Source of the DNA: a virus
Virus record (IMG/VR): IMGVR_UViG_3300027467_000489
Span: 1-31,826 of that record
DNA: 31,826 nt
Strand: one strand, 5' to 3'
Shown: positions 1 to 31,826 of the stretch, piece after piece
How the letters are laid out: every line of letters begins with the position of its first letter
Numbering within the stretch: position 1 is the first letter of the stretch
Position numbers and translations under genes: made by a program
Notes under the pieces: generated by a model
Databases searched by the model: none
What the model saw: only the letters and a program-made list of their open reading frames with translations
Told to the model about the DNA's origin: nothing

Positions 1-134
1 TATCCGCTTTCGCTGCTGATGCACCTAAGAAAGAAGAAAAGAAAGCAGAAGCCAAACCAGCTGCATCTGCGCCAGCACCTGCTGCTAAGGAAGCTCCAAA
101 AGCTCCTGCTAAGAAAGAAGAAGCTAAGAAGTAA
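1..134 (+). CDS. C-terminal part of an exported Lys/Ala/Pro-rich protein (partial)
   Basis: The gene enters from the left edge; the readable frame begins at base 3 and ends with TAA at 132-134. The 43 visible residues start with SAFAADAPKKEEKK, which looks like the end of a signal peptide (cleavage after AFA) followed by a low-complexity tail made almost only of Lys, Ala, Pro and Glu. Such tails are seen in small periplasmic proteins of Gram-negative bacteria and their phages. No function can be given. It is the first of three consecutive exported small proteins. The frame is well supported by codon pattern; the missing N-terminus limits the call. Confidence 0.6.
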   Translation, partial: SAFAADAPKKEEKKAEAKPAASAPAPAAKEAPKAPAKKEEAKK

Positions 135-142
135 TTTTAATT

Positions 143-173
143 GCCCCTTGTCAACGAAAGTTGGCACTGGGGC
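143..173 (+). terminator. Two-tier hairpin with GAAA loop between two exported-protein genes
   Basis: GCCCC (143-147) pairs with GGGGC (169-173). Inside it, GTCAAC (150-155) pairs with GTTGGC (160-165) around a GAAA tetraloop, with one G-U pair. The following GTTATTATAAT is only partly T-rich, so this may be a weak terminator, or an RNA element controlling the gene starting at 200. Confidence 0.45.
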
Positions 174-199
174 GTTATTATAATATCAAGGAGGGTTTT

Positions 200-496
200 A
201 TGAAAAAACTCTTAATTGCAGGTTTAATTGGTTTATCTGCTTTTGGTGCGCAAGCAGGTCCATACCACGGACATCATGGTGGACACCATATGCATCATAG
301 GGGTAGTTGGAATTGGGTAGTTCCAGCTGTTGTTGGAGGTGCTGTAGTATATGCCGCAACTCGCCCTGTAGTTGTTCAACAACCGCCAACGGTTATTCAA
401 CAACCGCCCGTTTATACGCAACAACAAGTATGTGGTCCTTGGACTGAAATACGCAATCCAGACGGTAGCGTGACAATTACAAGGACTTGTCAATAA
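200..496 (+). CDS. Small exported His-rich protein
   Basis: 98 residues from the ATG at 200, chosen over an in-frame upstream ATG at 161 because AAGGAGG (188-194) sits directly before it and the shorter form begins with a clean signal peptide (MKKLLIAGLIGLSAFGAQA). The mature part opens with a His/Gly cluster (about nine His within residues 20-35). A second hydrophobic stretch with GG (about 36-50) follows, then Gln/Pro repeats (QQPP twice), and it ends with two Cys around an NPDGS turn. The His cluster could bind metal and the second hydrophobic stretch could sit in a membrane; both are inferences. I do not recognise a named family. Confidence 0.8.
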   Translation: MKKLLIAGLIGLSAFGAQAGPYHGHHGGHHMHHRGSWNWVVPAVVGGAVVYAATRPVVVQQPPTVIQQPPVYTQQQVCGPWTEIRNPDGSVTITRTCQ

Positions 497-514
497 TGTT
501 AATGAGGACTAGAA

Positions 515-913
515 ATGAAAAGGTTAGCAGTGATTCTTACTGCGATGATTACAATTGGGATAAGCCAAGTAAGTATGGCTCAGAAAAACCTCTTTGGGAA
601 TCATACCATTACAGAATCGTCAGCGAAGACTGCGACCAAAAAAGGACCAGTCCTTGTAAAATCCCTAAGATTACCCAAGAATAAAATTTTTACAGGTAAT
701 CCTCATAAAATTACTTTATTTGCAGACGATAAAGAATATGATATTATAGAAGTTGACGATATTATTACATCTTATCGTCGACGCGATCTTCAAAGAATTC
801 AAACAGACCCAACACCAGATGATCCGGACGGGTTAATTACTGAAGAAATACGGTGGAAACTATTTTTAGCAAGAACAGCGGCTATGATTCGTTATCACCA
901 AATCCACTCATAG
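515..913 (+). CDS. Small exported protein of unknown function
   Basis: 132 residues with an N-terminal signal peptide (MKRLAVILTAMITIGISQVSMA, likely cut after SMA). A GAGG Shine-Dalgarno at 504-507 precedes the ATG at 515. The mature part is charged, with an acidic middle (DDKEYDIIEVDD) and an Arg-rich segment (SYRRRDLQRIQ). It lies 18 bases after the His-rich gene in the same orientation, and its stop codon lies in the loop of a strong terminator, so it ends this short transcript. No catalytic motif is visible and the family is not recognised. Confidence 0.75.
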   Translation: MKRLAVILTAMITIGISQVSMAQKNLFGNHTITESSAKTATKKGPVLVKSLRLPKNKIFTGNPHKITLFADDKEYDIIEVDDIITSYRRRDLQRIQTDPTPDDPDGLITEEIRWKLFLARTAAMIRYHQIHS

Positions 914-927
914 AGTGGATTTTTTTT
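901..927 (+). terminator. Rho-independent terminator after the exported-protein genes
   Basis: A perfect 9-bp stem, AATCCACTC (901-909) with GAGTGGATT (913-921), a 3-base loop, and a run of T to 927. The stop codon at 911-913 lies in the loop. It separates the exported proteins from the gp32 transcription unit. Confidence 0.88.
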
Positions 928-952
928 GGTGAAATAAAATCTTAAAAACCCT

Positions 953-981
953 TTGACTTTGCTAAATAAAAAGCGCATAAT
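953..981 (+). promoter_or_regulatory. Sigma70-type promoter for gp32
   Basis: TTGACT at 953-958, a 17-base spacer and CATAAT at 976-981. It is placed between the terminator and the gp32 gene, leaving a leader of about 50 bases. The same spacing recurs in five other promoters of this window. Confidence 0.75.
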
Positions 982-992
982 AGTTGTTATGC
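975..992 (+). promoter_or_regulatory. Inverted repeat over the gp32 promoter -10 and start
   Basis: GCATAA (975-980) and TTATGC (987-992) are perfect reverse complements separated by 6 bases. They cover the -10 box and the expected transcription start. This could be an operator or an RNA hairpin at the 5' end of the gp32 message; T4 gp32 is known to control its own translation through its leader, but no pseudoknot was worked out here. Confidence 0.35.
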
Positions 993-1038
993 GATAGGCA
1001 TAAAGTCATTTACATTAAAGGCATAAGGAGGCTATAAA

Positions 1039-2049
1039 ATGGCAACATTAGCAGAAATTCGTGCAAAACTTCAAGAAGCACAAGGCAAGTCCACAGGACA
1101 ATCAACAGGCGGCGGCGATAACGCAATTTACCCACACTGGAATATGCAGGAAGGTAAAGAAGCCGTAGTACGTTTTCTACCAGACGGTAACCCAAACAAC
1201 ACTTTCTTTTGGGTAGAGCGTGCAATGATCAAACTCCCATTTGCAGGTATTAAAGGTGAAACAGATTCACGTCCAGTTCAAGTACAGGTTCCCTGTGTTG
1301 AAATGTACAACGATGGTTCAGTTTGTCCTATTCTATCTGAAGTGCGTGGTTGGTTTAAAGACAAATCACTAGAAGAAATGGGTCGTAAATATTGGAAGAA
1401 GCGTTCATACATTTTCCAAGGCTTTGTAGTTGAAGATGCACTCAAAGAAGATAATACACCAGACAATCCGATTCGTAGATTCATTATCGGTCCTCAGATT
1501 TTCCAAACTATTAAATCTGCTCTTATGGACCCTGAGTTGGAAGAATTGCCAACTGACTACCTCCGTGGTGTAGATTTCCGTATTGCTAAAACCAGCAAAG
1601 GCGGATTTGCTGACTACTCTACTTCAAAGTGGAGCCGTCGTGAACGTTCAATTTCTGATGCAGATAAGGCAGCGATTGAACAATTTGGTTTGTTTAATCT
1701 ATCAGACTTCCTACCTAAGAAGCCGACAGACGTTGAACTCAAGGTTATGAAAGAAATGTTTGAAGCGTCAGTTGACGGTGAAGCATATGATATGGACCGT
1801 TGGGGACAATACTTCAAACCAGCAGGTATGGGTCAAGCAACTGGTGATCCTAACAAAGCAGCCGCTCCGGCAGCTCGCGTTAGCGCACCTGCTCCTCAAA
1901 CATCTAGTGAAGAAGATCTTCCTTGGGAAGATTCTGCTCCTGCAGAAGCACCTGCTCCAAAGGCAGCACCTGCTCCAGCAGCCGGCGGTGAAAACGCATC
2001 ACGTGCTCAAGACATCTTGGCAATGATTCGTAATCGTCAAAAGCAATAA
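1039..2049 (+). CDS. 32: Single-stranded DNA-binding protein gp32
   Basis: 336 residues with a strong AAGGAGG before the start. T4 gp32 binds ssDNA cooperatively at the replication fork and helps load recombination and helicase proteins. The order fits the family: a basic/Gln-rich N-terminal arm (MATLAEIRAKLQEAQ), a core with VRFLPDG (44-50), an FADYSTSKW-like strand segment, an Ala/Pro linker with the acidic DLPWED (about 293-298), and a conserved-looking C-terminus (QDILAMIRNRQ). In T4 the core holds a His/Cys zinc site; here only Cys86 and Cys96 are left and the usual CPxC is CPIL, so the site looks incomplete. Identification is firm; the zinc loss is read by eye. Confidence 0.93.
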   Translation: MATLAEIRAKLQEAQGKSTGQSTGGGDNAIYPHWNMQEGKEAVVRFLPDGNPNNTFFWVERAMIKLPFAGIKGETDSRPVQVQVPCVEMYNDGSVCPILSEVRGWFKDKSLEEMGRKYWKKRSYIFQGFVVEDALKEDNTPDNPIRRFIIGPQIFQTIKSALMDPELEELPTDYLRGVDFRIAKTSKGGFADYSTSKWSRRERSISDADKAAIEQFGLFNLSDFLPKKPTDVELKVMKEMFEASVDGEAYDMDRWGQYFKPAGMGQATGDPNKAAAPAARVSAPAPQTSSEEDLPWEDSAPAEAPAPKAAPAPAAGGENASRAQDILAMIRNRQKQ

Positions 2050-2057
2050 TCAACACG

Positions 2058-2098
2058 GCTCGGGCCACTGTGACTTAGTCATACGCCCGGGCTCTCTT
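2058..2098 (+). terminator. Strong GC hairpin after gp32
   Basis: GCTCGGGC (2058-2065) pairs with GCCCGGGC (2085-2092) with one G-T pair, and TGAC/GTCA form an inner stem. TCTCTT follows. The T run is broken, so it may be a partial terminator that lowers read-through into uvsX, or an mRNA-stabilising 3' end for the gp32 message. Confidence 0.6.
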
Positions 2099-2117
2099 CA
2101 CTATTTAGGAGATAATA

Positions 2118-2306
2118 ATGAAACTAGACAAACTAACAAAAGTAAATGAGTCAATTACTATCAATCGTTACGACAACGGTTGGATGGTTGAAATTGGCGG
2201 CAGAAATAAAAAAGAAGATTGGGCAAATACCAAGACCCTTTGCAACACAGAAGAAGAAGTAATCACTCTAATTAAAGAGTGGAATAAACTACCATTGGAT
2301 CAATAA
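2118..2306 (+). CDS. Small conserved-type phage protein, unknown function
   Basis: 62 residues, preceded by TAGGAGAT. Mixed charge, no signal peptide or membrane segment. It has an NRYDNGWMVEIGG beta-type stretch, then an acidic helix that ends KEWNKLP. It lies between gp32 and uvsX, two bases upstream of the uvsX ATG, and uvsX has no clear Shine-Dalgarno of its own, so translation of uvsX is probably coupled to it. Function unknown. Confidence 0.75.
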   Translation: MKLDKLTKVNESITINRYDNGWMVEIGGRNKKEDWANTKTLCNTEEEVITLIKEWNKLPLDQ

Positions 2307-2308
2307 TT

Positions 2309-3385
2309 ATGGCAAAAGCATTTGATATTTCTAAATTTAGAAAGTCAATTACTAAGTCTATTGACGGTCTTAGTATTGGCTTTAACGACCCTACTGATTG
2401 GGTCAGCACAGGCAATTTTGCCTTAAACTATTTGATCAGCGGCGATTTCCATAAAGGGGTTCCGTTGGGAAAAGTGACTGTATTTGCCGGTGAATCAGGT
2501 GCAGGTAAATCATATATCTGTTCCGGTAACCTTATCAAGGCAGCACAGGCACAGGGAATTTATCCTATCTTGATCGATACAGAAAATGCTCTTGACGAAG
2601 ATTGGCTCAAGGCATTAGGCGTCGATACTTCAGAAGATAAGTTGCTAAAACTTAATATGGCAATGATCGATGATGTAGCAAAGACCATTACAGAATTTGT
2701 TGCTGAATATAAAACAATGCCAGAGGATACTCGTCCTAAAGTATTGTTTATCCTTGACTCTTTAGGTATGTTGCTTACTCCAACAGATGTTAATCAGTTT
2801 GAAGCAGGTGATTTGAAAGGCGATATGGGTCGTAAGCCTAAGGCATTGACAGCACTTGTTCGTAACTGTGTTAATATGTTTGGATCACTTAACATTGGCC
2901 TGGTTGCAACTAATCACACATACGCTTCACAAGATATGTTTGATCCAGATGACAAGATTTCAGGTGGTCAGGGCTTTATCTACGCTAGCTCTATTGTAGT
3001 TGCTATGCGTAAGTTAAAGTTAAAAGAAGATGAAGATGGTAACAAGATTTCAGAAGTTAAGGGTATTCGTGCCGCTTGTAAGATTATGAAAACTCGTTAT
3101 GCTAAACCATTTGAAAGTGTACAAGTGAAGATTCCTTATGAAACAGGTATGAATCCATATAGTGGACTGGTAGATCTGGCAGAAGAAAAAGGTCTTCTAA
3201 AGAAAGAAGGTAACAGTCTTGTTTACACAACTAAAGATGGTGAAATCATCAAACAGTTCCGCAAAGCCTGGGAAAGAAATGAAAATGGTGGCTTAGATGC
3301 TATTATGTCTGACATTTCAAAACATGGTGAAAATTCCGTTTCTGAGATAACTACTAATGTCGAACCTGAAACGGAGAGCGTATAA
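2309..3385 (+). CDS. uvsX: UvsX, RecA-family recombinase
   Basis: 358 residues. In T4, UvsX forms filaments on ssDNA and drives strand invasion for recombination-dependent replication. The ATPase core is clear: Walker A GESGAGKS (61-68), the catalytic glutamate in DTENAL (about 91-96), Walker B VLFILD (145-150) and a loop-2 type region ISGGQGFIYASS. The C-terminus is acidic (NVEPETESV). Length and order fit the family. It is followed by an overlapping gene (TAATG at 3383-3387) and is in the same transcript as gp32, its functional partner. The glycine-rich Walker A is closer to bacterial RecA than that of T4 UvsX itself. Confidence 0.93.
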   Translation: MAKAFDISKFRKSITKSIDGLSIGFNDPTDWVSTGNFALNYLISGDFHKGVPLGKVTVFAGESGAGKSYICSGNLIKAAQAQGIYPILIDTENALDEDWLKALGVDTSEDKLLKLNMAMIDDVAKTITEFVAEYKTMPEDTRPKVLFILDSLGMLLTPTDVNQFEAGDLKGDMGRKPKALTALVRNCVNMFGSLNIGLVATNHTYASQDMFDPDDKISGGQGFIYASSIVVAMRKLKLKEDEDGNKISEVKGIRAACKIMKTRYAKPFESVQVKIPYETGMNPYSGLVDLAEEKGLLKKEGNSLVYTTKDGEIIKQFRKAWERNENGGLDAIMSDISKHGENSVSEITTNVEPETESV

Positions 3386-3630
3386 TGAAAGAAGACTTAA
3401 TTGCAGATCTTTGGTCTGTTGTTGTTGAGGTAATTCCAGAAAAACAACGTGCCAATGTGGCAGCAGACTTTGTCAACACTTTAATGGACTATGGTATTAA
3501 AGAATCAACTTTAGATAGTCTATTAGGGGTTGACCCTTACCTAGATAATGCTATAGAATATGTTATCGATGGTGAGGAGATTGAAAGTGATGAGGAAGAA
3601 AATTACGGTTACGATGACGACGAGGAATAA
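3385..3630 (+). CDS. Small acidic protein following uvsX, unknown function
   Basis: 81 residues. The start codon overlaps the uvsX stop (TAATG), so translation is coupled. The N-terminal 55 residues look helical (DLIADLWSVVVEVIPEKQRANV), and the last 20 are almost all Asp, Glu and Tyr. The placement next to a recombinase and the acidic tail could mean a DNA-mimic or protein-partner role, but this is a guess. I do not recognise a family. Confidence 0.75.
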   Translation: MKEDLIADLWSVVVEVIPEKQRANVAADFVNTLMDYGIKESTLDSLLGVDPYLDNAIEYVIDGEEIESDEEENYGYDDDEE

Positions 3631-4086
3631 ATGAATTGGTATGATCGAGTTTCAAAGGATATTTCAAATATTCCAGATGCTGTGGCTTATTATGAAGCCC
3701 AATTAACTGAGGCAAAACAAGATGCCCGTATAGCGGGGAACATCGAGAAAGCGTCTGCGCAGATGCCCGGCATTGTTGAAAATCGATTTAATCAACTTCA
3801 AGAAATTGAAGCAATTTTAGAATACCTAAACATTGAACTTCGTCGGCTTCGTAGTCAACATTTTCGTAAGTATCTTGAAAACTATCAACGTAGCCTCTCC
3901 TCTAGAGATTGTGAAAAATTTGTAGAGGGCGAGGCCGACGTTGTAGACTTTGAAAAAATTATCAATGACTTTGCCCTACTTAGAAATAAGTGGTTGGGTA
4001 TTATCAAAGCATTAGATCAAAAACAATGGCATCTAAGCAACATTGTTAAACTACGTGTAGCTGGTTTAGAAGACGCTACTCTTTAA
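3631..4086 (+). CDS. UvsY-like recombination mediator (candidate)
   Basis: 151 residues, starting directly after the preceding stop codon with GAGG inside that gene's 3' end. T4 UvsY is a small helical protein of 137 residues that helps UvsX displace gp32. This one has a similar size and layout: an N-terminal segment, a long helix rich in Leu, Arg and Gln (about 52-90), a linker, and a last helical pair in which KALDQKQWHLSNIVKLR resembles the UvsY C-terminal pattern of aromatic, small helix and basic end. Its place directly downstream of uvsX supports the call. There is no enzyme motif. It could also be an unrelated coiled-coil phage protein. Confidence 0.5.
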   Translation: MNWYDRVSKDISNIPDAVAYYEAQLTEAKQDARIAGNIEKASAQMPGIVENRFNQLQEIEAILEYLNIELRRLRSQHFRKYLENYQRSLSSRDCEKFVEGEADVVDFEKIINDFALLRNKWLGIIKALDQKQWHLSNIVKLRVAGLEDATL

Positions 4087-4877
4087 AACCTCATACCAGG
4101 AAATACAGTTTTCTTAACCTGGTTATTATCGTGATCCATAGTTTTAAATAAATCAAATGGTAGATCTAATTGTTTGCATAGGTCTGCCATTGCTTTTGTG
4201 TCTTTAGGCAAACACATTCCTCCATACCCTCGCATTTCTGGTCCGCAGCTAAGATAATCAGGACTTGATGTTTTTCTTAATAAAAAAGTTTCTAATACTT
4301 TGTCGTAGTCTGAATTTAGTTTATCACAGACTTCGTACATAACGTTTGCAAATACTACTCGCAAAGCATTAAAAGTGTTTGAATAATACTTTAATATCTC
4401 TGCTTCAGTGGGCGTCATTCTAACTGTATTCTTAGGAAGCCAAGAATGTGCTTCACAGACCTTGTGCCAGGACCTGTCTGTATAACATCCTACTGCTAGT
4501 ACATCGTGATTTCTTACAAAATCTTCTAGGGCAGATCGTTCTCTTAAAAATTCAGGAACAAAGCAAATATCTTTATCATTATATTTTTCAATTATAGATT
4601 GTGTGGTTCCTGGCACCGATGTTGATTTAAGAGCGATCACACCCTGATATTTTAAATTTTTTAAATTAGATATTGTTTGATGCACAATTGACAAATCGCA
4701 TTCGCCATTTTCACCCGACGGTGTTGGCACACAAACAAATACAATTTCAGTATCCAATACACTATCGATAGTTGTATTAAATTTAGGATCGTGTTTAGTT
4801 ACATCGTGTCCTAACATCTTAAATCCTTCACCAACAGCACTACCTACTGCTCCCCAACCAATAATTCCTATTTTCAT
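4083..4877 (-). CDS. UDP-glucose/GDP-mannose dehydrogenase family protein, short form
   Basis: 264 residues. The family oxidises the C6 of an NDP-hexose to the uronic acid with two NAD+. Visible parts are the Rossmann motif GIIGWGAVG (4-12), VPEFLRE (108-114), the central helix with Lys163 and Asn167 in ILKYYSNTFN, and the catalytic Cys222 in GYGGMCLPKD (217-226). Members are usually 390-450 residues; this one stops soon after the catalytic loop and lacks the C-terminal NDP-binding domain. It may therefore act on another substrate or need a partner. Its stop overlaps that of the UvsY-like gene in antiparallel, and its start overlaps the epimerase gene by 4 bases. Confidence 0.85.
   Translation of the reverse strand: MKIGIIGWGAVGSAVGEGFKMLGHDVTKHDPKFNTTIDSVLDTEIVFVCVPTPSGENGECDLSIVHQTISNLKNLKYQGVIALKSTSVPGTTQSIIEKYNDKDICFVPEFLRERSALEDFVRNHDVLAVGCYTDRSWHKVCEAHSWLPKNTVRMTPTEAEILKYYSNTFNALRVVFANVMYEVCDKLNSDYDKVLETFLLRKTSSPDYLSCGPEMRGYGGMCLPKDTKAMADLCKQLDLPFDLFKTMDHDNNQVKKTVFPGMRF
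4095..4123. terminator. Inverted repeat at the convergent ends of the uvsY-like and dehydrogenase genes
   Basis: ACCAGG (4095-4100) and CCTGGT (4118-4123) flank a loop that can pair further (AAA with TTT). It lies just past the two overlapping convergent stop codons, inside the 3' end of the minus-strand gene. It is a possible terminator for the + strand transcript, followed by TTATTATC; weak. Confidence 0.3.
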
Positions 4878-5731
4878 ATTAAGCTCTCAACAGTTTTCTT
4901 TAATCCGTCTTTCAATGATGTATATTCTGTAAATCCGGTTAATTTTTTCATCAGGGTAGTATCGGGGCAACGTCTTTTTGCACTACCTTTTGGACCTGGA
5001 AGTATTTCTAATTTCTCCGGATCTACTCCCATTATGTCTAAAATAATTCTTGCTACTTCAGCAATTTCATTTTCTTCTTGTCTGCCTACGTTAACTATAT
5101 AATTTTTATTATTTGTCACTAGTCTATGAGTTATTTCAACAGCATCGTCGATATAACAAAAACTTCTTGTATCATTGCCTTTGATATAATACTCACCTTT
5201 GGCAACACGTTCAACAAATTCGCTGATGAAATGATCTACCTGACCAGGACCGTAGATATTAAAGTATCTAATAATTAACCAATCTAATCCAGAATTAGCA
5301 ACTAAGTTTTCTCCTAGTGCTTTTGGTAAACTATAGCTCCAGCGAGGATTGATCACATCTTCAAACATCACAGGAACTGATTCATCAGTGGGAACTGGAT
5401 ATAGTCCTTTATCAATAGCACCATTAAAAATTTCACAAGTGCTTGTAAAAACAAATTTAGTATCTGTACCTTTATATCTATTAATTAAATTAAATGTTGG
5501 TAAAGTATTATTAAATGCAACTTCAGTTGGTTTTTCGTAGAACAGTTTGGTTCCATTGGTCGCGGCCATATGAACAACGACATCACAATTTGGAGAAGAA
5601 TTTGTTATGTCTGGTAAACAAAGGTCTTGGCCTTCTCTTTTATCAAATACTACGGTTTCGTGTTTATCTTTAATTAAATTATAATAATGGCTACCAATAA
5701 ATCCTCTATGGCCTGTAAGTAATATTTTCAT
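4874..5731 (-). CDS. NAD-dependent epimerase/dehydratase (extended SDR), nucleotide-sugar type
   Basis: 285 residues. Extended SDR enzymes change NDP-sugars by epimerisation, dehydration or decarboxylation. It has the NAD motif GHRGFIG (7-13), an HMAA strand (54-57), the active-site Thr/Ser in TSTCEIF (96-102), the catalytic YSLPK pair Tyr133/Lys137, and RYFNIYGPGQ (155-164), typical of GalE, RmlB and UDP-glucuronate decarboxylase relatives. TRSFCYIDDAV also fits. It is followed by the sugar dehydrogenase through a 4-base ATGA overlap, so the two probably act in order on one NDP-sugar. The dehydrogenase-decarboxylase pairing is suggestive of UDP-pentose production but not proven. Confidence 0.88.
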   Translation of the reverse strand: MKILLTGHRGFIGSHYYNLIKDKHETVVFDKREGQDLCLPDITNSSPNCDVVVHMAATNGTKLFYEKPTEVAFNNTLPTFNLINRYKGTDTKFVFTSTCEIFNGAIDKGLYPVPTDESVPVMFEDVINPRWSYSLPKALGENLVANSGLDWLIIRYFNIYGPGQVDHFISEFVERVAKGEYYIKGNDTRSFCYIDDAVEITHRLVTNNKNYIVNVGRQEENEIAEVARIILDIMGVDPEKLEILPGPKGSAKRRCPDTTLMKKLTGFTEYTSLKDGLKKTVESLI

Positions 5732-5742
5732 AGAAATATTTA

Positions 5743-5770
5743 TCGACTAAATATGAGCAGTTAATAGAAT
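5743..5770 (+). promoter_or_regulatory. Possible promoter for the glycosyltransferase operon
   Basis: TCGACT at 5743-5748, a 16-base spacer and TAGAAT at 5765-5770, in the 48-base gap between divergent genes. The boxes are weaker than the other promoters of the window. The ATG follows 9 bases after the -10, leaving almost no leader. Confidence 0.3.
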
Positions 5771-5779
5771 TGGACTACA

Positions 5780-6520
5780 ATGCGATCTTTTAGAGTAGTG
5801 ACTACACAACATAAACCTTACTATGACCTTATCGGTAAGGAATGTATTCAATCCTTTTTGAAATATTGGCCTAAAGAGGTTTCAATCGAATTATGGGCAG
5901 AAAATTTTGAACCCGACATAACAGACCCTAGATTAATAATTAAAGATTTTAATAAAATAAATCCTAGATTTGAAAACTTTAAACAATTAATGTTTTCGTC
6001 AACAACAAATGACAAAGTATTATCTAAGAAAACATTTTGGCTAAAAGGACACGTAGTTTTAACAGCTCTTGAAACTTTTGATTCCGATGTGTTTATATGG
6101 TTAGACAGTGATGTAATAACTCATAATTATGTTACCATTGAATATTTGAATTCTTTAATTCCAGAAGACACATTAGCTGTTGATGTTCCTGCAGGAGGAA
6201 AAGGTCGTGATAAAGAAGCAGAAACAGGATTTTTTGGATTAAATCTAAAAATGAAAGAATCAAAATCTGTTATCGATTACTATAGAGAATATCATACAAC
6301 ACTAAAAATGTTAGATACACCTAGATATATGGAAACATCCGTATGGTGGTCGGCTATAAAAAATTCAGGTGCAAAAGCTAATCATTTAAAAACATCTAAG
6401 GATCATTTGATGCCGTTTATGTATACTGAATTAGCTCAATATATGCGTCATTGGGTAGCACAAAAAAATAAGGCTAATTATTCTAAAGGCAGCAGAGAAA
6501 AAACTCAGGAAGAACAATGA
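5780..6520 (+). CDS. GT-A-like glycosyltransferase, paralogue 1
   Basis: 246 residues. The N-terminus MRSFRVVTTQ with a following helix, and FIWLDSDVITH with a DxD-type DSD at 109-111, fit a metal-dependent GT-A-like fold binding an NDP-sugar. GFFGLNLK after a loop is the usual acceptor-side strand. Related sequences in the window share the order: an N-terminal TTF/TSF strand, a W(P/K) motif near residue 30, then (I/V)W(I/L/M)D(S/A)D. It opens an eight-gene + strand run, divergent from the epimerase. Donor and acceptor are unknown. The basic, Gln/Glu-rich C-terminal tail has no known role. Confidence 0.8.
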   Translation: MRSFRVVTTQHKPYYDLIGKECIQSFLKYWPKEVSIELWAENFEPDITDPRLIIKDFNKINPRFENFKQLMFSSTTNDKVLSKKTFWLKGHVVLTALETFDSDVFIWLDSDVITHNYVTIEYLNSLIPEDTLAVDVPAGGKGRDKEAETGFFGLNLKMKESKSVIDYYREYHTTLKMLDTPRYMETSVWWSAIKNSGAKANHLKTSKDHLMPFMYTELAQYMRHWVAQKNKANYSKGSREKTQEEQ

Positions 6521-7095
6521 AATCAACAGCCCAAGCATATCAAGATTTATTCGTATATTCTTTATTCGGTAATAATGGAACATACATTGAAGTTGGTGCT
6601 CATAAACCAATAAAAAACAGTAACACTTATAATTTAGAAGTAACGTGCGGCTGGAAAGGATTTGGCATAGAATTCAATGATTCTTTAAAAGAGTTTTGGG
6701 AAAAATCTCCTGAAAGAAAAAATAAAATTTATTGGGAAGATGCATTGACATTTAATTACATCAATGCATTAACAGAAAATCTTTTACCAACACACATAAA
6801 TTATTTGTCTTGTGATATAGAACCTCCAGAAAATACATTTAATGCTCTTAAGAATATTGTTGGTCAAGGAATTACTTTTGATATAATTACATTTGAACAC
6901 GATTTATATAATTCAACAGTTGACTATAATTTAATTGCTACTGAGTTTTTATTAAACAACGGGTATAAAGTAGCAGTTACCGATGTATATTATAAAAAAG
7001 AAGAAAATTTATTCGAAACATGGTTTTTAAAAGACAACATAGAATTTAAAACTTGTTCGTTTAATGAATGGAAAGAAAGAACAAATTTGTTATGA
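6517..7095 (+). CDS. FkbM-type SAM-dependent methyltransferase
   Basis: 192 residues, start overlapping the preceding stop as ATGA. FkbM-family enzymes O-methylate sugars or small molecules and are common in polysaccharide clusters. The N-terminal AQAYQDLFVYSLFG, then the SAM-binding YIEVGAHKP (23-31), GFGIEFN (48-54) and the post-motif LSCDIEPPE (97-105) match the family layout; the Asp at position 100 takes the usual place after strand 4. It probably methylates a sugar made or transferred by its neighbours. The target is not visible from sequence. Confidence 0.83.
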   Translation: MKSTAQAYQDLFVYSLFGNNGTYIEVGAHKPIKNSNTYNLEVTCGWKGFGIEFNDSLKEFWEKSPERKNKIYWEDALTFNYINALTENLLPTHINYLSCDIEPPENTFNALKNIVGQGITFDIITFEHDLYNSTVDYNLIATEFLLNNGYKVAVTDVYYKKEENLFETWFLKDNIEFKTCSFNEWKERTNLL

Positions 7096-7853
7096 AAAAA
7101 ATTGTTTTAATTACCGGAGGCTTTGATCCTCTACATTCTGGTCATATTGCTTATTTTAAAGCAGCAAAGGCATTGGGTGATATTTTAGTTGTAGGCGTAA
7201 ATTCTGACGCTTGGCTAACACGCAAAAAAGGTGCTCCTTTTATGCCTTATATGGAACGTGCATCAATTGTACGGAATATAGTTGGTGTAGATTTTGTTAT
7301 AGACTTTAATGACAGTGACGGTAGTGCTAAACACGCCATACAAATGGTGCGTCAAAGTTATCCTCAAGAACGTATTATTTTTGCCAACGGTGGAGATAGA
7401 ACCAAAGAAAATATTCCCGAAATGGACATCAAAGACGACAACCTAGAATTTGTGTTTGGTGTTGGCGGAGAAGATAAAAAGAATTCTAGTTCTTGGATTT
7501 TACAGGAATGGAAAGCACCTAAGACTGAACGTCAATGGGGTTACTATCGTGTTCTGCACGAAGTTCCTGGAATGAAAGTTAAGGAACTAACAGTTAATCC
7601 AGGTTGCAAATTATCAATGCAAAGACATAAGTATCGTTCAGAATATTGGATAGTGAGTGAAGGTAGAGCCGATGTTAACAAAATGATGGACAGCGGTTAC
7701 TCGTTGCCGACTGCTAGATTAGAATTGCACGACGAAGAAGATATTCCAGTCGGACAATGGCACCAATTAACAAACCCTTACGATGTGCCTTGTAGAATTG
7801 TAGAAATTCAATACGGTGAGCGTTGCGAAGAAGAGGACATAGAAAGAAAATGA
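7092..7853 (+). CDS. Cytidylyltransferase fused to a mannose-6-phosphate-isomerase-type cupin
   Basis: 253 residues from the ATG at 7092, which overlaps the previous stop as ATGA; a longer upstream start is less likely. The N-terminal domain carries GGFDPLHSGH (9-18), GGDRT (100-104) and an SSSWIL end (132-137), as in TagD/RfaE-type nucleotidyltransferases that join CMP or AMP to a phospho-sugar or polyol. The C-terminal domain (about 150-245) is a cupin with VNPGCKLSMQRHKYRSEYW and GQWHQL, close to the type II mannose-6-phosphate isomerase pattern (His179, Glu184, His224). ManC-type enzymes also join a nucleotidyltransferase to such a cupin, but with a different first domain. Likely role: making an activated sugar for the cassette. 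Confidence 0.87.
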   Translation: MKKIVLITGGFDPLHSGHIAYFKAAKALGDILVVGVNSDAWLTRKKGAPFMPYMERASIVRNIVGVDFVIDFNDSDGSAKHAIQMVRQSYPQERIIFANGGDRTKENIPEMDIKDDNLEFVFGVGGEDKKNSSSWILQEWKAPKTERQWGYYRVLHEVPGMKVKELTVNPGCKLSMQRHKYRSEYWIVSEGRADVNKMMDSGYSLPTARLELHDEEDIPVGQWHQLTNPYDVPCRIVEIQYGERCEEEDIERK

Positions 7854-8530
7854 TTAGAATATTCATTGGGTACGATCCTCGTGAAGCCGTGGCGTTTCAC
7901 GTGTGTTCGAACAGTATTATTAGACAGGCTAGTTGCCCTGTTAGTATTACTCCCCTGGCGTTGAATACATTCAATGAGTACAAAGAAACACACAGCGATG
8001 GTAGTAATCAATTTATCTACTCTAGATTCTTAACACCTGCCCTATCGGACTTTATGGGCTGGGCTATATTTGTCGACGGCGATATGATTTTAAGAGATGA
8101 TATTTTAAAATTATGGAATCTAAGAGACGAGTCAAAGGCAGTAATGGTAGTCAAACACGACTATAAAACTAAGATGACAGAAAAATATCTAGGCAGTAAG
8201 AACGAAGACTATCCTAGAAAAAATTGGTCTAGTGTTATCTTATGGAATTGCAGCCATCCTAAAAATAGAATCTTAACACCTAACTTCATTGAAAAATCTA
8301 CAGGTGCACAGCTACATAGATTTACTTGGTTAGAAGACAATGACATTGGCGAATTGCCTAAAGAATGGAACTGGCTGGATGTCGAATATGATTATAACCC
8401 AGATGCAAAATTAGTTCATTATACGTTAGGTACACCTTGCTTCCACGAATTTGCACATCAAGGAAGTTTTTCAGGCGAATGGCATCTTGAAAGAATTTAT
8501 GCAGATTGGTGTCAACAAAGGAATCTATGA
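7850..8530 (+). CDS. GT8-like glycosyltransferase
   Basis: 226 residues from the ATG at 7850, in an ATGA overlap with the fusion gene. IRIFIGYDPREAVAFHVCSNSI at the start, the FVDGDM segment with DGD at 76-78, and a late HYTLGTPCF (190-198) are laid out like GT8-family transferases, in which DxD and a C-terminal His hold the metal and NDP-sugar. It belongs to a different subgroup from its GT-A-like neighbours. Donor and acceptor are unknown. GT8 members often act on lipopolysaccharide cores or protein-bound glycans, which fits an envelope or virion glycan but does not prove it. Confidence 0.84.
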   Translation: MIRIFIGYDPREAVAFHVCSNSIIRQASCPVSITPLALNTFNEYKETHSDGSNQFIYSRFLTPALSDFMGWAIFVDGDMILRDDILKLWNLRDESKAVMVVKHDYKTKMTEKYLGSKNEDYPRKNWSSVILWNCSHPKNRILTPNFIEKSTGAQLHRFTWLEDNDIGELPKEWNWLDVEYDYNPDAKLVHYTLGTPCFHEFAHQGSFSGEWHLERIYADWCQQRNL

Positions 8531-9357
8531 ACAATTGGTTATTTTTAAGCAAAGACGGCCAGGACGAATATATTAATATGTTTGCTATCGGCACCGGAGG
8601 AAGAGTGGTGTCGACTGAAGATTTTATCTTTGAAGATTCCGAAGATCCTATTGTGATGAGAGGAATATTAAAAAAGAAAATAATTCAACAATGCTGGCGT
8701 GAACAACGAGATTTTTATTTTATTGACACTGGATATTTAGGAAATCAAAAAAGTCCTGTAAATCCAATGGGTTGGAAATACTATCATAGAATTGTAAAAA
8801 ACGATTTGCAATACGAAGGAGATATAATTCCTAGACCTAATGATAGATTTAAACAGTTAGCTATTCCGATTAGCGATTGGAAAAAAGGCGGAAGAAAAGT
8901 TTTAATTGCTGCACCCGATGAAAAACCTATGAGGTTCTACGGATTAGATCGAGAACAATGGTTGGAAGAAACTATAGAAACAATTAAGAAATATACCGAT
9001 AGACCGATTGTTGTTAGGGATAGAGTTAAGAGTAGATTAGATCGTGTAATTCATAATACACTAAAAGAAGCACTCGATGACGATGTTCATTGCCTAGTTA
9101 CTTTTAATAGTAATTCTGCAACTGAGTCAGTCCTACACGGAATACCAGCATTTATACTTGCTCCAAGCCATGCGGCTAGTCCAGTAACATTAAGAGACTT
9201 AAGCAAGATTGAAAATCCGTATTATGCAGACAAGGATAAAGTTTATGCTTGGGCTTGTCATCTAGCATATCTGCAATATCATAACAACGAACTTAGAGAT
9301 GGTTCTGCAAAAAAGATGTTAGAAGAAACATATGAGTTAATAAAGGAACATAGATGA
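8527..9357 (+). CDS. GT-B-like capsule-type glycosyltransferase, paralogue 1
   Basis: 276 residues from the ATG at 8527, ATGA overlap with the GT8-like gene. The C-terminal half has RPIVVRDRVKSR (159-170) and TFNSNSATESVLHGIPAF (192-209), in the style of KpsC/capsule-export transferases and other GT-B proteins, followed by a DLSKIENPYYADKD block. The same three-block order is present in the products at 10034 and 12933. In the other two paralogues the first block is RPHP, here RDRV, so the substrate site may differ. Role inferred: transfer of a sugar in the cassette's glycan. Confidence 0.72.
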   Translation: MNNWLFLSKDGQDEYINMFAIGTGGRVVSTEDFIFEDSEDPIVMRGILKKKIIQQCWREQRDFYFIDTGYLGNQKSPVNPMGWKYYHRIVKNDLQYEGDIIPRPNDRFKQLAIPISDWKKGGRKVLIAAPDEKPMRFYGLDREQWLEETIETIKKYTDRPIVVRDRVKSRLDRVIHNTLKEALDDDVHCLVTFNSNSATESVLHGIPAFILAPSHAASPVTLRDLSKIENPYYADKDKVYAWACHLAYLQYHNNELRDGSAKKMLEETYELIKEHR

Positions 9358-10037
9358 ACTTAAATTTTATTACCAGTCTTTCTAAAGAATATTGGGAAGG
9401 AACAGGAAAATTTTGTCTAAAGACTTGGAAAAATTTTCCAGGCACAGTGACAGTTTATATCGATCAACAAGAAGGTGACATAGCCTGGATCAATGAACTA
9501 CCATCATCCTTTGTTAAAAAATTAGTTCGTGTTCCTAATCTAAATTTAGAAGATAGAGATTCTACAAAAATTAGAAAATTCTGGGGTAAAGCCTGCGCCC
9601 AGATATCTGCAATGAGAGAACGAGGTAAAGATGAAAGAATAGTTTGGATAGATGCTGACGTTGAACAAACAGCATCCACTTTACCAGAATCTATTTTTTC
9701 TTTTAGTTTTATGGAACCAATTGCAATGTTAAACTCCGGTGACGGCGAAGACTGTTGGGAATCCGGCATAGTTGTTTTTAATCAAACTGCCGATAAGATC
9801 GATTTGGTTGTTAGAAAATATGAAAATATGTATCTAAATCAAGATAACTTGTTTAGTCTATGGAAACCTTACGATGCACAGGCATTAGGTGCTGTGGCAA
9901 TGGAAAGAGGATTTTTAAATTTATGCAAGAAAAAATGTCCTAATGCAGAAGCATTAGCTAATAGTCACTTTGCTCCATATTTTAAACATTGGATTAATAA
10001 AGATAATAAAAAATTATTAATTGAAAAGAATAAATGA
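9354..10037 (+). CDS. GT-A-like glycosyltransferase, paralogue 2
   Basis: 227 residues, ATGA overlap with the preceding gene. MNLNFITSLSKEYWEG at the start and RIVWIDADVEQT with DAD at 100-102 fit the GT-A-like group of this window. IVVFNQTADK and DAQALGAVAMERG take the places of the acceptor strand and a late loop. It lacks a clear C-terminal metal-binding His motif. Very AT-rich and Lys-rich, like its neighbours. Donor and acceptor unknown. Confidence 0.76.
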   Translation: MNLNFITSLSKEYWEGTGKFCLKTWKNFPGTVTVYIDQQEGDIAWINELPSSFVKKLVRVPNLNLEDRDSTKIRKFWGKACAQISAMRERGKDERIVWIDADVEQTASTLPESIFSFSFMEPIAMLNSGDGEDCWESGIVVFNQTADKIDLVVRKYENMYLNQDNLFSLWKPYDAQALGAVAMERGFLNLCKKKCPNAEALANSHFAPYFKHWINKDNKKLLIEKNK

Positions 10038-10966
10038 CAACAGTAGCGGTATACCACGGTTCTGTACCAAACAAAAAGAGCCAAGAAAAAATTGATCTTT
10101 TAAGATACTTCTCTGAAGGTGCTAGAAGAACAGGATCAATAGTCTACGACTATCTTGATCACTCTTATCGACCATCGGATGTGGCCATTATACAAGGTTG
10201 GGTCGCTCCCGGTCGGCCAACTGGTAAGCATTTACTCTTAAGAAATACTGTTATTCAACAACAACTTAAAAATAAAAGACACGTAATAGGTGTTGACAGC
10301 AATTTATTTCTTTATAAAAATAAAGAAAATCCTTTGCATTATCTCAGATACAGTTTTGATGGAATATTTCCTAATACAGGAATTTATTGTGATACGGAAA
10401 TTGATCCATTTCGATGGAAAAAAATTAGTCATAATTTAAAAATTCAACCTAAAGAGTGGAGAACTAACGGAGACCATATTTTGTTGTTGCTACAAAGAAA
10501 CGGCGGATGGAGTATGGGAAATCTTGATGTACAAGACTGGGCTAACGATGTTATAGCTCAGGTAAGACAATATTCCGATCGACACATAATTATACGACCA
10601 CATCCTGGAGATAAAGATGCTATAAATTATCTTAATCCTAGACTAGGTAGATGTAAAATTAAATTTTCTAAAAGAATCACTCTTAGCTATAATAAAAATT
10701 TAGAAGATGATTTAGTAGATTGTTGGGCAGCAATTAATTATAATTCAAGTCCTGCTGTAGGAGCAGCGATTGAAGGTGTTCCTATTTTTGTAATGGATCC
10801 TGCCCGTAGTCAGTGCGCAGAAATTGCTAATACTGATTTATCTCAAATTGAAAATCCACAAATGCCCTATAGAGACAGATGGCTTGAACGATTAGCCATG
10901 TTTCATTGGAATTTTGACGAACTAAGATCCGGCGAATGCTGGAGCCATATGAAAAAATTTATATGA
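10034..10966 (+). CDS. GT-B-like capsule-type glycosyltransferase, paralogue 2
   Basis: 310 residues, ATGA overlap. It contains HIIIRPHPGDK (184-194), INYNSSPAVGAAIEGVP (234-250) and a DLSQIENPQMPYRDRW block (268-283). These line up with the three blocks of the products at 8527 and 12933. RPHP and a Gly/Ser-rich loop before a GxP turn are typical for GT-B type capsule transferases. The first half has Rossmann-like stretches (VAVYHGS, DVAIIQGW, HVIGVDSN). Function inferred from family shape; substrate unknown. Confidence 0.74.
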   Translation: MTTVAVYHGSVPNKKSQEKIDLLRYFSEGARRTGSIVYDYLDHSYRPSDVAIIQGWVAPGRPTGKHLLLRNTVIQQQLKNKRHVIGVDSNLFLYKNKENPLHYLRYSFDGIFPNTGIYCDTEIDPFRWKKISHNLKIQPKEWRTNGDHILLLLQRNGGWSMGNLDVQDWANDVIAQVRQYSDRHIIIRPHPGDKDAINYLNPRLGRCKIKFSKRITLSYNKNLEDDLVDCWAAINYNSSPAVGAAIEGVPIFVMDPARSQCAEIANTDLSQIENPQMPYRDRWLERLAMFHWNFDELRSGECWSHMKKFI

Positions 10967-11712
10967 AAAAGATTTCTGTTATTACAAGTTTTAACGAAAA
11001 ATATTATGAGTTAATTGGCAAATATTGTGTTGCTACATTTTTAAAAAATTGGCCAACTGACATTAATTTAACCTGTTACGTGGAAGAAATGTCATTAACT
11101 CCCGATCCACGTATTATACAAATTCCTTTTACAGAACTTCCTGTTGAATATTTTGATTTGCAAAAAACAAAATTTAAACAAAGAGTAAAAACTTTTTCTA
11201 AAAAAGGTTATTCTGTAATTCACGCTATGGAAAACATAGATTGCGATCTATTAATATGGATTGATTCTGATGTATTAACACATACAGCGGTTCCTAGAGA
11301 ATTTTTAGAAAATTTATGTTCGTCTAAAGATCTAACTACGTTTATGGGTGTATGGCACGAAGCAAATGACAAAGAATATTTCAGTTGTGAATCAAGTTTT
11401 TTTGTTGTAAACAAAACTCATCAAAATTTTTCATTATTTTCAAAGAGATATCGTGAATATTATGATAATCGATTAACTGAGAATTTAAGAAGATTCTATG
11501 ACGGTGAAGTCCTTGGAGCAACTATTAAAGATTTAGAAAAATTAGGAGGTATGAATGAAATTAATCCTAACTTTCACAAAACTCCGATGCCAAGAACCAT
11601 ACTAAAAGATTATTTTACTCATTTTAAGGCAGGACTAAAAGAAGATGATGACCTTGATACGAGTATTGAAGAATTAATTGGCAATATTCAAACTGTTCCA
11701 GTTTGCCAATAA
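10963..11712 (+). CDS. GT-A-like glycosyltransferase, paralogue 3
   Basis: 249 residues from the ATG at 10963 (ATGA overlap); an in-frame start at 10936 inside the previous gene is less likely. MKKISVITSFNEKYYELIGKYC closely parallels the opening of the product at 5780, and LLIWIDSDVLTH carries DSD at 101-103. SSFFVVNKTHQNF is the acceptor-side strand. This is the nearest relative of paralogue 1 in the window, so the two may come from one duplication. It ends the + strand run and its last 25 bases overlap the 3' end of the minus-strand gene that follows. Confidence 0.8.
   Translation: MKKISVITSFNEKYYELIGKYCVATFLKNWPTDINLTCYVEEMSLTPDPRIIQIPFTELPVEYFDLQKTKFKQRVKTFSKKGYSVIHAMENIDCDLLIWIDSDVLTHTAVPREFLENLCSSKDLTTFMGVWHEANDKEYFSCESSFFVVNKTHQNFSLFSKRYREYYDNRLTENLRRFYDGEVLGATIKDLEKLGGMNEINPNFHKTPMPRTILKDYFTHFKAGLKEDDDLDTSIEELIGNIQTVPVCQ
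11678..11709. terminator. Hairpin at convergent glycosyltransferase ends
   Basis: CAAACTG (11689-11695) and CAGTTTG (11699-11705) form a perfect 7-bp stem with a 3-base loop; TTGG (11678-11681) and CCAA (11706-11709) can extend it across a bulge. It lies within the 25-base overlap of two convergent genes and is followed on the + strand by a pyrimidine-rich run. It could stop transcription in either direction. Confidence 0.4.
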
Positions 11713-12503
11713 CTTTCTTTTCTTCTAACCTTTAGATCTTGAGGCTTACTACGGCCTAGATCTTTTCTACCGCCTTTCAAATGGTCAAGATATGCTCCCC
11801 ATTCACTGTTAATCAGCGGATGACCTTCTCCAGTGATAAGATGGCTGCTCCAATCTAATTCATTTAAGGTTGAATTTCGTCGTACGACATCAAATACAAA
11901 ACTATCATGCCATTCTTCTAAGGTAAAAATTCCTAATTCTGCACAATCGTACATCCATTGAAATTTTTCTAAGAATTTTTGAACAGCAGGTGAACGCAAA
12001 TTCATTGCGTAAAGGCCACATTCACTAAATTTTCCTTTTCTTCCAAGAAAACACAAATCTTTGTCTGCCGGAATTAGACGTTGAATTGTTTCCATGGTAA
12101 TTGGACTATGACAAATGGTATCTGCGTCCATCCAAACTAAAATATCTGCGTCAGTTTCCTTAGCACAGTGAAAAATTGCATAGACTTTGTGGGCAAATCT
12201 AACAGCATCCCATTTAAAACCTTTGCCAGCATCTTTTCTTCGACTTCGAATAGGATCTGCTGATACATCGCCGTTAGCCTTGGGAACATTTTTCCACTTT
12301 TCTTTAAATTTCATAAGCTCTTCAACTTCTTCAAGGCGTTTTAATGTCACGTGATTGTGATTTCGTATTGCAGGATTACAAAGTTCTGGATAAATGTGAA
12401 GGGTGACCTCTTCTGGCCACTTTTCACAAAAACTATCTATCATTTTTTGGCCGTATTTTGCACGACCCGCATCATTAAAAGTTGTTACCACTGCATATTT
12501 CAT
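11688..12503 (-). CDS. GT-A-like glycosyltransferase, paralogue 4
   Basis: 271 residues from the ATG at 12503, chosen because it overlaps the upstream stop as ATGA; a start 15 bases earlier is possible. MKYAVVTTFNDAGRAKYGQKMIDSF and ILVWMDADTICH with DAD at 126-128 match the other GT-A-like members. A basic insertion (ADPIRSRRKDAGKGFKWDAVRF, in two parts) before the DAD segment is special to this copy. CGLYAMNLRS serves as acceptor strand. Co-transcribed behind the 132-aa gene on the minus strand. Confidence 0.8.
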   Translation of the reverse strand: MKYAVVTTFNDAGRAKYGQKMIDSFCEKWPEEVTLHIYPELCNPAIRNHNHVTLKRLEEVEELMKFKEKWKNVPKANGDVSADPIRSRRKDAGKGFKWDAVRFAHKVYAIFHCAKETDADILVWMDADTICHSPITMETIQRLIPADKDLCFLGRKGKFSECGLYAMNLRSPAVQKFLEKFQWMYDCAELGIFTLEEWHDSFVFDVVRRNSTLNELDWSSHLITGEGHPLINSEWGAYLDHLKGGRKDLGRSKPQDLKVRRKESYWQTGTV

Positions 12504-12898
12504 TTTCTTTTTTCCCAAACGTGAAATTTTTTATCAACCGAGGTGCATACCCAGCCTGTATTGTATAGAGCCTTCATTGTTTTTTTGTCTACTATAGAAT
12601 TTCCTTCGACTATTACAACAGATTTAAATCTTGTCCAAAAATTATTCAATTTTTCCAGCCTATCTATTTTATCTAGGTTAAAGTATATGGCCTTTATTTC
12701 ATATAATGTTTCAATATAGTCAAAATTTTCTCTATAAATTAATTTTTTTGATTTTAAAGATCTATCTTCTGCTTCTATTATAAAAGTTGTGTTATGTAAA
12801 GACACTATGTCCTGCAACATTCCAAAACCGTCACCAATTACCAAAGCATTTTCTGCTCTGCCAATAATTTTTTTGATCTTTTTTTCAAACGAGGCCAT
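12500..12898 (-). CDS. Short Rossmann-like protein, degenerate methyltransferase type
   Basis: 132 residues. ALVIGDGFGML (about 18-28) looks like the glycine-rich loop of a class I SAM fold, followed by an FIIEAED strand (38-44) ending in acidic residues, and later VVIVEG (93-98). The length is below that of a full methyltransferase and no catalytic motif is evident, so it may be a reduced or inactive relative. It starts 34 bases from a divergent + strand gene and is coupled to the glycosyltransferase downstream by ATGA. Confidence 0.6.
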   Translation of the reverse strand: MASFEKKIKKIIGRAENALVIGDGFGMLQDIVSLHNTTFIIEAEDRSLKSKKLIYRENFDYIETLYEIKAIYFNLDKIDRLEKLNNFWTRFKSVVIVEGNSIVDKKTMKALYNTGWVCTSVDKKFHVWEKRK

Positions 12899-12932
12899 AA
12901 ATTAATTAAATACTCTGATATTTATTACTCCT

Positions 12933-13757
12933 ATGCGCTTCAAACTTTATCGTGAATACGGTGCCTTAAACAGCGCACCAATTTTTAATGCAGTCGAACA
13001 AGGACTGCGTTCACTTGGCCACGAAATTGTTAATAAAGACGAAGACATACCGGTAATTTGGTCAGTTTTATGGTCAGGCAGGATGAAAAACAATCAAGCC
13101 ATATATCATAATGCTATAAAAAATAAAAAATCTGTTTTAATTATAGAAGTTGGAAATTTAAAAAGGAACGAGACCTGGAGAATTTCTTTAAACCATATAA
13201 ACGGATTAGGCGTTTTTAATAATCTTACAAATTTAGACTCCTCGAGACCAGGAAAATTAGGTATAGAATTAAAATCTCCTCCTAACAAAACAAGAGGAGA
13301 GATACTAGTGGCTTGCCAACATCAAGAAAGTCTTCAATGGGAAGGTATGCCAACTATGGCAGAATGGTGTAAGGATACGATTTCTAAAATTAGACGGCAC
13401 TCACAGCGCAGGATTATAGTTAGACCACATCCAAGGTCTCCATTTCCGTTTAGTGTGCCTAATGTAATATTAGAGAGGCCTAGACATATTCCAAACACCT
13501 ATGATAATTTTGATATTTTTTACAACTATCATTGCGTGATTAATTATAATGCAGGACCGTCTGTTCAAGCTCCTATAAATGGGATTCCCGTGCTCTGTGA
13601 TTCTTCTAGCCTAGCTGGCGAATTAAGCATTAAATGGGAAAATCTTGAAAATCCCACATTGCCAGATAGAGAAGAATGGTTTCTCAAACTCTGCCATACC
13701 GAATGGACTGTTGACGAAATAAGTCAAGGTATTCCTTTGGCAAGATTGTTCGGTTGA
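12933..13757 (+). CDS. GT-B-like capsule-type glycosyltransferase, paralogue 3
   Basis: 274 residues. RRIIVRPHPR (159-168), VINYNAGPSVQAPINGIPV (202-220) and a KWENLENPTLPDREEW block (234-249) are the same three blocks as in the products at 8527 and 10034. The end (CHTEWTVDEISQGIPL) has close matches in the end of the 10034 product (FHWNFDELRSG). No Shine-Dalgarno is visible. It is the last gene of the sugar cassette, and the promoter for the next transcript overlaps its stop codon. From memory, similar proteins occur in T4-like marine phages; the substrate is unknown. Confidence 0.75.
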   Translation: MRFKLYREYGALNSAPIFNAVEQGLRSLGHEIVNKDEDIPVIWSVLWSGRMKNNQAIYHNAIKNKKSVLIIEVGNLKRNETWRISLNHINGLGVFNNLTNLDSSRPGKLGIELKSPPNKTRGEILVACQHQESLQWEGMPTMAEWCKDTISKIRRHSQRRIIVRPHPRSPFPFSVPNVILERPRHIPNTYDNFDIFYNYHCVINYNAGPSVQAPINGIPVLCDSSSLAGELSIKWENLENPTLPDREEWFLKLCHTEWTVDEISQGIPLARLFG

Positions 13758-13782
13758 CTTTCATATCTGCCTGTTATATAAT
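13754..13782 (+). promoter_or_regulatory. Sigma70-type promoter for the uvsW transcript, apparently leaderless
   Basis: TTGACT at 13754-13759, a 17-base spacer and a perfect TATAAT at 13777-13782. The next ATG begins at 13789, six bases after the -10, where transcription itself is expected to start. The promoter overlaps the stop of the preceding gene. Confidence 0.8.
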
Positions 13783-13788
13783 AATTAA

Positions 13789-14976
13789 ATGTTAAGCTCT
13801 GTGTATGCCGAAGACATTTTTCTTCGTTTTTATACTCTTGTTCAATCTGGTCAACTACACGTTCAGCACCAGGACTTCTCGCCTATTCTTAGTTTTCACG
13901 AGAAAATTTCCAATGACAGCGAACTAACAAAAAATCAAGCTAACTACATTTTAAAAATATTAGAAAAATACAAAAATGTATCGGCATTATTGGGTTTTGA
14001 TTACAAAGACGCATTGTTAACAGCGCAATGGCAAAGACCTTTTAGAGTACTAGATCTTACAAAAAAAATCTATGTAGAAAACAAAGATGGATCTTTAGAA
14101 ATTTGTCTAAAATTTCCATATCAATTGAAAAAAGAGTTTGACGATGAAATAAATGTTAACTTGCCTAATTCAACTAGAGTCAGTCATTGGGATCAAGAAG
14201 ACAAAGTTCGACGTTTAAAATTTTACGAATACAACTTGATCAGTCTATATGAATTTGCTAATAAACACAACTTTGTAATTGACGACAGTTTTATGAGTGT
14301 GTTGTCAGATGTTGAAGAAATATGGCAAAATTCAGACAACATTATTCCCTGTTCGGAAATAATTAATTCAAAAGTTGAATTAGTAAATGCTGATCCAGAA
14401 ACCGAAGAATGGTGGTCAAATACTCGCACCGAATCATTAAACAATGATTTATTACTGGCTAAGAGTATGGGATTTCCATTGAAAAAAAATCCGGTAAGTT
14501 TAGTAGAAAAAATAGCATCTTCGTCTGAAAATTTATTCTGGATTAAAAATGTTCAAGATTTCTTTAACATTAGCACTACCGTTAAAGGCAGAGTCTGTAT
14601 AATTTTAGATAGAACATCTGACACACTAAAATGGTTACAAGAATTTGTAAAAGCAGCTGATCAAAATAGTGTTCCTAGAGAAGAAATTAAGGTATGTTTT
14701 AGAGATACTAAAGATTCAAAGACCGGTCTTAATGACTGGATTAAACTAGCAGGTGTTGGCGGCAAAGTGGATACTGGAAAATTTTTAATATTTGAATCTA
14801 AGCCAGCTAAATGGTTGTTTAAAGATAACCTTGATGTTAAAATGTTAGTAACAAATAACATTTATCCGCCAACAAGTGTTATTACAAAAGATTGGTTTGA
14901 TTCTCATCCTTGTGTAATTTATCTAGGTGCAGCAAAACCAAGCACTCATAAAGGAAGAAAGATTGTCGAATTGTAA
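13789..14976 (+). CDS. Unknown 395-aa protein upstream of uvsW
   Basis: 395 residues, starting six bases after a strong -10 box. No Walker, nuclease or zinc motif is evident. The N-terminal half is helical and charged. The C-terminal part (about 260-390) shows alternating strands and helices (GRVCIILDRT, EIKVCFRD, KFLIFESKPAKWLF, VKMLVTNN, CVIYLGA), reminiscent of a Rossmann or degenerate helicase domain. Its 3' end overlaps uvsW, so the two proteins are made together and may act together. From memory, a protein of this kind sits next to uvsW in some marine T4-like phages; its role is not known to me. Confidence 0.8.
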   Translation: MLSSVYAEDIFLRFYTLVQSGQLHVQHQDFSPILSFHEKISNDSELTKNQANYILKILEKYKNVSALLGFDYKDALLTAQWQRPFRVLDLTKKIYVENKDGSLEICLKFPYQLKKEFDDEINVNLPNSTRVSHWDQEDKVRRLKFYEYNLISLYEFANKHNFVIDDSFMSVLSDVEEIWQNSDNIIPCSEIINSKVELVNADPETEEWWSNTRTESLNNDLLLAKSMGFPLKKNPVSLVEKIASSSENLFWIKNVQDFFNISTTVKGRVCIILDRTSDTLKWLQEFVKAADQNSVPREEIKVCFRDTKDSKTGLNDWIKLAGVGGKVDTGKFLIFESKPAKWLFKDNLDVKMLVTNNIYPPTSVITKDWFDSHPCVIYLGAAKPSTHKGRKIVEL

Positions 14977-16417
14977 ACTTACAATTAGAGATGAAGTTAA
15001 CATTAAAGTCGATGGACTTAGTGTTGAAACACGAAGAAAAATTGTCAACAAATTAAAATTTGACCTTCCCTATGCAAGGCATATGCCAGCCTACAAACTA
15101 GGTCGCTGGGACGGAACTAAAACATATTTTAGCATTGGTGGCAACGGTTATCTTGCACACTTAGATGTTATTCTTCCTATAATAGATGAAGCAGGATACG
15201 ACATTGAAGTTGAAGATTTAAGATCTTCTCATGATTTTAAATTCGATCCAGTAACTGAAAACTATTGGGCAGACAAAGGAAAAACTTGGCCTAAAGGTCA
15301 TCCTGCCGAAGGACAGCCAATTGTTTTACGTGATTATCAATATGACGTTGTTAATAAATTTTTAGAAAATCCACAAGCTCTACAGGAGGTAGCAACAGGT
15401 GCCGGCAAGACAATTACTACTGCGACGTTATCGCATCTTTGTGAACCGTATGGCCGTACGATGGTTATTGTTCCGAACAAATCGCTTGTTGTCCAAACTG
15501 AAGAAGACTACAAAAATTTAGGATTAGATGTAGGAGTTTATTTTGGTGATAGAAAAGAACTTAACAGAACGCACACTATCTGTACTTGGCAAAGTCTTAA
15601 CGTCTTGGATAAAAAGAGTTATGACGAAGAGAGTCTTTCGTTAGCAGAGTTTTGTGAAGGAGTAGTAGCAATCATTGTTGACGAAGTCCATCAGGCTAAG
15701 GCAGATGTATTAACAAAACTTCTTACACAAAACTTTAGAAATTGTGCCATTCGTTGGGGATTAACTGGAACTGTCCCTAAGGAAAATTGGGAATTTCAAG
15801 GTATCCTTGCTAGCATTGGTCCAGTTATTAATAACGTATCTGCACACGATCTACAACAAAAAGGAGTGTTGGCAAATCTTAATATTAATATTGTTCAAAC
15901 TAACGATGTTGAGGTGTTTAGAAGTTATCAAGAAGAGTATACTTGGTTAGTAACTGATCCAAAAAGATTAACTTGGATAGCAAATAAAATTAAAGAATTA
16001 AGTCAATCAGGCAACACCCTAGTCCTCATCAATCGCATTGATACTGGAAATAAACTAATGGAGCAATTGCCAGATGCGGTGTTTATCAACGGTAGCGTTA
16101 AGTTAGATGATCGAAAGGAAGAATACGATGAAGTACGGACTAGCAATGAAAAGATTATTGTGGCGACTTATGGTGTGGCCGCTGTGGGTATTAATATCCC
16201 TAGGATTTTTAATTTGGTTCTTTTGGAACCCGGAAAGAGCTTTGTTAGGGTTATACAATCTATTGGGCGAGGTATTAGAAAAGCAGAAGACAAAGACCAC
16301 GTTGAAATCTGGGATATAACTAGTACCTGCAAATATGCAAAACGACATTTAACAGAACGTAAAAAATACTATAAGGAGGCGAAATACCCCTTTACAATTA
16401 TTAAGGTGAATACATGA
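14963..16417 (+). CDS. uvsW: UvsW, ATP-dependent DNA helicase
   Basis: 484 residues. In T4, UvsW unwinds branched DNA and R-loops and helps shift replication from origin to recombination mode. Motifs from the SF2 family are clear: ATGAGKT (144-150), DEVH (240-243), GLTGT (266-270), VATYGVAAVGI (400-410) and QSIGRGIRK (432-440). The N-terminal YKLGRWDGT (44-52) resembles the T4 UvsW start region RYGNWDGR. I chose the TTG at 14963 because AAGGAAG lies at 14951-14957; the upstream ATG at 14927 would add 12 residues inside the preceding gene. Overlaps the next gene by ATGA. Confidence 0.92.
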   Translation: MSNCKLTIRDEVNIKVDGLSVETRRKIVNKLKFDLPYARHMPAYKLGRWDGTKTYFSIGGNGYLAHLDVILPIIDEAGYDIEVEDLRSSHDFKFDPVTENYWADKGKTWPKGHPAEGQPIVLRDYQYDVVNKFLENPQALQEVATGAGKTITTATLSHLCEPYGRTMVIVPNKSLVVQTEEDYKNLGLDVGVYFGDRKELNRTHTICTWQSLNVLDKKSYDEESLSLAEFCEGVVAIIVDEVHQAKADVLTKLLTQNFRNCAIRWGLTGTVPKENWEFQGILASIGPVINNVSAHDLQQKGVLANLNINIVQTNDVEVFRSYQEEYTWLVTDPKRLTWIANKIKELSQSGNTLVLINRIDTGNKLMEQLPDAVFINGSVKLDDRKEEYDEVRTSNEKIIVATYGVAAVGINIPRIFNLVLLEPGKSFVRVIQSIGRGIRKAEDKDHVEIWDITSTCKYAKRHLTERKKYYKEAKYPFTIIKVNT

Positions 16418-16920
16418 AAATTTTAACATTAAACAATCAGGCATTTGATTTAAATGACCTGCCCGACGAAGTAGATGAAGACACTAGGTTTAGTGTATTA
16501 GATAACAGTAATCCGCAAGAACCTGATTTCTTTTTTATGCCGTTGATATTCTTAGAATCATTTAACAGTCCTGCTATTTTATTGAATATAGGAGGACACG
16601 AAATTCAAATGCCGTTGGATTGGTGTATGGTAGTAGGAGATAAAGATTGCGGTATGGATCCCGAAGTTCTTCCGTTAACAAGTATTAATGAACGAGGATT
16701 TGACGCATTAGTATTCAATCCTATTAAAGGGTTTAGAGCAGAATTTATGCCAATTGAAATTGTTAATATCTTTCAAGATGTTCGATGGTATTTTCCAAAA
16801 ATGAAAAACGGACAGTTATTAACAGTTCCGTTAACTGACGGTGTTAATCCTCCTTGTGTATATTTTGTAAAAGAAGTTAGCCGTCAAAGTGAAGTGTTAC
16901 AACTACATAAGTTATTATGA
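16414..16920 (+). CDS. Conserved-type phage protein, unknown function
   Basis: 168 residues, ATGA overlap with uvsW and AAGGTG just before. The sequence is acidic at the start (DLPDEVDEDTRF) and mostly beta-like after it, with LPLTSINERGFDALVFNP in the middle, then DVRWYFPKMKNGQLLTVPL. From memory, similar proteins with the LPLTSIN.RGF segment recur in T4-like phages without assigned function. No catalytic motif is visible. It starts a run of four small overlapping genes. Confidence 0.8.
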   Translation: MKILTLNNQAFDLNDLPDEVDEDTRFSVLDNSNPQEPDFFFMPLIFLESFNSPAILLNIGGHEIQMPLDWCMVVGDKDCGMDPEVLPLTSINERGFDALVFNPIKGFRAEFMPIEIVNIFQDVRWYFPKMKNGQLLTVPLTDGVNPPCVYFVKEVSRQSEVLQLHKLL

Positions 16921-17135
16921 TGTGGGACGACGAGGCGTTTAAGCGGAGATGTATTGGCTGGGTTGATAAGTTTGTTATAATCCCTCGCAAGTGTCACTAC
17001 ACAAGTAAATATTTGTGGTTGAAACGTGCTTATCTTGGCACAGCAATGATAACAGGTCCGGGTGAACCTGTATTTGAATATAGATGGTGTGATAAAGATC
17101 AATATCTATTTCTTAAAATTAAAGGTATCGTATGA
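16917..17135 (+). CDS. Small conserved-type phage protein, unknown function
   Basis: 72 residues, ATGA overlaps at both ends. The core is KRRCIGWVDKFVIIPRKCHYTSK, in two parts, then KRAYLGTAMITGPGEPVFEYRW. Small proteins with the WVD.....PR.C and TGPG.PV patterns are, from memory, widespread in tailed phages but uncharacterised. Cys12 and Cys26 with a nearby Cys58 could bind a metal, but the spacing is not a known zinc motif. Confidence 0.78.
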   Translation: MMWDDEAFKRRCIGWVDKFVIIPRKCHYTSKYLWLKRAYLGTAMITGPGEPVFEYRWCDKDQYLFLKIKGIV

Positions 17136-17485
17136 AAGCTGGAAAAGTTTGGGGTGTTACAGAATTATTAGAAGCCAACGGTGTATTAGAGTTTCATCGC
17201 ATTGAAGCCAAAGCAGGCGGAGTCTGTTCTAAACATAAACACAAATATAAGTGGAACGGATTCTTTGTTGAAAAAGGAAAGATGATTATTCGTGTATGGA
17301 AGAATAATTATGATCTAGTAGATGAAACGCTATTAGAGGCTGGACAATATACTAAAGTTGCTCCTGGCGAATATCATCAGTTTGAAGCAATTGAAGACTG
17401 TGTTGCTTTTGAATTATATTGGGCAGAATTTGATCACGACGACATTGAAAGAGAAACTGTGGGGTACAATAATGGGATCGCTTAA
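17132..17485 (+). CDS. Cupin-fold protein
   Basis: 117 residues, ATGA overlap with the preceding gene. SKHKHKYKWNGFFVEKGKM (about 33-51) and LEAGQYTKVAPGEYHQFEA (about 67-85) are the two cupin boxes, with His34, His36 and a late His in EYHQF as likely metal ligands. It resembles the cupin half of the fusion at 7092, which also has an H.Y.....V..GKA/M core, but is a stand-alone domain. Role unknown; sugar-phosphate isomerase or sugar-binding protein are possibilities. It could belong functionally to the sugar cassette despite lying 3.4 kb away. Confidence 0.78.
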   Translation: MKAGKVWGVTELLEANGVLEFHRIEAKAGGVCSKHKHKYKWNGFFVEKGKMIIRVWKNNYDLVDETLLEAGQYTKVAPGEYHQFEAIEDCVAFELYWAEFDHDDIERETVGYNNGIA

Positions 17486-17768
17486 ACCAGGAGCAGAATA
17501 TATCTATGAGCGCCAAGGCGGCACAGTTTATGCACGTGAGTTTGGTTCAGACCCGTCAACAAGAGTTGCCATAGGTTGGGATTATGAGCAGGAAACTAAT
17601 CCGGCAAGGGTCAGAGGATTAGATCAAAAAACAGGAAAAGCCGAACTCGACGATCATAATGAATGGATTAAGATCAGGTTAGCCGGAAAAAAGAATCCTA
17701 CTTTACAAGAGGCTATTGATCGTGTTAAAATAATATATCATTTGAGTAAAGACGATGGGCAAAAATAA
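17472..17768 (+). CDS. Small conserved-type phage protein, unknown function
   Basis: 98 residues from the ATG at 17472, which follows GTGGGG and overlaps the cupin gene by 14 bases; a much earlier in-frame start at 17358 would lie inside the cupin gene and add an unlikely Leu-rich segment. The core GAEYIYERQGGTVYAREFG, then a loop, then NPTLQEAIDRVKIIYHLSK near the end is a pattern I recall from many phage hypothetical proteins. No function known. It overlaps the next gene by 14 bases. Confidence 0.77.
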   Translation: MGSLKPGAEYIYERQGGTVYAREFGSDPSTRVAIGWDYEQETNPARVRGLDQKTGKAELDDHNEWIKIRLAGKKNPTLQEAIDRVKIIYHLSKDDGQK

Positions 17769-18234
17769 ACACGTAGACCTTTTTAAAGATATGATTCCTG
17801 CTGTGGATATGGGCTTAAAAGAGCTTTGGGATGCCGCCACTGAAGAAGGTCGTAAAGAGATCAAAGGCGACCTGTGGAATCTTAATCGCTATATTAGTAA
17901 TGTAAAAAGTAACAATTCAGAGTTACAAGAACATTACCTAATGACAGTGAATGAATTTTACAATAAGAATTGGGCAGACATTAGTAAGCATCCAAAACTG
18001 CAATGGCTTACTCTCGCAATGTGCAGCCATGAAAGTAAGAAAACACAATTCCACGAGTGGTTACCGTTAAAACGTGAAAAGAATAAGAAAGAAGAATTTT
18101 TAGCAGAACTATTTCCTAATATGAAGAGAGCAGACATTGAAACACTTGCAGCCATTACCTCAGACAAAGAAATCAAACAATATTGCGAGTCTCTTGGTTG
18201 GGATAAAAAAGAAGTCAATGGAATTAAATTATAA
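17755..18234 (+). CDS. 62: Clamp-loader small subunit, gp62-like (candidate)
   Basis: 159 residues. In T4, gp62 joins gp44 to load the sliding clamp. It is poorly conserved in sequence and lacks ATPase motifs. This protein fits in size and in its helical layout, and the part KKTQFHEWLPLKREKNK, in which a Gln-Phe-x-x-(W/L) run is followed by a basic patch, resembles the central segment of phage gp62 proteins. The ending TSDKEIKQYCESLGWDKKE also fits. It lies in a replication operon between uvsW and a DnaE-like gene. gp44 is not in the window, so the call rests on pattern only. Confidence 0.5.
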   Translation: MGKNKHVDLFKDMIPAVDMGLKELWDAATEEGRKEIKGDLWNLNRYISNVKSNNSELQEHYLMTVNEFYNKNWADISKHPKLQWLTLAMCSHESKKTQFHEWLPLKREKNKKEEFLAELFPNMKRADIETLAAITSDKEIKQYCESLGWDKKEVNGIKL

Positions 18235-18901
18235 ATGTGAATATTGCGGTAAGTTATTTGCCAAAGAAAAAACTTTGGTAGTTCATATTTGCGAACAAAA
18301 ACGTCGACATCTTAGCAAAAATGAGAAGCACGTTCAGATGGGTCTAATGACCTATCAAAAATTCTACGAGATCGCACAAAAAGGGAAAAGTCAAAAATCA
18401 TTTGACGAATTTGCATCTAGCCCGTACTACACCGCTTTTATCAAGTTTGGTAGTTTTATGGTTAATACTGCACCAATACATCCAGACAAATTTATTGAAT
18501 TTGTAATCAAGAGCGGCGTGAAACTTGATCACTGGTGTAGAGACGAACTCTACGAAACATATGTAAAAGAATTAATTAAAATAGAACCAGCAGACGGAGC
18601 CATACAGCGTACAATACAGACTATGATGGACTGGGGTGAGAAAAACAATTCGTCTTGGGAACATTATTTTGCCTACGTGAATCTTAATCGTGCAACTCAC
18701 GATATTAAAGAAGGATTGATTAGTCCTTGGGTAATTTTAAATACTAAAGAAGGCAAAACAATGCTTCAAAAAATGAACGACGAACAATTAGAAATCGTTG
18801 GACAATATATCGATCCTCAGTTTTGGATGCGTAGATTTAAGTCATTGCCAGCAGACACAGAACTAGTAAAAGATGTTATTAAAGAGGCAAAAATATTATG
18901 A
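18218..18901 (+). CDS. Zinc-finger-type phage protein, unknown function
   Basis: 227 residues from the ATG at 18218, which gives an N-terminus with CEYCGKLFAKEKTLVVHIC (Cys7, Cys10, His23, Cys25), a CCHC zinc finger; the in-frame start at 18137 would lie in the preceding gene. The rest is helical with FYEIAQKGKSQKSFDEFASS, then KLDHWCRDELYETYVKELIK, and SPWVILNTKEGKTMLQKM. From memory, this family is frequent in T4-like cyanophages near the clamp loader and has no assigned role. DNA or protein binding is the natural guess from the finger. Confidence 0.82.
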   Translation: MELNYKCEYCGKLFAKEKTLVVHICEQKRRHLSKNEKHVQMGLMTYQKFYEIAQKGKSQKSFDEFASSPYYTAFIKFGSFMVNTAPIHPDKFIEFVIKSGVKLDHWCRDELYETYVKELIKIEPADGAIQRTIQTMMDWGEKNNSSWEHYFAYVNLNRATHDIKEGLISPWVILNTKEGKTMLQKMNDEQLEIVGQYIDPQFWMRRFKSLPADTELVKDVIKEAKIL

Positions 18902-19086
18902 AAGACAATGAAGAATATATTTCAAGAGATGATCTTGATATTGAAGTTATGAGCACCTCTGATGAAGAGCCCTGCGTTTATGTTAAATTTTCAAATTTTG
19001 CAGACGCTGAAGATGCAGAAGAATATGCAGATTTTTTAGCAGAAACATTACCTCTATTGTTATTTGAAACTACTAGGATGCAATAA
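18898..19086 (+). CDS. Small acidic phage protein, unknown function
   Basis: 62 residues, ATGA overlap with the zinc-finger gene. Very acidic (RDDLDIEVMSTSDEE, then NFADAEDAEEYADFLAETL), with a beta strand (CVYVKFSNF) between. The next gene starts one base after its stop (TAATATG), so translation is likely coupled. No family recognised. Confidence 0.72.
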   Translation: MKDNEEYISRDDLDIEVMSTSDEEPCVYVKFSNFADAEDAEEYADFLAETLPLLLFETTRMQ

Positions 19087-19087
19087 T

Positions 19088-19666
19088 ATGCCTGATATCG
19101 ATATTGACTTTGTTGATAGAGACAATGCCTTAAAACACTTTAAACACGTTAAGGCAAGTCGTATTGACGACGGAAAATTAGTCAAGCACAATACGGGCGT
19201 GTATATGCACGAAGTACCTATGAGTTCCCTCGAAGCAGTATGTGCGGTACCTTACGACAAAGCAGAAGAACAGGGTTATTTTAAAATTGACTTTTTGAAT
19301 GTAGGTTTATACAAAGGTGTTCGAGACGAAGAACATCTTGTACAATTAATGAACACGGAGCCACTATGGGATCTTCTAGAGCAAGACGATTTCGTCAACT
19401 TACTCTTTCACGTAAACGGGCATGGTTCTATATTAAGGCAAATGAAGCCGACGAGTGTGGAACAACTGGCGGCCATTCTAGCAATGATACGCCCAGCGAA
19501 ACGTTATCTGATTGGCAAAGATTGGACTACGGTGATGACGGAAGTTTGGACGAAACCGGAGAATGACGAATACTATTTTAAAAAATCACACGCTACAGCG
19601 TATGCGGTAGCTATTGTGGTTCAGATGAATTTAATCTGCGAAGGTATTAGTTACGGATTTAGTTAA
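19088..19666 (+). CDS. Miniature DNA polymerase III alpha (DnaE)-like protein
   Basis: 192 residues from the ATG at 19088. It looks like the DnaE catalytic core with most of it removed. PDIDIDF (2-8) equals the PDFDxDF motif with two catalytic Asp; HNTGVYM (34-40) equals HAxGVVI; YFKIDFLNVGL (64-74) equals VKFDFLGL with the third Asp; FHVNGHGSILRQMKPTSVEQL followed by IRPAKR (107-139) equals FQxESxGM...LKPxSFEDL...RPG; FKKSHATAYAV (164-174) equals FNKSHAxAYA. A full DnaE has about 1,100 residues plus PHP and OB domains, which are absent. It may be a regulatory relic, a clamp or polymerase partner, or a very small enzyme. Antiparallel 4-base overlap with the next gene's end. Confidence 0.85.
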   Translation: MPDIDIDFVDRDNALKHFKHVKASRIDDGKLVKHNTGVYMHEVPMSSLEAVCAVPYDKAEEQGYFKIDFLNVGLYKGVRDEEHLVQLMNTEPLWDLLEQDDFVNLLFHVNGHGSILRQMKPTSVEQLAAILAMIRPAKRYLIGKDWTTVMTEVWTKPENDEYYFKKSHATAYAVAIVVQMNLICEGISYGFS

Positions 19667-20034
19667 GAACTTTTTCTGACCAAAGTAATAGATTTTCTTT
19701 TAATTCTTTTAACAATGATATCATTTAAACTGGTACAGGGTCCAAGAATTATTTTAACATCTTTTGTACTAAAGTTTTTAATGACATATTTGAATACAGC
19801 AATTTCTTTAAGTAAGAAAATGTTAATAGGAATCTGCCTATTAGATTCCCACCACCAGGCTTCGCCCAGTTCTAGAAATCGTTGTTTTTCTGTTTCTGTA
19901 CGTATTGCAGAGTAGTCGTAAAAGCTAGTTACTTGTGCATCCTGGTTGATAATGATTCCTACGTACTCTTGATTAACGTGGGTTATAACGCTGATGAACG
20001 GAAAGTTTTCTTGTAAGTTAGTTGTTATTCTCAT
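19663..20034 (-). CDS. Conserved-type phage protein, unknown function
   Basis: 123 residues, minus strand between two + strand genes. Features are NFPFISVITHVNQEYVGII at the start, FYDYSAIRTETEKQRFLELG, the very aromatic AWWWESNRQIPINIFL, and a basic end (VKRIKRKSITLVRK). From memory, this family is typical of T4-like cyanophages, with no known role. It shares a 29-base divergent spacer with the virion-protein gene. Confidence 0.8.
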   Translation of the reverse strand: MRITTNLQENFPFISVITHVNQEYVGIIINQDAQVTSFYDYSAIRTETEKQRFLELGEAWWWESNRQIPINIFLLKEIAVFKYVIKNFSTKDVKIILGPCTSLNDIIVKRIKRKSITLVRKSS

Positions 20035-20036
20035 TC

Positions 20037-20044
20037 GATAAATA
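20037..20044 (+). promoter_or_regulatory. Possible late-type promoter motif
   Basis: GATAAATA in the divergent gap upstream of the virion-protein gene, one base different from the T4 late consensus TATAAATA. TSS would be about six bases downstream, giving a leader of about 13 bases that contains AAAGG. The late character of the gene supports it. Confidence 0.4.
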
Positions 20045-20062
20045 TGCTAAAGGTCCGTAAAA

Positions 20063-21142
20063 ATGCAATTTAATCCAGTTTATTTATACACAAATAAGTT
20101 AGACGTATTTACAAGTCCCTCGGACGCTTGGTCATCAGAGAGGTATCGTAAAGTGTACAATCGCAATTTAAAAATATATCGTGGTGTTGATAATCGCATT
20201 GACATCCAAGTTCGTAATCCCGATCAAAAAGCCAGTAACATAACTGGTTCTACTTTGGTATTTAATCTAATTTCTAAAGTGACAAAAGATTTAGTATTAC
20301 AGAAAGATTTTGACACAATGGATTTATCTACAGGAAAAGTAACAGTAATTTTAACTGACAACGAATTGTTAAACGTTGATAACGGATTCTACGAATATAG
20401 TATTGTTAAAGAAATTAGAGAAACAGTTGATTCAACAGATTACCGAGTAACTTCTAAGATGCCATTGTATGTTGACAGTCAATACGGACCAACTGGGGTT
20501 TTAGAAATCCTAGGTGATGTTTATGGAACTGTAGAAAGCAGTAAGATAATCAATACCTTTAATTACGTCAATCCATTTACACAAGGAGATACTACTCCTG
20601 CTTGGTTTGAAAGCGAAATTATAGATGCAAGACCGAAAATAAAAACAGGAAATGCCCTACACACATTTCAATTTTACTCTACTAACTACGACGGATCAGT
20701 AATCATACAAGGAAGTCTAGACGATCAAGGAGCATCGCCTAGGCACGATAAATGGGTCAATATCGATTCTGTAGATCTAACTGTTGAAAGCTATAAAAAC
20801 ATAATTGGTAATTGGAGTTGGTTTAGAATTAAACATATTCCTTCGAGGTCATCTAACACAGCTCAATTTGTTATTAGCCAAACAATGTTATTGAATTATC
20901 AGGCATCTGTTTACAGCCCAGGTCAAGGATACCAAATTGGAGACACAATTACTATACCAGGAAATCAATTAGGCGGTGAACTAGGTACTAATGATCTAGT
21001 TATTACAGTCACAGGCGTAAGTCCCGGTGGTGCAATTGTATCTATAGATTGGACAGGTCTTTCTTATAACGGCGTCAAAACTTTTGTTCTTTCTGGCACA
21101 ACTTCCGGCATTGGAAGTCTTGACAAAGTTCTCTATAGATAA
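20063..21142 (+). CDS. Virion structural protein, tail/baseplate type
   Basis: 359 residues, beta-rich. It begins MQFNPVYLYTNKLDVFT and carries a first domain with IDIQVRNPDQKAS, then a DYRVTSKMPLYV strand set, and a C-terminal Gly-rich block (about 290-345) with GQGYQIGDTITIPG, LGG and a repeated NDLVITVTGV..GGAIVSI pattern. Such blocks are found in phage baseplate and tail-fibre proteins. No enzyme motif. From memory, proteins with this N-terminus are detected in virions of T4-like marine phages. It lies next to the primase gene, whose promoter starts inside its 3' end. Confidence 0.78.
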   Translation: MQFNPVYLYTNKLDVFTSPSDAWSSERYRKVYNRNLKIYRGVDNRIDIQVRNPDQKASNITGSTLVFNLISKVTKDLVLQKDFDTMDLSTGKVTVILTDNELLNVDNGFYEYSIVKEIRETVDSTDYRVTSKMPLYVDSQYGPTGVLEILGDVYGTVESSKIINTFNYVNPFTQGDTTPAWFESEIIDARPKIKTGNALHTFQFYSTNYDGSVIIQGSLDDQGASPRHDKWVNIDSVDLTVESYKNIIGNWSWFRIKHIPSRSSNTAQFVISQTMLLNYQASVYSPGQGYQIGDTITIPGNQLGGELGTNDLVITVTGVSPGGAIVSIDWTGLSYNGVKTFVLSGTTSGIGSLDKVLYR

Positions 21143-21148
21143 TATACT
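21120..21148 (+). promoter_or_regulatory. Sigma70-type promoter for primase, apparently leaderless
   Basis: TTGACA at 21120-21125, a 17-base spacer and TATACT at 21143-21148. The primase ATG is at 21155, six bases after the -10. The promoter overlaps the 3' end of the virion-protein gene, letting primase be expressed independently of it. Confidence 0.8.
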
Positions 21149-21154
21149 ATATCT

Positions 21155-22204
21155 ATGACACTAGTCGTAGATAAATTTCGAACGTTACTTCCTCCGCGAG
21201 CCAAACACTCGCCGTCTGGTTGGACATCGTTTAACGCCCCTTGTTGCCAGCATCGTGGCCATAGTCCCGATACTCGCAAACGTGGTGGTATTAGGTTTGA
21301 CGGAAATAGTGTAGTTTATAATTGCTTTAACTGCAAGTTTTCTACAGGCTGGCAACCAGGGGCACCCTTTGGTGAAAAAATGAAAACACTGGCGCGATGG
21401 ATGGGCGCCAGTGAAGACCTTATAAAAGATCTAGTGTTTGAAGCTCTTAAAACAGAAGGTCCCGATTATCACGAATATCATTCAGAAGATAACACCCCAA
21501 TAAATTTTACAGATAAAGCATTACCAGAAGGTGCGATGCCTTTGGCAGAATGGGGGAATTTAATAGAAGGCGAAGTTGAAGAACAGATTGGTGAAGACTA
21601 TTCAAACGTATTAAGATATCTAATCAGCAGAGGATATAACAATCCATTTGAATATGATTTTTATTGGAGCCCGGCTCCTGGATATATTGATAGAGTTATT
21701 GTTCCTTTTAGATGGGAAGGAAGAATAGTAGGAAATACAGCTAGAAAAGTTAGAGACGGAAAACCAAAATATCTTTCAGATCAACATCCACATTTTGTAT
21801 TCAACTTTGACCGTCAAAAAGAAAATCAGAAGTATATATTTGTCTGCGAAGGTCCATTTGATGCATTGGCAATAGACGGTGTTGCTCTTCTTACTAACGA
21901 TATAGCTGAACAACAATCTAGGATAATTAATAGTCTAGGTGCTGAAGTTATTGTAATTCCGGATCAAGATCAAGCAGGACTAGTATTATTTGACAGAGCT
22001 GCCGAATTAAATTGGTCAGTGGCTATGCCTAACTGGGACGACGATGTAAAAGACGTTGCAGATGCTGTAAAATCCTACGGAAAATTATTTGTTATTGTTG
22101 ATGCAATAAAGACAGCACAAAAAGGATCGATTAAAATTAATATGGCTAAGAAGCAACAAGAACACAAATTGGAGAGACTCGAATATGCTAAAGAAAATAC
22201 TTAA
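21155..22204 (+). CDS. 61: DNA primase gp61
   Basis: 349 residues. gp61 makes RNA primers for lagging-strand synthesis and works with gp41. The N-terminal zinc site is APCCQHRGH (29-36) with CFNC (57-60). The TOPRIM catalytic part carries VCEGPFDAL (230-238) with Glu232 and IPDQDQAG (268-275) with Asp270/Asp272. KPKYLSDQHP and RVIVPFRW lie between, as in DnaG-type primases. The strand, order and size all fit. The downstream part encodes a Lys-rich end. Its partner helicase lies 1.7 kb downstream in the same direction. Confidence 0.93.
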   Translation: MTLVVDKFRTLLPPRAKHSPSGWTSFNAPCCQHRGHSPDTRKRGGIRFDGNSVVYNCFNCKFSTGWQPGAPFGEKMKTLARWMGASEDLIKDLVFEALKTEGPDYHEYHSEDNTPINFTDKALPEGAMPLAEWGNLIEGEVEEQIGEDYSNVLRYLISRGYNNPFEYDFYWSPAPGYIDRVIVPFRWEGRIVGNTARKVRDGKPKYLSDQHPHFVFNFDRQKENQKYIFVCEGPFDALAIDGVALLTNDIAEQQSRIINSLGAEVIVIPDQDQAGLVLFDRAAELNWSVAMPNWDDDVKDVADAVKSYGKLFVIVDAIKTAQKGSIKINMAKKQQEHKLERLEYAKENT

Positions 22205-22301
22205 TATCATTTTATATCCCTACAGAAAATATCAAGAACATCAAAGATTTAAAAAACGGATCGCTGAATTAAGAAAACGGGATCCTTTCATTTACAAATG
22301 A
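22185..22301 (+). CDS. 38-aa basic protein between primase and carbamoyltransferase
   Basis: A small ORF of 38 residues, shorter than the usual size cut-offs. It begins MLKKILNIILYPYRKYQ, an amphipathic stretch of a membrane-surface type, followed by a very basic part with RFKKRIAELRKRDPF and the end IYK. GGAG at 22171-22174 precedes the ATG at 22185, the start lies inside the primase 3' end, and its TGA overlaps the next start as ATGA (22298-22301). This linkage and a phage-like codon pattern support real coding. From memory, small proteins ending in RDPFIYK recur in cyanophages. Role unknown. Confidence 0.7.
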   Translation: MLKKILNIILYPYRKYQEHQRFKKRIAELRKRDPFIYK

Positions 22302-23242
22302 TAAGCTGGGGAATAAACGCACTTAATCACGGCTCTAGTCTTGCCGTGTTTAAAGACGGAAAATTTATTTCAAATACCTTTGATAAGACTGACACGTTAG
22401 ATACTAAGACTATTACAACTGCTCTACATCACGGAGCACCTTCGGATATATTTTGGTACGAAAGGCCTTGGATTAAAAAAGCAAGACAGGCCTATGCAGG
22501 TCAATGGCATAGAGTCTTTGATTTTCAAGCAATACCTAGTGCCTATATTAGAAGTATACGTGCTAATTATGCAAAGATGCATTATACTCCGCATCACGCA
22601 AGTCACGCTGCCGCTGGTTACTATACCAGTCCATTTAACCATTGTGCCATTGTTGTGCTTGATGCGATTGGCGAATGGGAATGCGCTACAATATGGGAAG
22701 GTAAACACGGCGAAATGAAAAAAGTATGGAGTAAGACATATCCTAACAGTTTAGGATTATTTTATTCCGCTTTCACTGAGTTAATAGGGCATACTCCTAT
22801 TCAAGATGAATTTCTTTTACAAAAAGATGCAGAACTAGGCGATCCTAACAAATATTATTTTGATGTAAAAGAATATATGGGCAGCGTTATTAATGCGCAT
22901 CAAAATATGCATCAAGGCATTTGGAATTGGCCGTATGAAATTACCAATGAAGACAAGGTACACATTGCCGCTGCCGTTCAGGAAGTGTTTGAAGAACAAA
23001 TTGATATGGTAATGAAAATTGCCAAAGATTTAACAGGAGCCGATTGTCTAGTATATATGGGTGGCTGTGCTATGAATAGTCGAGCAAACAAAAAGGTAGT
23101 AGAACCAAAATTTAATTACATTTGGTCATTGCCGCAACCTGGCGATCCTAGTAGCAGTATTGGCGCTGTACTGTATCACACTAAGCAAAGAGTTTGGGAT
23201 GCAAACCTTGGGGTTGTAAAACATATCGAGATTCGTGTATAA
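22298..23242 (+). CDS. Carbamoyltransferase, NodU/CmcH family, short form
   Basis: 314 residues. The family moves a carbamoyl group from carbamoyl phosphate through carbamoyl-adenylate to a hydroxyl of a sugar or antibiotic. The Kae1-like domain is clear: GINALNHGSSLAVF (5-18), HHASHAAAGYYTSPF (99-113), VVLDAIGEWEC (119-129), GGCAMNSRANK (255-265) and a PGDPSSSIGA turn (281-290). Full-length members have about 570-610 residues with a C-terminal YrdC-like domain, which is absent. It could use a host or phage partner for activation or bind a product. It lies between primase and helicase with a 2OG-type oxygenase after it. Start overlaps the 38-aa gene. Confidence 0.88.
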   Translation: MISWGINALNHGSSLAVFKDGKFISNTFDKTDTLDTKTITTALHHGAPSDIFWYERPWIKKARQAYAGQWHRVFDFQAIPSAYIRSIRANYAKMHYTPHHASHAAAGYYTSPFNHCAIVVLDAIGEWECATIWEGKHGEMKKVWSKTYPNSLGLFYSAFTELIGHTPIQDEFLLQKDAELGDPNKYYFDVKEYMGSVINAHQNMHQGIWNWPYEITNEDKVHIAAAVQEVFEEQIDMVMKIAKDLTGADCLVYMGGCAMNSRANKKVVEPKFNYIWSLPQPGDPSSSIGAVLYHTKQRVWDANLGVVKHIEIRV

Positions 23243-23243
23243 T
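23214..23243 (+). promoter_or_regulatory. Possible leaderless promoter for the oxygenase gene
   Basis: TTGTAA at 23214-23219, an 18-base spacer and a perfect TATAAT at 23238-23243, with the ATG at 23250, six bases after the -10. The -35 is weak and the gene could also be read from upstream. Confidence 0.5.
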
Positions 23244-23249
23244 AGTATT

Positions 23250-23867
23250 ATGTTGAGTACAGAAAAAAAATTTACTAGCGGAAATCAATGGATCATCGAT
23301 TCGGAATATCCTAACTATAAAAATTTGTATAAATTTTTATTGCCTAGTAACGAGCAAGAATATAGTTCCGAGACATCGGCGCATTTTGCAAAACAATATC
23401 CATTGTGGAGAGATCCTAATCTTTCTGACGAATACTATTCACATAAAAAATTCAATAACGATAATTCTTCAATACCTTGGCAGCAAGAACTCGACAACAT
23501 TACAAAATGGACTCAGGCAAAATTAATAGAGCATCATATCATTAAACAAATCACGCCTGTAATATCTTGGTGGATGGACTATGAGCCAGGTGGCTGGCAG
23601 GCGATGCATACGCATAGTGTAAATTGTATTACACAGGTAATTTATATGGATGAGCCCAATATTAATGAAAGTACTGCGGCAAAGGATTATACGCCTGGAT
23701 CAATGTATGCGTTAATGACAGATGGAAAACCAGTATATATTCCATTTGTTGGATTTCCTGGTAGAAGTATTTTAATGACAGGAGATGTATTTCACGGAGT
23801 ATATCCTGTTAAGACCACACCAAGAAGATCAATTATTATAGATTACATTTACAACAAAAATGATTAA
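23250..23867 (+). CDS. 2OG-Fe(II) oxygenase-type protein
   Basis: 205 residues from the ATG at 23250, placed six bases after a TATAAT; an upstream GTG at 23235 is possible. AMHTHSVN (118-125), with His120 and His122, GDVFHGVYP with His182, and the following PRRSII with Arg192/Arg193 fit the His-x-(D/E/H)...His...Arg layout of a double-stranded beta-helix oxygenase using Fe2+ and 2-oxoglutarate. The usual Asp is His here, so catalysis is not certain. These enzymes hydroxylate bases, sugars or residues. Lies in the same run as the carbamoyltransferase and overlaps the gp41 gene by 8 bases. Confidence 0.74.
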   Translation: MLSTEKKFTSGNQWIIDSEYPNYKNLYKFLLPSNEQEYSSETSAHFAKQYPLWRDPNLSDEYYSHKKFNNDNSSIPWQQELDNITKWTQAKLIEHHIIKQITPVISWWMDYEPGGWQAMHTHSVNCITQVIYMDEPNINESTAAKDYTPGSMYALMTDGKPVYIPFVGFPGRSILMTGDVFHGVYPVKTTPRRSIIIDYIYNKND

Positions 23868-25299
23868 AGACTACGGATACGAACTACAAAAATTATATCT
23901 TGAGCTAATGCTAGCAGACGCAGAAGTGTTTGTACGTTGCCAAGGTATTTTTGATCACACACTTTTTGACAGAAAATTACAAGATGCAGCAGAGTTTATT
24001 AATCTCTATGCAAAAGAATATTCTGTTATGCCTGACTACGAAATGGTTAATGCATCGTGTAGATCAGATCTTAAAAAGCCAGAAGATATCAAAGAAGGTC
24101 ACAACGATTGGCTAATGGACGAGTTTGAAAACTTTACTCGCCATAAGGCATTAGAACGTGCAATTATTAATTCTGCAGATTTACTTGAAAAGAAAGACTA
24201 CGGTCAAGTAGAATCTATGATTAAAGAAGCAGTACAAATTTCTTTAACTAAAGATCTAGGCACTGATTATTTTGAAGATCCTAGACAGCGATTAATGCGT
24301 ATCAAAGACAAGAATGGTCAAATTAGCACAGGCTGGCCTACTCTTGATCGTAGACTATTTGGAGGAATGAATCGTGGAGAACTTAACATTTTTGCTGGTG
24401 GATCAGGTGCAGGTAAATCCCTCTTTCTTGCTAACCTTGGCGTGAATTGGTGTCTACAAGGACTTAATGTTTTATATCTAACATTAGAACTTTCAGAAGA
24501 CCTAGTAGCTATGCGTATTGATGCAATGACTACTGGTATTTCAACAAAAGAGATTTTTAAAGATCTAGAAAACGTTGAAATGAAAGTTCGTGTTATTGGT
24601 AAGAAGGCTGGTAAACTACAAATCAAATATATGCCTAGTGGCAAGACTGCCAATGACCTTAGAGCATATATGAAAGAGTTTGAAATCAAAACAGGTGCTA
24701 AGATTGATGTATTACTAGTAGATTACTTAGACTTGTTAATGCCAGCAAGTCGTAAGATTTCAGCAGAAAACTTGTTTATTAAAGACAAGTATGTTTCTGA
24801 AGAATTACGCAACCTAGCAATGGAAAAACAATGTATTCTAGTTACTGCGGCACAGTTGAACCGTGGTGCTGTTGAAGAAGTTGAATTTGACCACAGTCAT
24901 ATTTCAGGCGGTCTTTCTAAGATTCAAACAGCAGATAACGTGTTTGGTATCTTTACGTCACGTGCTATGCGTGAGCGTGGACGTTATCAAATACAATTAA
25001 TGAAAACTCGTTCTAGTTCAGGTGTAGGACAAAAGGTAGATCTAGAGTTTAATCTAGAAACGCTTAAGATTAGCGATTTGCCCGAAGATGAACAAGAGTC
25101 GCATAACGGAGCAAATAGAGGCACAAGCAGTATCATTGACAGCATTAAACGTAAAACAGAAATTAATAAAGTAGATCCAGAAACAGGCGAAATAGATCCA
25201 ACCCAAGGCGCTAGCATAGGCAAAGTTCGAGCAAATGTAGGTTCGTCAAAACTACGTGAAATCTTGAACAGTATGGGTGGTGATGATGAAGACATCTAA
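23860..25299 (+). CDS. 41: Replicative DNA helicase gp41
   Basis: 479 residues. gp41 is the DnaB-type hexameric helicase that unwinds the fork and activates primase. The N-terminal helical part (1-130) is followed by the RecA core: Walker A GGSGAGKS (180-187), LYLTLEL (205-211), Walker B LLVDYLD (285-291), and the Gln-containing VTAAQLNRGAVE in the motif-3 place, then RERGRYQIQLMKTRSSSGVG, which has the arginine finger type. The C-terminal 80 residues are acidic and low in structure. The last gene overlaps its 3' end. Order after primase fits its function. Confidence 0.94.
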   Translation: MIKDYGYELQKLYLELMLADAEVFVRCQGIFDHTLFDRKLQDAAEFINLYAKEYSVMPDYEMVNASCRSDLKKPEDIKEGHNDWLMDEFENFTRHKALERAIINSADLLEKKDYGQVESMIKEAVQISLTKDLGTDYFEDPRQRLMRIKDKNGQISTGWPTLDRRLFGGMNRGELNIFAGGSGAGKSLFLANLGVNWCLQGLNVLYLTLELSEDLVAMRIDAMTTGISTKEIFKDLENVEMKVRVIGKKAGKLQIKYMPSGKTANDLRAYMKEFEIKTGAKIDVLLVDYLDLLMPASRKISAENLFIKDKYVSEELRNLAMEKQCILVTAAQLNRGAVEEVEFDHSHISGGLSKIQTADNVFGIFTSRAMRERGRYQIQLMKTRSSSGVGQKVDLEFNLETLKISDLPEDEQESHNGANRGTSSIIDSIKRKTEINKVDPETGEIDPTQGASIGKVRANVGSSKLREILNSMGGDDEDI

Positions 25300-25522
25300 G
25301 GTAGAGCTGTTAAAGTGGTTACCACACGAGGGCGAATATATTGAAATCGATTGGCCTAAAGTACACCGTACGATTGGTGTAGATCATACTAAATGGTTGT
25401 TAAATCAAAATCATACTAATTGTCAGGTTGTGCTTGAAAGAAACGATATGTATTGTCGTTTAATAGCAGAATTCTACGATGAACGCACCTTAGCTACTTA
25501 CTATCTAATGTGGGCTAAATAA
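25283..25522 (+). CDS. Small phage protein after helicase, unknown function
   Basis: 79 residues from the first of two adjacent ATG codons (25283, 25286), with GGGTGGTG just upstream; GTG starts at 25277 and 25280 are also possible. It overlaps the helicase 3' end by 17 bases. The protein has LLKWLPHEGEYIEIDWPKVHR, in two parts, and a Tyr-rich end, which suggests a small alpha/beta domain. I recognise no family. Confidence 0.7.
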   Translation: MMKTSKVELLKWLPHEGEYIEIDWPKVHRTIGVDHTKWLLNQNHTNCQVVLERNDMYCRLIAEFYDERTLATYYLMWAK

Positions 25523-25526
25523 TGAT

Positions 25527-25907
25527 ATGCGAGCCAAAGAATTTATTAACGAAGCTAGAGAAGGCAGTATCCAAGACGATGTTGCTGATGCACTACCATC
25601 AACCTTTTCTATTCCATCATTACAGAACCAAGATCCGTACAAACAATACAGATTTGGTATGGCCCTAGCTAGAGCAGGTGGAAGTAAGCCTGCAGATCGA
25701 GACCAGTTTTCCCCTAACACTCCTTGGGGCGAAAACGCTATTGTTGTAGCATATGACAACGAAAGCGAAAAAATGGTCAAGCAGGCAGCAAAAGAAGTTC
25801 ACGCAGGTGCCGTTAAACTAATTAGCACTCCAAAATCAACCGAAGCTAAAGATGTTAATATAACAAGTTCTGTAGCAAAGCCAAAACGTAACAAATACGG
25901 AGTTTAA
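25527..25907 (+). CDS. Phage protein with MRAKEFI N-terminus, unknown function
   Basis: 126 residues. The start MRAKEFINEAREG is a short amphipathic tag that, from memory, is common at the beginning of head- and virion-associated proteins in T4-like marine phages. The rest is polar and probably flexible: PSLQNQDPYKQYRFGMALAR, GGSKPADRDQFSPNTPWGENAIVVAYD, ending with TSSVAKPKRNKYGV. The following gene begins with MRLREL, a similar tag. Late virion-related role inferred only. Confidence 0.7.
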   Translation: MRAKEFINEAREGSIQDDVADALPSTFSIPSLQNQDPYKQYRFGMALARAGGSKPADRDQFSPNTPWGENAIVVAYDNESEKMVKQAAKEVHAGAVKLISTPKSTEAKDVNITSSVAKPKRNKYGV

Positions 25908-25908
25908 T

Positions 25909-26622
25909 ATGCGTTTACGTGAATTAGATGAATCTTCAGATTTTGTTACCGTAAACTCAAAACTAAACCCTAAAATTTGGGCAAGTGACAAACTCAATCC
26001 AGAAGTTAGAAATAAATTAATTGAAATTGCACACGCCTTTGAAGAATTTGTAGGCATTGATCTAGAAGTAGAAGATTACACAATCACCGGATCTAATGCT
26101 AATTATACTTGGACACAGTATTCAGATCTAGATTTACACATTATCATCCCAGGCACAGCAACAGACGAACAACGTGAATTATTTTCCGCTAAAAAGGCAC
26201 TTTGGGCAGAACAACACGACATCACTATCAAAGGCTTGCCCGTAGAATGCTACGTACAAGGCGCAGATGAACCACATCACTCAACAGGCGTTTTTTCTCT
26301 GTTAGATGATAAGTGGCTCGTAGAGCCCAAGAAGGTAAAACCTCAAGTAGACGATGCTGCAATTGAAGCCAAAAAAGATGCAATACTGCGTCAGATCGAA
26401 CACGCATTATTGAGCAAGGATATCGATAAGTTACGCACAGTAAAAGATAAAGTTACACAGATGCGCAAGAGCGGATTGGAACGTGCGGGCGAGTGGTCAG
26501 TAGAAAATCTTGTATTCAAAATACTTCGTAACCTTGGACTTATCGACGAGCTCACTGACAAAATTAGAGAATTGGAAGATCAAGAACTTTCTCTAGAACA
26601 GGCTATACAACCGCTTGACTAA
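25909..26622 (+). CDS. Nucleotidyltransferase-fold protein (pol-beta superfamily)
   Basis: 237 residues. TGSNANYTWTQYSDLDLHIII (about 60-80, in two parts) is the nucleotidyltransferase pattern GS-x10-D-x-D, with Asp73 and Asp75, and a third acidic residue is likely in LPVECYVQ. Known members add nucleotides to RNA, antibiotics or proteins. The N-terminus MRLREL is like the tag in the gene before it, and a helical tail (about 170-237) follows. TAATATG links the two starts. Small nucleotidyltransferases of this type occur in cyanophages; their target is not known to me. Confidence 0.82.
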   Translation: MRLRELDESSDFVTVNSKLNPKIWASDKLNPEVRNKLIEIAHAFEEFVGIDLEVEDYTITGSNANYTWTQYSDLDLHIIIPGTATDEQRELFSAKKALWAEQHDITIKGLPVECYVQGADEPHHSTGVFSLLDDKWLVEPKKVKPQVDDAAIEAKKDAILRQIEHALLSKDIDKLRTVKDKVTQMRKSGLERAGEWSVENLVFKILRNLGLIDELTDKIRELEDQELSLEQAIQPLD

Positions 26623-26643
26623 TGACATTTTTTGTCTTATAAT
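26615..26643 (+). promoter_or_regulatory. Consensus sigma70-type promoter
   Basis: TTGACT at 26615-26620, a 17-base spacer and TATAAT at 26638-26643. It overlaps the stop of the nucleotidyltransferase gene. The spacer includes a short inverted repeat, GACA and TGTC, around T5. Drives the GNAT-like gene. Confidence 0.82.
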
Positions 26644-26650
26644 ATAAATA
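26643..26650 (+). promoter_or_regulatory. T4-type late promoter motif TATAAATA
   Basis: An exact TATAAATA, sharing one base with the -10 of the sigma70-type promoter. In T4, TATAAATA is bound by gp55 sigma. TSS would be about 26655, and the SD-like GGGG follows at 26661. The two promoters could give early and late expression of the same gene. Confidence 0.6.
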
Positions 26651-26671
26651 CGCATATTATGGGGCACAAAA

Positions 26672-27109
26672 ATGTTACACATCATCCAAGACTTATCAGA
26701 TAATCTACTTAATTTAATCAAAGACGATCCTGTTCGTCCTGAAATTCCCGTTGAACAAAGAGTTAATCAAAACTCAAAAATCTTTGTTCTTCGCGACGAA
26801 ACCACACAAGAACCTCTGGCAGTGACCTGCGTAAAGTTCTTAGAAAAAATTCCTAGTTCTGTGAACGATCTAGCCGAAGCTGCAATTAACACAAATACCG
26901 CAGTATTCTATACTATTTGGTCATATGCTGCTGGTGCAGGCCGTACTCTAATCGAACAGGCTCAAGAGCACATTAAAAAGGAACACCCTGAAGTGGAAAC
27001 CTATGTTACTCTAAGTCCTAAGACAGAAATGGCCAAGAGATTTCACTTGAAAAACGGTGCTGAGATTCATAGAGAAAACGAAGATAGTGTAAACTACCTA
27101 TACCACTAA
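26672..27109 (+). CDS. GNAT-like acetyltransferase
   Basis: 145 residues. IFVLRDETTQEPLAVTCVKFL is the beta strand pair near the start, followed by the acetyl-CoA-binding type loop SYAAGAGRTLIEQAQEHIK (about 89-107) and VTLSPKTEMAKRFHLKNGAE (about 114-133), the latter like the C-terminal strand-helix of GNAT enzymes. The motif is GAGRTLI rather than the common Q/RxxGxG/A, so this is a family-level call. Preceded by a sigma70-type and a late-type promoter. The stop overlaps that of the convergent gene by 2 bases. Target unknown. Confidence 0.72.
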   Translation: MLHIIQDLSDNLLNLIKDDPVRPEIPVEQRVNQNSKIFVLRDETTQEPLAVTCVKFLEKIPSSVNDLAEAAINTNTAVFYTIWSYAAGAGRTLIEQAQEHIKKEHPEVETYVTLSPKTEMAKRFHLKNGAEIHRENEDSVNYLYH

Positions 27110-27120
27110 CCAGCGTGGTA
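27101..27120. terminator. Hairpin over two convergent stop codons
   Basis: TACCAC (27101-27106) and GTGGTA (27115-27120) pair perfectly with an 8-base loop that contains the + strand TAA (27107-27109). The minus-strand TAG lies at 27106-27108. The T run is short on both sides, so this is a possible bidirectional stop. Confidence 0.45.
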
Positions 27121-28101
27121 TCCTCTAGACTGCATAACTTTTTCTACCCCAGACCGCTTTTTCCAAGGCAGGTTCCATTTTGAAGTCTGTATTTCTTTGA
27201 TAAAGAATTCTACGGCCTGGGGATTCAATTCACCTTCGACAAGATCCTGGTCAGACAGCCAATCTGGACCAATCAGCTCTGTATGAAATCCTGAGGTAAG
27301 ATCCAAGGGTTGACCTTTGACCAAGGTGTCTAGAATCTTTTTAACTAGGACATCGTGATTGCACAGGCACATATGATTGTATCTACAGTCTCCGCCCTGG
27401 AAATATCCCGAGTGTCCTTGGTCCAGCATTTCATCTAGTTTTTTCTTATCCTTGTATTCGCCCCATTGAATAAAAGATAAATTTCCCTGAGCAAACAACA
27501 GATGTTCATATTGATCGCAGCCAACTAGGTCCATATCAAAGCCCGGAATAACTAGAGCACGATTTAGACCTCTTCTGGCAATTTCGTAGGCAATGAGTCC
27601 TAGGCGCGATCGCATTGCTAGACTATCAATGTGTGGTCTTTGTATGTGCTTGATAAACAGTTCAATGGCCTTGGCCTGTTCTGAAGATATGTGTTGATCA
27701 AGATCCATGATATTCCAGTTACTGATCGTAGGTTCATCTTCAAAGTACCAAAATCTTGCTGGACTGGTTAGAATAAAGATCACAATGTCATTGGGATCTA
27801 TTAAATGAACAACTTTTAGGAATTCATTTAGGGCCCAGTCCTGTGCAGAACCTACCAATGAATTATTGCGTAACTGTATTACTTCACCTAGCTCAGTGGC
27901 CAAGGCGTGACTCAGTTGACGTGTCCATACGCGAATAGGATCGCGATCGGGCCACAGCGCAGACCAGCTATCACCAAATATCCATAGTCTGCGAGGATCT
28001 TTTTTAGCTTCTGGGTGTGTATGATTCAACTTCTGCCTTCCATTGATCCAGCGTTCGCTGCTCTTGTTGAACAGCAAAATCTTGGGCCAATCTCCAGGCA
28101 A
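27106..28101 (-). CDS. SGNH/GDSL hydrolase-type protein
   Basis: 331 residues in the longest frame. The family hydrolyses esters, for example acetyl groups on polysaccharides. WIFGDSW (40-46) is the Block I Ser motif, RNNSLVGSAQDW (77-88) has the Gly/Asn-type blocks, and a His lies in NHMCLCNHD. A TTG at 28029, with GGAAGG just upstream, may be the real start; it would leave 26 bases of overlap with the preceding 63-aa gene instead of 98, and would trim an unlike N-terminal segment. Many Trp and Gln codons, unlike the AT-rich left part. It could deacetylate a phage or host glycan. Confidence 0.76.
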   Translation of the reverse strand: MPGDWPKILLFNKSSERWINGRQKLNHTHPEAKKDPRRLWIFGDSWSALWPDRDPIRVWTRQLSHALATELGEVIQLRNNSLVGSAQDWALNEFLKVVHLIDPNDIVIFILTSPARFWYFEDEPTISNWNIMDLDQHISSEQAKAIELFIKHIQRPHIDSLAMRSRLGLIAYEIARRGLNRALVIPGFDMDLVGCDQYEHLLFAQGNLSFIQWGEYKDKKKLDEMLDQGHSGYFQGGDCRYNHMCLCNHDVLVKKILDTLVKGQPLDLTSGFHTELIGPDWLSDQDLVEGELNPQAVEFFIKEIQTSKWNLPWKKRSGVEKVMQSRGYHAG

Positions 28102-28195
28102 GGTCTTCGTTGGTGATTAGACGGCCGTCGATCTGCTGTCTTTCTATTCTAATGCGTGTTTTTAAATTTCGGGCCATTACTCTATATGCTATCAC
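28004..28195 (-). CDS. Small phage protein with GTG start, unknown function
   Basis: 63 residues. The GTG at 28195 has AGGAGA seven bases upstream, a good spacing, and a TATAAATA late-type motif lies just before it. The protein is basic and helical (ARNLKTRIRIERQQ, then WRLAQDFAVQQEQRTLDQWKAE). It overlaps the start of the SGNH hydrolase frame. From memory, proteins with a similar WKAEVE end are found in T4-like phages near tail genes, but I cannot name it. Confidence 0.66.
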   Translation of the reverse strand: MIAYRVMARNLKTRIRIERQQIDGRLITNEDLAWRLAQDFAVQQEQRTLDQWKAEVESYTPRS

Positions 28196-28216
28196 GGGTC
28201 GTCTCCTGTAATAGTA

Positions 28217-28224
28217 TATTTATA
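28217..28224 (-). promoter_or_regulatory. T4-type late promoter motif TATAAATA (minus strand)
   Basis: Exact TATAAATA read on the minus strand. The TSS would be near 28212, giving a short leader with AGGAG (28203-28207) before the GTG at 28195. It overlaps the stop of the upstream oxygenase gene. Spacing to the RBS and start is what a T4-type late promoter would have. Confidence 0.6.
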
Positions 28225-28807
28225 CCCTTGTGGTTGTGTAATTGAAGATCACACAGATACGCTGTTGATGTTCTTGAGGACGTCCAGTCCAGCGCCAGTG
28301 TGTGCCGTCAAAGTCGTACCAAGTACCACCACGGGGTTCTAGACGATGCACAATGTTCTCCAAATTCTGGGGTAATTCCCAGTCCTGCATCCAAGAACGT
28401 TCACGAAGAATGTCTGTGGTGCCGTCGGAATCCATGGGGAAATAAATGCCAGTTTGATGTGGGCCTGTGATGTCAATGTGCGGTTGGCTATTGCCACGAT
28501 CTCCGGGTAGAGAATTAACTACTCTTATTTTAAAAATTCTACTTAGGTTTTTGCCCTGATGATCCAAGGCTCGGAATAGGATCATTTGACAGATGTCCAT
28601 TAGTTCTTCGTTGATCACGGTGTCGTTGTCATAGACCACATTGGTATATTGGTGCCAGTCGTATCTGCGAATATCTCGGGCCATTTCTGGAGGAAAAAAT
28701 CCCCAATTAGTCAATGGGTTGCCGATGCGTTCAGCTAGCCAGCCCCGGACCTGACCCTCAAAAAGGTCATCAATTTGAGTCAGTTTAGGCAACAGTTCTT
28801 CAGTCAT
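28220..28807 (-). CDS. 2OG-Fe(II) oxygenase, phage type
   Basis: 195 residues, with AAGGAG before the start. PHIDITGPH (109-117) gives the His110-x-Asp112 pair; GGTWYDFDGTHWRW (160-173) holds the distal His170; Arg183 in QQRICVIFNY (181-190) is the 2OG-binding Arg. This is the standard His-x-Asp...His...Arg order of Fe(II)/2-oxoglutarate oxygenases. GIYFPMDSDGT is a typical strand. It may hydroxylate a base, sugar or protein residue. Divergent from the other oxygenase at 28864 by a 56-base gap. Confidence 0.84.
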   Translation of the reverse strand: MTEELLPKLTQIDDLFEGQVRGWLAERIGNPLTNWGFFPPEMARDIRRYDWHQYTNVVYDNDTVINEELMDICQMILFRALDHQGKNLSRIFKIRVVNSLPGDRGNSQPHIDITGPHQTGIYFPMDSDGTTDILRERSWMQDWELPQNLENIVHRLEPRGGTWYDFDGTHWRWTGRPQEHQQRICVIFNYTTTRV

Positions 28808-28863
28808 AGTATCTCCTTGTCACATACTTATCCCATAAACTGGTCAGTGAATTAAATATTGAT

Positions 28864-29487
28864 ATGCAGACCCTAGGCTTATTTTCCGAACCCGTGACTC
28901 GCCAACAGATTTGGCCCGGAACCTGGCAACAGCAGCTTGATCAGATTCCCTGTGAATATCAGACCAATCACTGTTACTCCCTGTCCCAGAGAGTTTTGGA
29001 CACAGTTCCAGATCTACACCAAATAATTGAACAAAGGGTTCAACAGTGGGCTGAACAGGTTCTGGGCATCACGGATACACTCTACATCACAGAAAGTTGG
29101 ATCAATGTCTATAATACCGGCGACTCCATACATCAGCACAGCCACCCTAATTCCATAGTGTCGGGAACTTGGTATTGGTCAACACCCGAAACAGAGATTA
29201 GATTTCACAAACAGGGCTTAAACTCATCTACACACTGGACTATGAAACTGGATCAAAGGCCCACAGCCTGGTCACAGACAGAAGTCATACTGCCCGTAGA
29301 ACAAGGTGATCTACTCCTATGGCCCAGTTATCTACAGCACTCAACCACAGCACACACCAGCGAAGAACCAAGAAAAACTCTGAGCTTTAATGCAATGCCT
29401 AGATCTTGGGGAAGTAATTTCTATAGAGTCGGCGAAGCCGCAGCGCAAATTCCTGAGCGCGAAGCGCAGCAGCGCAAGATTTTTTAG
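28864..29487 (+). CDS. 2OG-Fe(II) oxygenase, HxH type
   Basis: 207 residues. SIHQHSHPNSIVSGTWYWSTPE (88-109, in two parts), then GDLLLWPSYLQHS (148-160) and EEPRKTLSFN (167-176), match the pattern of a family of putative 2OG-Fe(II) oxygenases found in phages and proteobacteria (HxHPNS.xSGxYY...FPS.LxH...R...SFN). His92/His94, His159 and Arg170 are candidate ligands. Codons are GC-rich and the protein Trp/Gln-rich, unlike the sugar cassette. The last 30 bases contain GC repeats and a T6 run that may act as a terminator. Confidence 0.82.
   Translation: MQTLGLFSEPVTRQQIWPGTWQQQLDQIPCEYQTNHCYSLSQRVLDTVPDLHQIIEQRVQQWAEQVLGITDTLYITESWINVYNTGDSIHQHSHPNSIVSGTWYWSTPETEIRFHKQGLNSSTHWTMKLDQRPTAWSQTEVILPVEQGDLLLWPSYLQHSTTAHTSEEPRKTLSFNAMPRSWGSNFYRVGEAAAQIPEREAQQRKIF
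29457..29485 (+). terminator. GC-rich repeat and T6 at the end of the oxygenase gene
   Basis: Three GCGC units (29457-29460, 29464-29467, 29472-29475) can pair in short stems, followed by six T (29480-29485) that run into the TAG stop. The stems are only 4 bp, so this is a weak intrinsic terminator candidate. Confidence 0.4.
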
Positions 29488-29495
29488 AAGAATTA

Positions 29496-29515
29496 TCTGC
29501 GCATATATCCGCAGA
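29496..29515. terminator. Hairpin between convergent genes
   Basis: TCTGCG (29496-29501) and CGCAGA (29510-29515) pair around an 8-base loop. It lies in the 32-base gap between a + strand and a minus-strand gene. No clean T run follows on either side. Confidence 0.4.
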
Positions 29516-29519
29516 AGCC

Positions 29520-29783
29520 CTATCTACAAGAGAATTTAGTCAGTAAATCTTGATCAAAGTCTTCGAACAGAGTGCGCATTATACGCGAGTGTTCAGGATA
29601 CTGTAGAAGCCATTGTGTGGCCAATTTTGGCACTCCAAAAAGCAGCCAGTAGTCTGTGGGAATAGCAGAGTTATAGGCATCAGTGTGAGCATAACTACGA
29701 GGCCAATAGTGTACTGAGTCGCGCCAAGAATTAAGTAAGGTAATCTGCGACTGGCGAAATGGCTCTAGGTACACAAGTAGCAT
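29520..29783 (-). CDS. Small Trp/Tyr-rich protein, unknown function
   Basis: 87 residues on the minus strand. It is rich in aromatic residues (HYWPRSYAHTDAYNSA, DYWLLFGVPKLATQW) and has no signal peptide or membrane segment. No Shine-Dalgarno is visible; TGTAAATA (29792-29799 read on the minus strand) lies just upstream and may be a late-type signal. The composition is like its neighbours, which supports coding. It is followed by a convergent oxygenase gene. Family unknown. Confidence 0.55.
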   Translation of the reverse strand: MLLVYLEPFRQSQITLLNSWRDSVHYWPRSYAHTDAYNSAIPTDYWLLFGVPKLATQWLLQYPEHSRIMRTLFEDFDQDLLTKFSCR

Positions 29784-29845
29784 TACACTAGTATTTACAT
29801 CAAACCCTTATATCTATGTGAGATCCCAAGGGCAGTTTGCGTCGT

Positions 29846-30046
29846 TTAAGCCACTGATGTTGATGAGTTATGAATCTGTGCATTGGCGAGACTGAACTTG
29901 TGTATAACAGGATCTATGACAAACTCTAGAGTCTGCTTATGAGCTAGAATGGGATCCGGTTTAAATGACAGATCTAGAGTGGATACATACTGCGCCGTAA
30001 ACTCAAAGGTTCGGCGCCAATCGGGGTGGGGACTAAATGTCTGCAT
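29846..30046 (-). CDS. Small protein, unknown function
   Basis: 66 residues, starting three bases after the stop of the upstream minus-strand gene; no clear Shine-Dalgarno, so translation may be coupled. It starts MQTFSPHPDWRRTFEF, then LDLSFKPDPILAHKQ, then FVIDPVIHKFSLANAQIH. No motif is recognised. It is listed because of codon composition and tight packing in a minus-strand run; it could be a chance frame. Confidence 0.5.
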   Translation of the reverse strand: MQTFSPHPDWRRTFEFTAQYVSTLDLSFKPDPILAHKQTLEFVIDPVIHKFSLANAQIHNSSTSVA

Positions 30047-30049
30047 ACA

Positions 30050-30235
30050 CTATATATCATCTAGAACACGAAACACTGAAGTAAACCGTAGTAAAAACTC
30101 AGTTAATATAGGACTGGAATCAATCCATACACGAGTACGATTTAAGTGGATTTCGTGACGGAGACTGTGTTGCTCTATAAAAGCAAAGAATTCTCTAAGC
30201 TGGGGATCAGAGTTTAGGAGTGCGTACTGTGGCAT
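30050..30235 (-). CDS. Small protein, unknown function
   Basis: 61 residues, overlapping the methyltransferase 3' end by 22 bases. It begins MPQYALLNSDPQLREFFAFIEQ and ends LRFTSVFRVLDDI, with no recognisable domain. No Shine-Dalgarno is visible, and translation is likely coupled to the methyltransferase. Alpha/beta pattern with a few His and Arg. It might be a fragment or an accessory of the methyltransferase. Confidence 0.52.
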   Translation of the reverse strand: MPQYALLNSDPQLREFFAFIEQHSLRHEIHLNRTRVWIDSSPILTEFLLRFTSVFRVLDDI

Positions 30236-30714
30236 ATAACTAGATTGTTAGTAACAGAGCCAAGAGTAAAGTACTGACTAAGCTGACTTAGCCACCATTC
30301 TAGGGGTTCTTGTATAAGATGAAGATTTTGTCCGTTAGGGAATGAACTACGTGCAGGCACTGACGATATGTTAACATAGGCTACTTTTAGAGTCAAAGAC
30401 TGTAGATGTGCCAAGACTGAGTGAATACACTGAGGTTCTATGTGCTCTAAGACATCTACGCAGACTACGAGATCTCTAGGTTGTGGCAGAGTAGAATAAG
30501 CTGGGATTCCGGGATCATAGTTATCCACAGGGACTAGATCGCCGATTTTTTTACTGAGCAGAGCTTGTCCACAGCCGTAGTCCAAGATGTGCGCACAGGA
30601 GTATTGATGATAAAGCTCTAAGATATGTTCAGAGTAACGATGACCAACATCGCCCCAGGGTCTGCGCAGATGTTCTTGAACCAGCATCTGTTGATATTTG
30701 GGTGTATAAAGCAT
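30214..30714 (-). CDS. Class I SAM-dependent methyltransferase
   Basis: 166 residues. HILDYGCGQALLSK (42-55) is motif I with the glycine-rich SAM loop, VPVDNYDPG (61-69) is the acidic strand-2 end and VVCVDVLEHIEP (83-94) is motif IV/post-II type. The length is that of a compact class I methyltransferase such as those acting on sugars or small substrates. The start at 30714 has a weak promoter upstream (TTGACC 30747-30752 on the minus strand, with a poor -10). Substrate unknown. The first gene of a minus-strand run of four. Confidence 0.8.
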   Translation of the reverse strand: MLYTPKYQQMLVQEHLRRPWGDVGHRYSEHILELYHQYSCAHILDYGCGQALLSKKIGDLVPVDNYDPGIPAYSTLPQPRDLVVCVDVLEHIEPQCIHSVLAHLQSLTLKVAYVNISSVPARSSFPNGQNLHLIQEPLEWWLSQLSQYFTLGSVTNNLVICHSTHS

Positions 30715-30749
30715 AGACTAGTATATACTAAGAAAAGGGTTTTAGAGGT

Positions 30750-30777
30750 CAAAAATTTGGCCGCGCAAAAAATTTGG
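30750..30777. repeat. Direct repeat CAAAAA(A)TTTGG
   Basis: CAAAAATTTGG at 30750-30760 and CAAAAAATTTGG at 30766-30777, 16 bases apart. The two copies lie in the 162-base gap between the lipoprotein and methyltransferase genes, one of them overlapping the weak -35 of the methyltransferase. They may be a binding site, or the A runs may bend DNA. The rest of the gap (30778-30876) holds a C-rich stretch and small palindromes, with no gene seen. Confidence 0.5.
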
Positions 30778-30876
30778 GTGGAGTACTTTTCATTTCAGGG
30801 TGGTGATTTTAGACCCCATACCGCTAGTAAAACTACTACTATAGTATACACACTATACCGGCCACCCCCCACCACC

Positions 30877-31077
30877 TCAGCACCGGTCGGTCATCTCCGG
30901 TGTCCTCAGTTCAGGTCTAACCTGACCTCCACAGCGTCGAAGAGCCTCGCCAGGTTGATTGGGAATCTGATCAAACTTCTGATGATAGGGCCGTGACCAA
31001 GCTGCGTCTCTACGATCGTAGGCTGTACAGGCAGCTAGATTAGCTAGAGCTAAGGCTACGAATAAGCGCACGAACAT
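30877..31077 (-). CDS. Small lipoprotein
   Basis: 66 residues with MFVRLFVALALANLAAC, a short signal sequence with a lipobox (LAAC), so Cys17 would be lipidated and the protein anchored in the membrane. The mature part is polar and Arg/Pro-rich (YDRRDAAWSRPYHQ, then RPELRTPEMTDRC). In phages, small lipoproteins of this kind can be outer-membrane spanin subunits, but those are more Pro-rich, and the partner is not identified here. It overlaps the 3' end of the preceding minus-strand gene by 38 bases. Confidence 0.68.
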   Translation of the reverse strand: MFVRLFVALALANLAACTAYDRRDAAWSRPYHQKFDQIPNQPGEALRRCGGQVRPELRTPEMTDRC

Positions 31078-31267
31078 CTTCAGTGATCTCCATATGTTGA
31101 TCCATCACAGCAGCGATCATTAGATCGTGTATGACTACAGCATCCTTTTGATATGCGGGGGGCAGGTTCCGTATAAGCCGCTCAACATCTGCTTGCGATT
31201 CACAGCTCCAGATCATGTCTGCGATCTGATGTTGTTGACGATTAAGTCCGTGTAGTTCTATAGTCAT
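31040..31267 (-). CDS. Small helical phage protein, unknown function
   Basis: 75 residues, start overlapping the stop of the two-TM gene as ATGA (31264-31267). The protein is helical: QQHQIADMIWSCESQADVERLIRNLPPAYQKDAVVIHDLMIAAVMDQ in several parts, with a Leu/Ile heptad-like spacing. From memory, T4-like cyanophages carry a protein with the L.RNLP..Y..DA......A...D. pattern. Function unknown. Confidence 0.7.
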   Translation of the reverse strand: MTIELHGLNRQQHQIADMIWSCESQADVERLIRNLPPAYQKDAVVIHDLMIAAVMDQHMEITEDVRALIRSLSSS

Positions 31268-31446
31268 TGCTGAGCCCTCTGGATCATAAGTGTACCTGCA
31301 TACATTGCACCTAGTCCAGTTACTGCAACAGCTAGGGCCTGTAGCAGCTCTGTGTTGGTGATGCTATTCTCTACACCACCTGTGCCCAACATAGTGATCA
31401 CAAGTCCTACTATGACGACAAACATTCCCTGACCTTCTGTAACCAT
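31264..31446 (-). CDS. Small two-TM membrane protein
   Basis: 60 residues. The start at 31446 has AGGAG six bases upstream and a consensus promoter further up. Two hydrophobic stretches, FVVIVGLVITMLGTGGV (about 9-25) and LLQALAVAVTGLGAMYAGTL (about 34-53), separated by a short polar loop, fit a hairpin membrane protein. Phage holins or antiholins have this shape, but nothing in the sequence proves that role, and no lysin is in the window. ATGA overlap with the next gene. Confidence 0.74.
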   Translation of the reverse strand: MVTEGQGMFVVIVGLVITMLGTGGVENSITNTELLQALAVAVTGLGAMYAGTLMIQRAQQ

Positions 31447-31478
31447 TTTCAGCTCCTAGTTGTTTAGTGTATGTGTAT

Positions 31479-31507
31479 ATTATACGATCGAACTGGCCGT
31501 TTGTCAA
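31479..31507 (-). promoter_or_regulatory. Consensus sigma70 promoter (minus strand), two-TM gene
   Basis: Read on the minus strand: TTGACA (31502-31507), a 17-base spacer and TATAAT (31479-31484). GATCGTATAAT, the spacer end plus -10, is shared with the promoter at 31779-31807. The leader is about 26 bases with the RBS. Confidence 0.88.
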
Positions 31508-31512
31508 CCAAT

Positions 31513-31749
31513 TTAGGCCACTTCTTTGAACACACGATAGCCACGGCCCTGAAGCACACGGATCGCGGCCTGTACTTCTTGATAGTTCTTTTCTTCCCAA
31601 TCCAACATCTCTTTGGCGCCTTTGATGGTGTCTTCATCGCAGGTGTTACCTGTGGCAAAGTGACGGTAGAAGTAGTAGCGGCCTTCGTCACCCTCGACTG
31701 CCTGGATAGAGCCGATGTTCTTGTAGAGTTGAACTTCGTTGTGTTTCAT
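31513..31749 (-). CDS. Small phage protein, unknown function
   Basis: 78 residues, minus strand, with GGGAGC before the start and a consensus promoter upstream. The protein is acidic to neutral with EGRYYFYRHFATGN, then KEMLDWEEKNYQEVQAAIRVLQ, and the end RGYRVFKEVA. A small domain of mixed helix and strand; no catalytic motif. It lies upstream of the two-TM gene with its own promoter, so it may be an early gene product acting on the host. Family not recognised. Confidence 0.75.
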   Translation of the reverse strand: MKHNEVQLYKNIGSIQAVEGDEGRYYFYRHFATGNTCDEDTIKGAKEMLDWEEKNYQEVQAAIRVLQGRGYRVFKEVA

Positions 31750-31778
31750 TTGCGCTCCCTATTTGTTAATATGCGTGT

Positions 31779-31807
31779 ATTATACGATCTTTTGGAAGAC
31801 CTGTCAA
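31779..31807 (-). promoter_or_regulatory. Consensus sigma70 promoter (minus strand), 78-aa gene
   Basis: Read on the minus strand: TTGACA (31802-31807), 17 bases, TATAAT (31779-31784). Both boxes are perfect consensus. Near-identical around the -10 to the promoter at 31479-31507. The leader is about 23 bases with GGGAG. Confidence 0.9.
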
Positions 31808-31826
31808 CCTCTAGGGTTATTGCGCA

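Follow-up and report, generated by a model that had tools for sequence, protein, structure and literature searches.

The window, a stretch of 31,826 nucleotides of viral DNA, was a fragment of a jumbo T4-type phage whose UvsX was 63-70% identical to those of GAP32/CBB-type phages. It contained a cassette of 13 ORFs (positions 4083-13757) flanked by uvsY (3631..4086, plus strand; PHROG UvsY-like mediator, E 1.9e-17) and by a 395-aa gene, g395 (13789..14976, plus), that adjoined uvsW (14927-16417). The 3' end of uvsY overlapped the stop of the first cassette gene, encoding a dehydrogenase, by 4 bp. Since g395 was also present at sites lacking the cassette, it was not considered a part of it. An earlier sequence-only reading had placed a sugar and glycan cassette between the uvsX/UvsY-like genes and uvsW, and the thirteen ORFs between uvsY and g395 bore this out. 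Its gene content was also correct for five GT-A-like and three GT-B-like transferases, an extended SDR, and a nucleotidyltransferase-cupin fusion, while its FkbM and methyltransferase labels were not supported.

Predicted enzymes of the cassette

The proposed NDP-sugar dehydrogenase (4083..4877, minus; 264 aa) matched the UDPG/GDP-mannose dehydrogenase type above the Pfam cut-offs (PF03721, 2.3e-19; PF00984, 4.6e-20), but only with the N-terminal and central domains of the family. A match to the C-terminal domain was absent from the Pfam search, and the TIGR03026 score (158 bits) fell below the subfamily cut-off of 189.8. Short homologues of this gene were located directly upstream of a nucleotidyltransferase-cupin gene in five gammaproteobacterial contigs. 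The next gene (4874..5731, minus) encoded an extended SDR of the epimerase/dehydratase type, as had been suggested (PF01370, 1.2e-31, above cut-off).

The fusion of an HxGH nucleotidyltransferase and a type II mannose-6-phosphate-isomerase cupin (7092..7853, plus) was the first of the core genes, and both of its domains scored above the Pfam cut-offs (PF01467, 1.1e-12; PF01050, 2.2e-22, 79.8 bits against a cut-off of 23.6). The HxGH motif and the cupin residues Q185, H187, E192, and H232, which we take to be metal ligands, were invariant in 18 such sequences. We considered whether the nucleotidyltransferase domain was a heptose-1-phosphate adenylyltransferase (RfaE domain II). In spite of the invariant HxGH, this assignment was not supported, since the match to TIGR02199 (rfaE_dom_II; E 1.4e-21, 76.9 bits) was below the curated cut-off of 181.5. 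Relatives of the fusion protein occurred in SAR86 and other bacteria, some of them adjoining dehydrogenase genes.

The former labels of two small proteins had no Pfam support. The one encoded at 6517..7095 (plus), called an FkbM methyltransferase before, matched nothing in Pfam, even at E<=1. It was 27-28% identical to a bacterial protein adjoining a nucleotidyltransferase-cupin and to part of an ORF that contained such a fusion as well. Pfam FkbM domains were present in sister cassettes (L034 and L017). The supposed degenerate methyltransferase (12500..12898, minus) had no Pfam match either and represented a conserved family of ~131 aa, where G22, F39, and W128 were invariant in 17 sequences.

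Five GT-A-like transferases had been predicted, and both aspartates of the DxD motif were invariant in the alignment of all five. They included the core gene gt8 (7850..8530, plus; GT8 family, PF01501, 27.7 bits, cut-off 24.3), the variable genes A1 (5780..6520, plus), A2 (9354..10037, plus), and A3 (10963..11712, plus), and the core gene A4 (11688..12503, minus). A1 was paralogous to A3 (BLASTP, 2e-28) and A4 (2e-15). Only gt8 scored above its Pfam cut-off; A4 was below the cut-off for GT2, A2 and A3 matched weakly, and A1 matched none of the Pfam GT families proper. The AF2 model of A4 (pLDDT 94.4) had a GT6/GT8-like GT-A fold, and its best PDB folds were alpha-1,3-galactosyltransferase and glycogenin. 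According to the revised likely starts (fusion gene, 7092; gt8, 7850; B1, 8527; A3, 10963; A4, 12503 on the minus strand), each of the seven gene junctions between A1 and A3 was a 4-bp ATGA overlap.

The three GT-B-like transferases, all of them core, were confirmed as paralogues: B1 (8527..9357, plus), often present in several copies in relatives, B2 (10034..10966, plus), aligned with its relatives, and B3 (12933..13757, plus). B3, the only one modelled (AF2 pLDDT 94.7), had the GT-B fold. Thus, the expectation of functional sugar-transfer domains was confirmed at the level of fold for both modelled proteins, A4 and B3. All 28 PDB matches of B3 reported by Foldseek with E<=0.001 were retaining beta-Kdo transferases, although the TM-scores were only 0.36-0.53. 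The Z score against KpsC-N was 13.6 over 226 residues, in comparison to 8.8 for the best entry outside this group. By these matches, the B3 model was assigned to the modified GT-B fold of the group, which is characterised by a reduced and displaced N-terminal Rossmann domain.

Enzymes of the beta-Kdo transferase group are defined here by the fold, the Asp of QXXXD, the (K/R)XHP motif, a Glu general base, and the CMP-Kdo donor. The cassette proteins shared with WbbB (GT99), KpsC (GT107), and KrkA (GT140) the fold, which covered almost all of the B3 model, a profile match to WbbB, and the CMP-binding (K/R)XHP motif in B2 and B3. Namely, R-x-H-P was found in 33/33 B2 and 28/28 B3 sequences but in only 1/83 of B1, which therefore lacked the HP motif. 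In retaining beta-Kdo transferases, QXXXD holds the Asp nucleophile (PMC10148158, PMC12887879), and the position of the Glu general base varies among families (PMC12887879). The cassette enzymes differed in that the residue at Q+4 was Ser in 25/28 B3 and Gly in 24/33 B2 sequences, the remaining rows being other residues caught by the pattern; Asp was found there in one of 28 B3 (L067) and in none of 33 B2 sequences, and the motif could not be placed in B1. B2 and B3 relatives thus nearly always lacked the Asp nucleophile of the group.

A modular island at one site

Scattering of these genes among relatives would have contradicted a single unit. Instead, many relatives had a filled cassette site, and five isolates and some close contigs had an empty one. 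At four empty sites (L058, L059, L065, and L066), from genomes with UvsX 82-86% identical to that of the window, uvsY was followed directly by a g395 homologue. Among 37 loci with both uvsY and uvsW, a set that included near-copies and many filled loci retrieved via a cassette gene, cassette homologues lay between the two genes in 26 and were missing in 11. In 6/109 loci the fusion gene and the recombination genes were on opposite strands, and in one locus with both flanks visible (L125) the block was inverted between them. Since the genes were present, absent, or inverted together at one site, they were not scattered, and the reading of a cassette that is present or absent at one site was supported.

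The core genes were mostly in one order among relatives, and the other sugar genes turned over. In 73 loci with UvsX at least 85% identical to that of the window, UvsW had a median identity of 85% to its counterpart in the window (n=21), in comparison to 48% in B2 (n=44) and 32% in the 131-aa protein (n=25). These observations supported a modular and fast-changing glycan-building island, placed between uvsY and g395-uvsW, of a large lineage of uncultivated jumbo T4-type phages.

AT-richness had been proposed as a sign of block transfer. The G+C content was indeed 34.1% in the cassette, 40.2% in the left flank, and 39.3% at 14977-31826. However, g395 had 32.0% G+C, so the low G+C extended past the cassette end. 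In filled sister loci the cassette was below uvsX-uvsY in 12 of 14 cases, by 0.5-4 points. Low G+C was thus weak evidence for a foreign block.

Late-type promoter motifs

What was new here was the presence of putative late-type promoter motifs at the cassette. Four were found in the window: GATAAATA (5737..5744, minus), 5 nt before the SDR start; the variant ACTAAATA (5746..5753, plus), 26 nt before the A1 start; AATAAATA (12919..12926, minus), 20 nt before the start of the 12500-12898 gene; and ATTAAATA (12905..12912, plus), 20 nt before the B3 start. The main plus-strand operon from A1 to A3 had only the variant motif in the window. In two contigs CTAAATA preceded the tail sheath gene as well.

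Among relatives, the motif ended 4-6 nt before the ATG of the fusion gene in 60/80 distinct upstream regions. At this distance it was found in none of the regions upstream of gp32 (0/67), uvsX (0/101), and uvsY (0/101; 0/269 together), nor of gt8 (0/60) and B2 (0/38). The 12500-12898 family had it within 60 nt in 18/18 upstream regions, 17 of which carried it on the other strand too since the spacer was divergent; for B3 it was present in 18/29.

ATAAATA precedes structural genes of CBB and GAP32 (PMC5259590). In two contigs with genes labelled by homology, TAAATA was found within 60 nt upstream of 6/16 virion and 0/15 replication genes (P 0.011), and the strict motif upstream of 3/16 and 0/15 (P 0.12); the sample was small, and one of the 16 virion rows was a gene preceding the capsid gene and annotated as Rad50. 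In both contigs (N)ATAAATA preceded the second tail tube gene, and in one of them the terminase gene; the major capsid, head completion, head-tail adaptor, and first tail tube genes had no motif in either. Among ten (of 17) non-cassette genes chosen in contig G006 for carrying the motif, five were tail, head, or connector genes (PHROGs) and none was a replication gene. As judged from sequence, the motif upstream of structural and cassette genes qualified as a candidate T4-type late promoter, although many virion genes lacked it. Having its own late-type motifs, the cassette was probably transcribed late in infection together with the head and tail genes, despite sitting among replication genes.

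Probable target and relation to known systems

The best explanation, to which we assigned a probability of about one half, was a fast-changing glycosylation island at one site, with late-type promoter motifs, that would most likely glycosylate a protein of the new virion. The fusion protein would isomerise a sugar phosphate and couple a sugar-1-phosphate with a nucleotide, and the activated sugars may be tailored by the short dehydrogenase, the SDR, and the small accessory proteins. The GT8, the other GT-A proteins, and the GT-B paralogues of the KpsC/WbbB fold would then add sugars in turn to a cytoplasmic target in the host cell, most likely a head, tail, or fibre protein, and turnover of the variable genes could give related phages different particle glycans. 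The activities and substrates of these enzymes, the time of their expression, and the virion target are inferred from these data. In CcrColossus, homologous GTs had tail genes on one side and lysis genes on the other, and in podovirus ct7QV12 they adjoined the terminase gene. In pelagiphage Mosig, however, homologues adjoined RuvC and RNR genes rather than virion genes, which counted against a virion target.

The main competing possibility, tenable yet less probable, was that the cassette alters the envelope of the host, at the LPS core or O-chain, and thereby blocks adsorption of other phages. The enzyme set of Kdo-transferase fold, known from capsule and O-antigen Kdo transferases, RfaE-like nucleotidyltransferase, dehydrogenase, and GT8 is typical for surface polysaccharide. 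Sister cassettes encoded GT25 and pyruvyl transferase, and the bacterial relatives of the fusion protein pointed in the same direction. On the other hand, late-type motifs were more in keeping with particle assembly than with early exclusion. The multi-pass flippase or polymerase expected of an O-antigen or capsule assembly locus was not found among the cassette ORFs tested: none of 165 unclassified ORFs (at least 100 aa, 102 loci) and none of the sampled members of the 13 cassette families had more than one hydrophobic segment, in comparison to 10 in an MFS control. Since the LPS core is accessible to soluble GTs at the inner membrane, late expression was compatible with an envelope target. 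Envelope change is the published reading for similar clusters in P-SSM2, pelagimyophages, and other jumbo phages (PMC7824862, PMC7029224, PMC2984593).

Glycosylation of phage DNA as in T4, with more sugars, was improbable, even though the cassette sat in the replication/recombination module beside uvsX. The thymidylate synthase family (PF00303) includes hydroxymethylases, and it was found in 1/12 long contigs, most of them fragments, and in 0/7 with cassette genes. The single positive contig (G003) had a fusion-gene locus (L115) with no other cassette gene. In the MAG of locus L179, the sole PF00303 match was on contig C55 and none was on the 335-kb phage contig C57. T4-type late transcription normally begins after DNA synthesis starts, which also counted against a DNA target. 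A TET-family search carried no weight in either direction because its controls were silent. Phage GTs are able to modify DNA (PMC12619734). CBB was reported to lack genes for glucosylated hmC (PMC5259590). Thus, of the three targets proposed from sequence, the late-type motifs, together with the absence of both multi-pass membrane proteins and hydroxymethylase-family genes in these searches, favoured the virion over DNA, with the envelope next in probability. A free secondary metabolite or small glycoconjugate altering the host cell, as proposed for a second gene cluster of cyanophage S-SSM6a (PMC7824862), was very improbable given eight transferase genes and no halogenase or carbamoyltransferase found in the window's cassette. 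In its favour, S-SSM6a had a nucleotidyltransferase homologue standing alone between DNA polymerase and UvsX.

Within the virion reading, we offer a more speculative proposal that we consider unlikely as a whole: the GT-B paralogues may form a new, nucleophile-less glycosyltransferase family on the KpsC/WbbB fold that builds a hypervariable, acidic, CMP-activated virion coat. Such enzymes would use another mechanism, perhaps inverting, like the sialyltransferases that share the HP motif, and the coat on a widespread jumbo-phage lineage would be a phage counterpart of bacterial serotypes. The family would provide a natural variant set with which to study the working of a Kdo-transferase fold that has lost its nucleophile.

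Sugar clusters in phages are usually interpreted as acting on the host surface or on DNA. The control sequences of this cassette, conserved over dozens of contigs, pointed to the late regulon and gave a reason to seek glycans on particles. If virion glycosylation is the function, it would be a common, fast-evolving trait of a large uncultivated jumbo-phage group, and a gene block at one site might let the glycan type be predicted from sequence.

The cassette resembled mycobacteriophages Che8 and Rita in having phage-coded GTs, which are linked there to glycans of structural proteins (cited in PMC11256854, PMC12619734). Those phages are unrelated, and the cassette, known here from its genes, combined eight GTs with sugar-making genes. 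The host recognition cluster of pelagimyophages is likewise a hypervariable island with glycosyltransferases, and its phages are reported to carry rfaE, UDP-glucose dehydrogenase, and GT8 genes (PMC7029224). However, that island sits in the structural region with tail fibres, whereas our cassette was in the recombination module and had no tail fibre gene among its 13 genes. In gene content the cassette also resembled the polysaccharide-modification clusters of jumbo cyanophages (P-SSM2 and relatives), which share epimerases, a cupin isomerase, an HxGH nucleotidyltransferase, and several GTs and are also polymorphic between related viruses (PMC7824862, PMC2984593). In comparison to these clusters, examined here by gene content, the cassette was distinguished by its uvsY-uvsW site, the nucleotidyltransferase and cupin fused in one gene, a GT-B core of the KpsC/WbbB fold, and its own late-type promoter motifs.

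Placement and variation of the cassette

Homologues of UvsX, UvsY, UvsW and gp32 were present in the window, a virus record of 31.8 kb, and its closest UvsX relatives (63-70% identical) came from Vibrio phage 2.275.O, XbC2, CBB, Phosso, Atu_ph07 and GAP32. Both observations placed it among the T4-type jumbo phages (records of 349-490 kb). The cassette (4083-13757) consisted of 13 genes in four strand groups, located between uvsY (3631-4086) and a gene for a 395-aa protein (g395, 13789-14976, plus strand) that preceded uvsW (14927-16417). The pair sdr-ugd (4874-5731 and 4083-4877) was on the minus strand, followed by eight plus-strand genes (A1, a small protein, NTase/cupin, GT8, B1, A2, B2 and A3), the 131-aa protein gene (12500-12898) with A4 on the minus strand, and B3 on the plus strand. 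When the likely starts were used, the eight-gene group had a 4-bp ATGA overlap at each of its seven junctions, and the sdr/ugd and 131-aa gene/A4 junctions had the same. Comparison of the cassette DNA with phage records gave no match. The sequence-only reading had taken base composition as a hint that the cassette may have come as a block; as evidence of a recent foreign block it was weak, and we rejected it.

In five isolates, no homologue of the 13 proteins was detected between uvsY and uvsW. At four loci with UvsX 82-86% identical to that of the window (L058, L059, L065 and L066), a g395 homologue directly followed uvsY, and thus g395 belonged to the flank and the cassette was the variable part. 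The g395 product had no Pfam or PHROG match and was only 34-62% identical in 25 loci where UvsX was 86-96% identical.

In many loci the interval was filled by NTase-cupin, GT8, between two and five genes of the B1/B2 type, A4 and B3, frequently with the 131-aa gene between the last two; this order was largely conserved. Other genes came and went among the sister cassettes, namely those for FkbM, GT25, methyltransferases, a CAP59-type mannosyltransferase, a DegT aminotransferase, GDP-mannose dehydratase, a Polysacc_synt_2 enzyme and a pyruvyl transferase. The ugd-sdr pair varied in position: the window and L137 had it left of NTase-cupin, L032 had it immediately after uvsY, and L027 and L103 had it on the right of B2. 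In 6 of 109 loci, NTase-cupin and the recombination genes were on opposite strands; four of these six were present in the tree, where they formed one clade (100/98), and in L125, with both flanks visible, the block was inverted between uvsW and uvsY. The cassette proteins diverged much faster than UvsW or UvsY (protein identities exclude L001-L006 and L087-L092). The same cassette occurred on a 335-kb phage contig inside a Neomarinimicrobiota MAG (L179, PBPT01000016.1), which was either a mis-binned phage or a hint to the host; a second contig of this MAG (C77) repeated its GT-B genes.

Since loci L087-L163 were retrieved via the NTase-cupin gene, the presence of the cassette in them was no measure of its frequency. 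From a separate UvsX scan the best 80 loci were kept, 39 of them with at least 3 kb beyond uvsY. A script found a core cassette match in 28 of the 39, or in 27 without L065 (a 32% match beyond uvsW) and in 26 if a lone 34% match in L086 was also set aside. The site was called empty when none of the 13 proteins was matched by BLASTP at E<=1e-4, and four loci empty in this sense (L003, L004, L047 and L076) had 2.7-6.4 kb of other genes there. Near-copies were numerous among the loci: L087-L092 matched the window at 100% and represented its own phage, L152/L154/L156/L158/L159 looked like one phage, and L012/L098 were one contig.

Predicted sugar-activating and sugar-transferring enzymes

The HxGH and cupin residues of NTase-cupin (7092-7853, plus strand) were invariant in 18 sequences, and its score was under the cut-off for RfaE domain II. 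Full-length relatives with at most 54% identity were found in SAR86, SAR11 and other bacteria, and a homologue of the short dehydrogenase was directly upstream in five gammaproteobacterial contigs (L170, L193, L203, L205 and L233). The best NTase-cupin tree required four transitions between bacteria and phage, with bootstrap values of 3-4, and several of its long branches were unsure. Its well-supported branches forced only one, so that a single origin fitted the tree, as did several. A misframed row (L020) was left out of this tree and of alignment A5.

In cyanophage S-SSM6a, an NTase (L266:9019-9483) 55% identical to the NTase domain of the window's protein stood alone, flanked by the genes for gp43 DNA polymerase and UvsX; no glycosyltransferase was annotated next to it. 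From this placement, the link of the NTase to the replication module may predate the cassette. Two NTase-cupin fusions (L115:10025-10810 and L157:10016-10777) were without other cassette genes and had a B-family DNA polymerase a few kb away; GTP cyclohydrolase, thymidine kinase and two SPASM/radical-SAM proteins were likewise close to the former.

The small protein encoded at 6517-7095 (plus strand) had been labelled an FkbM methyltransferase, for which we found no support (no Pfam match). Its homologue was the next gene upstream of NTase-cupin in L191, as in the window. A Bacteroidetes ORF of 727 aa (L234:6486-8669) combined this homologue with most of an NTase-cupin; it had no match to NTase-cupin residues 1-39 and therefore could be an assembly fault.

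Within the cassette, BLASTP showed that A1-A4 were mutually related, as were B1-B3, with A2-A1 at only 5e-4 and A2-A4 not significant. Both Asp of the DxD motif were retained in all five GT-A proteins, GT8 included. AlphaFold models were confident for B3 (pLDDT 94.7) and A4 (pLDDT 94.4), and the latter resembled alpha-1,3-galactosyltransferase and glycogenin. The B3 model pointed to a single group of enzymes, KpsC, WbbB and KrkA, which are retaining beta-Kdo transferases. Each of the 28 Foldseek matches at E<=0.001 belonged to this group, with modest TM-scores (0.36-0.53), and structure comparison gave Z of 9.6-13.6 for 15 entries of the group and 8.8 for the next entry. A GT-B family profile found WbbB from sequence alone (E 2.4e-5). 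A QXXXD motif with its Asp has been described as a feature of retaining beta-Kdo transferases (PMC10148158, PMC9587256, PMC12887879). This Asp was absent from nearly all B2 and B3 members; R-x-H-P was retained in B2 and B3 and lost from B1. The GT-B genes are predicted to encode the beta-Kdo transferase fold, and we claim the fold rather than family membership. One GT-B protein of this family, encoded in the cassette at L067:5100-5984, retained both QXXXD and HP, and judging by these residues it might be a genuine retaining transferase of Kdo type.

Late-type promoter motifs

Of 80 distinct regions upstream of NTase-cupin, 60 had an ATAAATA-type element that ended 4-6 nt before the ATG. Anywhere in the upstream 60 nt, it was found in 61/80 (6/80 on the opposite strand), and mononucleotide shuffles gave an expected 4.0/80 (largest 10). 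Loci lacking the motif included ones, the window among them, where other cassette genes ran into NTase-cupin. At the same position upstream of the gp32, uvsX and uvsY families on the same contigs, the motif was found in none of 269 regions. Two divergent copies occupied the spacer that separates B3 from the 131-aa gene. Of 18 such spacers two were cut short; among the other 16, the copies stood back to back in 12 and further apart in four. In the window, sdr, B3 and the 131-aa gene had the motif upstream, and A1 had a variant of it. Exact TATAAATA occurred at three sites in the window, with 3.53 expected by chance; what carries the promoter argument is a less strict motif, NWTAAATA, linked to gene starts.

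On two long contigs, one of them from the phage of the window, the same element was present before the second tail tube gene with an identical 5-nt leader, and variants preceded the sheath and terminase genes; several replication and nucleotide genes had TATAAT-like sequences in that place, and other virion genes, including the major capsid gene, were without the motif. In the count of the motif before virion and replication genes, one of the 17 virion rows had first been noticed through the motif, and the figures were also computed without it. On contig G006, ten of 17 non-cassette motif genes were scanned, comprising five for tail, head or connector proteins, one for a 2OG oxygenase and four with no known function. 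In the phage of the window, the late-type motif also stood before a gene for a 2OG-Fe(II) oxygenase (L252:12748-13371). ATAAATA upstream of structural genes, expected to be a late promoter, has been described for CBB and also noted for GAP32 (PMC5259590), and cyanophages have NATAAATA (PMC2984593).

Probable target and comparison with described clusters

We infer from folds and motifs that the cassette enzymes make and transfer sugars. Motifs of late type inside the recombination module suggest that the product would be needed when particles are built. No membrane-type hydrophobic segment was found in any of the window's cassette proteins, and cytoplasmic enzymes without export proteins would suit a cytoplasmic acceptor. 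Homologous glycosyltransferases were located between tail and lysis genes in CcrColossus and adjoined the terminase gene in podovirus ct7QV12; those of pelagiphage Mosig were not by virion genes. On the motifs, the cytoplasmic enzymes and these neighbours, we ranked the three targets that had been proposed from the sequence. Glycosylation of the virion was the most likely, with a probability of roughly one half. A change of the host envelope came second as a tentative alternative, and glycosylation of phage DNA was improbable. A TET/JBP search gave no match, but its controls were equally silent and it carries no weight here.

Sugar clusters of jumbo phages have already been described with epimerases, cupins, HxGH nucleotidyltransferases, glycosyltransferases and polymorphism (PMC7824862), as has the pelagimyophage host recognition cluster (PMC7029224). 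None of the matches listed was a published description of the present cassette, in a literature search that had most subscription journals outside its range. In comparison to the described clusters, the window's cassette occupied a different site and had a fused NTase-cupin, and further differences were its late-type promoter motifs and its glycosyltransferases, which had the Kdo-transferase fold but not the nucleophile.
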